This document shows positions 1-64,000 of a stretch of 64,000 bases of DNA, piece by piece. Positions within the stretch are counted from its first letter, which is position 1. Each line of letters opens with the position of its first letter. The notes under the pieces are model-generated. The model did not search any database. It was given only the letters and a program-made list of their open reading frames with translations, and was not told where the DNA came from. The translations under genes and the position numbers were made by a program. This DNA is from an uncultured Clostridia bacterium (GTDB taxonomy: Bacteria > Bacillota > Clostridia > Christensenellales > Pumilibacteraceae): assembly GCA_947178255.1 (NCBI GenBank), contig CAMWXP010000004.1, positions 1-64,000 of the forward strand, in the 5' to 3' direction.

Positions 1-33
1 TTTTTTTAATACAAATAAAATGTTGTGTTTTAT

Positions 34-54
34 AAAAAAAAAACCCCCCCCCCC
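34..54. repeat. A10C11 homopolymer tract
   Basis: Read directly: aaaaaaaaaaccccccccccc. Confidence 0.9.
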
Positions 55-67
55 GCCTTGTCAAGCA

Positions 68-101
68 AAAAGACGAGGTAAGTTGAAAATACCTCGTCTT
101 T
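68..101 (-). terminator. Rho-independent terminator downstream of the rsmF-like gene
   Basis: Perfect 12-bp stem AAAGACGAGGTA/TACCTCGTCTTT followed on the minus strand by TTTTTGC. Confidence 0.8.
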
Positions 102-120
102 ATTATCTATTATTTCTTAT

Positions 121-1410
121 TTAACTATTATGCACGCGCAAACACTTGGGATATTTGTTTTTAAGCGCACGCACACCGTCGCCGCCCGCCGCGGATTTTA
201 CCAAGCCCAGCGCGTAGCCGTTTACCGTGGCGATAAGATTGCCGCTCGGCGCGTCTAATTGTATTTGCTCGCCCGCAATGTAATCGCGCGCGTATTCGCC
301 AAGCTCCACTGTACCGAATTTTTCTGCACTCGCCCCGTCCAGCGCGTGAGTGAGCGCGTGCGACGGTGCGCCGTCGTCAAATACGGGAGTGCCGACGCAT
401 ATTACGTTAAGCCCCAATAGGTCGGGAATATCCAAATTGTCCAAATCGAGTATTGTGCGCTTACCGACGATTTCGGACACGTTCAATTTCAAGTCGCCAA
501 ACTTTACCATACCGCGCTTTTTGCGTAGCGGCGGCAGCTCGTTTTTTCCGCCCGAAGTCTTTTGCAAAACGCAAAAGAAATGCCCTTCGCCGTCAAAATC
601 AATCGGGTATATTCGTCGCGCATCGGGCATATCTATTCCGCGCTCGGTACCCGACAAAAGCGGTATATCCACGGTGCGCATGCCAAGTAGCCGTAAGTAA
701 TTTATATTATCCTCGTTTTCCTCTTTGGCGAACGTGCATGTACTGTACAGCATATACCCGCCGCCTTGCAAAAGCTTTACCGCGTCGGCAAGGATAGCGC
801 GTTGGCGTTCGGCACAACCTTTGACGATATTCTCGGAATACGGAACTTCCTCATACCGCATCATTCCGCCACCGCTGCACGGCGCGTCAACTATGAGTGT
901 ATCGAAGTATTCGGTAAAACCCGCTTTAACGTAGTCGCTTGCCGTGCCGCAAGTGATTACGGCGTTATCTATACCAAGCCGCTCTATGTTCTCGGCAAGC
1001 GCTTTGGTGCGCTTGTATTCGCTGTCGTTGCAAAACAGCACGCCGCCGTTCATATATTCGGCCGCCTGTGTGGACTTGCCGCCCGGGGCGGCGCAAAGGT
1101 CGAGCACGCGCTCCCCGATAAACGGCGCAAACGCCGCAACAGCCGCCGAAGCGGACGGCTCCTGCATATAATAAAGCCCCGCGTGGTACAACGGGTCAAG
1201 CGACGGCTTAACGTTACAATAAAAAGAATTATGACAAAGCGGGTTTTGCTTCAACTCCCCGCCGAACATACTTTTAAACCTGTCTACCGTAATCTTATTG
1301 GTATTTACTCTGAGCGCCTTGTGCCTAGGCTTTTCGGTGTACGCTTTGTAAAACGCGTCGTACCGCTCGCCGAGAAGTCCGCGCATATACTCGAAAAAAT
1401 ATTCGTTCAT
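121..1410 (-). CDS. RsmF/NOL1-NOP2-Sun family rRNA cytosine-C5 methyltransferase
   Basis: Motifs VLDLCAAPGGKSTQ, DAPCSGGGMMR, LYSTCTF; ATGA overlap with truA. Confidence 0.87.
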   Translation of the reverse strand: MNEYFFEYMRGLLGERYDAFYKAYTEKPRHKALRVNTNKITVDRFKSMFGGELKQNPLCHNSFYCNVKPSLDPLYHAGLYYMQEPSASAAVAAFAPFIGERVLDLCAAPGGKSTQAAEYMNGGVLFCNDSEYKRTKALAENIERLGIDNAVITCGTASDYVKAGFTEYFDTLIVDAPCSGGGMMRYEEVPYSENIVKGCAERQRAILADAVKLLQGGGYMLYSTCTFAKEENEDNINYLRLLGMRTVDIPLLSGTERGIDMPDARRIYPIDFDGEGHFFCVLQKTSGGKNELPPLRKKRGMVKFGDLKLNVSEIVGKRTILDLDNLDIPDLLGLNVICVGTPVFDDGAPSHALTHALDGASAEKFGTVELGEYARDYIAGEQIQLDAPSGNLIATVNGYALGLVKSAAGGDGVRALKNKYPKCLRVHNS

Positions 1411-2141
1411 TTCTTGTCACCGTAGTCAACCGAATACAAGTATAACCCACATGCAGGCGCCAATTCCTTAGCATAAGAACGGTCGCGCTTTTCTATCAAA
1501 AACGGAATATCCACGTTTTCACCCCGCCCCGCTTTTAGTAGCTGCGCGGTGACAATGCGCACCATATTATAAAGAAACCCGTCGGCGGTTATAAAGAATT
1601 TTATAAACCTTCCGTCGCGCTCGAAGTGTGCGTCGAACACCGTGCGGGTAAATGTTTTCGCGCCGCCGCCAGCCGCCATAAAAGTGGAAAAGTCGAATTT
1701 TCCCACAAGCTGACTTGCGCATATGCTCATACGTTGCATATCGGGCTCTGTATTAAGGCACAATGCGCGGTCGTTGAGTATAGGCAGCTGCTCGCCCACG
1801 TACATTAGATACATATACGTTTTTTGCTTGGCGGTCTTGCGCGCGTCAAAGTTATCTTCCGCATATTCCGCCGCAGTTACGCGTACGGTGCGCGGCAGGT
1901 ATGCGTTAAGCCCACCCACAACGTTTTTTTCGGGCAAAATTTTATCTACGTCAAAATGCGCGACCTGCGCTATTGCATGCACGCCCGCGTCCGTTCTGCC
2001 CGAGCCAACAACGCTCGGCTTTTGTCCGAAAAGCTTTTCGGCCGCAGCTTCCACCGCGTCTTGAATACTGTTGCCACTCGGCTGATGCTGCCAGCCGCAA
2101 AAATCGGTGCCGTCGTAAGATAGCGTTATTTTATACTTCAT
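1407..2141 (-). CDS. truA: tRNA pseudouridine(38-40) synthase TruA
   Basis: YDGTDFCGWQHQP, GSGRTDAGVHA, FLYNMVRIV motifs. Confidence 0.95.
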   Translation of the reverse strand: MKYKITLSYDGTDFCGWQHQPSGNSIQDAVEAAAEKLFGQKPSVVGSGRTDAGVHAIAQVAHFDVDKILPEKNVVGGLNAYLPRTVRVTAAEYAEDNFDARKTAKQKTYMYLMYVGEQLPILNDRALCLNTEPDMQRMSICASQLVGKFDFSTFMAAGGGAKTFTRTVFDAHFERDGRFIKFFITADGFLYNMVRIVTAQLLKAGRGENVDIPFLIEKRDRSYAKELAPACGLYLYSVDYGDKK

Positions 2142-2155
2142 ACCGCAACCCTCGA

Positions 2156-2995
2156 CTATAAACTAAGCGCGGTTATAAACGCCCAGCCCAACCAGTTGTA
2201 ATTTAAAAACAGTATGCACACGGTGATTGCACACCAAAACAGCAGTGCCACAAAATCGCTGAATTTTGCTTTAAGCTTTTTCATGCGCGTCCTACCCTTT
2301 GCGCCACGGTAGCAACGGCTGTCCATAGCGTCGGCCAATTCGTCCGCACGGCGGAAGCTGGATACAAACAGAGGGATTAACACAGGTATCATAGCCTTTA
2401 TCTTTTTGAACGGATTGCGCGATTCGAACGCCGCGCCGCGCGCGCGTTGCGCATTGACAATCTTGTCCGTCTCCTCTATTAGCGACGGTATTAACCTTAG
2501 TGCAATGCTCATTATAAGCGCAAGCTCGTGCACGGGCAAGTGCAGCACCTTTAACGGCGATAATAAGCTTTCCAATCCGTCGCACAGCTCGGTGGGCGTG
2601 GAAGTGAGCGTAAGCACCGTCGGCATAAGCACCAACAGCATAAGCCGCCAGCCAAGCTTGATAGCCGCGTAAATGCCGTTTAGGTAAATATGGAATATCC
2701 CCCACTCGGCAAGCGGCGCGGATGTTGTATCGCTGTAAAATATCATCATCAACAGCGTTGTAAATACCAAAATGATTATAATCAGTCTAAGACTTTTAAG
2801 CACCTTCAAAATAGGCACGCGCGAAAGCAATATCGTTATAAGCACGAACAAAGTCATAAACCCGAACGAAAAAAAGCTGTCGCAAAAGAATACCGTTACC
2901 AAGTACAGTATCAGTATAATCAGCTTGAACCTCGGGTCGGCGCGGTGAACGGGCGACGACGCGGGATAGTATTGTCCCATACTCACGTCACGCAT
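2156..2995 (-). CDS. ecfT: ECF transporter transmembrane component EcfT
   Basis: Multi-TM protein starting MGQYYPASSPVHRADPRFKL; ALRLIPSLIEETDKIVNAQRARG coupling motif; adjacent to ecfA genes. Confidence 0.93.
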   Translation of the reverse strand: MRDVSMGQYYPASSPVHRADPRFKLIILILYLVTVFFCDSFFSFGFMTLFVLITILLSRVPILKVLKSLRLIIIILVFTTLLMMIFYSDTTSAPLAEWGIFHIYLNGIYAAIKLGWRLMLLVLMPTVLTLTSTPTELCDGLESLLSPLKVLHLPVHELALIMSIALRLIPSLIEETDKIVNAQRARGAAFESRNPFKKIKAMIPVLIPLFVSSFRRADELADAMDSRCYRGAKGRTRMKKLKAKFSDFVALLFWCAITVCILFLNYNWLGWAFITALSL

Positions 2996-3848
2996 TTTTT
3001 ACACCCACCGCCTTTTTAATTTCTTCAAACAATTCGTTTTCGGTAAGCACCGATTTGTCCACAGCCACGCCCAAACCGTTAAGCTTGACGGCAAGCTCGG
3101 TAACGAGCGGCAATTCCACACCGCAGCTTTCCAACAACTCTTCCGAGCCGAACAATTCGCGCGGCGAAAACACGCCCATAACACGACCGCGACGAAGCAC
3201 GGCAATCTTGTTGCAATACTCGGCAATCTCGTCCATGTTATGCGATATCATGACCACCGTCGGGCAGTCCGCTTTAATGCGCAAAATCAAATCCATAATT
3301 TCGCGCTTGCCCTTGGGGTCGAGTCCCGCCGTCGGCTCGTCCAGCACCAATATTTCGGGGTGCATAGCAATTACGCCCGCAAGCGCCACGCGGCGCTTTT
3401 GCCCGCCCGAAAGCTCGAACGGCGAACGCTCGGCTATCTCGGCGCAATCGAGCCCGACAAGCGCTATGGCGTCACGCGCTCTTTGTTCCGCCTCGGCGTT
3501 ATTGATCCCCAAGTTTTTGGGGCCGAACATGATGTCCTTCAAAACTGTATCGGCAAAAAGCTGGTGCTCGGGATATTGAAACACCATACCCACCTTGGCG
3601 CGCAGTTTTTTTAGGTCAATCTTTTTCGCCGACAAATCGATCTCGTCCACGATTACCGCGCCGCTGTTCTTTTGAATTTTTGTAAGCGCGTTAAAGTGGC
3701 TGACAAGGGTGGACTTGCCCGCGCCCGTGCTGCCTATTATGCCGAAAAAGTCGCCCGTTTCTATACTTAAATTTATATCGAACAGCGCCTGCGTGGTGAA
3801 CGGCGTTTTGGGGCTGTACACAAACGAAAGATTTTTTACCTCTATCAT
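2988..3848 (-). CDS. ecfA2: ECF transporter ATPase EcfA2
   Basis: Walker A GSTGAGKS, signature LSGGQKRRVALAG, Walker B ILVLDEPTAGLDP. Confidence 0.93.
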   Translation of the reverse strand: MIEVKNLSFVYSPKTPFTTQALFDINLSIETGDFFGIIGSTGAGKSTLVSHFNALTKIQKNSGAVIVDEIDLSAKKIDLKKLRAKVGMVFQYPEHQLFADTVLKDIMFGPKNLGINNAEAEQRARDAIALVGLDCAEIAERSPFELSGGQKRRVALAGVIAMHPEILVLDEPTAGLDPKGKREIMDLILRIKADCPTVVMISHNMDEIAEYCNKIAVLRRGRVMGVFSPRELFGSEELLESCGVELPLVTELAVKLNGLGVAVDKSVLTENELFEEIKKAVGVKNA

Positions 3849-4687
3849 TTTTTGCCCCCTTGCGCCTTAGCCACCGCCGCCGCAAACTCATCCGCAGTCA
3901 GCGGACAGCCTACGTCCATTCCCGCATCGTTGAGCCGCCTTGCAAGCCGCACGTAAAGGGGCAAATCCAGTCCCGCGCCCTCGAACACCTCGGGAGTGTT
4001 AAACAGTTCCTTGCCACCGTCGGCCGCTATACTGCCCTTGTTAAGCACTATTATTCTGTCGGCAGCCGCCGCTTCTTCCATAAAATGGGTTATCATGATA
4101 ACCGCCATATTCTCATCGCGGTTAAGCTTTTTTACAACCTCCAAAACCTCGCGCCTGCCGTTGGGATCAAGCATACCGGTAGCCTCGTCCAGTATCATCA
4201 GCTCGGGCTTGATAGCAAGCACGCCCGCAATGGCGACGCGCTGCTTTTGTCCGCCCGAAAGACGGAAGGGCCCGCTCTTGGCGTGTTCGCTCATACCGAC
4301 GCTTGCTAATGCCCAATCCACGCGCTCTCGTATTTCCTCGGGCGGCAAGCCCAGATTTTCTGGGCCGAAAGCGACGTCGTCCTCGACGATTGTCGTAACC
4401 ATTTGGTTGTCGGGGTTTTGAAAGACTATGCCGATTTTTTTGCGAATGTCAAACAAGGCGCGCTTGTCCGTAGTAGATTGGCCGTCAACCAGCACCTCGC
4501 CGCCGTCGGGCGCAAGTAAGCCGTTGCACAGCCGCGCAAGCGTAGACTTGCCCGAACCGTTACAACCGACAAGCGCAACGAACTCCCCGCGTTCTATCGA
4601 GAATGATACCGACTTTAACGCTTGGATTAGCTCGTCGTCACCGCCGACGTACGAATATTCGACATTTTTGAATTCCAAAAACGACAT
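3845..4687 (-). CDS. ecfA1: ECF transporter ATPase EcfA1
   Basis: Walker A GCNGSGKS, signature LSGGQKQRVAIAG, Walker B LMILDEATGMLDP. Confidence 0.93.
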   Translation of the reverse strand: MSFLEFKNVEYSYVGGDDELIQALKSVSFSIERGEFVALVGCNGSGKSTLARLCNGLLAPDGGEVLVDGQSTTDKRALFDIRKKIGIVFQNPDNQMVTTIVEDDVAFGPENLGLPPEEIRERVDWALASVGMSEHAKSGPFRLSGGQKQRVAIAGVLAIKPELMILDEATGMLDPNGRREVLEVVKKLNRDENMAVIMITHFMEEAAAADRIIVLNKGSIAADGGKELFNTPEVFEGAGLDLPLYVRLARRLNDAGMDVGCPLTADEFAAAVAKAQGGKK

Positions 4688-4693
4688 AACCGC

Positions 4694-4722
4694 ATTTTAG
4701 CATTTTTACCGAGTTATGTCAA
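4694..4722 (-). promoter_or_regulatory. SigA-type promoter of ecfA1; -10 lies 6 nt from the ATG
   Basis: TTGACA (4717-4722), 17-bp spacer, TAAAAT (4694-4699), GCGGTT, ATG at 4687. Confidence 0.78.
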
Positions 4723-4749
4723 TTATTTTGGCAACCTGCAAAATCCGCA

Positions 4750-4790
4750 CACAAAAAAACCGCCGCGAACGTTTTTCGTCCGTGACGGTT
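4750..4790 (-). terminator. Rho-independent terminator after the 709-aa-ORF lipoprotein gene
   Basis: AAACCGTCACGGACG-AAAAA-CGTTCGCGGCGGTTT stem (one mismatch, two G-U) followed by T run. Confidence 0.75.
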
Positions 4791-4810
4791 TATTGATTAA
4801 CAATATATTA

Positions 4811-6874
4811 TTATTCGGCGATGTCTAATTTCGCATATATTTCGTCGCATTCCAAGTCGGTAGATTCGCCATTGACATCGGTCAACCGTGCCGTAATGTT
4901 GATATAATTCGAATAAACCGTGCCGTATAATGACAAGCGGTACATTTCATTATCCTCTGTTTCGGGGATAAATACCAAAATCGATATTTGGTTGTCGTGC
5001 GTACTAAACGAAGCGTAGTTGGTCAAGTCGACGCCGTCCACAACAAACTCTACTATCTCGCCGTCGACGATAACAAAATAGTTATTTTCCGTGTCCAGCT
5101 CGTCATTGGACTGCACATAGCAGTACTTGCCGTTAACGTCATAAATTTCGCCGATATTCGGCGCGTCATGACCGCCGATAAAATCCAAGATTTTGTCCAG
5201 CGTATCTTCGTACAGATAGTTGTAAATATCTTGCCAATCGTCGTTGACGTACGATAAAGCAATGACGTAGCCGTAAGAGTTGTTGTCATCAAAGTACACA
5301 ACCGCGTAAAGACTATCGCCGAATTCTACGTCTGTCAGCGCGGATTTTACAAGTGCGCCGTCAAACACGAACGAGCTTGTTGCCGCGTCGAACCTAAACG
5401 CATTTTCTGCGGCGTTCTCGATAAGAGTCGGTTCACCGTTAAGCGGTTGAGTGTACAAACTGTAATCAGTCATATTCACAGTCTGATTACCCGCTTCGAA
5501 GTATACCGATACGTCTTTGTCGGTCACCTCGTACACAAGCGATATAATCGACGTTTTGTATTCCATAGCGGGATTGCACGCGATAACAAAATCTTCGGTC
5601 GAGGTCTTGTACTCGTCGATAACTATCTCCGCAGTAGCGCGGTAATCGTTATCGGCAAGAATAGAACCTTCGGCAGCTGTGCCTTTGTAGTTGTGTGCGA
5701 AGTAGTTATCGAGCTTAACGCCGGTAATCATCTTGTAGTCGCCTATCGTAAGCGTGAGCGTCATGGTAGCATTTGTCAGTTTAACGCCTTCCTTGATTAC
5801 GGTGTACAAGTCGGCGGTTTTCGCGTTGGTTTTGAGCATCTCGACAATGGATTTTACCGTAAAGGTATTTTTAACTGTCGCAACCATGCCGCTTATTTCT
5901 TGCAATCCCGCGGCAATCTCTTCGGCGGAAACTTCTGCATTCAGCATTGCGTCGAGCAAGCCCATGCCTAAGCTTTCCATACCGCCACCCTCGGCAGAGG
6001 AAATATCGTTGTCGTCTTCATCAAGCGTCATAAGGTCGCCCAAGTTTTGCATAATAAAGTTGTATGCGCCTACAACAAGCTTGTTAAGCGGGCGCGCCTT
6101 AATGGCGGTCATTACATCATTGGGCAAAGTGTAGCCGAACGATGCAAGTATAGCTTCCACATCAACGCCCTTTTCCTTCAACGCGTTAAGCAAAGTACCT
6201 ACGGTGTTTTTCGGATTTTTTACGTAATTCTCTACCATGCCATACATTGCGTCAAAGGACTTGTCGAAAAGCAACATGCAATAGTCGTTGAGCAAATCGC
6301 CGATAGACTTATCCTTTTTGTACGCGTTTTGCAAAGGCTCGAGGTATTTGTTTACACTGTCGGCCTTTTCCACGGCAAACGTTACCGTTTTGGCTTGCTC
6401 GTCATAAACGGCGTTAATCTTTTTAGCACCGTCCTCCTGTTTAAGGCTTGCAAGCAAGTATTGCGCGTAATCAAACGCGTTTGCGTAAAACTCGTTAGAA
6501 TATGAATAGTAGTTGCCGTGCTTATAGTAAACGTAACCGGTTTGAAGATCTACTATCATCTCCTCGCCTTCCGACGCCATTTTCAGCTTGGTGCCGCGCT
6601 TGTCGAGATTAACGCTTCCGGTAAGCTTTTGAGTGTTCTTTGTAGACAGCGTGTACGACGCAGTACCGGTAAAGCCTTTCGCGTTCAATACGCCGTTTAC
6701 AGCGTCAAGCGCATCGTTAACCGAGATCGACACCGTATTGTCCGCTTGCGGCGGATCTTGTTTGCCTTGTTCCTTGCCATTGTCGCCACCATTGTTCCCG
6801 CCGCACGCTACAAGCGTAAAGCACAGCACAAACGCAATGATAAGCGAGAATATTGCAACTAATCTCTTTTTCAT
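4811..6874 (-). CDS. Putative lipoprotein of unknown function (687 aa from MKKRLVA)
   Basis: Signal peptide plus lipobox MKKRLVAIFSLIIAFVLCFTLVAC|GGNN; own promoter and terminator. Confidence 0.75.
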   Translation of the reverse strand: MKKRLVAIFSLIIAFVLCFTLVACGGNNGGDNGKEQGKQDPPQADNTVSISVNDALDAVNGVLNAKGFTGTASYTLSTKNTQKLTGSVNLDKRGTKLKMASEGEEMIVDLQTGYVYYKHGNYYSYSNEFYANAFDYAQYLLASLKQEDGAKKINAVYDEQAKTVTFAVEKADSVNKYLEPLQNAYKKDKSIGDLLNDYCMLLFDKSFDAMYGMVENYVKNPKNTVGTLLNALKEKGVDVEAILASFGYTLPNDVMTAIKARPLNKLVVGAYNFIMQNLGDLMTLDEDDNDISSAEGGGMESLGMGLLDAMLNAEVSAEEIAAGLQEISGMVATVKNTFTVKSIVEMLKTNAKTADLYTVIKEGVKLTNATMTLTLTIGDYKMITGVKLDNYFAHNYKGTAAEGSILADNDYRATAEIVIDEYKTSTEDFVIACNPAMEYKTSIISLVYEVTDKDVSVYFEAGNQTVNMTDYSLYTQPLNGEPTLIENAAENAFRFDAATSSFVFDGALVKSALTDVEFGDSLYAVVYFDDNNSYGYVIALSYVNDDWQDIYNYLYEDTLDKILDFIGGHDAPNIGEIYDVNGKYCYVQSNDELDTENNYFVIVDGEIVEFVVDGVDLTNYASFSTHDNQISILVFIPETEDNEMYRLSLYGTVYSNYINITARLTDVNGESTDLECDEIYAKLDIAE

Positions 6875-6908
6875 TTTCAATACCTTCCTATATAGTATTT
6901 GCAATAAT

Positions 6909-6937
6909 AGTATACTATTATTATGGTGATTTGTCAA
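6909..6937 (-). promoter_or_regulatory. SigA-type promoter of the lipoprotein gene
   Basis: TTGACA (6932-6937), 17-bp spacer, TATACT (6909-6914). Confidence 0.78.
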
Positions 6938-6973
6938 CATACGCCACTTGGAATTTTGTCTAAATTTCCAATA

Positions 6974-7300
6974 TCAACCGTTTTCGTTAAAGTAGCGCGG
7001 CAACGGCTTGATAGTGCCCGACGAGTTTTCGATAGTAAAAAAGTCAAAGTCCACGTCGTCCACAAACTCGCGCGGCAAAAACTTAGCAATGTTAAAGTGC
7101 ACAAAATTGTATTTATGGCTCGTCAGTATTATGGGCGTAGGGATATCCAATGCACGCGTTATATCGCAAACGTATTCGAAAAGCTTGTCCTCGTCGAATA
7201 CGTCGCCCAGCTCGTACATATAGCTGCGCGTAATCTTGTCACCCTTAGTGGTCTTAGCCCATATCCGCGGAAAGACCTTCGCTTTAAGTTCCTTTGCCAT
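6974..7300 (-). CDS. Hypothetical protein (108 aa)
   Basis: Intact ORF with AAGGAT ribosome-binding site, 14 nt downstream of typA. Confidence 0.65.
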   Translation of the reverse strand: MAKELKAKVFPRIWAKTTKGDKITRSYMYELGDVFDEDKLFEYVCDITRALDIPTPIILTSHKYNFVHFNIAKFLPREFVDDVDFDFFTIENSSGTIKPLPRYFNENG

Positions 7301-7313
7301 GTTATCCTTTTTA

Positions 7314-9158
7314 TTATTCGTTAGCGTGTTTGCCGAGCCCCAAAATTTTTGCTCTTTCTCTCATACGCGCCGTGGCGTCGAGTAAGCGCTTGCGTATTCT
7401 TAACGACTTAGGCGTGACTTCCAATATCTCGTCGTCAGCCAAAAATTCTATGCAGTCCTCGAGCGTCATTCGCATAGGCGTAATAAGCCTTAACGCCTCA
7501 TCGCTGCTGCTGCTACGCGTGTTGGTAAGGTGCTTGCGCTTGCACACGTTGACGACGATATCGTCGCCGCGCGGGTTCATACCCACGACCATACCCGCGT
7601 ACACGGGCACGCCCGCGCCGATAAACAGCGTGCCACGCTCCTGCGCGTTGAACAGTCCGTAAACAATACTGTCGCCCGCTTCGTGCGCAATAAGCGAACC
7701 GAAGTCGCGACGGTTGATTTCGCCCTTGTACGGCTCGTAGCCGTCGAACACGCTACTCATAACGCCCTCGCCCTTGGTATCCGTCATAAGCTCGCTTTGG
7801 TAGCCGAACATACCGCGGGCGGGTACTTTAAAGTTCATCTTTATGCGGCTGCCGTGCGGGGTCATATCTATAAGCTCGCCCTTGCGCGTGCCCATTTTGT
7901 TCATAATAGTGCCGACGCACGCCTCGGGCACGTCGATGAATACGCGGTCGATAGGCTCGTGCTTAACACCGTTTATCGTTTTGATAAGCACCTTGGGCAT
8001 GCTGACGGCAAACTCGTAGCCTGCTCTGCGCATTGTTTCTATAAGTATGGAAAGGTGCATTTCGCCCCTGCCGCACACGACAAAGCTGTCGGCAGTTGCG
8101 CCGTCGGACACACGAAGCGACAAGTCCTTAACCGCTTCCTTGTACAGTCTGTCGCGAAGGTGACGGCTCGTTACGTACTTGCCTTCCTTGCCCGCAAGCG
8201 GCGAATCGTTGACCATAAAGGTCATTTCCACGCTCGGTTCGGCTATCTTGACAAACTCGATAGGCGTAAGGTCAGTCTCGGCGCACACCGTGTCGCCTAT
8301 CATAACGCCCTCTATTCCGGACACACAAATGATGTCGCCCACCGACGCGGTTTCCGCATTAACGCGCTTAATACCCTCGTACGTGAATATGCTGACAACC
8401 TTGCTCTTGACCGATTTTGTTTCGTCGTGGTAATTGGTAAGCACGACGCTGTCACCCACCGACACGCTGCCGCTGCCCACCTTGCCGACGGCAAGCTTGC
8501 CCACGTAATCGTTATGCTCGGCGGAAGACACGAGCATTTTGAACGGCGCGTTCTCGTCGCCTACGGGCGCGGGAATATGCTCGATAATCGTTTGGAAAAG
8601 CGGCTGCATATTCCTGCCGCGGTCGGAAATATTCTTTGACGCCACGCCCTCGCGTGCAGACGCGAACACGAACGGACTGTTAAGCTGATCCTCGCTCGCG
8701 TCGAGGTCGAGGAAAAGCTCCAAAATCTCGTCCACTACCTCTTTGAGCCGCGCGTCGGGCCTGTCGATTTTGTTTACTACGACTATTATTTTCAAGCCGA
8801 GTGCAAGCGCGCGTTCGAGCACGAACCGCGTTTGCGGCATAGGGCCTTCGAACGCGTCCACGACAAGCAGTGCGCCGTCCACCATTTTGAGCACGCGCTC
8901 CACCTCGCCGCCGAAGTCTGCGTGCCCCGGCGTGTCCACTATGTTTATCTTGAACCCGTCGTAAACGCACGACGCGTTTTTGCTGAGTATGGTAATACCG
9001 CGCTCACGCTCTAAGGCGTTGCTGTCCATAACGCGGTCCATAACCGCTTGGTTATCCCTGAATACGTTGCCCTGTTTGAGCAACTCATTGACCAGCGAAG
9101 TCTTGCCGTGATCGACGTGCGCTATAATAGCTATGTTCCTGATTTTAGCTTTTTCCAT
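7314..9158 (-). CDS. typA: Translational GTPase TypA/BipA
   Basis: [33 protein letters not shown], elongation-factor-like C-terminal domains. Confidence 0.97.
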
Positions 9159-9200
9159 AAACCGTAAACGACCTATATCGAACTGAATTTTATCGATATA

Positions 9201-9229
9201 AGTTTATTACATTACGCGGTAAAAGTCAA
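9201..9229 (-). promoter_or_regulatory. Promoter of typA
   Basis: TTGACT (9224-9229), 17-bp spacer, TAAACT (9201-9206). Confidence 0.65.
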
Positions 9230-9257
9230 ATAATTTACGCTGGCGTATACGCTGCGG

Positions 9258-11489
9258 CTATTTTTTCTTTTCGTACAGCCTGAACGCTATCGCGGTCATA
9301 TCGTCCTTTGGCTTATCGCCGGAAAGCTTGAGTGCGCGCGTTACTATATCGGTTACGGCGCTTTCGGGATTGAACGCCGACAGCCCGTTTATAAACGACG
9401 GCAGTTCGTCGCCGTCAAAGCAGTCGGCTATGCCGTCGGTGACAAGTATGAGCATTTGCCCGGGGTACAATTTTTTGGTGGCTACGTAAGGGCGCATTTC
9501 GTCCAGCACGCCAATCGGCAACGAGCTGCCCTCTATTTTCAGCACGGTGTCCGTAGTCTTAATATAGCACGGCGGCGCGCCTATCTTTATGATATCCACC
9601 GTCGCGTTGTCAAGGTCGCACACCGCTACGTCCGCCGCCGAATAGTTCTCCGCCGTAGGCAGCTTTAAAAACCTGTTTACACCCGCAATGACCGATTGCG
9701 AGTCGAACCCCGCGCGGTAAAAACATTCTATCAGCTCGACCGCCGCGCCCGAGCTTTCGCCCGCACTCTCGCCGCTTCCCATGCCGTCCAACAGCGCCAC
9801 CAAAAATCTGTCGCCGATTCTCTTAAATGTATAGCTATCACCGCTTACGCCGTCCTTGGCAACCCCCGCGCGTGCGTACACCGCCTCGTACATAGGGCGA
9901 CGTTTCAATATTGCCACGCTCCATCCCGCCGCTTGCGTTTTTTCTATACTCACAACCTCGTATCGGCGTTTCATAGACGTACTAACCGCGCGGCGTATTT
10001 TTTCGTGCGAAACGGTGTTGGTTCTAACTACGGCAGTCACCGCGTCGCGCGTGACAAACACGTCGGCGCACTCCACGCCGTTATTGTTGAGCTCGAAAAT
10101 CACACGCTTTTCGGCGGTGGCGTCAAACCCGACGGGCAGCGCTTCCGCTTTGCCGAGCTCCTCCAACACATCCTTAACGGCGGTCAATCGTTCGGTGACA
10201 ATCGCCTTGGCTTTGTCCTCGCTTTCCTTTTCCTTTAACCGTTCGCGTGCGCTGTCGGTGATTGCCGCGGAAGCGCTTATAACTTCGCTCGCCTGCACGC
10301 ACGACGAAGTGAAAAAGTCGGGAAGGTCGGAAAGTATAGCCCTACCCGCGGTGGCGCGTTCGGCAAGCAGCGTAAACGCAGCCTCGCGCACGCCTTTGTC
10401 GCACTCGCTATTCTTAGGACAATACGGACATATGCGGCTACTAAGCGAATACCCCAATGCGGCATAGTCGGGCTTTGCCGAACCCATAACTGTCATAAGC
10501 CGCGCCGTTTCGTCGAACACCGAAGCGACTGCGAGCATACGGTTGCCCGCGTCGTACTTGCAACGGTTGACGTAATGCCTTAGCGCAATGTGCGACGAGC
10601 ACTCGTAATCGAAGTAGTCGCGCACCTTTTTGATCGCGCGGCGCGGCAGTATGCAAAACAGCAGTCCGCCCGACGCGAGCATTAGCGAGTTCCACCCGAC
10701 TTGTATCGGGTCGACAAAAAACAGTACAGACGTTGCAGCAAACACGCCGATAGCCGTCAGCGTGTGCACAAACCTATTAAGCCGCGAAAACGCGGGTATG
10801 GTAATAACGCACATGATAAACGCTGGTACGAGCGGAGCGGAAGCATAACCCAACCCGACGGCAATCACCGCGCCGCAAGCAAGCACCGCTTTGCTACCCA
10901 CAAGCGACAATAGCAGCACGACGAGCATGGCGGGTGCAAGTCCGATTATAAACGCGTCGTAGCGCGCCCTACCGAACGCCAGTCCCGCAACGAGAAAAAC
11001 CACGCACACCGACGCAGCGTCGACAATGCCTAGCTTGGACGAAAACGCTTTTTGCGCGCACCCCGCTACGTTGACCGAAAAATAGTAAAACAAGCACCCG
11101 ATAAATCCCGCTATAACCGCGTCGGCGATTGACACAAACAGTGCGGAAAGCACGGTATGTATGATTATGGCGAACAGCGAAAACAGCGTTTTACTTACGC
11201 CTTTATTGAGCTTGGCAAACCGCAGCGACATCGCCCACCGCACTGCCATAACGAATATGACGGCGCCGCTTGCGTACAGCCGCCACACGTCGAAGGTAAA
11301 CAAAAACTCACACAGCAAATACACGGGCGCGATAAATCCGATAAAGAAACTATTAGACAGCGCGCAAAACATTGCCGTGCCGAACGGCGCAATGCCGTAT
11401 ATTTTTCCGCCGACCGTAACCACAAGCAGCGCCGCCGCGCCGAGTACTGCCACGGGCGACCTTTTGTCCGTTTTTACGATTTTGCCCAT
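9258..11489 (-). CDS. spoIIE: Stage II sporulation protein E (SpoIIE), membrane-anchored PP2C phosphatase
   Basis: N-terminal multi-TM region; C-terminal PP2C motifs DGMGSGESAGESS, ILVTDGIADC, KDDMTAIAFRL. Confidence 0.92.
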   Translation of the reverse strand: MGKIVKTDKRSPVAVLGAAALLVVTVGGKIYGIAPFGTAMFCALSNSFFIGFIAPVYLLCEFLFTFDVWRLYASGAVIFVMAVRWAMSLRFAKLNKGVSKTLFSLFAIIIHTVLSALFVSIADAVIAGFIGCLFYYFSVNVAGCAQKAFSSKLGIVDAASVCVVFLVAGLAFGRARYDAFIIGLAPAMLVVLLLSLVGSKAVLACGAVIAVGLGYASAPLVPAFIMCVITIPAFSRLNRFVHTLTAIGVFAATSVLFFVDPIQVGWNSLMLASGGLLFCILPRRAIKKVRDYFDYECSSHIALRHYVNRCKYDAGNRMLAVASVFDETARLMTVMGSAKPDYAALGYSLSSRICPYCPKNSECDKGVREAAFTLLAERATAGRAILSDLPDFFTSSCVQASEVISASAAITDSARERLKEKESEDKAKAIVTERLTAVKDVLEELGKAEALPVGFDATAEKRVIFELNNNGVECADVFVTRDAVTAVVRTNTVSHEKIRRAVSTSMKRRYEVVSIEKTQAAGWSVAILKRRPMYEAVYARAGVAKDGVSGDSYTFKRIGDRFLVALLDGMGSGESAGESSGAAVELIECFYRAGFDSQSVIAGVNRFLKLPTAENYSAADVAVCDLDNATVDIIKIGAPPCYIKTTDTVLKIEGSSLPIGVLDEMRPYVATKKLYPGQMLILVTDGIADCFDGDELPSFINGLSAFNPESAVTDIVTRALKLSGDKPKDDMTAIAFRLYEKKK

Positions 11490-11561
11490 ATGCTATGTTA
11501 TATCACATACGGAATAAACGATTATGCGGAAATTTGACACGCCGTGCCGAATAAGAGCAAA

Positions 11562-11594
11562 CAAAAAGCGCGAACGGTTTTTGCCGTCCGCGCA
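11562..11594 (-). terminator. Rho-independent terminator of the giant lipoprotein gene
   Basis: GCGCGGACGG-CAAAAA-CCGTTCGCGC followed by TTTTTG, 28 nt after the stop. Confidence 0.85.
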
Positions 11595-11621
11595 GTTTGT
11601 GTTGTTGGTGTAGTATAGTTA

Positions 11622-14600
11622 TCAGTTTATTTCGGCTGTCGTAATCACATAATCCAAGTTCCAATCGGCAGTCCATTTAACGTCGGTGCCTGCGTCATTC
11701 AGACTTGTGACTATATTGACTTTTCCTGCTGTGAATGCCGTTCCCGAAATCGCAACGGTATTCTTGCCCGACGTGCCTTCCATAAACCCTACCATAATGC
11801 TGACTTCGTTCAAATTCTTATCCGCATAATCATAGTACGTTGTTTTGCCGTCAAGCGCGTGCCGACTATCCCACGCTGTTCCTTCGAAGTATGCAAACGC
11901 AGAACCCGGCGTGCCCCAGCTCGGTAGATAACCGAGTTTAATGACAATCGTAGTATCCTTAAACTTGAAGGCAGCCGAATTGGCATCCAACTGTATTTCG
12001 GGCCCGGAAATCCAGAACTGATTTGCGCCGCCGTTCACGTGCTTGCAGTAGAGCGTGTACGTTCCTGCCGCACCAGCCTGTACTTGCAGATAAGTCCTGC
12101 CGTCAACGGTAACCTCTTTAAACTTGGAGCCCATGTCGCTGTTTTCTATTGCGGTGACCCACATATCCCAGCCTTTATGCCAGCCTGCAAACATATCGCC
12201 TACTTCGAGCTTTTTGGTAATCGAATGCTGCGTGCTGGAATCTTCGGTCATCTTGAAGCCGTATTCTTCCGTTACGTCGCTATTGCCGAACTTACCTACA
12301 AGATACACCGTATCGTCACCGACAGCTACCGAACCGGCGGGTTTAACTATTGCAGTCCACTTGGCGTACAGCGTAGTATTGCCGGTAACCTTAGTGCCGT
12401 TTGTGCCGAATACCCATTCGTTGGTGCATGCCGCTTCCTTATACCAGCCGCCGAACTTGTAGCCTGCGCGCGTCGGATCGGCGGGCTTGGTTATGGTGGT
12501 GTTGTAAGTGACGTTGTTGATTGCCGCGACAGCCGAACCGCTTTGGCTGTTGAACGTGACTGTGTACTTATCGATGGTAAAGCGTCCGTAGAGCGGGACG
12601 GATTTAGCCGTGTTCGTGCCGGCAAACAAGCCGCTGTACGTGAGCGAGGTCACCTTGGTGCCTGTATACGTTGCGGAGGTGTACCAGCCGTCAAACGTGT
12701 AACCCGTCTTTGTGGGATTTTTGAGCGTTACGGTTCCACTCTCGATAGTATAAGAGGTAGGATTGCCAGCGGTGTTGGATACGCTGCCGTCAACGTAATA
12801 CGTAACGGTATGAGCAATAGGTGTCCACTTGGCGTAAACCGTCGTGTTAGCCGTCATTGCAGGGAACGTGTACGCAGTTGAGCAAGCCGAAGTAGTATAC
12901 CAGCCGCCAAACGTGTAACCGTCGCGCGTGGGTGCGGGAGAAAGCGCCGAGCCTGCCTCGCCGGACACAACCTTAACGGTCGTGGCTGTGGGCGCACCCG
13001 TGTAGTTGTAGTTGAACACAAGATTTACTGTTACAACCTGCGCAATCTTGGCGTAGAACGTTTTGTCGCCCGTGCTGCCCTTTGCTATCGACGAAACCGC
13101 CGAGCCGGTCAAGCCCGAAGTAGTGTACCAGCCGATAAACGTGTAGCCCGATTTGATGTTGGTCGGGTTGGGCAAGGTTACCGCCTGCTCTACCGTGTAC
13201 GTACTATTTGCCGGAGCCGCGCCGAGCGTAGTGTCGGAAACCACGTACGTGATGTTGTACGTAATTATCGTCCACTTGGCGTACAGCGTGATATTGCTCG
13301 TAACCTTGTCACCGCTCGCGCCGAACGTCCAAGCGTTGGTGCAAGCCGCTTCCTTATACCAGCCGCCGAAGGTATAGCCTGCACGCGTCGGATCGGCGGG
13401 CTTGGTTATCGTGCTGTTGTAGGTTACGGTCGTGTTCTTGCTGACTGCCGAGCCGCCTTGGCTGTCGTACGTTACGGTAATATTGCTGACCGTAACGGTG
13501 AACGTAGCCTTCTTGTTGGCCGCGTCGCCGCCAAGCGAGCCGTTGTAGGTAATAGTGACCGTCTTGGTGCCCGCAGAAGCAGTGATTGCACTCGTGTCGG
13601 TCATAGTATACTCGGTGTTGTGCGTCTTGCCGTCGGTATCGGTTATGGTAACGACCATGCCGGCGGTGCTGAACGTTTCACCCACAAAGTACGTCGTCTT
13701 GGTCGGAGCTGTTACCGTGACCGACGCGATAGTCGGAGGTGCGTACGGCTCTATGCGAATGAAATGATTGCCGTAGTTGTAAACGATATCGTAGAAGCCG
13801 TCATCCAACATTACTGCGACCAAATTGCGTGAATCTGTGCTAAGTCTGAATCCTGCGCCCGTCAAATCGAGGTCACCGCCGTACCAAGCGCCTTTATCCA
13901 CAATCTTAAACGTGTCGTTCTTTTTGAGGTACACGCCGCGGAAGGTTACTCTTGACTGACTGGGTTCATCCTTAACCGTTATTGCGGTGCTTGCGTTAGA
14001 CCAGTCTTTGTGGTACTTAAAGTCGTCGGTAAAGTTACCCGCAATATATATAGCTTGCGCGGGAGCAGCTTCACCGTACGTCAACGCGCCCGTGTTAGAG
14101 GGATTGCGGTTTGTGGTGGGATTAACGGGAACGTCCAAGCTGATAGCCGTGCCGTCCTTTTTGATATACAGCGTCCACGCCACGTCTACGTAACCGACGT
14201 TGATAGAATCTACCTTAAAGTCACCGCCCTCTTTGACGATAGAAATAACGCCGTTATACGTCCATTGCTTGATTTGGTCTTCACCTTCGGGAAGATTTGC
14301 GCCGTACCAAGTATGCTCGCCGTTGGCAACGTATGTTACTACCAAGAACTTGGTGCCTTGTTGCAACTTGACGCCATCAACCTTCCACTCGGTGTCGTTG
14401 TTGTGGCTTACAGGGCTGTACAAATCGGACCACTTGTCGTCCTCTACTTCGGCAGTAAAGTCGGTAAGGATATGCAGGTACGTGCCGGGGGTGACTTCGC
14501 GCAACCACTTGGCGTACAGCGTGATATTTCCGGTTACCTTGTCGGTAGCAAAATCCCACAAGTTTTGGCAAGCCGATTCCTTGTACCAGCCGGCAAATGT

Positions 14601-17600
14601 GTAGCCGCCTTTGGTGGGCGCGGTCGGCGCGGTTATGGTGCTGTTGTAGGTTGCTGTAGTGTTTGCCGCAACTGTCGAACCGCCCTTGCTGTCGTAGGTT
14701 ACGGTAATCTTGTTGACCGTTATGGTGAACGTAGCTTTTTTGTTGGCTTCGTCACCGCCCAAATTGCCGGTATATTTGACCGTAACAGTCTTAGTGCCGG
14801 CAGTAGAGGTATCCGCACCGATAATTTCGTACTCTTCGTTGTGCGTATTACCGTCCGTATCGGTTATGGTAACAACCATGCCGGCAGAGCTAAACGCTTC
14901 GCCTACAAGATAAGTCTTTTTGGTCGGAGGCGTCACCGTGACCGACGCGATAGTGACGGGTACGTATTCTTCCAAGCGGCACCAGTGTGTCGAGCCCGTG
15001 CTGAAAACGATATTATAGAAGCCGTCTTCTATCGAAACCAAAATCATATTGGGTGCGCTTGCTCCCTCAGCATCCGGTTTCGTAGAAATACCGTTGGTCG
15101 GGTTACCCATATCGCCGCCGTACCAAACACCGTTGTACACGATCTTGAACGCGTCGTTCTTTTTAAGGTACACGCCGCGGAAGGTTACTCTACTAGCGGT
15201 CTCACGTTCGTCTAATATCGATATTGCGGTGCTTTCGAGCGACCAATCCTTGTGATACTTAAATCCGTCGGTGAACGTACCGGCAATATATATGGTATTG
15301 TTGGGGCCCGTCGCGGAGTACGTCAATTTGCCCGTGCCTTGAGTGTTGCGGTTTTCGTAAGCGTTGGCGGGAGCCTCCAAGCTGATGCCCGTGCCGTCTT
15401 GCTTGATATACAACGTCCACAACACGTTAGCGTAATTTTCGTCAACCTTAGTTACTTCATAGCTATCACCGTTCGATACGATAGTGACCATTGTAGTAAA
15501 GGTGTATTGCTCAATCGTACTGTTCGGATGATACCAGTCGTCACCCTTGAACGGAATAAACTTGGTGCCCTCTGCCAAACGTACGCCCGTAACTTTAATC
15601 TCGGTACCCTCGTTATGGCTATCGGCGTTCATATCCGTCCACGTGTCGTTTGCGATATTGGTAAGAATATGCAGGCTATATCCGCTGACGTTATTCCACT
15701 TGGCGTACAGCGTGATATTGCCCGTAACCTTGTCGGTAGCGAAGTCCCAAGCCTTGGTCAACGCAGCTTCCTTGTACCAGCCTTCGAATTCGTAGCCGTT
15801 TCTGGTAGGTTCTGCCGGCTCGGTAATAACGGAGTTGTAGCTGTTGCAAGTGATTGTAGTTACGGACGAGCCGCCGTTGCTTTCGAACGTTACGGTGAAC
15901 GGATTTACCTTTACGTTGAACGTAGCGGTTTTGCCGCTGTACGTAACGGTGATTGCAACCGTGTTGCCCGCCGTGATAAATACCTTGCTCGCGTTGAGAG
16001 CGGCGGACGTGAACGTCATGTTATTGTCGTACGCTACGTCTACCGTCTTGCCCGTGTTGTACGATACGGTAAGCACAAGTCCTGTCGGGCTGAACGTATC
16101 GCCGAGGTCGTATACCGCGTCGGTGGGATTGGTCTTGACCGCTATGCCGGAAATCGCTTCGACTGCGTTCGTGGTGTAGGTCGCCTTTGCTACGGTGTTG
16201 CCGCAGATTACCGTGACGGTATTGCTGCCCGCAACGGCAGGCTGAGCAATAACGGTGAAGTCAGCCGCTGCCGCGCCGTCAACCATAACGTTGAACTTGC
16301 TTTCGTCGGGCGTAGTGCCTACAAATATTTGCGCGCCGTCTTTTACGCTGAGCGCGATTTGCTTGTGCGCGGTTATGCTGAGCGTTTTGTTAGCGCTGTC
16401 AAACACTACGTCGTAGAAGCCGCCTTCCGCCATTACCACGATGTTGCCGTCGCTGCTGCTTTCGTATGCGAAGTCGGCAGTTACGGTAAGCTTGTCATCA
16501 CCGTTAAGTCCGAGCCAAGCGTCGCCCATCTTGATTTTGAGCGCGTCGTTGCGCATAAGCTTAACGTTTGCAAAGTAGTACTTGTTGCCGCTCTTTGCCG
16601 TGTCGATTACCGTACTGTTCGACGACCAGTCGTCGTTTTGCTTGAAGCCGTTGGTGAAGTTACCTACGATATACACGTCGGCAGCACCCGTTTCGGTAAA
16701 CGCCGCGGCGGTAGTGCCGTCGGGCTTACGGTTGGTGTCCGCACCGCCCGAGATGGCAAAGCTGATTCCGCTTCCGTCCTTCTTGACGAATATCGTCCAA
16801 ACGGCTTTGGCGTAAGCTTCCTTGCCAGCCTTAAAGGTAATCTTGAAGTTGCTATTTTCGTTGGATACGGTGAATATATCCGTATGCGAGTTCTGCGCAA
16901 AGTTGTACGCGGGATTTATCCAACCGCTGTTGTTTCCTTCCTCGTCGTACGACGTGAATACAAACTCGTCGCCGTCGGTTAGCGTTACGCCTGAAATCTT
17001 CCATTCGTTGCCCCAATCCCATTCTTCGGCTTTGTATTGAGCAAAGTCCTCGTCCCAGCCGGTCATAGTTCCGTAAAGGAATGTGCCGTCCTTGGGATTT
17101 TGACGCCAGCCCGCGTAAATGGTTACGTTGCCGGTAACGGTGTCGGTTGCAAAGTTCCATTCCGTCGTGCAAGCCGCGGTCGTGTACCAACCCTTAAAGT
17201 CGTAACTGTTGCGCGTAGGATCTTCGGGCTTGGTAACGGTGCTGCCGTAAGCAACTTTTTGCGCCGTCGTGGTTTCGTCAAGGACGCCGCCGTTGGCGTC
17301 GAACGTTACCGTGTACTTGTTGTCATATACCGCGGTAAGCGTGATGGTGTTGGTATTGTCGGCAAGCGCGATTAAGCTGCTGTCGAGCTTGGTAACGGCA
17401 TCGCCGTTTTTGTCCTGCCACTCTACAAAGTAGTACGTAGCGGGAGCGGTAGCGTTAACCAGCGTAAAGTCGGCGTCGGTAATCTTGTACGTACCGACGT
17501 TGGCGCCGTTGGTGCCGCCGCCTACCGAGTAATTGATAGTGTAGGTTATAACGTTCCACACTGCGGTGAGCGTTACGTCGTTCGCGGGCATTGCGTAGCT

Positions 17601-20600
17601 TGCGCCTGCGTTATGCGTCGTCGTGCCGTCGTTCCAGCCGCCGAACGTATAACCCGTCTTGCTCGGTGCTGCGGCAAGAGTTACGTTTGCGCCGTACGCC
17701 ACGGTGGACGAAGAATTATCCGTGCCGTTACCGTACACGTAAGTCAACGTGTAGCGTTCCACGTCCCACTGCGCGGTGAGCGTTACCGCCTTGGCGGGCA
17801 TAACGAATATATCGCCCGCGTTGTACGTAGTCGTGCCGTCAAACCAGCCGCCGAACGTGGAGCCTGCTTTAACGGGTGCGGTAAGCGTTATGCTCGTGCC
17901 GTATTCCACTTGCGAGGTGGAGTCCGCCGTGCCGTTGCCGTACACGTAGGTCAAGTCGTAGCTGTTTACGTTCCACGTTGCGTCGAGCGTTATGGGCGCG
18001 GTTATCGGCGTACCGAAGGTATAAGCGCTGCCGTCGAGCGTCCAGCCGCCGAATGCATAGCCTTCCTTAGTGGGCGCTGTCGGAGCGGATATCGTGCCGT
18101 TATAATCGACGTTTGCAGTGAGCTCGGAGAGCACCGTGTCGCCGTCCTTAAAGGTTACGGTAATCTGTGTTACCTCGATGGTAAACGTAGCTGTCTTGCC
18201 GTCGTACGTTACGGTTACGGTTATCGTGCCCGCAGTGTCAGTATTGTTGTTTGTAAGCGCATAGCCTGTGACAATCTCGCTGAAACCGAGCGTGTCGGTT
18301 GCGGTGATTTCCAAGCCCGTAGCGTCGAACGCTTCACCCTTGTAGTACGTCGTCTTGGTGGGCTGTGCCGTTACCGCAATGGATGCGGTGGTCGCTTCGG
18401 CGAACGCAACGATTTTGAGCGTATTGGCATTGGAGTTGTAAATAATATCATACTTGTCGTCGGTGAGCGATGCAAGAACAAGATCGGGCGCATAATCGTC
18501 GGAAAGCTCGATTTCGGCGCCGACCGCGGTGAAGTTACCACCCCACCAGCCGTTGTTTACAATCTTGAACGCATCGTTCTTTTTGAGCTGTACGCCGCGG
18601 AAGGTGTAAACGCCGTCTTTGCTAAGTACCGTTATATCGTCGCTTGCGGTAGACCAAGCTTTATCGCCCTTCCAAAGGGTAAACGTACCGGCAACGTATA
18701 TAGCGCCGTCGGGAACGTTGTCAAACGTCAACGCGCCTACGGTACCGTCGGGACCGCGGTTTTCGTCACCGTTGCGAGCTTCCAAGCTTATGCCGCACGC
18801 ATAAGTGTTTTTGTCAAGCGCGCCGTCCTCGCCTACCGTCACTCCGTCGGTAAGATCGTAAAGGTAAATCGTCCAACCGGAGCCACTGTAGCTTTCGTCG
18901 GCAAGCGTAATCTTGAAGTTGCCGTTCACATTGGAAACGGTTATGGCGTCGTCACTGAACTTGAAGGGAGCTGACAGACCTGCGTTGAGCCAAATGCTGT
19001 TGCCCTCGGCATTTTTGGTAACTACAACAAATTCCATATTGTTGTAAATCTTAACGCCGCGAATGAGAAGCTTGTTTTCAGTGCCTTCTCTTTCAGCCTT
19101 GTAACCGTAAATCCAATCTGTGCCGTTTACGGTGTAACGAAGGAACGTGCCGACATCGCCTTCCCAAGTTGCGACGAGCGTGATGTCGTCCGTTATAGGC
19201 GTGTCAAAGTCGAACGCGCTGCCGTCAAGCGTCCAGCCCGCAAACGTAAATCCGTCCTTGGTGGGCGCGGTCGGCGCGGTGATTGTGCTTCCGTGCTCAA
19301 CGTTTTCAATCGCTTCTACTTCGCTGCCGCCGTTGGTGTCGAACGTTACGGTGTAAAGCTTGATCCACTTTGCGTAAATAGTGGCGTCTGCGGTGACCGT
19401 TTCGGTATCGAAATCCCAAGCGTCTGTGCAAGCGTTGTCCGCGTACCAGCCGTCAAACTTGTAACCCTCTTTTGTCGGGTCGGCGGGCTTGGTTACCTTG
19501 CCGTTGTAATCCACATCGGCGGTATCAAGCACGGTGTCGCCGTCCTTAAAGGTTACGGTAATCTGCGTTACGGTTATGGTAAACGTAGCCGTCTCGCCGT
19601 CATACGTTACGGTTACCGTTATCGTGCCCGTCGCGGCGGTGCTGTTGCCGCTGAGCGTGTAATTCTCGACAACCTCGGTGCTGTCATCCGAATACGTGGC
19701 GGTCACTTCCAAACCGGTAGCGTCAAACGCTTCGCCCTTGAAGTAAGTCGTCTTTGTGGGTTGTTTGGTTACTGCAATGGACGTAAGCGTAGCCGTAGGA
19801 ACGTAAGCGTTTATAGTAAGCGTGCTGTTTACCGAATCGTAAACGATATCGTACTTGCCGGTTGCGAGCGCATAGAGCGTAACGTCGCTACCGCCGTCGG
19901 CAATGCCAAACTCGGTGCCGACCGCAGTAAAGTTACCGCCCAGCCATGCGCCGTTGTTCATAATCTTGAACCTATCGCACTGTTTGAGGTAAACGCCGTG
20001 GAAGGTGTAAACGCCGGCGGCGTCAGTAACTATATCCGTGTTTTCGGTAGACCACGCTTGGTTATAGTTAAAGCCGCCCGTGAAGTTACCGACAATGAAT
20101 ATCTTATCCGAAGGATTGTCGCCGAACTCCAACGTGCCTACGCCATTGGGCGCACGGTATTCGGTGCCGTTAAGAGGAAGCTCAACGGTAACGCCGGAGC
20201 CGTCCTGCTTAATGCGCAAAGTCCAAGCAAGGTCGGCGTAAGCGGTATTAAGCGAGGTTACTTTGTAGTTGCCGCCCTCTGCCTCGATTGTAAGAACGTC
20301 GTTAAAGCCGTATTGCGAAATCGTTCCGTTCGCATTATACCAAGTATTATCGTCGTATCTGACAACAAGGAATTGTGTTCCGACTTGCAGTTTTACGCCC
20401 TCGACCTTCCATTCCATGCCGTAGCCGCCATCAAACTCGACGGGAGTATACAAGTCTTCCCACTTTTCGGGGTCGACACTTGTAAGGACGTGTAAGAACG
20501 TGCCTGTCTTGCCGACTTCCGTCCACTTAGCGTAAAGCGTGATATTGCCAGTTACGGGATCGCCGTCGTCGCCGAACGCCCACTCGTCGGTGAGCTCTTC

Positions 20601-23600
20601 GTCCGCAAACCAGCCGCCGAAGGTGTAGCCCTCTTTGGTGGGTTCGGTAGGCGCTGTAAGCTTGCCGTTTACTACGCTTACGGTTGCGGTTTCGTCGCCT
20701 GTAAGCGTGCCGCCGTTGGCGTTGTACGTTACGGTAAACGGATTTACGGTTACGGTAAACGTAGCCGTCTTGTCGTCGTACGTTACGGTTACGGTAATCG
20801 TGCCCGCCGCAGCAGTGCTGTTGCCGCTGAGCGTATAACCTGTGACAACCTTGCTTTCGCCGTCGGTGTCTGTAGCGGTTACTACCAAGCCCGTAGCGTC
20901 AAACGCTTCGCCCAAGTCATATGCGGTCTTGGTGGGCTCCGTCGTTATTTCGATAGAATCGGTTGCCGCTGGAGCATACGCAACTACGGTGAGTTTTGCA
21001 TTGACTGAATCGTAAACAACGTCGTACTTGCCGGTAGTCAACGTTATAAGCGTAATATTGCGGCTGCCGTTAAGATTGATTTCCTCGCCAACTGCGGAGA
21101 AGTCGCCGCCCAGCCAAGTCGTGCCGTTTACAATCTTGAACGCGTCGTTCTTTTTGAGATACACGCCGCGGAAGGTGTACACGCCGTCTTTTTCGAGTAC
21201 CTTTATTGCAGTGCTTTCGGTAGACCAGGCTTGATTATACATAAAGCCGCCTGTAAAGTTACCCGCAATAAATATCTTATCTGTCGGTCTAGCGGTAAAC
21301 TCCAACGTGCCTTCGCCGTCGGGCGTGCGGCTTTCGTCGGCGTTCTTGGAAAGCGCAACGTAGATAGAATTGGCATTGTCATACTGTTTAAGGCGCAACT
21401 CCCACACCGCGTCAACAAAAGCGCTGTTAATCGTATTTACTATATAGTTGTCGCCGTCAACGCCGATTTCTATAACGTCGTTAGAGTCGCCGTATTGAGT
21501 AAAGCCATATCCGCTTGCGTGATACCATGTATTGCCGTCTTCGCCGTACGTCACTACAAGGAACTTGGTGCCAACTTGCAGGCTTACTCTGTCTATCTGC
21601 CACTCTTTGCCACCGTCGCCGTTAAGCTCGACGGGAGTGTACATATCCGACCATTTGTCGTTTTCGATATCGGTAAGAACGTGCAAGAACGTGCCGATAA
21701 GCTTATTCTTGACAAGAATAGTTACGGTGGTTTCCATGCCGCTCGCGGTTACCGCAATCGTCTTTTCACCCGCCGTCGTCATGTCGACAGCGCCGATTTC
21801 GAACTCGGAGATTTCCTCGGTTGTGTTGTCCGAATAATTGCCCGTTACGACAATGTCCGTCTTGTCGAACGTATCGTTGACCTTGTACTGCTTGCTGGCG
21901 TTTTTGAGCGTAGCGGTAATGCTCGTAAGCGTGCGTACGGGCTGCGCCGCGTTTACCGTGATGGTAACGGTCTCTTCTTCTTCGCCGTACGTGACGGTTA
22001 TCGTCTTTTCGCCCGCCGTCGTCATGTCGGGAGCGGTGAAAGTAAAGTCGTCAACCGTTTCGGTCGTGTCGTCCGAATAATGCGCGGTTACTATAATATC
22101 CGTCTTGTTAAACGCGTCGCCTACCATGTAGGTCTTGGTCGCGTCGGCGAGCTCGGCGGTAATGCCGGTAAGCGTGCGTTCGGGCTGCTCTTCAGTCCAG
22201 CCTGCATAAAGAGTTATGTCGTCCGTCACCTTGTCGGTGTCGAAGTTCCACGCATCGGTGCAAGCGGCGTCCTTAAACCAACCGTCGAAGGTATAGCCCT
22301 CTTTGGTGAGGTCTTCGGGCGCGGTAAGCTTTTGGTTATATTCGGACGTTACGGTAAGCGCCGACAATTCGGTTTCGCCGTCCATAAACATTACGTTAAT
22401 CATCGATACTTCGATGTCGAACGTAGCCGTAAGTGTGCCGCACGTTACCGTAACGGTTACTGTGCCTGTTGTGTCGGTAGTGTTGCCGCTGAGCGTGTAA
22501 TCTGTAATCGTCTTGGTCAAGCCTTCGGTATCGGTGGCCGTTACAACCAAGCCCTCGGCGTCGAAGTCCTCGCCCTTGAAGTAATTCGTTTTGGTGGGTT
22601 CGGTCTTGACCGCAATGGACGCGATTTCCGCGGGCACGTAAGCCTTGATAGTCAGCTTGCCGCCTACCGAATCGTAAACGATATCGTACAGCCCGTCGGT
22701 GAGCGCCGCGAGTGTAATGTTGCGGTCGCTGTTAAGATTGAGCTGGGTGCCGACTGCAACAAAGTTGCCGCCCTTCCAATTGCCGTTATCCACAATCTTG
22801 AACGCGTCGTTCTTTTTGAGGTACACGCCGCGGAAGGTGTAAACGCCGTTATTGTTAAGTACGGTTACAGCAGTGCTTTCGGTAGACCAGTCTTTGTGAT
22901 ACAAGAAGCCGCCGGTAAAGTTACCAGCAATGAATATCTTGTCGTCAGGTCTTGTGCCGAACGTCAACGTGCCCTCGCCGTCCGTCGCGCGGCTTTCGTC
23001 CGCGTTCTTGGAAAGCTCGATGCTTATAGAGTTGGCGTACCCTTCCTTTTTGATATACAGCTTCCACACCGCGTCTGCGTAGGCGGGGTTGATAGCTGTT
23101 ACTATATAGTTATCGCCGTCGACGCCTATGGTGATGATATCGTCACAGCCGCCGTATTGAGTAAAGCCGTCCGCACTTGCGTGATACCAATCGCCGCCCT
23201 TGTATGCGAGGAATTTGACGCCCACAGCCAGGTGCACGCCGTCTACTATTACCTCGCCGTTGTTTTCGGGATTGATTGCGGCGTCCACATCCTCCCACGT
23301 TTCGGGATCGGTTTGGGTGAGTATATGCAGGTAATAACCTACGCTCTCGTCCTCCGTCCACTTGGCGTAAATGGTGGTGGTGCTCGTAATCTTATCGGAA
23401 TCGAAGTTCCACGCTACGGTGTAATTTTCGTCCTTGAACCAGCCGTCGAATATATAGCCGTACCTTGTGGGATCGGCGGGTTGGGTAACAGTGCCGTTGT
23501 AATCGACTTCCTGCGCCTCGACCGCGCTGCCGCCCTTGCTGTCGAACGTGACGGTATAGCTGGATTGCGGTTCGTTTACCGTTACGGTAAACGTTTTGGT

Positions 23601-26600
23601 CTTGCCTTGGTAGGTGACCGTTACCGTTTGCGTACCAGTCTGCGCCTTGTTGTAGCCGGTTATCGAGCAAGCGGAAAGCGCAACGTCCGATTTGTAGCCG
23701 TTGGTGTATACCGCTTTTACGGTCAAGCCCGCGGTATCGAGATTGTCGCCTACCGTGTATTCCGTTCTTGCGGGCGGGGTGATTTCGATACCGCTAAGAG
23801 TAATCGCCGCGTACGCTTTGATAGTAAGCTTATTATTTACGGAATCGTAAACAAGATCGTATTTGCCGGTAGTCAGCGCGAAAAGCATAATGTTGTCGCC
23901 ATCGCCGATATCGAACTGCGTGCCTACCGCGGTAAAGTTGCCGCCCAGCCAAGAACCGTTATTTACAATCTTGAACCTGTCGCCCTGTTTGAGGTACACG
24001 CCGCGGAATACGTAAATTCCGTCGCTGCTGAGTACCGTCATTTTGGTGCTTTCGGTAGACCAGTCTACGTGGTACTTAAAGTCGTCGGTAAAGTTACCGG
24101 CAATATAAATCTTGTCGCCTACGCCGTCGCCGAACGTCAATTTGCCGTTGCCGTCGGGAGTGCGGTTTTCGACGCCGTTTTGCGGAAGCTCCAAATAGAC
24201 GTAAGTGCCGTCCAGCTTAATGGTCATCGTCCACGACACGTTTAAGTACGCGCTGTCGATCCGCGTCACTTCATAATTGTCGCCGTTGCCGACGATAGTA
24301 ATAATATTATCGTAGTTGTGAGCGAAGTATTCACTGCTGGAATGATACCAATCGGTACCGTCTTGCTTGTAGTCTACGACAAGGAATTTAGTACCTACTT
24401 GCAGCTTGACTCCGGTAACCTTCCACTCGGCGCCGTAGTCACCGTCCTGCCAAACGGCGGTGTACTTCTCCTCCCACTTATCGGCGGCGATATCTGTAAG
24501 AATGTACAGATACGAGCCCGTTTTGGTATTCCTTACGTCAATCTTTACCCAGCCTTCCAAGCCGCTGTAACTGACGGAGAACCACTTTTCGCCCGGCGTG
24601 GACATGTCGGGAGCATTAATCGTATACCCCGAAATGAGCGCCCTTACGCCGTCCGAGTTTACAGTTCTGACGTACAAGTCGTTCTTGACAACGGTATCGC
24701 CAACTTTAAAAATCTTATCGGGATTTCTAAGCTCGACTTCAAGACCCGTTAAAGTAGCTTCCGTATACTTCTTTATACGAAGCGTGCTGTCGTAGGTATT
24801 GTAAACGATGTCGTACCAACCGTTGTTTATAGACGTGAGCGCTATATCCTCAGAATAATCGCCGTGGATCCAGAACTCTTGATCGAGCGCTTCAAAGTTG
24901 CCGCTCAGCCAGTTGCCGTTGTTGACAATCTTGAACGCGTCGTTCTTTTTAAGGTAAACATGGCGGAAGGTGTAAGTGCCCCAGCTTTCGAGCACGGTTA
25001 CCGCCTTACTTTCGGTAGACCAGCTTTGATGATACTTAAAGCCGTCGGTAAACGTACCGGCAATAAATATCTTGTCGTTCGGTCTGTCCTCGCTGAACGC
25101 CCAATTAACAGTGCCGTTGACTGCGGGACTGCGTTTTTCGTTGGCGTTGCGGGGAACAAGGCTTATGCCCCAGCCGCTCTTTTTGATGTAAAGCGTCCAC
25201 GTCAGTTTATCGTAGCCGCTTGCCATCTTTGTTACTTTAAAGTTTCCGTCGTTGTAGACAACGGTAATAACGTCGTTGGCGTTCCATTGCGTAAAGCCGT
25301 CTTGAGCGTTGTACCAATTATCCCAGCCGTCGCCATGCTCTACAACAAGGAATTCCGTACCCACTTGCAGCTTGACGTCCGCAACTTTCCACTCGCTGTC
25401 ATCGCTATCCTCGTTGTGTCCTACCGGATTGTACTTATCTTCCCAAGGGCTGTTGTCGTTAGCGCGAACACGCATAAACTTGCCCTGTTGTACGTTATAC
25501 GTCCAGCTTGCGACAAGGGTAATATCGCCCGTGATGGGAGTATTAAAGTCGAACGGGCTGCCGTACAGCGTCCAGCCGTTAAATCCGTGCAAGTCTTTTA
25601 CGGGATTGGCGGGCTTTGTAGCCGGCTTGTTGTATTCCACCTGCTGAGTTTGATGTTCTTCCTCGCCGTTGTCCGCGTCGAACGTTACGGTGTATACAGC
25701 AATGTTCCACTTGGCGTACAATGTGACGTCATATGTGACCGTATCGACGTCGAAGTCCCAAGTATCGGTGCAGTCTACGTCCGTAAACCAACCGTCAAAG
25801 TTGTAGCCGGTGCGCGTAGGCGCGGGATTAAGCGCCGTGGCAACCGTGCCCTCTTGAACGTTGGCGGTTTTGGTTATAGGCGTTTCGTCGTAGTTGTAAT
25901 TGAACGTTACCGTAAACGTCTTGATAGCGGCTATACGCGCATAGAACGTTTTTTCGCCGGTCGAGCCGAGCTCGATACCCGTTACCTTGTGCGCGTTGTC
26001 GTAAACGGCGTTGCCGTCCTCATCCTCGCCCACCTCGTCGTACCAGCCGATAAAGGTGTAACCCTCTTTGATGTCGGTAGGATCGAGCAAGTCAACGACG
26101 TCCTCTATGGTGTACGTTACCTTTTCGGGCGCGGTGGCGTAGGGATTGCCGTCCTCGTCGTTTTCTATAACGTAGTTGATGTCATACTCGATAGCCGTCC
26201 ATTTGGCGGTGAGCGTAAAGTATTCGGTCACCTCGGAGTCAAAGTCGTACGCTTGGTCTTCGTCGTCCTTGAACCAGCCGTCAAAGGTGTAGCCGACGCG
26301 CTCGAAATCGCCGTCGGGCTGCGTGATTTTTGCGTATTTATCCACGGTTTGCGCGGCAGGGTTTTCTATGCCGACAACGCCCGTGACAAAGCTTACCGTG
26401 CGTTCTGCCTGCGTAACGGTAACGATAAAGCTGTCTTCAAAATTCTTATACGAAATAGTTACGGTTTGATCGCCTTTTTCGGAGCTGTCAAAGCCCGATA
26501 CGTCAAAGTCGCCCTCTGTCAAATATTCGGTGTGGATAATGGTTTGGTCGTTGGCGTAATCGGCCGTTACGACTATGCCCGTCAAATCCAGTCTGTCGCC

Positions 26601-27461
26601 AACGTCGTAGTCGGTTTTGTCGGGGTATGTTATGATTTGAACTCTTTCGAGATACGCTACCGTAACGGCAAACGTTTTGAATTTGCCGCCGTAGGTGACG
26701 GTAACCGTTTGATCGCCGAGCACGTCCTTGTTGTAGCCCGTGACTTCGCAATCGGCAATTTCTAAGTTTTCCTCGCTTTCGTCGGTGTATACCGCGGTTA
26801 TGGCTAAGCCGGTCAGGTCAAGCTCCTCGCCTACCGTGTATATCCTTTTGGTAGGGGGCACAATGTTGATGTAGTCGAGCGCACGCGCGGCGGAAGCAAC
26901 GGTAAAATTAACCGCTTTGGTCTTGCCGCCGTAAGAAACGGTAATCGTCTTTTGCCCTGCGGTGGACATGTCGGGGTTGGGAGTGTATGTAAAATCGGTA
27001 ACCGCGCGCTCGGAGCCATCCGAATACTTGGCGGTAACCGTTATATCGCTCTTGTTGAACGTGTCGCCAACCTTGTACTGCTTGGTTACCGACGCGTCGA
27101 TTTCCGTAAGCGTGGGCGATACAATATTATTGTCCTGCCACTGCGCATACAGCTTTAAGTCTGCGACGACAAGCGTGGAAAAGTTGTACGAAACATTTCC
27201 GGCGGCATCGACCGTCCAGTCCGTGAACGTATAATTCGCCCGTGTGGGATTTGTCGGCTTTTTTGCCGCCGTATTTGCATCCACACTGTCCGTGCGGTAA
27301 ACCCCATTGTTGGGCGCACCGTCGTAGTTGTAATAGTACGTTACGGTGTACGTTTTTTCCTTATTGTCGGGCGCCTTAACTTCCGAACACGCCACGGCAA
27401 ATCCGGCTGTCAATGCCAAAACAAAGACAATAAACAATATCCCTATTCTTTTCCTCATCAT
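11622..27461 (-). CDS. Giant (about 5,280 aa) modular lipoprotein with InlB-B-type repeats, Ig-like domains and a nine-copy aromatic-rich module
   Basis: Signal peptide and lipobox LALTAGFAVAC; start MMRKRIG preceded by GGGGG; uninterrupted frame; repeats catalogued in findings. Confidence 0.88.
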   Translation of the reverse strand: MMRKRIGILFIVFVLALTAGFAVACSEVKAPDNKEKTYTVTYYYNYDGAPNNGVYRTDSVDANTAAKKPTNPTRANYTFTDWTVDAAGNVSYNFSTLVVADLKLYAQWQDNNIVSPTLTEIDASVTKQYKVGDTFNKSDITVTAKYSDGSERAVTDFTYTPNPDMSTAGQKTITVSYGGKTKAVNFTVASAARALDYINIVPPTKRIYTVGEELDLTGLAITAVYTDESEENLEIADCEVTGYNKDVLGDQTVTVTYGGKFKTFAVTVAYLERVQIITYPDKTDYDVGDRLDLTGIVVTADYANDQTIIHTEYLTEGDFDVSGFDSSEKGDQTVTISYKNFEDSFIVTVTQAERTVSFVTGVVGIENPAAQTVDKYAKITQPDGDFERVGYTFDGWFKDDEDQAYDFDSEVTEYFTLTAKWTAIEYDINYVIENDEDGNPYATAPEKVTYTIEDVVDLLDPTDIKEGYTFIGWYDEVGEDEDGNAVYDNAHKVTGIELGSTGEKTFYARIAAIKTFTVTFNYNYDETPITKTANVQEGTVATALNPAPTRTGYNFDGWFTDVDCTDTWDFDVDTVTYDVTLYAKWNIAVYTVTFDADNGEEEHQTQQVEYNKPATKPANPVKDLHGFNGWTLYGSPFDFNTPITGDITLVASWTYNVQQGKFMRVRANDNSPWEDKYNPVGHNEDSDDSEWKVADVKLQVGTEFLVVEHGDGWDNWYNAQDGFTQWNANDVITVVYNDGNFKVTKMASGYDKLTWTLYIKKSGWGISLVPRNANEKRSPAVNGTVNWAFSEDRPNDKIFIAGTFTDGFKYHQSWSTESKAVTVLESWGTYTFRHVYLKKNDAFKIVNNGNWLSGNFEALDQEFWIHGDYSEDIALTSINNGWYDIVYNTYDSTLRIKKYTEATLTGLEVELRNPDKIFKVGDTVVKNDLYVRTVNSDGVRALISGYTINAPDMSTPGEKWFSVSYSGLEGWVKIDVRNTKTGSYLYILTDIAADKWEEKYTAVWQDGDYGAEWKVTGVKLQVGTKFLVVDYKQDGTDWYHSSSEYFAHNYDNIITIVGNGDNYEVTRIDSAYLNVSWTMTIKLDGTYVYLELPQNGVENRTPDGNGKLTFGDGVGDKIYIAGNFTDDFKYHVDWSTESTKMTVLSSDGIYVFRGVYLKQGDRFKIVNNGSWLGGNFTAVGTQFDIGDGDNIMLFALTTGKYDLVYDSVNNKLTIKAYAAITLSGIEITPPARTEYTVGDNLDTAGLTVKAVYTNGYKSDVALSACSITGYNKAQTGTQTVTVTYQGKTKTFTVTVNEPQSSYTVTFDSKGGSAVEAQEVDYNGTVTQPADPTRYGYIFDGWFKDENYTVAWNFDSDKITSTTTIYAKWTEDESVGYYLHILTQTDPETWEDVDAAINPENNGEVIVDGVHLAVGVKFLAYKGGDWYHASADGFTQYGGCDDIITIGVDGDNYIVTAINPAYADAVWKLYIKKEGYANSISIELSKNADESRATDGEGTLTFGTRPDDKIFIAGNFTGGFLYHKDWSTESTAVTVLNNNGVYTFRGVYLKKNDAFKIVDNGNWKGGNFVAVGTQLNLNSDRNITLAALTDGLYDIVYDSVGGKLTIKAYVPAEIASIAVKTEPTKTNYFKGEDFDAEGLVVTATDTEGLTKTITDYTLSGNTTDTTGTVTVTVTCGTLTATFDIEVSMINVMFMDGETELSALTVTSEYNQKLTAPEDLTKEGYTFDGWFKDAACTDAWNFDTDKVTDDITLYAGWTEEQPERTLTGITAELADATKTYMVGDAFNKTDIIVTAHYSDDTTETVDDFTFTAPDMTTAGEKTITVTYGEEEETVTITVNAAQPVRTLTSITATLKNASKQYKVNDTFDKTDIVVTGNYSDNTTEEISEFEIGAVDMTTAGEKTIAVTASGMETTVTILVKNKLIGTFLHVLTDIENDKWSDMYTPVELNGDGGKEWQIDRVSLQVGTKFLVVTYGEDGNTWYHASGYGFTQYGDSNDVIEIGVDGDNYIVNTINSAFVDAVWELRLKQYDNANSIYVALSKNADESRTPDGEGTLEFTARPTDKIFIAGNFTGGFMYNQAWSTESTAIKVLEKDGVYTFRGVYLKKNDAFKIVNGTTWLGGDFSAVGEEINLNGSRNITLITLTTGKYDVVYDSVNAKLTVVAYAPAATDSIEITTEPTKTAYDLGEAFDATGLVVTATDTDGESKVVTGYTLSGNSTAAAGTITVTVTYDDKTATFTVTVNPFTVTYNANGGTLTGDETATVSVVNGKLTAPTEPTKEGYTFGGWFADEELTDEWAFGDDGDPVTGNITLYAKWTEVGKTGTFLHVLTSVDPEKWEDLYTPVEFDGGYGMEWKVEGVKLQVGTQFLVVRYDDNTWYNANGTISQYGFNDVLTIEAEGGNYKVTSLNTAYADLAWTLRIKQDGSGVTVELPLNGTEYRAPNGVGTLEFGDNPSDKIFIVGNFTGGFNYNQAWSTENTDIVTDAAGVYTFHGVYLKQCDRFKIMNNGAWLGGNFTAVGTEFGIADGGSDVTLYALATGKYDIVYDSVNSTLTINAYVPTATLTSIAVTKQPTKTTYFKGEAFDATGLEVTATYSDDSTEVVENYTLSGNSTAATGTITVTVTYDGETATFTITVTQITVTFKDGDTVLDTADVDYNGKVTKPADPTKEGYKFDGWYADNACTDAWDFDTETVTADATIYAKWIKLYTVTFDTNGGSEVEAIENVEHGSTITAPTAPTKDGFTFAGWTLDGSAFDFDTPITDDITLVATWEGDVGTFLRYTVNGTDWIYGYKAEREGTENKLLIRGVKIYNNMEFVVVTKNAEGNSIWLNAGLSAPFKFSDDAITVSNVNGNFKITLADESYSGSGWTIYLYDLTDGVTVGEDGALDKNTYACGISLEARNGDENRGPDGTVGALTFDNVPDGAIYVAGTFTLWKGDKAWSTASDDITVLSKDGVYTFRGVQLKKNDAFKIVNNGWWGGNFTAVGAEIELSDDYAPDLVLASLTDDKYDIIYNSNANTLKIVAFAEATTASIAVTAQPTKTTYYKGEAFDATGLEITATDTLGFSEIVTGYALTNNNTDTAGTITVTVTYDGKTATFTIEVTQITVTFKDGDTVLSELTANVDYNGTISAPTAPTKEGYAFGGWTLDGSAYTFGTPITAPITLDATWNVNSYDLTYVYGNGTADSTSQVEYGTSITLTAPVKAGSTFGGWFDGTTTYNAGDIFVMPAKAVTLTAQWDVERYTLTYVYGNGTDNSSSTVAYGANVTLAAAPSKTGYTFGGWNDGTTTHNAGASYAMPANDVTLTAVWNVITYTINYSVGGGTNGANVGTYKITDADFTLVNATAPATYYFVEWQDKNGDAVTKLDSSLIALADNTNTITLTAVYDNKYTVTFDANGGVLDETTTAQKVAYGSTVTKPEDPTRNSYDFKGWYTTAACTTEWNFATDTVTGNVTIYAGWRQNPKDGTFLYGTMTGWDEDFAQYKAEEWDWGNEWKISGVTLTDGDEFVFTSYDEEGNNSGWINPAYNFAQNSHTDIFTVSNENSNFKITFKAGKEAYAKAVWTIFVKKDGSGISFAISGGADTNRKPDGTTAAAFTETGAADVYIVGNFTNGFKQNDDWSSNSTVIDTAKSGNKYYFANVKLMRNDALKIKMGDAWLGLNGDDKLTVTADFAYESSSDGNIVVMAEGGFYDVVFDSANKTLSITAHKQIALSVKDGAQIFVGTTPDESKFNVMVDGAAAADFTVIAQPAVAGSNTVTVICGNTVAKATYTTNAVEAISGIAVKTNPTDAVYDLGDTFSPTGLVLTVSYNTGKTVDVAYDNNMTFTSAALNASKVFITAGNTVAITVTYSGKTATFNVKVNPFTVTFESNGGSSVTTITCNSYNSVITEPAEPTRNGYEFEGWYKEAALTKAWDFATDKVTGNITLYAKWNNVSGYSLHILTNIANDTWTDMNADSHNEGTEIKVTGVRLAEGTKFIPFKGDDWYHPNSTIEQYTFTTMVTIVSNGDSYEVTKVDENYANVLWTLYIKQDGTGISLEAPANAYENRNTQGTGKLTYSATGPNNTIYIAGTFTDGFKYHKDWSLESTAISILDERETASRVTFRGVYLKKNDAFKIVYNGVWYGGDMGNPTNGISTKPDAEGASAPNMILVSIEDGFYNIVFSTGSTHWCRLEEYVPVTIASVTVTPPTKKTYLVGEAFSSAGMVVTITDTDGNTHNEEYEIIGADTSTAGTKTVTVKYTGNLGGDEANKKATFTITVNKITVTYDSKGGSTVAANTTATYNSTITAPTAPTKGGYTFAGWYKESACQNLWDFATDKVTGNITLYAKWLREVTPGTYLHILTDFTAEVEDDKWSDLYSPVSHNNDTEWKVDGVKLQQGTKFLVVTYVANGEHTWYGANLPEGEDQIKQWTYNGVISIVKEGGDFKVDSINVGYVDVAWTLYIKKDGTAISLDVPVNPTTNRNPSNTGALTYGEAAPAQAIYIAGNFTDDFKYHKDWSNASTAITVKDEPSQSRVTFRGVYLKKNDTFKIVDKGAWYGGDLDLTGAGFRLSTDSRNLVAVMLDDGFYDIVYNYGNHFIRIEPYAPPTIASVTVTAPTKTTYFVGETFSTAGMVVTITDTDGKTHNTEYTMTDTSAITASAGTKTVTITYNGSLGGDAANKKATFTVTVSNITVTYDSQGGSAVSKNTTVTYNSTITKPADPTRAGYTFGGWYKEAACTNAWTFGASGDKVTSNITLYAKWTIITYNITYVVSDTTLGAAPANSTYTVEQAVTLPNPTNIKSGYTFIGWYTTSGLTGSAVSSIAKGSTGDKTFYAKIAQVVTVNLVFNYNYTGAPTATTVKVVSGEAGSALSPAPTRDGYTFGGWYTTSACSTAYTFPAMTANTTVYAKWTPIAHTVTYYVDGSVSNTAGNPTSYTIESGTVTLKNPTKTGYTFDGWYTSATYTGTKVTSLTYSGLFAGTNTAKSVPLYGRFTIDKYTVTFNSQSGSAVAAINNVTYNTTITKPADPTRAGYKFGGWYKEAACTNEWVFGTNGTKVTGNTTLYAKWTAIVKPAGSVAVGDDTVYLVGKFGNSDVTEEYGFKMTEDSSTQHSITKKLEVGDMFAGWHKGWDMWVTAIENSDMGSKFKEVTVDGRTYLQVQAGAAGTYTLYCKHVNGGANQFWISGPEIQLDANSAAFKFKDTTIVIKLGYLPSWGTPGSAFAYFEGTAWDSRHALDGKTTYYDYADKNLNEVSIMVGFMEGTSGKNTVAISGTAFTAGKVNIVTSLNDAGTDVKWTADWNLDYVITTAEIN
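13740..14490 (-). repeat. Aromatic-rich module copy 9
   Basis: YLHILTDFTAEVEDDKWSDLY...QAIYIAGNFTDDFKYHKDWSNAS...VYLKKNDTFKIVDKGAWYGGDL. Confidence 0.8.
14960..15687 (-). repeat. Aromatic-rich module copy 8
   Basis: SLHILTNIANDTWTDM...NTIYIAGTFTDGFKYHKDWSLES...VYLKKNDAFKIVYNGVWYGGDM. Confidence 0.8.
16355..17089 (-). repeat. Aromatic-rich module copy 7 (most divergent)
   Basis: FLYGTMTGWDEDFAQY...ADVYIVGNFTNGFKQNDDWSSNS...VKLMRNDALKIKMGDAWLGLN. Confidence 0.7.
18393..19155 (-). repeat. Aromatic-rich module copy 6
   Basis: FLRYTVNGTDWIYGY...GAIYVAGTFTLWKGDKAWSTAS...VQLKKNDAFKIVNNGWWGGNF. Confidence 0.75.
19798..20508 (-). repeat. Aromatic-rich module copy 5
   Basis: FLHVLTSVDPEKWEDLY...DKIFIVGNFTGGFNYNQAWSTEN...VYLKQCDRFKIMNNGAWLGGNF. 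Confidence 0.8.
20975..21699 (-). repeat. Aromatic-rich module copy 4
   Basis: FLHVLTDIENDKWSDMY...DKIFIAGNFTGGFMYNQAWSTES...VYLKKNDAFKIVNGTTWLGGDF. Confidence 0.8.
22637..23343 (-). repeat. Aromatic-rich module copy 3
   Basis: YLHILTQTDPETWEDV...DKIFIAGNFTGGFLYHKDWSTES...VYLKKNDAFKIVDNGNWKGGNF. Confidence 0.8.
23812..24522 (-). repeat. Aromatic-rich module copy 2
   Basis: YLYILTDIAADKWEEKY...DKIYIAGNFTDDFKYHVDWSTES...VYLKQGDRFKIVNNGSWLGGNF. Confidence 0.8.
24770..25494 (-). repeat. Aromatic-rich module copy 1 (coding repeat)
   Basis: FMRVRANDNSPWEDKY...DKIFIAGTFTDGFKYHQSWSTES...VYLKKNDAFKIVNNGNWLSGNF. Confidence 0.8.
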
Positions 27462-27508
27462 TACCCCCAACTATATGTGTCAATGCACACTTTTAGTTGA
27501 TACATTAT

Positions 27509-27537
27509 ATGATACTACTTTTGCCATAGTTTGTCAA
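27509..27537 (-). promoter_or_regulatory. Putative promoter of the giant lipoprotein gene
   Basis: TTGACA (27532-27537), 17-bp spacer, TATCAT (27509-27514). Confidence 0.6.
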
Positions 27538-27607
27538 TAGCATATAATAACTTTTTTTCTTTACGAAATGCCCGATTTTGATACCCGTATGTAAGTTTTG
27601 CACGCGG

Positions 27608-27636
27608 TTGACAGCGTTTACACACCGTGTTATAAT
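27608..27636 (+). promoter_or_regulatory. Consensus SigA promoter of the PHP gene; -10 lies 6 nt from the ATG
   Basis: TTGACA (27608-27613), 17-bp spacer, TATAAT (27631-27636), GTGTAT, ATG at 27643. Confidence 0.85.
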
Positions 27637-27642
27637 GTGTAT

Positions 27643-28386
27643 ATGAAGCTTATTTCCAACAAAACCGACCTGACAAATATAGACAGCCATATCCACAGTA
27701 CGTTCTCCCCCGACGCACGCGGAGCAGGCGCGGACGAACCCCGAAAAATAGCGGACACCGTGCGGGCAAAGGGTTTGCGCGGGTTTATAGTAACCGACCA
27801 TGTGGACGTAGGTTACTGGAACGGGTATATAATAGACTTCGACAAGTACTTTGGCGCGTGGCAACGTGTGCGCGACGATAATCCCGACCTTACTATATAT
27901 ATAGGATTAGAAGTCGGTTTCGATATAAGATACGCAAGCGAAACGGCAAAGCTTGTAAAAAGCTTACCGCTCGAATACGTGATTAACAGCGTGCATAATT
28001 GGGATCATCCCGTACCCGCGCCACCGGGCGTGCCGCCATACCTTACGTACCTGCAAGCGATTAGGCAATCACTCGACGCCGACTACGAGTTTAACACTAT
28101 CGGGCATATCGGGTTTTTGGAAAGGTATATACACACACCCATGCTGTACGATGAGTATAAAGATATTTTGGACGATATAATAAAGACCGCCGTGGCGCGC
28201 GGGTTACGGATAGAGGAAAACACCAATGCCGCACTGCCGCCCCACCAACCGCGCGAGGACTTTTTGCGCGCGTACAAAGCGGCGGGCGGAGTAAAGCCGG
28301 TGCTCGGCTCGGACGCGCACACCTCGGACAAAATCGGTCAGCACTTCACCGAGGCCGCCGAGTTTTTGAACAAAATATTCGGATAA
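27643..28386 (+). CDS. PHP-domain phosphoesterase (histidinol-phosphatase-like)
   Basis: DSHIHSTFSPDA, VTDHVDVG, GSDAHTSDKIG metal-binding motifs. Confidence 0.87.
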   Translation: MKLISNKTDLTNIDSHIHSTFSPDARGAGADEPRKIADTVRAKGLRGFIVTDHVDVGYWNGYIIDFDKYFGAWQRVRDDNPDLTIYIGLEVGFDIRYASETAKLVKSLPLEYVINSVHNWDHPVPAPPGVPPYLTYLQAIRQSLDADYEFNTIGHIGFLERYIHTPMLYDEYKDILDDIIKTAVARGLRIEENTNAALPPHQPREDFLRAYKAAGGVKPVLGSDAHTSDKIGQHFTEAAEFLNKIFG

Positions 28387-28401
28387 AATTATGGACACTA
28401 C

Positions 28402-28434
28402 AAAAAACGCACATTTAAAAGGTGCGTTTTTTTG
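28402..28434. terminator. Bidirectional terminator between convergent genes
   Basis: AAAAAACGCAC-N-GTGCGTTTTTTT between 28386 and 28452. Confidence 0.8.
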
Positions 28435-28451
28435 TTTGAATGTTTTAATTA

Positions 28452-29618
28452 TTACAAGCTTGCTTTTAGTATAGCGCGGATTTCGGATTTGTCCAGCACC
28501 TTGTAGCCGCCGTCCATGATAAGCGTGCTTTCGGTTATGCCGTCAATCATTTTTTCCGTCACGCCGAGGTCAGTTATGTTCATTACGAGCCCTATGCCTT
28601 TCATCCAGCTTTCCATTGCCGCAAGGCCTTGCTCGGCGGTCTGCTTTTCGGTCTTGCCGTCGGGGTTGACGCCCCATACGTTTACGGCGTAGCGTGCGAA
28701 CTTTTTAAGTCCGTACGGCATGATATATCTGTAATAGGGCATTGAAACCGCCGCGAGCGTCATTCCGTGCGTGGCGTCGGTGTGCGCGCCCACCGCTTGA
28801 CCGAGCATATGCACTTCCCAGTCGGTGGTCTTGCCCTTGGCGACAAGGGTGTTGAGTGCCCACGTGGCTATCCACATTATGTTGCTGCGCGCCTCGTAAT
28901 CGGTTGGATTCTTTACCGCAATGTTAGCGCTGTGTATAAGCGAGCGCAACAGCCCTTCCATTATATAGTCGCTGGTGTTGTCGTCCTCGCCCGAAAAATA
29001 CTGTTCGAGTATGTGCGACATTATGTCGTATATGCCCGACACCATTTGGTACTTGGGAAGCGTATACGTAAATTCGGGATTGAGCACCGAAAACTTGGGA
29101 AACACGTTCTCGCCGAACACGTGCCCGATTTTCAGCTTTTGGCGCTTATTGGTTATAACCGAACCGCCGTTCATTTCGCTGCCCGTGCCCACCATTGTCA
29201 GTACGCACCCGACGGGAATTATGTCGCACGTCGGTTCCTCGAAACGGATAAAGTATTTATCCCACGCGTCGTCGTTGCAGTTGACCGAAACGGACACCGC
29301 TTTGGCGTAGTCGCACACAGACCCGCCGCCGACCGCTAATATCAAATCGGCCTTGGCTTTTTTGGCGCGCTCTATCCCCTCGTTAAGCTTGTCCGACGTG
29401 GGATTGGGCATTACACCGGCGTCCTCGTAAACGTTCTTACCGTTGGCTTTGAGTATGGCGACAACCTTGTCGTATATGCCGTTCTTTTTGATAGACCCGC
29501 CGCCGTAAACAAGCAGTACGTTTTTGCCGTACTTAGGCAGCTCCTCGTTAAGCCCGTCAAGAGCGTCCTTGCCGAAGTACAATTTTGTGGGATTGCAGTA
29601 CGTAAAATTTCCAAGCAT
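28452..29618 (-). CDS. Iron-containing alcohol dehydrogenase
   Basis: YGGGSIKKNGIYD, AVGGGSVCDYAKA, HMLGQAVGAHTDATHGMTLA metal-site motif. Confidence 0.94.
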   Translation of the reverse strand: MLGNFTYCNPTKLYFGKDALDGLNEELPKYGKNVLLVYGGGSIKKNGIYDKVVAILKANGKNVYEDAGVMPNPTSDKLNEGIERAKKAKADLILAVGGGSVCDYAKAVSVSVNCNDDAWDKYFIRFEEPTCDIIPVGCVLTMVGTGSEMNGGSVITNKRQKLKIGHVFGENVFPKFSVLNPEFTYTLPKYQMVSGIYDIMSHILEQYFSGEDDNTSDYIMEGLLRSLIHSANIAVKNPTDYEARSNIMWIATWALNTLVAKGKTTDWEVHMLGQAVGAHTDATHGMTLAAVSMPYYRYIMPYGLKKFARYAVNVWGVNPDGKTEKQTAEQGLAAMESWMKGIGLVMNITDLGVTEKMIDGITESTLIMDGGYKVLDKSEIRAILKASL

Positions 29619-29732
29619 GATTAAACTCCTTTATAATAATAGTGGCGTATAGAAATATATAACGACAAGAAACTATTCGGGTGAAACAAAGAACGAATTA
29701 CCGATAAAACACACGCCGGTAAAAGTTTTCTT

Positions 29733-29762
29733 GCCTACTTCTTTTTCAAAAGAAGTAGGCTA
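29733..29762 (-). terminator. Terminator-like hairpin overlapping the stop of the DAK2-domain gene
   Basis: GCCTACTTCTTTT-TC-AAAAGAAGTAGGC. Confidence 0.7.
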
Positions 29763-31427
29763 TTCAACAACGAATATGAACGAGTACACGTCCTGACCGC
29801 CGTCGAAGTCGTAGAATTCCAAGTCGGGATAATTGTTGCGCACGTGCGCCGCCACCTTGGCAACGTCCTCCGCGCTTGCGCCTTTACCGCGCATAGCAAT
29901 AATTACCGCCTTGTCCGTCTTGTCTATCTTGTCCAACAGCTCGCACGCGGCGCCAATCATATCCCCGTTGCAAGCAAGTAACGTTTTATCGGCAAAGCCC
30001 AAAAAGTCGCCTTTTTTTATGTCCATGCCGCTTATATGACTGTCGCGCACGGCGTAGGTTACCAAACCCGTTTCCACCGTGCTTACGGCGTCCGCGAATG
30101 TCGCTTTTATTTTGTCCACGTCGTCCGCGGTGTAGTCGTGCATAGACAGCGCCGAATACCCCTCGGCAAGCGTCTTGCTTTCGATTACCACAACCTGCGA
30201 CTTTTTGTACAGCTCCGCCGCCTGCTTGGCGGTGAGTATTATGTTGGAATTGTTGGGCAGTACGAAAATCACCTGCGCATTTACCTCGTCGAACGCCGCT
30301 ATAAAGTCCTGTGCCGACGGGTTCATTGTCTGCTTGCCGTCCACAACGTAGTCGGCGCCCAGCGACTTGAACTGTTCTATAATTCCGTCGCCGTCGGCAA
30401 CCGCCACGCACGCGTATTTTTGCTTATTCGCATTTTTGGGCGTTTGCCGCACAAACCGATTGCGCACAACAGCTTCGGTGTGCTGCACCGACATGTTCTC
30501 CACCTTGACCGCCACAAGCTCACCCACCGTCAGGCAGTACGCAAGCACCTTGTCCGGCTCGAAGGTATGCACGTGCACCTTGATACGCGTGCCCGTTTTG
30601 AACGCGACAATGGAGTCGCCGCCTATCGATTCCAAATACGATATAAGCGTTTTTACGTCGTAGGCTTCTACGTCCGTCTTTTTGCTCGTTAATTGCGCGA
30701 TAACCTCGGTGCAGTAGCCGAACTTCATTTCGCTGTTTTCGTCGAACTTATCGGTGTCCGCGGACGCCGCGACCTCGGCGTGGGCGTGGTTTTGCATTGC
30801 GCTGTCGGCCTCGCCGAGCAGTGCGCGGTTCATACCTTCCACTATGTAAACAAACCCCGCGCCGCCGCTGTCGATAACGCCCGATTCTTTGAGTACGGGC
30901 AACAGCTCGGGCGTGCGCTCGAGCGACGCGTACATTTCGTCGATAAACACCGAAAAGTATTTGTCGGTGCTTTCGTCGTTATCCACCTTACTCGCGCCGT
31001 CGGTGGCCTCGCGCATAACTGTGAGTATCGTACCCTCGGTGGGCTGAACGACTGCGGCATACGCTTGCTTTACGCCCGCCGTAAACGCCGCTTTAAGCTC
31101 CTTTATTCCCGCCTGCTTTACGCCGACAAGTCCGCGCCGAACGCCCTCGAAAAACTGCGAAAGTATTACGCCGCTGTTGCCGCGCGCCGACAAAAGCATG
31201 CCGCGGGCAAGCTCCGCCGCGACTGCGGAAATATCCGCGCTGTCCACCGCCGCGAGCGCGTTTATGCCGCCCTCGATGGTGCGCGCCATATTCTCGCCGG
31301 TATCGCCGTCGGGTATGGGAAAAACGTTAAGCTCGTTTACCGTCTGCGCGTTGTTCCTAAGATTGACCGCTCCGCTCTTGACCATGTCGGCAAAGGCGTA
31401 GCCGTCCAACTTGTAAGTAATAGCCAT
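29760..31427 (-). CDS. DAK2-domain (DhaL/YloV, FakA-like fatty-acid kinase) protein
   Basis: NVFPIPDGDTGENM, LLSARGNSGVILSQ, adjacent to DegV-family gene. Confidence 0.9.
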   Translation of the reverse strand: MAITYKLDGYAFADMVKSGAVNLRNNAQTVNELNVFPIPDGDTGENMARTIEGGINALAAVDSADISAVAAELARGMLLSARGNSGVILSQFFEGVRRGLVGVKQAGIKELKAAFTAGVKQAYAAVVQPTEGTILTVMREATDGASKVDNDESTDKYFSVFIDEMYASLERTPELLPVLKESGVIDSGGAGFVYIVEGMNRALLGEADSAMQNHAHAEVAASADTDKFDENSEMKFGYCTEVIAQLTSKKTDVEAYDVKTLISYLESIGGDSIVAFKTGTRIKVHVHTFEPDKVLAYCLTVGELVAVKVENMSVQHTEAVVRNRFVRQTPKNANKQKYACVAVADGDGIIEQFKSLGADYVVDGKQTMNPSAQDFIAAFDEVNAQVIFVLPNNSNIILTAKQAAELYKKSQVVVIESKTLAEGYSALSMHDYTADDVDKIKATFADAVSTVETGLVTYAVRDSHISGMDIKKGDFLGFADKTLLACNGDMIGAACELLDKIDKTDKAVIIAMRGKGASAEDVAKVAAHVRNNYPDLEFYDFDGGQDVYSFIFVVE

Positions 31428-31446
31428 ATAGTCACCTATTACGGCG

Positions 31447-32346
31447 TTATTCGCCTAACGTAGCGTACTGATCGCCGAATGCGTAAAGAGCAACCGTTTC
31501 GGGACCTACCGACGCGCCTATGGTGGGGCCTATTTCGTTGATAACTATTTCTTTGGGATTGATTTTTGCCTTGACCTGTTCGGCAAGATATTGCGCGTCC
31601 GCTTCGCAATCGGCGTGCGCGACGAAAACCGTTTGCTCGGACGCTGGATATTCCTCGTCGGTAAGCGAAGCCGCAAGCATATTGACGATTTCGTCGAGCG
31701 AATTTTTACGCCCCTTAACCTTTTTGACCGCCTCGTTTTCGCCTATCCGATTGCTGATGAGAATGGGCTTGATGCCGAACAGATTGCCGAAGAACGCTGC
31801 GGTAGCCTTTACCCTGCCGGCGCGTTTTAAGTACGACAAATCTCCGATAGCGGCAAACTGCATTGCTTTGGGCGAAATAGCCTCGGCATGCGCCGCAACC
31901 TCCTCCACACTCGCGCCGAGCGCGGCAAGCTTAGCCGCCTCGATAGCCACAATCAATTCGCCGCACACCGAGTTTTTGGGGTCGACGCAAATTATCTTTT
32001 GATCGGGATATTTTTCCATCAAGCGCTTTGCTTCTTGCATACCGAGGTTGTACGAACCGGACAGCGCCGACGAACACGCAACGTACACTATGTCGTAGCC
32101 TTGTTCTAAGTACAGCGTAAACACGCGTTCGAATTCGGGGCCGGAAACCTGCTGGGTTATTATGCGCTTGCCTGCGCGCATTGCGTCGTACATATCCTTA
32201 AAGGTGAATACGTCCTGATCGCAGGAGGCCGGCACTTCCTTGCCGTCCCACACAAGGCTCATAAGAGCGTAGTCGAAATTGTATTTTTCGCGCAATTCCT
32301 TGCAAGGATCTGCGCAGGAATCGGTAATTACTTTAACTTTGTTCAT
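31447..32346 (-). CDS. DegV family (FakB-like) fatty-acid-binding protein
   Basis: VKVITDSCADPCKEL, ITQQVSGPEFERVF, SSALSGSYNLG; AGGAG ribosome-binding site before 32346. Confidence 0.93.
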   Translation of the reverse strand: MNKVKVITDSCADPCKELREKYNFDYALMSLVWDGKEVPASCDQDVFTFKDMYDAMRAGKRIITQQVSGPEFERVFTLYLEQGYDIVYVACSSALSGSYNLGMQEAKRLMEKYPDQKIICVDPKNSVCGELIVAIEAAKLAALGASVEEVAAHAEAISPKAMQFAAIGDLSYLKRAGRVKATAAFFGNLFGIKPILISNRIGENEAVKKVKGRKNSLDEIVNMLAASLTDEEYPASEQTVFVAHADCEADAQYLAEQVKAKINPKEIVINEIGPTIGASVGPETVALYAFGDQYATLGE

Positions 32347-32405
32347 AATGAATTTTCTCCTAAAAATATGCATGTATGCGGTCACAATAAACCACATACA
32401 TGCAC

Positions 32406-32434
32406 ATATTATCAAATATATATCGGCTTGTCAA
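32406..32434 (-). promoter_or_regulatory. Promoter of the degV-family gene
   Basis: TTGACA (32429-32434), 17-bp spacer, TAATAT (32406-32411). Confidence 0.78.
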
Positions 32435-32451
32435 ATAATTTATGGAAGCAG

Positions 32452-34431
32452 TCACTTTATCGGCACGACGGCGCGCTTGGATACAAGGTACGTAGCCGTA
32501 AAATACAGCGCGTACACGGCAAGCATTACGAGCGCGATTAGTCCCGACGCAATCGCCGCTTGTGTCGCCGCCACGGGCAGCTCTGCCGCCGACATTAGCG
32601 AGTAGCATATTATCCCTGCTGGCAAGCTGATAAATAACGGTAATGCAAACGGAAGTGCAAAGAACGTAAAGATTTGCCTGAACAGCGTACGGCACATGTC
32701 GCGCCGACTTGTACCCAAGCGGTCGAGCGTGCTGTACCGCTGTTTGTCGTCCGAAATTCCGGACAGAGTTTTGAGCGCAAGCATCGCCATTGCCAGGAAC
32801 ACAAACACAACCGCTATATACAGCGCCGCCACAATGAATACCGCGTTGCTCGCGTTTTGCATAAGCCGCGCATACTCGCGAAGATTGTAGTCGGTGTAAA
32901 TATACGTGGTGTAACCCATCTCGCCCGTGCTCATAAGGTCTTCGCGCAAAGCCACCGCGTCGTATCTGGTGTTTATCAGCGAGAACACCGTACCGTCATA
33001 GTACGGTTTCATTTCCGAGACTGCACCGTCGGGCACGACTATCATAAAGTCGTACACGCCGTTGCCGAGCAGCGGACAGGCGTAAAAGCCATTGTAGTTA
33101 AGCTGCCTGCCGCCGAGCACAAGCTCCGCCTTGGAAAAGTCGTAATCTCTGACGTTTCGGTCGTATGCCGCTACCATAAAGCCGTCGCCGAGCGTAACGG
33201 GCTTGTACCCTATCTCTCAGTAAACGCTGTTGAACGCGCTTTCCTCGATGTATACGTCGTAGTAGAACCAATAGCCGGAATCCGTCTTGTCGGTAAACTC
33301 ATGAACGTAACGGCTGCCGTCGGTGTATACCGTAAAGTCTACTCTGTTCTTTATGGGTGAATACTTGCTCACGATTTGCTCTGCTTCGTCAAACGTGATT
33401 TGCAGTTCCGTATGACTGCGCCCCATAGAGCTGACGTCAAACGGATAATCCCTGTCGAGAATGGCGTTGGTGCCTATCTGCTGCGTGAACGACGCGTTTG
33501 CGCCCACCACCGCGAACGATATCAAAAACGCGAGCAGTCCGATTAGTATCGAGCCGGAACTGAGCTTGCCCGACAACTGCCTGAGCGTAAAGATATTTGT
33601 GCCGCGGTTTTTAAGCTTTTTGTTGTGCATAAGCAAACCGATAACGCCGCGTGACAGCCCGATATGAAATACTATTACGCACCCGCCGAGCGTGGCAAGA
33701 GATATTACCACGCGTGACAGTCTGCCGTTATCCACGTCGCCTATCAACACCTTAGCCGCGTCGCCGAATACTACAATGCTGACTATTATTCCGATAAGCG
33801 CGGCTGCGGCTAAACAGCACCACACTACGGGGTGACGCACTGCCTTTTCTGTCTTTTTCGCGCCGTGTAAAAGATTGTATATGCTCACGCGTTTAAGGAA
33901 CACGGCGGACGCTGCGGAAGACAGTGCAAATATGGCGAACACAAGTCCGATTGTGAGAATAAGCCCTTTAAGCGAATACGCAGCAAAACTGAAATCCACG
34001 TCCATGACGTTGGTAACAACAGCCATTAAGCCTTGATAAAAACCAAGCCCCAAAAGTATGCCCGTCACAAGCGACACGGCGCACAGCAACAGCGATTCCA
34101 ACAGGAACACGCTCATTATGTTTGCCCGCGTCATGCCGAGCGTTAGGTATGTTCCGAACTCGCGCTTGCGCAACTTTAACATAAACGACGTGGCGTATCC
34201 CAGAACAAACGCGACTATAACGGATATAACCACTGTTATAAGTATAAGCGCGGTGCGCAAATCGTCGATAGTTTGGGCGCGCGCCAAAAGTTCTTCTTCG
34301 AATATCACGCTGTTGACTGCAAACATCAGCGCGACCGTAAGCGACACGGTTATAAAGTATATAAGGTAGTTGCCGAGCTGTCGCTTTACGTTACGGAATG
34401 CGAGCTTAGCGAACATCTCCGTCACCTCCAA
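32452..34431 (-). pseudogene. BceB-like FtsX-family ABC permease, interrupted by one in-frame TGA at 33217-33219
   Basis: ORFs 33217-34431 and 32452-33177 are in the same frame and joined by ...AFNSVY*EIGYKPVTLGDGFMVAAYDRN... Confidence 0.8.
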
Positions 34432-35170
34432 GCGCCGACGTTACCGAAATGATTTCGGCATACATATCCTGCCGCGACTTGTTGCCGCGCACAAGCTCGC
34501 TCCAAATTTTTCCGTCCTTCAAAAACAGTACGCGGCTTGCATAGCTACCCACAACCGCGTCGTGCGTTACCATAAGTATTGTCGCGCCGAGGTCGGCGTT
34601 CATCATGTTAAACGTGCCCATGAGAAGCTTGGAATTTTTGCTGTCCAGTGCGCCCGTCGGTTCGTCTGCAAGAACAAGCGACGGCGAAGTGATTAGCGCA
34701 CGAGCCGCGCTCGCGCGTTGCCGCTGCCCGCCCGACAGCTCGTACGGAAACTGTTTAAGCTTATCTTCAACGCCAAGCTTTACCGCAATGTCTTTTAACA
34801 ACGCGTCCGTCTTATCCTTGGGTACGCGCGCAAGGTTGAGCGGCAAAATAATATTTTCCTCAACAGTAAGCGTGTCCAGCAAATTGTAGTCCTGAAAGAT
34901 AAACCCGAGCTTGTCGCGCCTAAACGATGCAAGCGCCTTGTCCGAGCAGTCGCATATGTTTTGCCCGTCGAGTATAATATCGCCCGAACTGACATTATCG
35001 ATTGTGGCAATAACGTTTAGCAGCGTGCTTTTGCCCGAGCCCGACGCGCCCATTATCGCGACAAACTCGCCCTTTTCCACGTCCAGCGAAATGCCGTCAA
35101 GCGCCTTTGTAATCGCCTGCCCGCCGCCGTAATACTTGGTTACGTTTTTTACTTCCAAAATCTTATTCAT
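34406..35170 (-). CDS. BceA-like ABC transporter ATPase
   Basis: GASGSGKST, LSGGQRQRASAARAL, LVLADEPTGALDSKNS. Confidence 0.93.
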   Translation of the reverse strand: MNKILEVKNVTKYYGGGQAITKALDGISLDVEKGEFVAIMGASGSGKSTLLNVIATIDNVSSGDIILDGQNICDCSDKALASFRRDKLGFIFQDYNLLDTLTVEENIILPLNLARVPKDKTDALLKDIAVKLGVEDKLKQFPYELSGGQRQRASAARALITSPSLVLADEPTGALDSKNSKLLMGTFNMMNADLGATILMVTHDAVVGSYASRVLFLKDGKIWSELVRGNKSRQDMYAEIISVTSALGGDGDVR

Positions 35171-35195
35171 GTTGTCCTCCTTGTTTTGTAACCTC

Positions 35196-35260
35196 AGTAT
35201 ACAGCATCGCTATACTTAATTCCATTACGCTATCTTAACGCAATCTTACGATTTTGTAAG
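35196..35260 (-). promoter_or_regulatory. Putative response-regulator-dependent promoter of the bceAB-like genes
   Basis: TATACT (35196-35201), weak -35 TGGAAT, CTTAC-N6-GTAAG and CGTAAGAT/CGTTAAGAT/CGTAATGG direct repeats upstream. Confidence 0.5.
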
Positions 35261-36219
35261 GTTGGGAAATATCAATTTAAAAGTCGTGCCTTCGCCCAAC
35301 TCGGACTGCACGGAAAAGTCTATATCCAACCGCTTGCAGATTTCGGCTGCTATGTACAAGCCCATGCCCGTACTGCCTATACGCCGACCCGCCGCGCCGG
35401 TGTACCCGCGCCGCATGATAAGCGGCAGCTCGGACGGGTCTATCCCAACACCGTTGTCGGCAACGGTAAGCGCTCCGTTTTCCGCCGTCATGGTAATATG
35501 ACAGCCGGCACAGTATTTGGCGCAGTTTATCAACAATTGCTTTACAACAAACCCCACCGCCTTGCCGTCGGTATCTACGGTAAAGCCGCCGTTTATTTCC
35601 ACGCTTATCTTTGCGGCGGTCAAAAGCTCGCGCTGACTCATTACCGCTTCGTCCAACGTTTTGCGAAGGTCGGTAGCGGCAATAACCGTATCGTTTTGCA
35701 GACTGCGCAGCCGCGCGTAGTACAACGCAGTATCGGCAATATTATCCGCGCGTTTAAGCTCGCGTTTAATCTTGGTCGAGTCCCCGCCGTTGTCGCATTA
35801 AGCGAGCACGCGGTAAGCGGCGTCTTTAACTCGTGTATCCACTGCTCCACAAACTCGCAGTATTCTTCCTTTTCGCGCTCGGCCTTTTCCGCCTCGCCTA
35901 TCGCAGCGCGCGACACCGTACTCATAACGTCGTAATACTCGCGCTCCACGCTGTCATGCGGCTTGGGCAAAAGCTCGCCGAGCAGATATTTTTTGTCAAG
36001 CTCGTCGCGGCTTTTTTGCAAGCGTTTAAGCCTGTTATTTACAACCGCATACCCCACGGCGTAGCGCACGATAACCACAGCGACAAAAAACGCTTCGCTG
36101 CCCCAAAGCAGTACGGCGTTCGCGCCGCATAGGTGCGCAAACACTCCCCATAATATAATAGCAATGCCGACGGCACACAGCACCGTAGCCTTGCCGGCCA
36201 AATAGTCGCACAATCTCAC
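35246..36219 (-). pseudogene. BceS-like intramembrane-sensing histidine kinase with a 1-nt deletion after the H-box
   Basis: Piece 1 ends ...WIHELKTPLTACSL; piece 2 frame reads CDNGGDSTKIKRELKRADNIADTALYYARLRS...; frame jumps at about 35798-35800; GTG start overlaps the regulator stop (GTGA). Confidence 0.8.
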
Positions 36220-36830
36220 AGCCTGTACCCCACGCCGCGCACCGTGCGGATAAATTCGTCGGCGCCTATCGATTTCAATTTTTCGCGCAAGCGGTTTATA
36301 TTGACGTACAGCGTACTTTCGTCTATATATAAGCTGTTGTTCCAAAGCTCGTCTATTATCTCGTCGCGCGTTATAAGCGGCTTTTTGAACATAGCCGCAA
36401 GTATGCGCGTTTCGTTTTTAGTAAGCTCTACCGACGCGCCGTTATAGTACGCGCGCATATCGGCAACATCCAGCCTCAGTCCGCGCTGTTCGGTAGTGCC
36501 GTTGTCGGTACGACGATTGAGCAGCCGCGATATGCGCATAAGCAAAACGGACGAATTGTACGGCTTGCGTATGTAATCGTCCGCGCCCACGCCGAACCCG
36601 ATAATCTCGTCCTCGGCACTGTCGCGCGCGGTGAGGAAAATAACCGGTATATCCGTTTGCTTGCGCAACCTAGCGCAAAGCTCGAACCCGTTTTCCTGCG
36701 GCATATTCACGTCCAAAAGCGCAAGGTCACACGGCAAATCGGACACAACGGCATAGCCGTTTGTTTCCAGCAGCGAGGTAAGCTCTTGCCTTATGCTATC
36801 GTCGTCTTCCCTAACAAGTATTTTGTACAT
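36216..36830 (-). CDS. OmpR-family response regulator (BceR-like), receiver domain apparently shortened
   Basis: EDDDSIRQ, LALLDVNMPQENGFELC, winged helix VRGVGYRL; short GYAVVSDLPCDLALLD segment. Confidence 0.85.
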   Translation of the reverse strand: MYKILVREDDDSIRQELTSLLETNGYAVVSDLPCDLALLDVNMPQENGFELCARLRKQTDIPVIFLTARDSAEDEIIGFGVGADDYIRKPYNSSVLLMRISRLLNRRTDNGTTEQRGLRLDVADMRAYYNGASVELTKNETRILAAMFKKPLITRDEIIDELWNNSLYIDESTLYVNINRLREKLKSIGADEFIRTVRGVGYRL

Positions 36831-36854
36831 GTTTTCACCTTAGTGTAGGCGGCG

Positions 36855-37520
36855 CTATTTGTTATCGGAATCGTCACCGTCATGTTTGATTTCGTAGCCG
36901 AATATATCGTATTCCGGTTGCTCGGTTTGCGCGGGTTTTTGCTCCGCATGTTTCTTTTGTTTAATCAATTCGGCTTTGGTAAGATTAGCCGGAAGCTTTT
37001 TAAGCACCGTAACGGACAGCACGCAAAACATAAAGTCGAGCGACACAAGCACCGCCGTAGCGATAACTGCAAGCACGGCGTAACCACCCACCTTGCTTAC
37101 CCAAATATTTACGTCTATGTCCAAACCCACCGTAAGTACGTTGGTCGCTATAAGGTACACCACGCCGACGGTCAGGTTGAAAAACGCTATTGCAATGACG
37201 GCGCGGATAAGCGCACTTTTCCACTTGAAGTAAGTAAGCTTTTCCGCGAACGCCGCAAGCACACCGTACGGCGCGAATATAAGCACGAACATAAGCCACT
37301 TGACGGACAGCCCGCTCATAAGGAACATTAATCCTATCGACGCCGCAGCGCAAAGCAATCCGTATACAATACTGCCCCGCTTACACGCCAAAAATATGCA
37401 AAATGCCGCTAAGTATAACGGCATAAAGCTAAGCGGAAGATACGCCGTGGTGGCGCACATTATTACGGCAAGAGCGGTACATACCGCCGCCGTCGTTAAT
37501 TTTTTGGTTTGAACCTTCAT
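36855..37520 (-). CDS. Multi-TM membrane protein of unknown function
   Basis: Start MKVQTKKL overlaps upstream stop as ATGA; several hydrophobic helices. Confidence 0.7.
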   Translation of the reverse strand: MKVQTKKLTTAAVCTALAVIMCATTAYLPLSFMPLYLAAFCIFLACKRGSIVYGLLCAAASIGLMFLMSGLSVKWLMFVLIFAPYGVLAAFAEKLTYFKWKSALIRAVIAIAFFNLTVGVVYLIATNVLTVGLDIDVNIWVSKVGGYAVLAVIATAVLVSLDFMFCVLSVTVLKKLPANLTKAELIKQKKHAEQKPAQTEQPEYDIFGYEIKHDGDDSDNK

Positions 37521-38176
37521 CAGCAGCAACGCATTGCATTGCAAAGGCAGTCGGTAAGGCAGTACGCACAGCAGCACGTGGACAGGCAATTTGCCATATC
37601 CTGCGGTTGCTGGCCGCCGCCGTAATCGTAGTAACCGCCGCCGTTTTGACCGCCGTAGTTGTTGGGATTGGGGTTTGTGTTTTGGTTGTTTTGTTGATTT
37701 TGGTTTTGCGTCGCGTGCTGACCGACGCCCATTGCGAGATTAAGCTTATCCAGCGACGCGCGGTACTTTGAGTTGTTGGGGTCTTCGCGTAACGCCATTT
37801 CCAACTGCGTTTTGGAATCGGTCAACCACTCGCGTTTATAAAAAATAATCGCCTGCATATAGTGCCATTCGCCGTTGCGGTCTTGAATGCAATCGAGCAT
37901 ATCCTGCGCCTCGTCGTACTTGCCTTGGCGGATAAGCTCGTCAACAGTGCCGAAGTCCACAGCAGCACCGCCGCTTACGTTATCGTGACTTAAATCGGCG
38001 GAAATCAATGCCCACGCTTCTTCAAGCTCTTGAAGCTTGCGCGCGCCCTCGTTGCCCTCCTCACCCGAACGGAAACGCTGTTCGCCGTACAGGTCGTGAA
38101 GCTCTTGATATTTCGATTTTAAAAGTTCGGGATCGGCGGATTTGTCCAGTCCCAAAACCTTGTAAGGATCTTTCAT
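37520..38176 (-). CDS. J-domain-like/TPR protein with N/Q-rich linker and cysteine-cluster C-terminus
   Basis: MKDPYKVLGLDKSADPELLKSKYQEL; TPR-like KYDEAQDMLD...; tail CLSTCCCAYCLTDCLCNAMRCC. Confidence 0.75.
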   Translation of the reverse strand: MKDPYKVLGLDKSADPELLKSKYQELHDLYGEQRFRSGEEGNEGARKLQELEEAWALISADLSHDNVSGGAAVDFGTVDELIRQGKYDEAQDMLDCIQDRNGEWHYMQAIIFYKREWLTDSKTQLEMALREDPNNSKYRASLDKLNLAMGVGQHATQNQNQQNNQNTNPNPNNYGGQNGGGYYDYGGGQQPQDMANCLSTCCCAYCLTDCLCNAMRCC

Positions 38177-38188
38177 AGTCAACTCCTT

Positions 38189-39058
38189 TTAAACACGCGG
38201 ACTTTTAAGCTTTTTATCGGAATTAAGTAGTTCTTTCACTTTGCTTTGCAAGCCGTCGAAAACTATGTTGCGAATAAGCGCGTAGCTTTGCGTAAACTTC
38301 ATTGCTTGGAAGCATTCTTTTGCTCGTGCGCAAATGCCATTAAAGCAAAATTCCAGCTCGTCCTTGTGTTCGGCAATAAAGCCTTTTCTGTTTGTAAAGT
38401 TGCCGTACGCCGCCAAAAACGGATTGTACCGCTTGTGCTTAGCATCCTCCGTTATATCGTCCAGCGCGTCGGCAAGATAAACAAACTTACCTATATTATA
38501 GCACAGTCCTTTTAGATTGTCATCTGTTTGCACGCCCAAAATAAGCTCGGGCAGTTTTTTGAGCAGCGACGCAAACGGATTGGCGGCGCGGTCTATACTG
38601 TTTACACCCGATTGTTCCACTTTGCGCTGCGCCGCATACGCCTTTTCTATCGCTTCGTAAATAAGCGGGTACGCCTTTTTTGCCGCACGAAACGGTTTTT
38701 TGAGCGCACGTCTAACAATCCTGTACTTAACGCCGTCACCGTCTATAACGCCGTCGTTCGCCTTTTGGTACGACAAAAGTATGTTTGCGGCGACCAGCCG
38801 TTCCAATAACGGATTGGGTTGAAGTATCGCTTTTTTCTTAGGGTTCAAAATGCAGCCGTGTTCCTCGATAACCACGTTTTGCGCGGAATAGTCGTGCAGC
38901 AACGCCGAAAAAAACGCAAAGTCGTAGTTGGTGGTGAACCGCGGCATATTGCCGTACAGCACACCCGTTTGACAGCACATTCCGCAATAGAACGATCGGT
39001 AAAGCACGTAGTCGCTCATCCGAAGCGTCGATTTGTCGGGAACAACGTAGCCGTACAT
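38189..39058 (-). CDS. DUF5685 family protein
   Basis: MYGYVVPDKSTLRMSDYVLYRSFYCGMCCQTG; TAATG overlap with trpS. Confidence 0.75.
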   Translation of the reverse strand: MYGYVVPDKSTLRMSDYVLYRSFYCGMCCQTGVLYGNMPRFTTNYDFAFFSALLHDYSAQNVVIEEHGCILNPKKKAILQPNPLLERLVAANILLSYQKANDGVIDGDGVKYRIVRRALKKPFRAAKKAYPLIYEAIEKAYAAQRKVEQSGVNSIDRAANPFASLLKKLPELILGVQTDDNLKGLCYNIGKFVYLADALDDITEDAKHKRYNPFLAAYGNFTNRKGFIAEHKDELEFCFNGICARAKECFQAMKFTQSYALIRNIVFDGLQSKVKELLNSDKKLKSPRV

Positions 39059-40080
39059 TATACGCGCACAAACCCTATTTTTTTGTAAACCTTGTCCAGC
39101 GTTTTGCGCGCAAGATACGCCGCCTTTTGCGCACCCATTTTCATAAGCTCGCAAAGCGCGTTGTCGTCGGCGCGCAGCTTTTCATACTTTTCGCGTATCG
39201 GTCTGAGCGTTTCAACCGTCGCCTCGCCTACACGCTTTTTAAAGTCTGCATACGAGCAGTTTTGGAACTCGCGCTCGGCTTGCTCGATGGTAATATCGTT
39301 TTCCGCCGCGTAGATGGTAAGCAGGTTGGTTATGCCGGGTTTGCTCTCGCTCGCCTTTATTTCGGTGTCGCAGTCGGTTACCGCGCGCTTGAACTTGCGC
39401 ATAATAGCGTCGGGCGTATCGAGTATGAATATAGAGCCGTCGCCCTCGCCCTCGCTTTTTCCCATCTTGGCGGTGGGGTCGGACAGCGAGTGTATGCGCG
39501 CGCCGTAAGTGGGAATCTTGCCCACAGGCACGGTAAACGTAGGAGTGTAACGGTTGTTAAACCTATTGGCTATCGTGCGGCAAAGCTCCACGTGTTGAAG
39601 CTGATCCTCGCCGACGGGCACTATATCCGCCTGGTACAGCAAAATATCCGCCGCCATAAGCACGGGATAGTCGAACAGCCCGACGTTGATATTGTCGGGG
39701 TTCTTTTTGCTCTTGTCCTTAAACTGCGTCATGCGGCTGGCTTCGCCGAACATGGTGTAGTTGTTCAAAAGCCAGCTTAGCTCGGCGTGTGCGGTGACGT
39801 GCGACTGCAAAAATACTACGTCGCGTTCGGGGTCTATTCCCACCGCAATGAGCAACGCAAAAAGCCGCTTGCTGTTTTCCCTAAGCTCCTTAGGTTCGAT
39901 AGCAACGGTAATGGCGTGCAAGTCTGCAACGGCAAACAAGGTATCGCAATCCTTGCCCATATCGCCCCAGTACTTCATAGCGCCGAGGTAGTTGCCGAGC
40001 GTAGGGTTGCCCGTGGGTTTTATGGCGGAAAACACGCGCTTGCGCTTTTCCGCATTTTGCTGTAAGTTTTGTTCGTTCAT
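39058..40080 (-). CDS. trpS: Tryptophan--tRNA ligase
   Basis: FSAIKPTGNPTLGNYLGA and KMGKSEG class I aaRS motifs. Confidence 0.96.
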   Translation of the reverse strand: MNEQNLQQNAEKRKRVFSAIKPTGNPTLGNYLGAMKYWGDMGKDCDTLFAVADLHAITVAIEPKELRENSKRLFALLIAVGIDPERDVVFLQSHVTAHAELSWLLNNYTMFGEASRMTQFKDKSKKNPDNINVGLFDYPVLMAADILLYQADIVPVGEDQLQHVELCRTIANRFNNRYTPTFTVPVGKIPTYGARIHSLSDPTAKMGKSEGEGDGSIFILDTPDAIMRKFKRAVTDCDTEIKASESKPGITNLLTIYAAENDITIEQAEREFQNCSYADFKKRVGEATVETLRPIREKYEKLRADDNALCELMKMGAQKAAYLARKTLDKVYKKIGFVRV

Positions 40081-40099
40081 GATAATACTTTTTATACTC

Positions 40100-41536
40100 T
40101 TAATTTTTGCAATACCGCTCGGACAAGAATTTTAATATATCCTGCGGCGGTATAACGTCTGTGTTTATTTGCTTTGCCGAATATGCGGCTATCAAGTCCT
40201 CGGGTGCGTCCAGCGCGGTAACGTCCTCCATTTGCCGCATAAGCCGTACGCTGTCCGACGGAATTTTTTCGCCGAGCGCGGTCATCACCCACTTTGCCGA
40301 CCTGTACGGGCTGGCTATGGACAGCACCACCGTCGGGTGGACAAAATCCCTTTCGATCGCAACGGCATACGCCGCGGCAGTGTGAGTGTTGGCAAGATAA
40401 CCGTATTCATCAAACAAGTCGGCAATCACATCCAGCGCGTCGTCCATTTCCGCAATGCCGCCGGCAAGAATGTTACGCAGCTCGTGTATTTCGGTTTCCG
40501 TTACCGAAAACCTGCCGCTGCTTTTTAACTCGTCCATGCGCTCGGCGGTAAGCCGGGCATTGCCGCCGCTTATGCCGAAAATCAACCGTTCGAGGTTGCC
40601 GAGTAGCGGCGCGTCGGGGCGGCGACTCATGCTGTTTATGTCGTACGCACCCGAATTGATAAAGTCGATAAGCGCGGTAAAATTTGTCGCCGCAATCGCC
40701 AGCTTATTGATAGGCAATCCCATCTTGGCCGCGTAGTAGCCCGCTATCATTCCGCCGAAGTTGCCGACGGGCATTACAAAATCTATCTTGTCGCCCGCAG
40801 CTATTTCGCCCGAATTTACTAGGTCGCAGTACGCCGAAAAGTAGTAAGCTATTTGCGGCACCACAGTGCCGATATTGACCGAGTTAGCCGACGACAAAGC
40901 GATATTATTCTCATCGAGCGCGGCGTTTAAACTTTCGTCGGTAAGCGCGCCTTTTATCGCGGCTTGCAGCTCGTCGTAGTCCGAGCTCACGCCCACTACT
41001 GTAACGTTGCTTTGGTCGAGAGACCGAAGCTCCGCCAGCTGCAAATCGTTAAGCTCGTTCTGCGGATAGAACACGCACAGCTGCGTGCCCTCCGCTTTGT
41101 CGAAAGCAAGCGCAGCCGCCTTGCCTATATCGCCCGCAGTGGCTATAGGTATCAGCGTTGTTGCCGTTATGTTCTTTTGCGCTTTGGCGCGGTCGATAAG
41201 CTCGGGCAAAAGTGCAAGAGCAATATCCTTGGACGAATGGCTTTTGCCGTGCCACAGCTCGGACACAAACGCATTGTCGTCCACCTTGACGGTGGGCGCA
41301 GGATCGTCTTCCGTACCGAACACTTGTTTAGATATCCCGCTAACGTCGAAATCGAAAAATGCTTTGAGCGTTTTGTTTACGCGCGCCGCAAAGTCGAGGT
41401 CGAGCATATCCGTATAGCTAAGCGCTGGCAGCTCCCGCGGCACATACAGCCCGCCGTCAGGCGCAAAGCCGTTGAGCACCGCAGTCGCTCCGTCCACCAC
41501 TACCTCCGCGTCGCGGGTAGAAGTGTAATTAATCAT
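40100..41536 (-). CDS. thrC: Threonine synthase
   Basis: YTSTRD start, LWHGKSHSSKDIALAL PLP-site region, GNFGGMIAGYYAAKMGLPI. Confidence 0.93.
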   Translation of the reverse strand: MINYTSTRDAEVVVDGATAVLNGFAPDGGLYVPRELPALSYTDMLDLDFAARVNKTLKAFFDFDVSGISKQVFGTEDDPAPTVKVDDNAFVSELWHGKSHSSKDIALALLPELIDRAKAQKNITATTLIPIATAGDIGKAAALAFDKAEGTQLCVFYPQNELNDLQLAELRSLDQSNVTVVGVSSDYDELQAAIKGALTDESLNAALDENNIALSSANSVNIGTVVPQIAYYFSAYCDLVNSGEIAAGDKIDFVMPVGNFGGMIAGYYAAKMGLPINKLAIAATNFTALIDFINSGAYDINSMSRRPDAPLLGNLERLIFGISGGNARLTAERMDELKSSGRFSVTETEIHELRNILAGGIAEMDDALDVIADLFDEYGYLANTHTAAAYAVAIERDFVHPTVVLSIASPYRSAKWVMTALGEKIPSDSVRLMRQMEDVTALDAPEDLIAAYSAKQINTDVIPPQDILKFLSERYCKN

Positions 41537-41930
41537 TGATTATATTGAACTTATTGAAGAAGTTGGGAAGCTTATCGCCCGACACGGTCGCCGTGAATTC
41601 GGTAGCCGTAAACTTTTCCATCGTATCGAAAATGGGTTTGAGCGCTTCGGGATCGACGTTGAGCAGTCTGTTGAGCCCGTCGATAAACACATACTGAATA
41701 TCGAAGTTGGTTGCGAGCATGCCCTTTAAGAATCCGCTAAGCTCGTATGTATTTCTTACGCCGTACTCCGCCACGTTGACGAACCGAATGTTGGGATTGA
41801 GGCCGAGCGACTGATTGTTGTCGGTGATAAAGATTACCTGACCGGTCGCTTTTTCGACTGCGGCATTGGCGGCGTCCATGACGCGCTTGGTTTTGCCCGT
41901 TCCTTTGGTTCCGTAGATAACTGAAATCAT
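41529..41930 (-). CDS. Small P-loop ATP-binding protein of unknown function
   Basis: Walker A YGTKGTGKTK; GGAG ribosome-binding site. Confidence 0.7.
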   Translation of the reverse strand: MISVIYGTKGTGKTKRVMDAANAAVEKATGQVIFITDNNQSLGLNPNIRFVNVAEYGVRNTYELSGFLKGMLATNFDIQYVFIDGLNRLLNVDPEALKPIFDTMEKFTATEFTATVSGDKLPNFFNKFNIIND

Positions 41931-41951
41931 GATATTTACACTCCTTTTGGG

Positions 41952-43154
41952 TTATTTATCTTTTAATTGCGATATAAACGCGGCTATGGCGTCCAGTCCG
42001 CGCTCTATGTCTATTTCGGACGCCGCGTACGACAGCCTAACGTATTCGGGTGCGCCGAAGCTTTCGCACGGTATGACCGCGACCAACGCTTGATCGAGCA
42101 GTACGGAAGCAAAGTCGAACGCAGACCGTATGCACTGTCCGTCCAAATGCTTGCCTATAAACTTGCTTATCGACATCATAACGTAAAACGCGCCCTTAGG
42201 CTCGATAAAATCGACGTTCAGTCTTTGAAGCCGAAGCATCATAAGCGCACGACGCGCGTCGAAGGTCGCCTTCATTCCTTCCAAAAACGCCTCGCCATGC
42301 AGCTTGTCGGTAAGCGCCGCCACCGACGCGTACTGCGCTATGGAATTGGCGTTGGACGTGCTGTGGCTTTGCATGCTCGACATAGCGTAAGCAATATGCT
42401 CCTCCGCCGCCGCATAGCCCACGCGCCAGCCCGTCATGGCGTACGTCTTGCTCAGCCCGTTTATTACGATAGTGCGTTCTTTGAGTATATCCGAATACGC
42501 CGCTATGGAATGGTGCTTGCGCTCGTACGTAAGCTTTTCGTAAATCTCGTCGGACACGACGAAAATTTCGTGCTTTTCTATCTCGTTAGCCAACGCGTTG
42601 ATCTCACTGCGGGTGTACACCGCGCCCGTCGGATTGTTGGGGTTGTTGAGTATAAACGCCTTGGTCTTAGGGGTTACTGCCGCGGCAAGCTCGGCGGGAG
42701 TTATCTTAAAGCTGTTTTCAGCCTTGGTCTGAACAAATACGGGAACGCCGCCCGCCATCTTGACTATTTCGGGATAGCTAAGCCAGTACGGCGATGGAAT
42801 GATAACCTCGTCACCGACGTTAAGTATTGCCATAAACGCGTTGAACAGCGAATGCTTGGCGCCGTTGCTCACCACTATATTGGACGGCTCGTAGTCGAGC
42901 GCGTTGTCGTTTTTCAACTTTTGGCAAATCGCAGTTCTAAGCGCAGGCGTACCCGCCGCGGGCGTATACTTGGTAATGCCTTTGTCCAAGGCCTCCCGCC
43001 CGGCGTTCACAATATATTCGGGCGTGACAAAATCGGGCTCGCCCGCCGCAAACGAAACCACGCGCATACCGTCCGCTTTCATTTTTTTCGCTCGCGCCGT
43101 TATCTCTAAGGTCAACGACGGCGAAATCTGTTTTGCGCGTTTTGCTATTTCCAA
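41952..43154 (-). CDS. Class I/II PLP-dependent aminotransferase (aspartate aminotransferase-like)
   Basis: NNPNNPTGAVY, INGLSKTYAMTGWRVGY. Confidence 0.94.
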   Translation of the reverse strand: MEIAKRAKQISPSLTLEITARAKKMKADGMRVVSFAAGEPDFVTPEYIVNAGREALDKGITKYTPAAGTPALRTAICQKLKNDNALDYEPSNIVVSNGAKHSLFNAFMAILNVGDEVIIPSPYWLSYPEIVKMAGGVPVFVQTKAENSFKITPAELAAAVTPKTKAFILNNPNNPTGAVYTRSEINALANEIEKHEIFVVSDEIYEKLTYERKHHSIAAYSDILKERTIVINGLSKTYAMTGWRVGYAAAEEHIAYAMSSMQSHSTSNANSIAQYASVAALTDKLHGEAFLEGMKATFDARRALMMLRLQRLNVDFIEPKGAFYVMMSISKFIGKHLDGQCIRSAFDFASVLLDQALVAVIPCESFGAPEYVRLSYAASEIDIERGLDAIAAFISQLKDK

Positions 43155-43195
43155 ATGCCTTCTCCTTATAGCCGAAGCTAAAATGCGTTTTATAT

Positions 43196-43224
43196 ATTAT
43201 ACATCATTCATACAGCAAAATCAA
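43196..43224 (-). promoter_or_regulatory. Promoter of the aminotransferase gene
   Basis: TTGATT, 17-bp spacer, TATAAT. Confidence 0.7.
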
Positions 43225-43260
43225 GCCCTTACTTAATTCTTAATTCTGCATTCTTAATTC

Positions 43261-45099
43261 TTAATTTTCCACGTCGCTCGGTAGCCGGAAATCGGAGCGC
43301 GGCGAGAATGATATCGACCCGATTTTTACACCGTCGGGCATACAAGAACGCTTGAACTGCGACGCAAAGAACCGCTTAAAGAACGTGTCGAGCGCCTTTT
43401 TTATTTGCTCGTCCGCTACGTCGTAAAACGCCGTCTTTAACAAGAATTCTATCTTTTTCCGCGTAAAACCGTAACGGCAATAATAGTACATGATAAAGTC
43501 CAAAAGGTCGTACTTGCCCAAAATATCCTCGGTCTTTTGCGCTATATTTCCTTTGCTGTCGGCGGGCAACAGCTCGGGCGAAATATCTGTGTTCAAAATA
43601 TCTTGGAGCACAGCCTTAGCTTCGCCGCCCAACCGCTCCGCCTCGTATGCGATAAGGTGCTTGACAAGCGTTTTGGGCACTCCTGCGTTCACGCCGTAGG
43701 ACGCCATATGATCTCCGTTGTACGTGCACCAGCCGAGCGCGAGCTCGCTCATGTCCCCAGTGCCCACAACCAAGCCGTTTACTTGGTTGGCAATGTCGAA
43801 CAAAGTCATTGTGCGCACGCGCGCCTGCGCGTTTTCGTACACCACGTCCGTCTTGTTATGCCCTATGTCGGCAAGATGACTGTTGACCGTATCCTTGATA
43901 TCTATTACTTTAATCTTTATGCCCAGCGCGGCGCAAAGCTTTTCGGCATTGCCCTTTGTGCGCGCGGTCGTGCCGAAGCACGGCATTGTTACTGCCGTTA
44001 TTTTATCCTTGCTTACCGCGTTGTTGCAAACGAGCAGCGCAAGCGCCGAATCGAGCCCGCCCGAAACGCCGAGCACAAGCGCATTAGCTTTTGTCGCGGC
44101 AAAACGCTTTTTAAGTCCCGCCGTCTGCATAGCGATAATAAGCTCTGCGCGGTAATTGAATTCGTCTGTGGGAATAAACGGATAACGAGGCACTTGGCGG
44201 CAAATACGCTCGCCGTGCATTTTGTCGTCCAGCTTGAATGTTATAAGCTCGTATTTTTTATCGGTCGGCTTTACGCCGATTTTGCGGCGTTCGTACGTAA
44301 TCCGCTCTACGTCTATATCGCACATTGCGTTGTCGCCGTCAAACGGGTCGCTGTCATCAAGTATAGTACCGTTTTCGGCTATCATGTTGTGGCCCGAAAA
44401 CACCACGTCGGTGGACGATTCGCCCGCGCCCGCATCCGCATAAATGTATGCGCAGTGCTGTTTGCCGGACGTGCTTTTTACAAGCAGCTCGCGGTACTCG
44501 GCTTTGCCGACAACCTCGTCGGACGCCGAAAGATTGGCAATTACCGTCGCACCCGCGCGGCACATAAACGCCGACGGCGGAACGTCCGCCCACATATCCT
44601 CACATATTTCGCAACCGAGTACAAGGTCGGGATAATTCTTACACTTGAATAAAACGTTGCCCATAGGCACGCCGTAATCGTCGCTTGTTACTACTCCGTC
44701 GAAGGCGGGCGCAAAATACCGCTTTTCGTAAAACTCACCGTAATCGGGCAGTTCGGTTTTTGGAACAATACCCAAAATCTCTCCCGCCGACATGACGATA
44801 GCGCAGTTGTACAAATTGCCGCAATGTATTACGGGCGCACCCACGACGACTACCATATTTGCGGGCACGTCGGCGGCGATAGCTCTCAACGCCTTTTCGG
44901 TCTTTTTCATAAGCTCGCGAGTAAGAAACAAATCGGCGCACGTATAGCCGCACACGCAAAGCTCGGGAAACACCGCTATTTCCACGCCTGCGTCCGCGGC
45001 GCGCTTAATAAGCTCGATTATCGCCTTGCCGTTGTAATCGGGATTGCCTACCTTTATTTCGGGCGTATACGCGCCCACTCTTACCATGCCGTATTGCAT
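43261..45099 (-). CDS. nadE: Glutamine-dependent NAD+ synthetase
   Basis: Nitrilase-like N-terminus (FPELCVCGYTCADLF) and LGVSGGLDSALALLV synthetase motif. Confidence 0.95.
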   Translation of the reverse strand: MQYGMVRVGAYTPEIKVGNPDYNGKAIIELIKRAADAGVEIAVFPELCVCGYTCADLFLTRELMKKTEKALRAIAADVPANMVVVVGAPVIHCGNLYNCAIVMSAGEILGIVPKTELPDYGEFYEKRYFAPAFDGVVTSDDYGVPMGNVLFKCKNYPDLVLGCEICEDMWADVPPSAFMCRAGATVIANLSASDEVVGKAEYRELLVKSTSGKQHCAYIYADAGAGESSTDVVFSGHNMIAENGTILDDSDPFDGDNAMCDIDVERITYERRKIGVKPTDKKYELITFKLDDKMHGERICRQVPRYPFIPTDEFNYRAELIIAMQTAGLKKRFAATKANALVLGVSGGLDSALALLVCNNAVSKDKITAVTMPCFGTTARTKGNAEKLCAALGIKIKVIDIKDTVNSHLADIGHNKTDVVYENAQARVRTMTLFDIANQVNGLVVGTGDMSELALGWCTYNGDHMASYGVNAGVPKTLVKHLIAYEAERLGGEAKAVLQDILNTDISPELLPADSKGNIAQKTEDILGKYDLLDFIMYYYCRYGFTRKKIEFLLKTAFYDVADEQIKKALDTFFKRFFASQFKRSCMPDGVKIGSISFSPRSDFRLPSDVEN

Positions 45100-45113
45100 A
45101 TTATTTACCTCTG

Positions 45114-46889
45114 TTACTCGGCTATTATAACTCCGTCACGCGTAAACAAAACTTTTGCACGCGCTATATCCTGCTGGTACAAATCGTCCTCGGTGCGTTC
45201 TATGTGGGCGCGCTTTTTTACGCCCAGTGCGTCAAGCGCCTGCTCCAGTACGCTCTTAACGCTAGGATCGCCCATTGCCAAAAACACGTCGTCGGGCGAA
45301 ACAAACGCTATGTATTCGTCGCGCTCGCGCACAGTAACACCGTGCGACAACAGTCGCATAACGCGCGCCGAGGACGGCGCGTCCGACTTGCGCAAAGTAC
45401 GCACTATTTTGCCTTGAAGCTCCAACCCTTGCTCTGCCGTAGCCTTTAAATGCCAAAACTCGCCCTCGTCGGCTGCGGCGACTTCGCTCTTGCCGACACG
45501 CGGCTTTTGAGCGGCGCGCATAGGCGCGGGCGGAGGTGCGTTGTATGTTTCGGGCGGAGGCTCGAGTTCGTAATCGGGTACGCTCTGCGGCGGTGCCTTC
45601 GGTTTCGGCTGCTCTGTCGGCTTTTGCGCTGTCGGCTTTTGCTCTGTCGACATAGGCTGCGCGATAGGCTTAGTCGGCACAGTTGTCGGTTCGGTAGGAT
45701 TTGCCGTAGGCTGCGATGTTATTTTATTTTTTTTTTGCTCCGCGGGAATGCCTGCGGAGTTTTCGAGCGCTATAAGTCTGCGCAAAATATCGTCTTCTTT
45801 TTGTCCGCCGCACACCGTTTTGATGAGCGCCGTTTCCAAAAATACGCGCGGATTGACCGAATATTTAAGCCCGCTCTCGGCATTGCCAAGCTCGGTAAGT
45901 ATGCGCGATATTTCGGTCATGCTATACTTGTCCGCCGACTGCGCTATGTTTTGCACGGTGGCCTTGTCGGCGTTTATCAGTCCGCCCGCGACGGCCTTGT
46001 CCTTGCCCACCGACTTGCACACCAAAACGTTGCGCGTGTAGTCGATTAGCTGACGGCACACCGCCGACATGGACTTGCCGCTTTTTACGAGTTTATCAAT
46101 TACGGTAAGCACGCCGGTAAGGTCGCGCGAAGCGGTGTTGTCGAACAATGCGGATATTGCCGCGTTATCGCCGGCGCCCGTGAGCGCAAGCACGACTTCG
46201 GGCGTAATTTCCTCTGCCGCGGAAGCGAGCGTATCGGCAACGGAAAGTGCGTCGCGCACGCTGCCCTCGCCCAGCCGCGCAATTTCCTCGGCGGCGTCGG
46301 GCGTGTACTTAATGCCTTCCGCGTCGTAAATGCGCGCAATGTGCTTGGCAAGAATATCGGTGGGAACAAGCCTGAAATCGAACCTTATGCACCGCGATAA
46401 AATGGTTTGCGGCAGCTTTTGCGGCTCGGTGGTTGCGAGTATGAATATTACGTGTTCGGGCGGCTCCTCTATAGTCTTTAACAGTGCGTTAAACGCACCG
46501 CCCGTCAGCATGTGCACCTCGTCGATTATATACACTTTATATTTGCATGCGACCGGCAGGTACTTTACCTTTTCCCTAATGTCGCGCGCGTCGTCCACGC
46601 CGTTGTTGGACGCGGCGTCCATTTCTATAATATCGACGTTGTCGGCAGCGAGCTTTTTGCACGCCTCGCACTCCCCGCACGGACTGCCGTTTACGGGATG
46701 TAGGCAGTTGACAGCACGCGCAAAAATACGCGCGCACGACGTTTTGCCCACGCCGCGGCTGCCGGTAAATAAATACGCGTGTCCGATACGGTTAAGTTTG
46801 ATTTGATTGGTCAGCGTGGTGACGATGGGGTCTTGCCCTATAACGTCCTCAAACCTTTGCGACCGATATTTTCTGTACAATGTAGCCAT
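45114..46889 (-). CDS. dnaX: DNA polymerase III subunit gamma/tau
   Basis: MATLYRKYRSQRFEDVIGQ, GSRGVGKTSCARIFA, CxxCxxC-type zinc site, EVHMLT. Confidence 0.97.
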   Translation of the reverse strand: MATLYRKYRSQRFEDVIGQDPIVTTLTNQIKLNRIGHAYLFTGSRGVGKTSCARIFARAVNCLHPVNGSPCGECEACKKLAADNVDIIEMDAASNNGVDDARDIREKVKYLPVACKYKVYIIDEVHMLTGGAFNALLKTIEEPPEHVIFILATTEPQKLPQTILSRCIRFDFRLVPTDILAKHIARIYDAEGIKYTPDAAEEIARLGEGSVRDALSVADTLASAAEEITPEVVLALTGAGDNAAISALFDNTASRDLTGVLTVIDKLVKSGKSMSAVCRQLIDYTRNVLVCKSVGKDKAVAGGLINADKATVQNIAQSADKYSMTEISRILTELGNAESGLKYSVNPRVFLETALIKTVCGGQKEDDILRRLIALENSAGIPAEQKKNKITSQPTANPTEPTTVPTKPIAQPMSTEQKPTAQKPTEQPKPKAPPQSVPDYELEPPPETYNAPPPAPMRAAQKPRVGKSEVAAADEGEFWHLKATAEQGLELQGKIVRTLRKSDAPSSARVMRLLSHGVTVRERDEYIAFVSPDDVFLAMGDPSVKSVLEQALDALGVKKRAHIERTEDDLYQQDIARAKVLFTRDGVIIAE

Positions 46890-46895
46890 ACGCTA

Positions 46896-46924
46896 AGTAT
46901 AATACGAAAAGGACGGTTTGTCAA
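46896..46924 (-). promoter_or_regulatory. SigA promoter of dnaX; -10 lies 6 nt from the ATG
   Basis: TTGACA (46919-46924), 17-bp spacer, TATACT (46896-46901), TAGCGT, ATG at 46889. Confidence 0.82.
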
Positions 46925-46927
46925 GAC

Positions 46928-47052
46928 AATTCGGAATGCGGAATTCGGAATGCGGAATTATGGTTTTTCGCGCAAGTGCGCTTAAGTTATTAACGTAAGG
47001 GCGCGAAGCGCAAGTCCTTCAATTCCGAATTCATAATTCATAATTCCGAATT
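46928..47052. repeat. MITE-like 125-bp intergenic element
   Basis: 10-bp terminal inverted repeats AATTCGGAAT ... ATTCCGAATT with internal GCGC-rich hairpins. Confidence 0.6.
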
Positions 47053-48064
47053 ATAATCCAAATATGCTTTGCGGCATGGCGTTGATTATCATGCCGAGCG
47101 CGACGGAAACGACGTACATTACCGCGATTACAAGCACGGTGTTCTTTACCGATTTGTTTTGCTTGGCAAGCACGGCGTAGCCTATGCCCGCGCCCACGCA
47201 CAGTCCGGCAACCGCGCCGCCTAAGGATAGCCCGCCCACTACGTACAGCTCGGTTATAACGACGGACGCCGCGCAGTTGGGTATAAGCCCGACAAGTCCC
47301 GCAAGCACGGGCTGGAAATATCCCGTCGAACCGATAAATTCGGCAATGCGCTTTTCGCCCACGTAATACACCGCTATGCCGAAAATCACGTTAACTATAA
47401 ATATAAAGAATATTACGGTAGCGGTATGCAGCAGCGGGTGCTTAATATACATGTCGAACACGCGCTTTGCCTTTTGCTTTTTGGTCGCGTTTTCGCCGTC
47501 CCACTCGTCCTCGTCTATATTGTGGTGGTGGCAGCCGTGTATATGCACAGCCTTTTCCTCGTCGTGATTATGTTCATGCTCATGTTCGTGGTCGTGACTA
47601 TGCTCATGCTCATGTGCATGCTCGTCTATATGCGCGTCGGTTGCGGCGTTTTCGGCTGCCGTAACACTACGCTTTTGCATAAGCTTTTGCGCGGCAAATG
47701 CGATATATCCGACAAGGAGTGCAAAGATTATTTTGATAATGATTACAGGCAGTATTTTGGTAACGCCCGCGTAGCTGGACAGCATTATGGGAAGCGCTTC
47801 GTCGCTTGTGGCTATGTACACGGCGAGCAGCGTGCCCAATGCTATTTTGCGCTTGGTGTACAGCTCGGTAGCGACCACCGAAAATCCGCACTGCGGCACA
47901 ATGCCAACCGCCGTGCCGATTAGCGGAGCGAACCCGCCGCTCATTGCCTTTTGAACTCTTACGTTTGACTTGTACTCCAAAATCTCTATAATGAAATTCA
48001 TTATCAGCAAAAACGGCAGCACTTTGAGCGTATCGATAAACGCGTCTAAAAACACCTCGCCCAT
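47051..48064 (-). CDS. Putative metal (manganese-type/arsenic-efflux-annotated) transporter with His-rich cytoplasmic loop
   Basis: Two-lobed multi-TM protein with duplicated VPQCGFSVVATELY / IPNCAASVVITELY motifs; HAHEHEHSHDHEHEHEHNHDEE loop. Confidence 0.75.
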   Translation of the reverse strand: MGEVFLDAFIDTLKVLPFLLIMNFIIEILEYKSNVRVQKAMSGGFAPLIGTAVGIVPQCGFSVVATELYTKRKIALGTLLAVYIATSDEALPIMLSSYAGVTKILPVIIIKIIFALLVGYIAFAAQKLMQKRSVTAAENAATDAHIDEHAHEHEHSHDHEHEHEHNHDEEKAVHIHGCHHHNIDEDEWDGENATKKQKAKRVFDMYIKHPLLHTATVIFFIFIVNVIFGIAVYYVGEKRIAEFIGSTGYFQPVLAGLVGLIPNCAASVVITELYVVGGLSLGGAVAGLCVGAGIGYAVLAKQNKSVKNTVLVIAVMYVVSVALGMIINAMPQSIFGL

Positions 48065-49206
48065 CAGTCGCACCTCTTTTGCGCATACGTACATTCTATT
48101 AAATCGGCTATCTGCTTTGCCGCTCTCGGACTGCGCCCGCCTTTTTTGCGTGCGGCAAGCTCAGCGACCGAGCCGTATTCGTCACGCCACTTTATGGCGC
48201 GCGACCTTAGTATTTGCTTTAATATATCGACAAAGCCGTCGCTGTCCGGGCTTAGGTACGTGACAACAAGCCCGAACCTATCGAACAAGGCTAGCTCGGA
48301 CTGACTGTACGAAAGCGCGTCCCGTCTTTCGCCGTCGCGGGCGCGGTCGATAGTGCAGTACACCAAATAATTATCGGGCGCGTCGTCCAGCACTCTGTCG
48401 ATAGCGGCACGGTTAGCTTGCCACGCGTCAACGTCCACCGCGTCGGCGAATATGATAAACCTTTGTTTGAGCCCGCGTATTTTTTTGACCAGCTCTTGTA
48501 GCTCGGATATGTCGGCTATCTCTATCAGTTTCAGCCTGCCGACAAACTCGCCCGCCACCGCGCGCACCGTTGCCGACTTGCCCATGCCGCGTTCGCCGTA
48601 CAGCAGCGTGTGGAATGCGGGTAAACCGTCCACAAAGCTTTTAGTGTTTTTTTCTATCTCGTATTTTTCTTCTATGTAACCTTTTAGGTCTGACAGTCTT
48701 TCGCTTCGCGCCGCCGCGGCCTTAAACGTACCGTCGCGGTACACAAAGCTATCCCCGCCACTCAATATCCCGCAGCCGTTATTTGCGTACGCTTGCAGCA
48801 GTCCGTCGTAAGTGACGGCAAACCCGCCGAACCCGAACTGCGGAAAGAACGGCGCATCGCCACTGAACTCGCTCGGCTTGACAAGCGACAGCTGCTTAAA
48901 GGTGAGTAGCTCGTTTTGCACTTGCGCTTTTATCTTGGGCGAAATGCGCTCGCCCCTTGCCGCCGCGCGGCTGAACGGATTGTCGTCGGCAAGCACAAGC
49001 TTTTTTATCCACTCGCCCGTACTGTCGCAGTCGCTATCCGCCACGGCACGAAAAACCTCCGCCGCGTATTGTATGCGGTGGGACGAATCGGGCGCGGCAA
49101 TCAATTCGGAAAGCGGCCTTGCCGCAGCCGCCACAGCCGAATATACCGACACCGATTTGTATTGCAAATAAAGCTTATCCATTCCGTCCATAATATAGTC
49201 AGCCAT
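48064..49206 (-). CDS. DUF815-type AAA ATPase (true start possibly 49191 or 49182)
   Basis: Walker A LLYGERGMGKSATVRA; ATGA overlap with transporter gene. Confidence 0.82.
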   Translation of the reverse strand: MADYIMDGMDKLYLQYKSVSVYSAVAAAARPLSELIAAPDSSHRIQYAAEVFRAVADSDCDSTGEWIKKLVLADDNPFSRAAARGERISPKIKAQVQNELLTFKQLSLVKPSEFSGDAPFFPQFGFGGFAVTYDGLLQAYANNGCGILSGGDSFVYRDGTFKAAAARSERLSDLKGYIEEKYEIEKNTKSFVDGLPAFHTLLYGERGMGKSATVRAVAGEFVGRLKLIEIADISELQELVKKIRGLKQRFIIFADAVDVDAWQANRAAIDRVLDDAPDNYLVYCTIDRARDGERRDALSYSQSELALFDRFGLVVTYLSPDSDGFVDILKQILRSRAIKWRDEYGSVAELAARKKGGRSPRAAKQIADLIECTYAQKRCD

Positions 49207-49235
49207 AGTGTACTACTTGTTTGCGAATTTGTCAA
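49207..49235 (-). promoter_or_regulatory. Promoter of the DUF815 gene
   Basis: TTGACA (49230-49235), 17-bp spacer, TACACT (49207-49212) abutting the annotated ATG. Confidence 0.72.
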
Positions 49236-49281
49236 CAATGGTAAAACACGCAAAATCGTTTTCGACAAACCTTATCCCCGT

Positions 49282-49310
49282 TTGACAAAATTCGCAATAT
49301 AATATACAAT
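49282..49310 (+). promoter_or_regulatory. Promoter of the 49317 gene; -10 lies 6 nt from the ATG
   Basis: TTGACA (49282-49287), 17-bp spacer, TACAAT (49305-49310), ATTTGT, ATG at 49317. Confidence 0.75.
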
Positions 49311-49316
49311 ATTTGT

Positions 49317-49922
49317 ATGGAAAGAATATTCACGGTTGACGATATAATAGACTGCGTAAACGAGTACGGCATACTTCCGTTTTGGGCGGAAGACGAGTTT
49401 TCCGCGTGGCAGCTTAGCGGCGTAAGCTTTATGAAGCTGTGGAATATGCGCGAAAAAGCGATAAATTCCAAAAAGATTGCGTACGGCAAATTCGTCAACA
49501 AAAAATCTACGTTTGTGTCGCTGGAAGCCTTCCCCTACCTGTGCGCGCTCCGTCGCGACGGATACGACTTCGATTCGCTTTCCGACGAAGGGCGTGCGCC
49601 GCGTCGGGAAATAGAATTGATGAACGCCGTCGGCACACAACCCACGCGCTCGTACAGACTGAAACAAACCTTGGGCATAAAGGGCTTTGACGGCGTTGTC
49701 ACCTCGCTGCAAAACAAAACCTATCTGTGCCTTACCTTTGAAAAGAGCTATATGGGCACGGCAATGCTAAGCCGTCCCGAAGACGTTTTCGGTTACGACT
49801 ACGTACGCTCGACGTACAATCTATCCGTAGAGGAAAACGCGGCCAAGCTTTTGGAGCTGTGCAAAGGACTGTACGAATTCGACGAAAAAACTCGATCAAA
49901 AATTCTATCGCCGGTAATTTAA
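49317..49922 (+). CDS. Uncharacterised protein (201 aa), possibly AlkZ-related winged-helix family
   Basis: Intact ORF with own promoter and terminator; family call tentative. Confidence 0.65.
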   Translation: MERIFTVDDIIDCVNEYGILPFWAEDEFSAWQLSGVSFMKLWNMREKAINSKKIAYGKFVNKKSTFVSLEAFPYLCALRRDGYDFDSLSDEGRAPRREIELMNAVGTQPTRSYRLKQTLGIKGFDGVVTSLQNKTYLCLTFEKSYMGTAMLSRPEDVFGYDYVRSTYNLSVEENAAKLLELCKGLYEFDEKTRSKILSPVI

Positions 49923-49940
49923 TAAAAAATAATCACAAAC

Positions 49941-49968
49941 AAAAAACCACCTTTCAGGTGGTTTTTTG
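49941..49968. terminator. Bidirectional terminator
   Basis: AAAAAACCACCTTTCAGGTGGTTTTTT between convergent genes. Confidence 0.85.
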
Positions 49969-49980
49969 TTTGTTGACTTT

Positions 49981-50205
49981 TTACAGCGTTTCGAGCTTAC
50001 GGTTGAGTTTGGCAAGCTGCTCGCGTTTGAGTTCGATTTCCGCCGAATAGGTGCGGAAGAACTGTACGTCTTGCTCCTCGGGGTCCTGCTTGCTGATAAG
50101 CGCATCGATAATCGACGCCTGCGACCTGGAACGCTTGATTTCAAGCTGTTTGATTTCTTCCTCAAGCGATTTGATTTCCTTTGCAAGTTCCTTTTTGAAA
50201 GACAT
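49981..50205 (-). CDS. Small coiled-coil protein (74 aa)
   Basis: Heptad-like MSFKKELAKEIKSLEEEIKQLEIKRSR...; AAGGAG ribosome-binding site. Confidence 0.65.
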   Translation of the reverse strand: MSFKKELAKEIKSLEEEIKQLEIKRSRSQASIIDALISKQDPEEQDVQFFRTYSAEIELKREQLAKLNRKLETL

Positions 50206-50220
50206 ATTATTTCTCCTTGT

Positions 50221-53079
50221 TTATTTTTTATTTTGTGACGGTTTCTTTGCCGTCGAGGTTTTGGATTGTGCAGGCTTTTTAGCTGTGGACGGTTTCTTTT
50301 TGGTCGCCGCAGTTTCCGCCTTAGGCTCTTCCGCAGTCCCTTCTACCGTAGGCGCAGCAGGTGCTTGCTCGGTCGGGGTTTCTACGGGCGCAGCAGTGGG
50401 TTCTTGCACAGGCGCGGGCGTCGGCTCGGGCTTGAGCTCTTCCGTCCCGTTAGGCGCAGGCGCTTGTTCGGGGTTGGCAGTTTCACGCATGCGGTTGGCA
50501 AGCTGCTGTATGGCCTCTGCGCGCTCGCGCATCTTTTCGGCACGAGCTTCGGCCTTGCGCGCTTTTTCTTCCAGCGCGGCTATCTTCAAGTCGACAGGCA
50601 GTGCTTTCTGCTCGGCGGCTCTTGCCTTGCGCGCTTCCTTTTGTTCCTCGCGCTTTGCTTCGGCCTCGCGTTGTTGATTGACTTCGTCCATTTGCTGTTT
50701 GTATTCGTAGTTCTTTTTGCTGGCACGGATAGCCGCAACAGTGGCGTCCACAGCTGCCTGAGTGCGGATGTCTATCATCAGCTTGTCGGTGAGAATACGA
50801 AGCACGCCCTTCTTGATAAGTACTAATACGATAAGCGCAACAATGAGCAGTGCGCCAATCACTATAAGCACCGTCGCCCATACGGGAATACCCGCTTTTT
50901 CGTGGATTGCAAATACCGTGCTGTATTCCAGTCCGTCGTAGTCGCCGGAGCCGATTACAATCGCGGTAAGGGTGTACATACCCGCTTTAGCGGAGCTAAG
51001 CTTGTTTACACCGGTAACGTTGTTGTAGATATCCTTACCGTCGCCGTCCTTAATTACGATATTAACGTCGCCGTACAGCGGCTTTGCCACTGGCAAGTTG
51101 GTCGATTTGAATTGTCCCTCCGTCCAAACGACAACAGCGGGCGTGACATCCCATCTATTAGACGCGCGGAATACCTTGAACGGCACGCCGCGATGCATAA
51201 GCGCTTTATAATTGGTACTGCCCTTGACAGCGGCAATCAAGTAGTACGTGCCTGCGGGAAGCGCGGTAAGCGACTCCGCCACGTCGTCGGATACAAGCCC
51301 ATCCGTCAAAGTGAAGGACGCCAACACATCGGCCGCTGGGGTTTCGCCGGCTTGGTCGGTAGTTATCTTAAACGACAGATCGGCATTATTGTCGAGATAG
51401 GTCGGCCTGGCTGTGATAAGGTTCATCTGCTTATCGTAGTTACCGTATGTCCAATACATTATGCTCGGCACGTCCTGCCACGAATTGACAGCGGGAGTGA
51501 TTTCGTACACTTCGTCAAACGGAACCGAGCCGATAAAGTTGCCTTTGCCGACAAACATGAACGACGCTTTGCCCACTTTTACGCTTTCGCTGGTCAACTC
51601 GTAGTCATCAAGCGGCACAAGTTCGACGCCGCGGAACGTTACTACAGCTTGCGGCACGTTGTTGTTTTTCGCGTTATATTCCACTTTGTCGGTCAAAAGC
51701 TTTATGGTTATGTCCTTGTTGTCCGCTTCGTCAAGGCTGACATTTTCGGCGTTAACCTCATAGCAAGCGACGCCAAAGCCGTAGGTGCGGGAAAGGGAGC
51801 AAAAGACAACGCCTGCCGCCTCGTGATCATTATTATCCCACCACCAGTGTTCATGATCGTCGGTGGATGTGTAAGCGGGCACGTACACGTTGAGCGTGTA
51901 ATTACCTACTTCAAGCAAATCGAGTTGAGCGGTGTAGTAATCGTCGTCCAGTTGTTTGGTCGTATCAATTACGTATTCGCCCTGCCCCATCTGTACGTCA
52001 TAATATTTAATGACAGTGCTGCTGCCGGTGCCGCTGTACTGTACGGCAAAACGCGAAAGCACCGTGTCGCCGCTTGCAAGCGTGAACACTGCATAGTCGC
52101 CATGCTCTGGACGAATGTCCAGTGCGGAAACTTCGCTGCCGAGTGCCCAGCCCTCTACCGTCGTGTCCTTATCGCCTTCAAGCGTTCTAAGTGCGTTGTG
52201 GAGGGTGACTATGTACCAATCCTTGGTGAGCGTAATCGTTTTTTCACCGTTATCCAACACCCAGTTATCGGCAAGGGTAATCGTCGCGGTAGTGGTTATT
52301 TTGTTTACCTTGTTCGCTTCGCCCGCAGCGGTTTGCGCTTCGTAGCTAACGCTTACCGCAGACATGTAATCGTTAAGCGTTTTATTATCGTTTATTTGAT
52401 AGTTCTTGTTGAGCTCGACCGTGTATTCGTCGCCCGTATAGCGCACGTACGAATTGTAAAGCATGCCGATAGTTACGCTGGCACCGTACTCGCTGTTATA
52501 CTCCGCGTCGGGATTGAAGTGCGTCATGCAGTCGCCGAGCGCCGTAGCGTTTTCGCCGTCGGTAAGCACCCAAAGCCTATTGGGTTCGCCGTCGCCGTGG
52601 TAGTCGGCAAAGTCGCTGTCGTGCAAGTCGAGCACGTCCGGAGCAATGGTAAACGTTATCTTTTTGTCGGCATCGGCAATATCCGCAGACGCGCCGTCTA
52701 TTATTGCCGTGTAGTTGGCGGCGTTTGCGACCGCAGTAGCGCTCTCCTCCCCAACGGCAAACGACAAGTGCATGTCCTGCGAGTCATAGTAAACCTCGGT
52801 GACATCATCCCCATCTTTTACTTCGGCACGTATCCGATCGATATAATCCACACCATCGTCGTACGTATACAGGGTCGTGCCGTTTACGAACGAATGCCAT
52901 TCTCCGTTAGACACCTGATATTTCCATGTCACAGTGCAGGTAGCTTCTTCCGTATCGGTCTCGTCCGCCGATGCCACGCCGCGCGGCAATAGCAAAACTA
53001 CCGCAAAAGCGACGGCAAGCGAACAAAGCACGGTAATAAGCGCCTTGATAAGCTCGGTCTTTTTCAGTTTAAACGTCAT
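50221..53079 (-). CDS. Large single-pass surface protein with cytoplasmic coiled-coil and basic Ala/Pro/Lys tail
   Basis: N-terminal signal sequence; TM VWATVLIVIGALLIVALIVLVLI; tail KKKPSTAKKPAQSKTSTAKKPSQNKK; GGAGG ribosome-binding site. Confidence 0.78.
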   Translation of the reverse strand: MTFKLKKTELIKALITVLCSLAVAFAVVLLLPRGVASADETDTEEATCTVTWKYQVSNGEWHSFVNGTTLYTYDDGVDYIDRIRAEVKDGDDVTEVYYDSQDMHLSFAVGEESATAVANAANYTAIIDGASADIADADKKITFTIAPDVLDLHDSDFADYHGDGEPNRLWVLTDGENATALGDCMTHFNPDAEYNSEYGASVTIGMLYNSYVRYTGDEYTVELNKNYQINDNKTLNDYMSAVSVSYEAQTAAGEANKVNKITTTATITLADNWVLDNGEKTITLTKDWYIVTLHNALRTLEGDKDTTVEGWALGSEVSALDIRPEHGDYAVFTLASGDTVLSRFAVQYSGTGSSTVIKYYDVQMGQGEYVIDTTKQLDDDYYTAQLDLLEVGNYTLNVYVPAYTSTDDHEHWWWDNNDHEAAGVVFCSLSRTYGFGVACYEVNAENVSLDEADNKDITIKLLTDKVEYNAKNNNVPQAVVTFRGVELVPLDDYELTSESVKVGKASFMFVGKGNFIGSVPFDEVYEITPAVNSWQDVPSIMYWTYGNYDKQMNLITARPTYLDNNADLSFKITTDQAGETPAADVLASFTLTDGLVSDDVAESLTALPAGTYYLIAAVKGSTNYKALMHRGVPFKVFRASNRWDVTPAVVVWTEGQFKSTNLPVAKPLYGDVNIVIKDGDGKDIYNNVTGVNKLSSAKAGMYTLTAIVIGSGDYDGLEYSTVFAIHEKAGIPVWATVLIVIGALLIVALIVLVLIKKGVLRILTDKLMIDIRTQAAVDATVAAIRASKKNYEYKQQMDEVNQQREAEAKREEQKEARKARAAEQKALPVDLKIAALEEKARKAEARAEKMRERAEAIQQLANRMRETANPEQAPAPNGTEELKPEPTPAPVQEPTAAPVETPTEQAPAAPTVEGTAEEPKAETAATKKKPSTAKKPAQSKTSTAKKPSQNKK

Positions 53080-53145
53080 GGTAATCCCTCCGTAAACGTT
53101 TGGATGCTTTTTCTGCCGATTTAAAAAACGACAAAAAGCGCGTAT

Positions 53146-53191
53146 ACATATATACTATTGTATTATATATGTTACGCACCCTTTATGTCAA
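53146..53191 (-). promoter_or_regulatory. Promoter with overlapping inverted repeat for the surface-protein gene
   Basis: TTGACA-N18-TATAAT; ACATATATA-N9-TATATATGT (53146-53172) overlaps the -10. Confidence 0.62.
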
Positions 53192-53206
53192 GTACTTTAA
53201 GGAAAT

Positions 53207-53239
53207 CCCCTACTTCTTTTTGAAAAAAGAAGTAGGGGC
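53207..53239 (-). terminator. Terminator of ppk
   Basis: CCCCTACTTCTTTTTGAAAAAAGAAGTAGGGG hairpin downstream of the 53260 stop. Confidence 0.7.
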
Positions 53240-53259
53240 AATTTAATGTCTACGGTTTT

Positions 53260-55326
53260 CTACAATGTGAATTTACCTTTTAAGAAGCGTTCTTGGCTGT
53301 TTACTTCCTCGCCGATAACGTCTATCGGCATGTACGTGCCCTGCTCGGTCAGCCTGCGACCCTTTACGTTGTCGGCAAGCATGACGGACAGCATGCCGTA
53401 AATTTTGTCGGCTATTTCGCCGTCCAGCACGGGCGTGGCAATTTCCACGCGCTTATCCGTGTTGCGCGTCATAAGGTCTGCGCTGCTTATAAACAACGCT
53501 CTGTCATCCTTATCGCCAAAGCTGTATATACGTGAATGTTCGAGCAACCTGCCTACAATGCTTATTACCGAAATGTTTTCGGTCTTACCCTTTACGCCGG
53601 GCACAAGGCAGCAAATGCCGCGAACTACCAATTTTATTTTTACGCCCGCCTTGCTCGCCGCTATCAGCTTGTCTATAATAGGCTTGTCGGTAAGGCTGTT
53701 CATTTTTGCGGAGATGTATGCGGGCTTGCCGCTTGCCGCCTTTTGCGTTTCGCGCTCGATGTACTTTATAATGCCACTTTTTAGCGATTTGGGCGCGATA
53801 AGCAGCTTGGAATATTCGCCGTTTTCTATATTGCAAATTGCGAGGTTGCGGAAGAACGCTACCGCGTCAGCCCCAACACTTTCGTCCGCAGTTATTATGT
53901 TCAGATCGGTGTACAGCTTGCTCGTTTGCTCGTTGTAGTTGCCAGTGCCGAGGTGAGTAATGTACCGCAGCTTGTCGCCGTCGGTGAGCACGATCGAAAT
54001 AATTTTGGAATGCACCTTGTAATTGCCGCAACCGAATATGACCGTACAGCCCGCTTCTTTAAGCACTTCCGAAAAATACAGATTGTTCTCCTCGTCGAAG
54101 CGCGCGCAAAGCTCTATGACGACCGTAACTTCCTTGCCGTTCTCGCTCGCCTTTTTTAGCGCGTCCACAATGCGCGAACGATGGTCCAGCCTGTAAATGG
54201 TTATCTTTATCGACGCAACGCGCGGGTCGACGGCGCACTCGTCGAGCAGTCGCACCAGCGTGTCCATGCTGTCGAACGGGTATGCCAAAAATATATCGTG
54301 ATTTAGCGCCGCTTCCAGCACCGAGCAGTCGGGAGAAACGGGCGGCATCAACGGGCGTTGCGGCTTATATTTTAGCGCGTCCACGTATTCGGGATTTATA
54401 TACCCGCCGAGCGACATAAGGAACTTAAAATCGAATCCGTGCCGCGCGGTGAAGCAATACTGTTTTTTAATGCCGAGCAGTTTAAGCAAAAACGCCTTTA
54501 TATCGGGCGCGCCGTCGTCTATCTGCAACCTTACCGCGTCCTGCGTGCCGCGCAGCTCTACCTTGTGTTTGAGAAACTTGGAAAAGTCGAAATCGCGTTC
54601 TATATCGTTGTCGTCCAAATTGGCGTCGAAGTCGGCGTTGCGCGTAAGTCTGAGCATAGCCTGACTGCGAATCTTGTAGCCCTCGAACGCCATATATCCG
54701 AACGTGCGGATAAGCTCTTCCACCGTGATTATGTTCACCTTTTTGCCGCCGTCTATCTTGTACACGCGCGGCAGCTTTTGGTTGATTGCCATGACGCCGT
54801 ACATAAGCCTGTCGGACTTGGTCAGCTCGAACATCATGTAGCTGTTCATGTTCTCGAACTTGATCATAGGATGCTTGGCGTCAAGCACCATCGGCGAAAG
54901 CAGCGGCAGCACCGATTGGGTAAAGTAATGCTTGCACTTGGCATACTGCTTTTGCGACAGCTCCTTGCCCGAGCGTATTCTCAACCCGTTCTTGTTAAGC
55001 TCCGATTTGAGTTTTACGTACACCGCGTCGGCGATTTTGTAGTAATCCTTGGTCAGCTTGAGTATGCCCTCTACCTGCTCGGTTGCGGTAAGGTCGGTCT
55101 TGTTCTCCTTGGCGTCGCCGTTTACCTTGGCGTCGCTCAAAAGACTGCCCACGCGCACCATAAAGAATTCGTCCAGGTTGGAATGGAATATGGACAAAAA
55201 CTTGCACTTTTCGAGCAGCGGATTTGTGGCGTCCGTTGCTTGATCCAACACGCGCTTGTTAAACATCAGCCACGAATATTCGCGGTTTATGTATACGTCC
55301 TTTATAAACTTGTTTTCGTTTGACAT
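53260..55326 (-). CDS. ppk1: Polyphosphate kinase 1
   Basis: NREYSWLMFNKRVL, HSNLDEFFMVRVG, GTGNYNEQTSKLYTDL. Confidence 0.97.
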   Translation of the reverse strand: MSNENKFIKDVYINREYSWLMFNKRVLDQATDATNPLLEKCKFLSIFHSNLDEFFMVRVGSLLSDAKVNGDAKENKTDLTATEQVEGILKLTKDYYKIADAVYVKLKSELNKNGLRIRSGKELSQKQYAKCKHYFTQSVLPLLSPMVLDAKHPMIKFENMNSYMMFELTKSDRLMYGVMAINQKLPRVYKIDGGKKVNIITVEELIRTFGYMAFEGYKIRSQAMLRLTRNADFDANLDDNDIERDFDFSKFLKHKVELRGTQDAVRLQIDDGAPDIKAFLLKLLGIKKQYCFTARHGFDFKFLMSLGGYINPEYVDALKYKPQRPLMPPVSPDCSVLEAALNHDIFLAYPFDSMDTLVRLLDECAVDPRVASIKITIYRLDHRSRIVDALKKASENGKEVTVVIELCARFDEENNLYFSEVLKEAGCTVIFGCGNYKVHSKIISIVLTDGDKLRYITHLGTGNYNEQTSKLYTDLNIITADESVGADAVAFFRNLAICNIENGEYSKLLIAPKSLKSGIIKYIERETQKAASGKPAYISAKMNSLTDKPIIDKLIAASKAGVKIKLVVRGICCLVPGVKGKTENISVISIVGRLLEHSRIYSFGDKDDRALFISSADLMTRNTDKRVEIATPVLDGEIADKIYGMLSVMLADNVKGRRLTEQGTYMPIDVIGEEVNSQERFLKGKFTL

Positions 55327-55351
55327 GATTGTCCTTAAATATTATTTGGAA

Positions 55352-56356
55352 TTAGTCCGATTTCTTTCCGTTGCTTTTCTTTTTGCGCTTGGGCTGCGGC
55401 GGTTCGGGCATGTACGTGGGAATGCTCTCGTTGAGGTCAATTGGTACGCCCGTCTCCGCGCCCGTCGCAACAAGCGACAAATACCCTTCCTTAACGCCGC
55501 AATCGCTTATCATAACGCTGTCCGGCTTGAACCTACGCAGCATTTCTTTAAGTACTATGGCAGCTACCGGCAAAACGTGAATCTTTTCGGGCGCAACCTT
55601 CATTATAAGCCGAGTGCGGTCGGACGACGAAAGCAGCCACTTGCAAAACTGCTTGTATTTGGTATAGTCGAATTCGGTGCTCATACGCTCCTTTTCGCAA
55701 TACTCGCTGTACGCCGCGTATATGGCGTCGTTGATAGACCCGACAAGCACCGCCGTGGTGAACTCGTTTTTGCCCGCAAGATTGGCTTCGTCGGACTTTT
55801 TGCGCACGTACTTCTTTATGCTCTTGGCTTGGTCGTCGGTCGGGTAAATGTCTACCGTGTACTTGTTGCGCAGCTTAATCGGCCCGAAATCCAAGCACAC
55901 CATTTCGTCCTTGCGTTCTTTTTTAAAGTCGCAAAGCTCCACGCTCCCGCCGCCTATGTCGATAAGAATAACCTTTTCGTATGCCATATATTTGCGGTTG
56001 GACAAAAAGTCGCAGTACGCTTCGGTCACGCCGTCAAGGTAGTTGATGACAATGCCCGTGCGCATACGAATCTTTTCCGCAACTTCTTCTATGTTGTCTA
56101 TGTTGCGCAACGCCGCCGTGGAAATGCAATAGCACTCGTCCACACCCATCGCCTTGACGGTGGAGCGCGCCGTTATAAGCGCGTCGATAAGCTTTTCAAT
56201 GCCGCGACGGGAAATGGAATGCCCCTCGAAGTAATCGGCAACGGCAATGTTGGCGCGGTCCTTGTATACCGCCGTAAAAATGCCCGTAGCTTTGTCGCCC
56301 TCGGCAACAACTATCGACACACCCGTCGAGCTAAGGTCTATAACTGCGTATTTCAT
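55352..56356 (-). CDS. ppx: Ppx/GppA family exopolyphosphatase
   Basis: YAVIDLSSTGVSIVV, LIDIGGGSVEL; upstream of ppk1. Confidence 0.88.
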   Translation of the reverse strand: MKYAVIDLSSTGVSIVVAEGDKATGIFTAVYKDRANIAVADYFEGHSISRRGIEKLIDALITARSTVKAMGVDECYCISTAALRNIDNIEEVAEKIRMRTGIVINYLDGVTEAYCDFLSNRKYMAYEKVILIDIGGGSVELCDFKKERKDEMVCLDFGPIKLRNKYTVDIYPTDDQAKSIKKYVRKKSDEANLAGKNEFTTAVLVGSINDAIYAAYSEYCEKERMSTEFDYTKYKQFCKWLLSSSDRTRLIMKVAPEKIHVLPVAAIVLKEMLRRFKPDSVMISDCGVKEGYLSLVATGAETGVPIDLNESIPTYMPEPPQPKRKKKSNGKKSD

Positions 56357-56395
56357 ATTTCACCTAATTATAAAAAGTTTATAAATATTTCTTTT

Positions 56396-56469
56396 TGTCA
56401 TTCTGAGCGTAGCGAAGAATCTCATCCTTATTCCATTCTGCATTCTACATTCTGCATTCTGCATTAATT
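56396..56469. repeat. Dispersed intergenic repeat abutting the pfkA stop
   Basis: GTCATTCTGAGCGTAGCGAAGAATCTCATCCTTATT followed by ATTCTGCATT-type tandem units. Confidence 0.7.
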
Positions 56470-57534
56470 TTATCTACCAAATGAAACGCCAATACTCTCC
56501 GCCGCCTTAATCTCTTGGCAATCAACCGGCACTAGCTTAGCTTTGCCCGCTATATCGGCGAGCGCGTTATACGTTACCTTGCCGCCGACGAGCGCGACCG
56601 TCACGCCGAACTTGCCTTCCTCCACCAGCTTGCCCGCAAAGCTTCCGAACTCGGTGGAAAGCACGCGGTCGTACGGCGAAGGACTGCCGCCGCGCTGGAT
56701 ATGCCCGGGCACAACCACGCGCGTTTCTACCTTGGCCTTTTCGGCTATTATCTTGGCGAGCGAATTGGTTATGGTGGTGTCGTTACCACGCGCCGCCGCA
56801 CGCTCCTTCTTTTTCATCTTACTTTCGGCAACCGTCATTGCGCCTTCGGCAACGGCGACTATGCTGAACGCCTTGCCCGCGTCGGCACGCCGCTCGACCG
56901 CCTTTGCGACCTTTTCGGGCGAGAACGGAATTTCGGGCAAAAGTATTACGTCCGCGCCGCCGGCGATACCGGCAAACAGCGTAAGCCAGCCCGCCTTGTT
57001 GCCCATGATTTCCACAAGCATCGTTCTGCCGTGGCTCGCTGCGGTGGTGTGTATTCTGTCTATGCAGTCGGTAGCAATGTCGAGCGCGGTGTGGAAGCCG
57101 AACGTCACGTCCGTGCCCCAAATATCGTTGTCGATGGTTTTGGGCAAGCCGATAACGTTGCAGCCCTCGGCGGAGAGTAGCGCCGCCGTCTTATGCGTAC
57201 CCGCGCCGCCCAAAGTGAGCAGGCAGTCAAGCCCCATCTTTTTGTAATTCTTTTTCATGAGGTCGAGCCGCGTCGTGCTGTTTTCGTCCTCAACGGTCAT
57301 CAGCTTGAACGGCTGGCGCGAAGTGCCGAGTATGGTCCCACCCAGCGTGAGTATGCCCGTAAAATCGGCGGGCGACATTTTGCGGCACTCGCCGCGAATA
57401 AGTCCGCCGTAACCGTCGGCAATGCCGATGAGCTCGACGTTCTTTATGTTCTCGAAAGCGTACTTGCCGAATCCGCGGATAACGGCGTTAAGTCCGGGGC
57501 AATCCCCGCCCGATGTAAGTATACCTATTCTCAT
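56470..57534 (-). CDS. pfkA: ATP/PPi-dependent 6-phosphofructokinase
   Basis: MRIGILTSGGDCPGLNAVIRG, LPKTIDNDI, GHIQRGGSPSPYDR; GGAGGGAG ribosome-binding site; the longer ORF start is not supported. Confidence 0.93.
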   Translation of the reverse strand: MRIGILTSGGDCPGLNAVIRGFGKYAFENIKNVELIGIADGYGGLIRGECRKMSPADFTGILTLGGTILGTSRQPFKLMTVEDENSTTRLDLMKKNYKKMGLDCLLTLGGAGTHKTAALLSAEGCNVIGLPKTIDNDIWGTDVTFGFHTALDIATDCIDRIHTTAASHGRTMLVEIMGNKAGWLTLFAGIAGGADVILLPEIPFSPEKVAKAVERRADAGKAFSIVAVAEGAMTVAESKMKKKERAAARGNDTTITNSLAKIIAEKAKVETRVVVPGHIQRGGSPSPYDRVLSTEFGSFAGKLVEEGKFGVTVALVGGKVTYNALADIAGKAKLVPVDCQEIKAAESIGVSFGR

Positions 57535-57555
57535 ACTCCCTCCAATGTTACTGTA

Positions 57556-57584
57556 AATATACCATATTTTGCCCAAACAGTCAA
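57556..57584 (-). promoter_or_regulatory. Promoter of pfkA
   Basis: TTGACT, 17-bp spacer, TATATT. Confidence 0.72.
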
Positions 57585-57687
57585 CAAGATAAATAGCAGA
57601 TAAAAAGGAACGCAACAATATGCGCTCCTTTTTTCTCCTGCAATCTTTTTCTTCCTTTTTACTTGCAGATTTACCTAACACTATACT

Positions 57688-57738
57688 AAACCAAAAAACT
57701 TGGTTTGTCAAGTATTTTACCAAATTTTTTGGCAAAAT
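57688..57738. promoter_or_regulatory. Two adjacent CCAA/TTGG dyads, candidate operators
   Basis: AAACCAA-N5-TTGGTTT (57688-57706) and ATTTTaCCAAATTTTTTGGcAAAAT (57714-57738). Confidence 0.55.
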
Positions 57739-57744
57739 ACAGTT

Positions 57745-57963
57745 ATGAGAGATAACGCGAACTTAAAGGAAATACGTTTTGCCGAAAACCTGAGGAATTT
57801 GAGAAAAAGCAAAAACTTAAAGCAACGTGAACTCGCTCAAATGCTGAACGTCGACAAGCGCACCATAAGCGCTTGGGAAAACAAGGTGTGCGAACCAAGT
57901 CTTACCATGCTCGCCAAGCTGTGCGAGATTTTTGACGAGTCTTTCGATAATATTCTCACCTAA
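57745..57963 (+). CDS. XRE-family HTH regulator (73 aa)
   Basis: LRNLRKSKNLKQRELAQMLNVDKRTISAWENKVCEPSL helix-turn-helix. Confidence 0.88.
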   Translation: MRDNANLKEIRFAENLRNLRKSKNLKQRELAQMLNVDKRTISAWENKVCEPSLTMLAKLCEIFDESFDNILT

Positions 57964-57979
57964 AATTTTTCGTAACATA

Positions 57980-58009
57980 TTGAAAATTGCCTTCCACATA
58001 TGTTATAAT
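57980..58009 (+). promoter_or_regulatory. Promoter of the flavin reductase gene
   Basis: TTGAAA, 18-bp spacer, TATAAT. Confidence 0.65.
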
Positions 58010-58029
58010 CGGTAAAGGTGGTATTTAAT

Positions 58030-58512
58030 ATGGGGAACGTTTTGACCGATAAAGATAGAACGCTGTTAATGTCCGCGATGAACAATACGGGCATATTCGT
58101 AACGCTTGGGCAAAAAACGCCCAACATTATGGTTACGCATTGGGGAATGTTCGGCAAGATGTGGGGGCGCGACGTATTTATGTTGCCTATCCGTAGCAGC
58201 AAGTATTCCTACCAAATAATAACGCAAACAAAGAGCTTTGCGCTCAACGTACCCGCGCACGACATGCGCGGCGAAATATCGCGGTGCGACGCAATTTCGG
58301 GATACAGCTGCAACAAGTTTCAAGAGCTGGGCTTGCACGCCAAACGCGCCAAGTCGATAGAAGCGTACGTGCTCGGCGAATGCGGATTGATAGTCGAATG
58401 TAACGTAATAGCGCAAATCCCGCCCGACGCTATAACAACCTACAACGATACCAAAATATCATCCCATACCCTATTCGTCGGCGAAATAGCCAACTGCTAC
58501 AAATTAAATTAA
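58030..58512 (+). CDS. Flavin reductase family protein
   Basis: MVTHWGMFGKMWGRDVFMLPIRSSKYSYQII flavin-reductase-like fold motifs. Confidence 0.75.
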   Translation: MGNVLTDKDRTLLMSAMNNTGIFVTLGQKTPNIMVTHWGMFGKMWGRDVFMLPIRSSKYSYQIITQTKSFALNVPAHDMRGEISRCDAISGYSCNKFQELGLHAKRAKSIEAYVLGECGLIVECNVIAQIPPDAITTYNDTKISSHTLFVGEIANCYKLN

Positions 58513-58520
58513 CAAACACA

Positions 58521-58553
58521 AAGCGTTCAAGTAAAAAACTTGAACGCTTTTTC
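58521..58553 (+). terminator. Rho-independent terminator
   Basis: AAGCGTTCAAG-N7-CTTGAACGCTT-TTTC. Confidence 0.85.
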
Positions 58554-58555
58554 TT

Positions 58556-58622
58556 TTGTCACTCTGAGCGAAGCGAAGAGTCTCATCCTTATTTCAATTC
58601 CGAATTCATAATTCCAAATTAT
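58556..58622. repeat. Dispersed intergenic repeat abutting the FMN-reductase-family stop
   Basis: GTCACTCTGAGCGAAGCGAAGAGTCTCATCCTTATT followed by AATTCCGAATTCATAATTCC. Confidence 0.7.
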
Positions 58623-59242
58623 CTAATAAAGTTAGTATATACCTTCTTTTCGTTTTGCGGCTTGTTTATGCCGGCATCCTCGCCTGCTTTTATGCACTTT
58701 AACAGCCACGCCATGTTGTGCGCGAGATTGCGCATTGTCTGCAATCCTTCGAAATCTTGCTTTATCTCGTCGGGCGTTTTGCCATGAACCATATTCCAGT
58801 ACGTGGACGACACCACCGGCATTTGCGCTATTGTAAGGTGTTTTGTAAGCGCGTCCAACGACGCCGTCGTACCCGCGCGGCGCGCCGACACAACAACCGA
58901 GGCAGGCTTTTGCGCAAAGTTAGCGCCGCCAGCGTAGAACATTCTGTCCATCACGCACAGTATGCGACCGTCGGGGTGTGCGTAGTATACAGGCGAACCG
59001 AATACGAACCCGTCGGCGGAAGCGGCTTTTTCTATCCACTCGTTCACGTCGTCGTCTGTGAACACGCACTTGCCTTTGCCCGCACACCCGCCGCAACCTA
59101 TGCAGTCACGCACGGGCTTGTTGCCCAGCCAAACGATTTCCGTTTCGATACCATCGGCGTTAAGCGTTGCCGCCACCTCGCTGAGCGCGGTAAACGTGCA
59201 GCCGTTAGCCCTCGGACTTCCGTTAAATAACAATACCTTCAT
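58619..59242 (-). CDS. NADPH-dependent FMN reductase/flavodoxin-family protein
   Basis: KVLLFNGSPRANGCTFTAL, DCIGCGGCAGKGKC, FGSPVYYA. Confidence 0.88.
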   Translation of the reverse strand: MKVLLFNGSPRANGCTFTALSEVAATLNADGIETEIVWLGNKPVRDCIGCGGCAGKGKCVFTDDDVNEWIEKAASADGFVFGSPVYYAHPDGRILCVMDRMFYAGGANFAQKPASVVVSARRAGTTASLDALTKHLTIAQMPVVSSTYWNMVHGKTPDEIKQDFEGLQTMRNLAHNMAWLLKCIKAGEDAGINKPQNEKKVYTNFIR

Positions 59243-59263
59243 ACTCACCTCTCTTTATGCTGA

Positions 59264-59292
59264 ATAATAGCACAAAAGCCGTGCGTTGTCAA
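59264..59292 (-). promoter_or_regulatory. Promoter of the FMN-reductase-family gene
   Basis: TTGACA, 17-bp spacer, TATTAT. Confidence 0.68.
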
Positions 59293-59294
59293 TA

Positions 59295-59615
59295 TCACAC
59301 AACCAGTGTTTCGGCAAACACTTTCGTCAAAATTTCGTACGATATTGATTGACCGATATTAATTTGCAGCATATTTTTGGGCGTGAACTTATAGTTGGAT
59401 AATTGCGCTTTATGGTTTATCAACGCCGCCGCCTCGATATTGAGATGGTCTTTAAACGGTATTAGGCGCACAAACTTTTCCCCTACGTAATAGCTGGGCA
59501 GCCCCGCCCACAGCTTAGTCTGAACGGTCGGCACAGCGGCAAAAACCAAATCGTTAAGCCGCGAAAACAAATCGCGTATTTCCTCTGAGTATTTGATTAA
59601 CTTTTCCTCGAACAT
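59295..59615 (-). CDS. DUF1801-type protein
   Basis: QTKLWAGLPSYYVGEKFVRLIPFKDHLNIEA. Confidence 0.65.
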   Translation of the reverse strand: MFEEKLIKYSEEIRDLFSRLNDLVFAAVPTVQTKLWAGLPSYYVGEKFVRLIPFKDHLNIEAAALINHKAQLSNYKFTPKNMLQINIGQSISYEILTKVFAETLVV

Positions 59616-59699
59616 ATCGCACCTCACTTGTCATGATAGCACAAAAACGCTGCACCGTCAATACGCTATTATGATTAAAAACGGACGCGCCCAACACAG

Positions 59700-59737
59700 T
59701 TATAATTCCGAATTCATAATTCCGAATTCCGAATTAT
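59700..59737. repeat. Dispersed AATTCCGAATT-type intergenic repeat
   Basis: ttataattccgaattcataattccgaattccgaatta abutting the deacetylase stop. Confidence 0.65.
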
Positions 59738-60813
59738 TTATAATACCCGCCTTTGTATGAAAACGGGCGGAAGCGAGTTTCGTCGTAAATGGCACGCGTG
59801 TCGGCAAGGTGGGCGTAAGACTTTTGATACAGCCTTAACGCGGTGCCGTCAAACGGCAAGCGGTACAAATATTTGGCGTCAGTTGCGGCGCGTTCGTAGT
59901 CCGTCCCCGCAAAGTTACCCACGCATAAGAACACATCAAAGCCGTACTTTTTAAAGATATCGTTCTTGGCGTTCTTTGCCTTGTGCTCGCCTGCCGGATA
60001 ACACAGCACCCGCGTTTCCCCCACTATCGGCTGAATATACTTTTGCCACATTGCGCAATCCTTTTCTATCATACTCGCCGTGCAGCTGTTAAAATACTTG
60101 TGGTAATAGGTGTGCGAAGCGAAGGTATAGCCGAGATCTTTTAGCGCGGCAACTACCTTTTTGCACTCCTCCGTTTCCTCGGCTTGCTTTTGCTCGGACA
60201 CCTTGCAGTCTGGCGTACATCTGTAACCGAGAATACCGTTATAGCCGTTTACGCACAGCGTCGCCCTCGCCCCGCCAAACGAAAAGTCGGGATGCTCCTC
60301 GATAAAGCTTTCGAGTATGGTAACGTTTTCGCGCTCGCGCGATACTTGCGGCTCGGCGTTTTTTGTATAGTCGCAAATCTTGCCGTCCGATAAAATAATC
60401 TTATCGATGCACCCGCGATTGAACGTGTCGTAGGTCATATCGTCAAACGACATTACAAGCGGCTTTTTGCCGCGCGGCAATGTAATTTTCTCGCCGCTTA
60501 TTACCCTATCGAGCGACACAAGCACGTAATCGTTTTTGTACAGCTCTCCGAGCAGCGCCATGAATTCCTTAGCCGTCAAGTGGTCTTTATCAAAGCAGTC
60601 GCGCACCGAATTATTCGGCGAAAACGCCTTTGACGTATCGAAAATCAACTCGTGCGTAAATATGTGTTCTACCTTGCCGTCGTATTCAGCAAGCTCTGTG
60701 TCCGCACTTACACTACCCGCAAAACCTAAGCCTAAAATAAAACACGCCGCGATTATTACAAAAATAACCACAGTAATAATTCGCCGTTTATAAATACAAA
60801 TTATATTATACAT
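59734..60813 (-). CDS. Polysaccharide deacetylase family protein, secreted or membrane-anchored
   Basis: LVMSFDDMTYDTFNRG, FASHTYYHKYFNSC, RVLCYPAGEH deacetylase motifs; N-terminal hydrophobic segment. Confidence 0.8.
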   Translation of the reverse strand: MYNIICIYKRRIITVVIFVIIAACFILGLGFAGSVSADTELAEYDGKVEHIFTHELIFDTSKAFSPNNSVRDCFDKDHLTAKEFMALLGELYKNDYVLVSLDRVISGEKITLPRGKKPLVMSFDDMTYDTFNRGCIDKIILSDGKICDYTKNAEPQVSRERENVTILESFIEEHPDFSFGGARATLCVNGYNGILGYRCTPDCKVSEQKQAEETEECKKVVAALKDLGYTFASHTYYHKYFNSCTASMIEKDCAMWQKYIQPIVGETRVLCYPAGEHKAKNAKNDIFKKYGFDVFLCVGNFAGTDYERAATDAKYLYRLPFDGTALRLYQKSYAHLADTRAIYDETRFRPFSYKGGYYK

Positions 60814-60855
60814 ATTTATATCTTGCGTTATTGCGGGATATAAATACGTTTGGGC

Positions 60856-61695
60856 TTATTCTTTTATTTTCTTGGAATATATGATGACGATAATCCCCAA
60901 AACGACGTAAGCCAATAAGCACAAATAAGAATACTCGAATATAACCGACATGTTCACGACAAATATCACAATAGAGCAGCCACTAAAAAGATAGCACCCC
61001 AGCGCATTTGCTTTGTTCCAAATGGTTGTTGATTTCAGCGTTTCCGCCGTTCGGATACCCAAAAAAGAATTTTGTTTATTGATTTTCGGGTGCATAGAAG
61101 CACCCACGCACATAATCAAATCGGCAGTCAAGCAAACAGCAGTCGAGATATCGTCGCTTAAATACTCGACATACATCGCAAAAATAAATATGAAATTTGC
61201 GATTTGACATAATATAAATACAATATGACAAACATATAGCGGTCTTTTGTCACCCACACGCTTTGCGGCAAAAAATATTATTATGTCCACCGCCAAAAAT
61301 ACAGCAACCGTAGCAAGATTGATAAAAATTTCGTTGCGGCTACCGTACCTATCAATTACTCCGTGCGTCCAGTGCGCGGGCACAGTCGCAGGTAAAAACC
61401 GCCAAACAACAAAAAACGCAATTACGCAAAATACCGCTATAAGAATATTGATAACAAAACACAGCTTGTTTTTATCGGCAATATGTATTTTACCGTCGCC
61501 TCCGTTGCCCGCTATAAGCTCGTCCGCTGATACGCCTAAAAGTTCGCTTATTTGAGAAAGCGTTTGCAGGTCGGGCTGCGTTACGCCCTTTTCCCATTTG
61601 GAAACGCACTGTCTGGTGACAAACAATTTTTCAGCCAAATCGCTTTGCGAATAGCCTTTTTCTATTCGGTACTTTTTAAGATTATCGCCAAACAT
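60856..61695 (-). CDS. XRE HTH fused to DUF1648/SdpI-like membrane domain
   Basis: HTH KYRIEKGYSQSDLAEKLFVTRQCVSKWEKG; PATVPAHWTHGVIDRYGSR; NSFLGIRTAETLKSTTIWNKANALG. Confidence 0.85.
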   Translation of the reverse strand: MFGDNLKKYRIEKGYSQSDLAEKLFVTRQCVSKWEKGVTQPDLQTLSQISELLGVSADELIAGNGGDGKIHIADKNKLCFVINILIAVFCVIAFFVVWRFLPATVPAHWTHGVIDRYGSRNEIFINLATVAVFLAVDIIIFFAAKRVGDKRPLYVCHIVFILCQIANFIFIFAMYVEYLSDDISTAVCLTADLIMCVGASMHPKINKQNSFLGIRTAETLKSTTIWNKANALGCYLFSGCSIVIFVVNMSVIFEYSYLCLLAYVVLGIIVIIYSKKIKE

Positions 61696-61714
61696 AACGC
61701 ACTCCTACGCTCAA

Positions 61715-61743
61715 AGTATATCATGATTGCGATTTAATGTAAA
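61715..61743 (-). promoter_or_regulatory. Promoter of the HTH-SdpI gene
   Basis: TTTACA, 17-bp spacer, TATACT. Confidence 0.62.
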
Positions 61744-61798
61744 TACCTATGCTGTAACCGTTTTGTTGCGTACACTTATATTAGTAAACATTAGACAA

Positions 61799-62500
61799 TT
61801 AGCGCCTTATAAGCTCGGTTTTAAAATACTGCTCTTGGAAATCCGTTTTTTCGCGTATTTCCTCGTCGGTCAACGACATGCCTTGCGGCGCGACCACCCA
61901 CTTATCTTCTTCGTCATCAAGCCTGTGGATTATGGCAACGACCACTCCGTCGAACTCGGATACAGGCTCGTCAACGCCGAGAATATACGCGTCCTGCGGT
62001 TCGCCATCACCACCAATAGCAGTGGGAACAAACCCGTAATTTACGTCGTAAACAATATCGTCATGCTCGGGGTGCGTAGAGCCAAGCGGGCGGTCGATAA
62101 CTACGTGGACAAGCTTGCGAAGCGCCGACCTGTCAGGTTTAACGCTGTCGATACGCTGCCCCGTACGCCGTTTGCGCCTACGGCGGTCTTTTATATTTAT
62201 GCATACTATCACAAAGACTACGTACAAAAAAAGCATTGACAGCCCTACCGACAAGCAAATAGTTCCCGTAGTCTTGTCGTCGGGCATTTTTGGCATAGCA
62301 AGCATAATCACACCGAAAATGATTGCAAACCACATTGATATAAACGCAATTACAATAAACACCAAAATCAGTATGCGACAAAACTTTGGCATTTTTAAAA
62401 ACCGATTAGACTGCTCTAATTCCTCACACGGCTTTTCAAAAAGCAACGAAACAATCGGCGTCAAAAATATATTTGCAAGTATTTCAACCAATAAATCCAT
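61799..62500 (-). CDS. Inorganic pyrophosphatase-like domain with N-terminal transmembrane helices
   Basis: VVIDRPLGSTHPEHDDIVYDVNYGFVP...GEPQDAYILGVDEPVSEFDG...FQEQYFKTELI after two to three TM segments. Confidence 0.78.
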   Translation of the reverse strand: MDLLVEILANIFLTPIVSLLFEKPCEELEQSNRFLKMPKFCRILILVFIVIAFISMWFAIIFGVIMLAMPKMPDDKTTGTICLSVGLSMLFLYVVFVIVCINIKDRRRRKRRTGQRIDSVKPDRSALRKLVHVVIDRPLGSTHPEHDDIVYDVNYGFVPTAIGGDGEPQDAYILGVDEPVSEFDGVVVAIIHRLDDEEDKWVVAPQGMSLTDEEIREKTDFQEQYFKTELIRR

Positions 62501-62539
62501 ACGGTTAAATACTAACACATATTATTTATAATTGCAAGA

Positions 62540-62675
62540 GAATAGCGGCAACTGGATTGCCCGCGGACTGCGCGGGCGGGCTTCGGCGCAAGCGCTATTC
62601 TAATCTTGCTTTACGATAAACAGCAACTGGATTGCCCGCGAACTGCGCGGGCGGCCTTTGGCGCAGGCGCCAAGC
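62540..62675. repeat. Two-copy GC-rich hairpin repeat
   Basis: GCAACTGGATTGCCCGCGGACTGCGCGGGCGG... (from about 62548) and GCAACTGGATTGCCCGCGAACTGCGCGGGCGG... (from about 62623). Confidence 0.75.
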
Positions 62676-62792
62676 GGCTAGCGAACCGCGCGCAGAAATA
62701 TCACAACTAAAATAATGCTTATAATTTCTTTTATTGGTTAATCGTAAATTGTGTAACCCCGCGGCGCGCTACGAATACAGTGCCGCAACTAA

Positions 62793-62823
62793 AATACCCC
62801 TCGCGTTAAGCGAGGGGTATTTG
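62793..62823 (-). terminator. Terminator-like hairpin downstream of the helicase/nuclease-like gene
   Basis: AATACCCCTCGC-GTTAA-GCGAGGGGTATT perfect stem. Confidence 0.7.
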
Positions 62824-62851
62824 GTAGAGCATAGCTAACCTAAAACGAATA

Positions 62852-64000
62852 TTATTCTATTTTCTTTTGTGGCTCAAAATATTTATCAAAAGCACCTTTG
62901 GTTATTGTATTAGCTACACTATCCATAAACAGAGCTTTATTAGGTATTTTAATTTCATAAATTTCATTTTTGCGCGTATTCCATAGTATCCCAGTTTCAA
63001 GATTCAGCGCGACCATATAACAAGCACATTGCAAGAAATTCTCATGAGATAATTCCGACACAAATTTTAACTCATATACTATATCGTTTTTAACAACGTC
63101 AGCTAAGCCGTTCGCCGTGAATACAGTTTTTCCATTTAACTCATTAGAAAAATCAATAGAACATTGAATTTGTACATTCTCATTGCGATTTAATATCGTC
63201 TTTAAGCGTTTTGTAATTTGTTGTTTTTCTTCATTACTTACAAAAGGTGTATTGACCTGTTTTCTATATCTATCGTGCTTTGTTTCTAATGATACTAAAA
63301 ATAATATCTTTTTCTCAATTGACGAATTTTTAACTTTTTTATTATATAAAAATTTCAAATCTTTGTGAGTAGAAAAATATTGCTCGATTTCTTTTTCAAT
63401 ATCATATTGATTAAAATATACGGCTTCTTGAAAAATACCAATGCAAGGAGAAAGGTCAATTAAGCCGTCGTGATTTTTTATGTCAATCTCGGATATATCT
63501 TTTAGTGGCTTTTTATGCGTTTCTAACAACGAAAAACAATGTTCAACGCTCTCTTTGTATTTAAAATCGAACATATCCGAAATGTTAACATTTTCAAAAT
63601 TTGAATTAGGATTGACTTTTGACGATAACGTTTTTTCAGAAAGCATGGCTTCCTTTTCATTAACAAATATAATACGCTCTTTCCCCCTACTTGCGGCAAC
63701 ACAAAATATGTTGCGTAAAATTTCGTAAGACTGCTGTGGCTTGTCAATACGAACATTCCAATAACTTTCTGTAAAATCAAATACAACACATATTTTTCTT
63801 TCTAAACCCTTACTGCTATCAAAAGTTGTAAAAATCGCCGATGTTTCCGTAGGCTTGGTTGCACCGCCAGAGTTTTTATCAGAAATCGAGGCATAAACAG
63901 TATTTTTATTAAATTTTTTAGGATATGAGGTTTCTAACTTATTCAATACATTAGCTAAATTTCCAGTTCTCGCACCAAGACATAAAATATCTTTCGTTTT
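62852..64000 (-). CDS. Partial: C-terminal part of a UvrD-like SF1 helicase with PD-(D/E)XK-like nuclease domain; 5' end beyond window
   Basis: FTTFDSSKGLERKICVVFDF and NIFCVAASRGKERIIFV helicase motifs; GLADVVKNDIVYELKFV...QCACYMVAL nuclease-like motif; frame is open to 64000 (KTKDILCLGARTGNLANVLN...), so the listed start is only an internal TTG. Confidence 0.75.
   Translation of the reverse strand, partial: KTKDILCLGARTGNLANVLNKLETSYPKKFNKNTVYASISDKNSGGATKPTETSAIFTTFDSSKGLERKICVVFDFTESYWNVRIDKPQQSYEILRNIFCVAASRGKERIIFVNEKEAMLSEKTLSSKVNPNSNFENVNISDMFDFKYKESVEHCFSLLETHKKPLKDISEIDIKNHDGLIDLSPCIGIFQEAVYFNQYDIEKEIEQYFSTHKDLKFLYNKKVKNSSIEKKILFLVSLETKHDRYRKQVNTPFVSNEEKQQITKRLKTILNRNENVQIQCSIDFSNELNGKTVFTANGLADVVKNDIVYELKFVSELSHENFLQCACYMVALNLETGILWNTRKNEIYEIKIPNKALFMDSVANTITKGAFDKYFEPQKKIE

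Follow-up and report, generated by a model that had tools for sequence, protein, structure and literature searches.

The window, a stretch of 64,000 nucleotides from an uncultured Clostridia bacterium, possesses a gene for a giant lipoprotein of 5,279 amino acids (11622..27461, minus strand). At a probability of about 0.75, this protein is a lipid-anchored multivalent tether with which a monoderm Clostridia cell captures alpha-glucan (starch or glycogen) at its surface. According to this reading, lipidation of the N-terminal cysteine would hold the chain in the membrane, and the Ig-like and InlB-type repeats would form a long stalk through and past the cell wall, 150-200 nm in length by a rough estimate. 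The stalk would carry domains of the SusE/SusF-X25 starch-binding superfamily, nine tandem pairs of them and a single one. With its many sites, each chain would keep granular starch or long glucans close to the lipoprotein GH13 amylases of the same cell, and the amylase products would then pass to a maltodextrin importer.

Gene structure and assembly

The gene starts with ATG at 27461, stops at 11622-11624 and has no internal stop codon. The single uninterrupted frame with a lipobox described in the initial annotation, where the strand was left unnamed, was found intact on the minus strand, on which all features of the gene given here are situated. The N-terminus of the protein is MMRKRIGILFIVFVLALTAGFAVAC, in which a signal peptide and the lipobox FAVA|C occupy aa 1-25 (27387..27461) as judged from the sequence. 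A promoter-like site, TTGACA-17-TATCAT (11/12; 27509..27537), is present upstream as a consensus scan match only and not as functional evidence, and a terminator-like hairpin of 10 pairs followed by TTTTT, likewise a consensus match only, is located just 3' of the stop (11568..11593). Because of these two flanking signals the gene is probably a single-gene, monocistronic-looking unit. An origin of the repeat series in assembly collapse or chimera is unlikely and was rejected, because the copies have diverged considerably from one another and the module series recurs in an independent MAG (G004), on two contigs and broken only by the gap between them. Module 3 of G004 and module 3 of the giant are 97-98% identical.

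Domain organization

Nine modules of ~240 aa each are present, in agreement with the initial annotation, and all of them match module 3 at E <= 2e-24 in phmmer. They are placed at aa 660-906 (module 1; 24744..25484), 982-1222 (module 2; 23796..24518), 1374-1614 (module 3; 22620..23342), 1922-2168 (module 4; 20958..21698), 2319-2559 (module 5; 19785..20507), 2776-3026 (module 6; 18384..19136), 3466-3706 (module 7; 16344..17066), 3926-4172 (module 8; 14946..15686) and 4322-4580 (module 9; 13722..14498). The modules are 31-60% identical to module 3 and the nine-copy alignment has 19 invariant columns.

Local profiles distinguished 14 Ig-like domains, 21 InlB-type repeats, nine modules and one C-terminal domain in the chain. 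Their order is B-I-I-I-B-B-B-B-M1-I-M2-I-B-M3-I-B-I-I-M4-I-B-M5-I-B-B-M6-I-B-B-B-B-M7-I-B-M8-I-B-M9-I-B-B-B-B-B-C, where I is Ig-like, B is InlB-type, M is a module and C is the C-terminal domain. Pfam counted 13 Big_3 (9+4), 21 Flg_new (8+13) and three Flg_new_2 domains. These spacers, Ig-like (Big_3) and InlB-type (Flg_new, Flg_new_2), are distributed before, between and after the modules (12357..27353). The initial count of about 15 Ig-like domains compares with 14 by local profiles and 13 by Pfam, and that of about 22 InlB-like repeats falls within the observed 21 (local profiles) to 24 (Flg_new plus Flg_new_2). The earlier picture of nine regular supermodules holds for the Ig-like domain, which directly follows every module, but not for the InlB repeats, which come next in irregular numbers from 0 to 5.

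The earlier tally had also overlooked a single C-terminal SusE/X25-like domain at aa 5050-5150 (12012..12314), with which the chain has 19 such domains, nine tandem pairs and one single. It was matched at E 1.6e-14 in a search of its own genome by the A3 profile, a 30-member alignment of the ~100-aa domain that includes sister proteins recruited by iteration and also this domain itself. The last ~130 aa of the protein (aa ~5151-5279; 11625-12011) have no family match and show a loose resemblance to the C-termini of the sister giants (L028-L030) and to CBM26-type domains.

Sequence relationship of the modules

A confident Pfam or CBM match covering the ~235-aa module, named in the initial annotation as evidence against its proposal, was not found; no Pfam family scored above its cut-off and only weak SusF_SusE matches were seen (E 0.002-0.003). 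When the second half of module 3 was used alone, Pfam SusF_SusE (PF16411) was matched at E 6e-4 with 20.5 bits, and as this does not reach the cut-off of 27.5 bits, the domain was filed as a distant superfamily relative and not as a member of PF16411. The view of the module as two related halves was confirmed by hhalign, in which half 1 against half 2 gave 91.5% (8.5e-7), compared with <1% for control Ig and InlB domains of this protein.

Iterated profile searches through the window and the sister proteins gathered one family of ~100-aa domains, to which half 1, half 2, the single domain at aa 5050-5150 and many repeats of sister-species lipoproteins belong. Pfam SusF_SusE was matched by 11 of the 30 family members (best 3e-7). 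Against PDB, the top matches of A3 were SusF (4fe9, 4e-7) and SusE (4fch, 3e-6; 4fem, 9e-6), then SGBPdex (9sji, 0.011), and lower down a glycogen branching enzyme and the starch-binding domain of a glucoamylase appeared at E 0.35-0.39 amid chance-level matches. The whole-module profiles A1 and A2 gave only noise-level matches to PDB, and a phmmer search of PDB with a sister-species 4-repeat lipoprotein returned nothing.

Half 2 was also compared with curated X25 domains (PF22058), collected through the PF22058 model from other genera of the phylum. They aligned at 95.3% (2.3e-8, hhalign), the unrelated Ig and InlB controls giving <1%, with 'KDW' positioned on 'DW', 'FKIVDNGNW' on 'YKVALNGNW' and 'NI' on 'NV/NI'. 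Half 1 showed no direct match to X25 (0.2%, hhalign) and is placed in the superfamily because of its likeness to half 2. These comparisons support each module as a tandem pair of related SusE/SusF-X25 superfamily beta-sandwiches. The module earlier called unfamiliar now has a place in this superfamily, and is less unfamiliar than it had seemed. The initial guess of a SusE/SusF-type or CBM-like starch-binding fold gains from the SusF (4e-7), SusE (3e-6) and X25 (95%) matches, and from the predicted fold and gene context of relatives given below.

Predicted structure and conserved residues

AlphaFold2 predicted an all-beta structure for the whole of module 3 (pLDDT 92) and an 8-strand all-beta structure for its second half (pLDDT 91), which is encoded at 22620..22976, with approximate bounds, and carries Trp152, Lys182 and Trp189 in module numbering. 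Checking the model by Foldseek, as proposed initially, succeeded for half 2 alone. It matched the N/F domain of Amy703 (probability 1.00), a Klebsiella maltohexaose-forming amylase (0.99), X25-2 of Ruminococcus bromii Sca5 (0.99) and SusF (0.98), with E-values for the amylase and starch-binding domain matches of only 0.013-0.064. The whole module gave no confident Foldseek match, probably because two diverged domains were compared jointly, and hence the clamshell geometry discussed below is not supported by this search.

Residue conservation was counted over 29 modules from the genus. Half 2 is marked by W152 (29/29), K182 (28/29), W189 (27/29) and N or D at 208 (27/29), and this Trp-Lys-Trp-Asn/Asp set aligns with the DW...YKV....W...N columns of X25. 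At the matching places, half 1 has W16 in 26 of 29 modules and, at position 52, tryptophan in 20 and tyrosine in five. In R. bromii Sca5X25-2, a tandem X25 pair of ~240 aa, one maltooligosaccharide is bound between the lobes through tryptophans from both lobes, Lys654 and Asn564/684/687; the lobes do not bind when separated, and the Kd for maltoheptaose is 0.2-0.6 uM for Sca5X25-2 and the closely homologous Sas20d2 (PMC9112005). The spacing from lysine to tryptophan is +7 in the module (K182 to W189), the same as from K654 to W661 in Sca5 (PMC9112005). By analogy, the second sandwich of each pair would present its Trp-Lys-Trp-Asn set where X25 domains contact maltooligosaccharide, the first sandwich would add two conserved tryptophans, and the pair may form one shared four-Trp clamshell site as in Sas20d2/Sca5X25-2.

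The possibility that the modules are catalytic beta-sandwiches, which would make the protein an enzyme, draws on two SusE-like proteins with reported galactosidase activity (PMC8211771). It is very improbable here, as the nine modules of the giant lack an invariant hydrolase-type acidic pair, D179 being the sole invariant acid, and no enzyme family was found above cut-off.

Anchoring and genomic context

Lgt was found in the genome of the giant (2.6e-51), and neither sortase nor Omp85 was found in this 96%-complete genome. These three results support a monoderm cell with a lipid anchor as the surface route, and they strengthen the N-terminal lipidation suggested initially. An LPXTG anchor was dropped, as no sortase was found in the genome.

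The same genome has 11 GH13 matches, including two adjacent lipoprotein GH13 enzymes with the same InlB repeats (L079). In sister species, relatives of the single domain are found next to GH13 amylases and ABC transporters of the maltodextrin type. In G011, a 4-repeat lipoprotein of the single domain shares its locus with genes that Pfam types as LacI regulator, GH13, solute-binding protein and two permeases. This gene order is repeated in G016 and G018, as judged from gene positions, lengths and sequence starts, and a similar one occurs in G006; in G002 single-domain relatives adjoin GH13 lipoproteins.

Other genes with related domains were also observed. In the giant's genome, four consecutive genes on contig C6 (L099; 2852-13233, minus strand) encode lipoproteins of 440, 759, 944 and 965 aa, each with a lipobox-like start, and SusE/X25-like domain matches were obtained in three of the four over two profile searches. 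They are likely, from their sequence, to form a second alpha-glucan-binding cluster of this genome. In the same genome, a protein of 1,703 aa without a lipobox (L061; contig C33, 3066-8174, minus strand) contains InlB repeats and a SusE/X25-like domain and has a sub-threshold match to the CBM26 starch-binding family (E 0.0036). In G001, a 666-aa lipoprotein (L066; contig C21, minus strand) shows one SusE/X25-like domain along with a region resembling, by eye, the spore-coat CotH kinase.

The giant gene itself lies in a locus with the order FakA - Fe-ADH - PHP (divergent) - giant - SpoIIE - TypA, which is conserved among sister species to the extent of the contigs covered. An operon with a starch locus was dropped, since the neighbours TypA, SpoIIE, Fe-ADH and FakA are housekeeping genes. 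Downstream of TypA there is a 709-aa lipoprotein (LVACGG; 4811-6940, minus strand) without a Pfam match, and further on in the window a 952-aa frame (50221-53079, minus strand) without an NCBIfam match.

The most serious rival is that the same domains serve another ligand, the X25 fold having been re-aimed to turn the protein into an adhesin that recognises glycans of hosts or plants, such as mucin, dextran or pectin side chains. Stalks of InlB and Ig repeats are frequent among host adhesins, and the position of the giant gene outside any starch operon also favors such a role. In addition, dextran binding is known among SusE/F relatives (PMC10316084), and activity on galactosides has been reported for 'SusE-like' proteins (PMC8211771). 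Against this, the starch-contacting Trp-Lys-Trp set is nearly invariant, and the closest relatives, within and beyond the genus, are found in or beside GH13 enzymes. We consider the re-aimed adhesin unlikely, and mucin binding, which the initial annotation proposed to test, found no support in this analysis. An internalin-type invasin was dropped, as there was no LRR match.

Distribution and expansion of the module

The paired module was found in 14 of 74 family genomes (E 1e-8), all from one genus among the 18 searched. Outside the genus, the only matches in 300 genomes of the phylum fall in a GH13-like protein, which is read as a pullulanase from its YNWGYDP motif. From species to species the number of module copies varies from 1 to 9 and the length of the protein from ~1,900 to 5,280 aa. 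In the phylogenetic tree, copies 1-5, 8 and 9 formed a single clade together with copies from G004 (99/99), copy 6 was grouped with sister-species modules, and copy 7 was positioned apart with its own G004 counterpart. Since seven of the nine copies share this one clade with G004 copies, the tree indicates that the expansion is mostly lineage-specific, by internal duplication.

Such variation in copy number and length, together with a half 1 that no longer has a clear likeness to X25, would fit a surface fibre with a mainly structural role, in a coat or biofilm or as a spacer, whose modules have ceased to bind sugar. The ligand-platform tryptophans and lysine are, on the other hand, invariant in nine of nine copies despite the lineage-specific duplications, a constraint needless for a spacer, and this makes the structural fibre quite improbable.

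Comparison with known systems

A close counterpart of the module is Sas20d2/Sca5X25-2 of the Gram-positive starch user R. bromii (PDB 7rpy; PMC9112005), also a ~240-aa tandem X25 pair with four conserved tryptophans and a lysine seven residues before the key tryptophan, to which one half of the module is matched by Foldseek at 0.99. In the R. bromii proteins each chain has a single doublet, accompanied either by a dockerin or by cohesins plus a sortase signal, whereas the giant is a lipoprotein with nine doublets, a much diverged first half, no sortase found and no fold match found for the whole doublet. Dockerin or cohesin domains of the R. bromii-type amylosome had no match within the giant protein itself.

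SusE/SusF of Bacteroides thetaiotaomicron (4fch, 4fem, 4fe9), the best PDB profile matches, are likewise surface lipoproteins with serial starch-binding sandwiches. They have two or three sandwiches, an outer membrane and a SusC/D operon, in contrast to the 19 sandwiches of the giant in a monoderm cell. The features of the Bacteroides Sus system, SusC/SusD partners and an outer membrane, were not seen here, as the typed neighbours are housekeeping genes and Omp85 was not found in the genome. X25_BaPul-like domains (PF22058) of pullulanases and amylases resemble half 2 (profile-profile 95%, W-K-W-N aligned); they are accessory domains of enzymes, whereas the giant chain has no catalytic domain. 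Surface proteins with InlB and Big_3 repeats (PF09479, PF07523) share the spacer repeats with the giant, which differs in having no internalin LRR match and in having binding modules from the starch-binding superfamily.

In the open-licence literature, as far as its accessible parts go, no work evidently links InlB or Listeria-Bacteroides repeat proteins with starch, so novelty is not proven, and none was found on multivalent tandem X25. Starch tethering was already known, as were the spacer repeats and the domain superfamily. The novelty lies in the scale, nine doublets and one single domain in a lipoprotein of 5,279 aa, in a doublet that is limited to one genus and whose first half has diverged, and in the use of this doublet in a chain lacking sortase or scaffoldin features. 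The analysis suggests a likely function, alpha-glucan capture, for a genus-wide family of 1,900-5,300-aa InlB-repeat proteins in which InlB and Ig are the only recognisable Pfam domains. It also suggests that monoderm Clostridia may hold starch polyvalently by means of a lipid-anchored fibre. The doublets offer small candidate starch-binding units amenable to testing, and the series of 1 to 9 copies across sister species amounts to a natural avidity experiment. A broader proposal, which we put at somewhat below even odds, is that Clostridia have a second, independent mode of holding starch, in which the cohesin-dockerin amylosome is replaced and the giant lipoprotein of one genus, with up to nine clamshell doublets and copies growing by internal duplication, would act as a free-standing polyvalent tether on a sortase-less cell.
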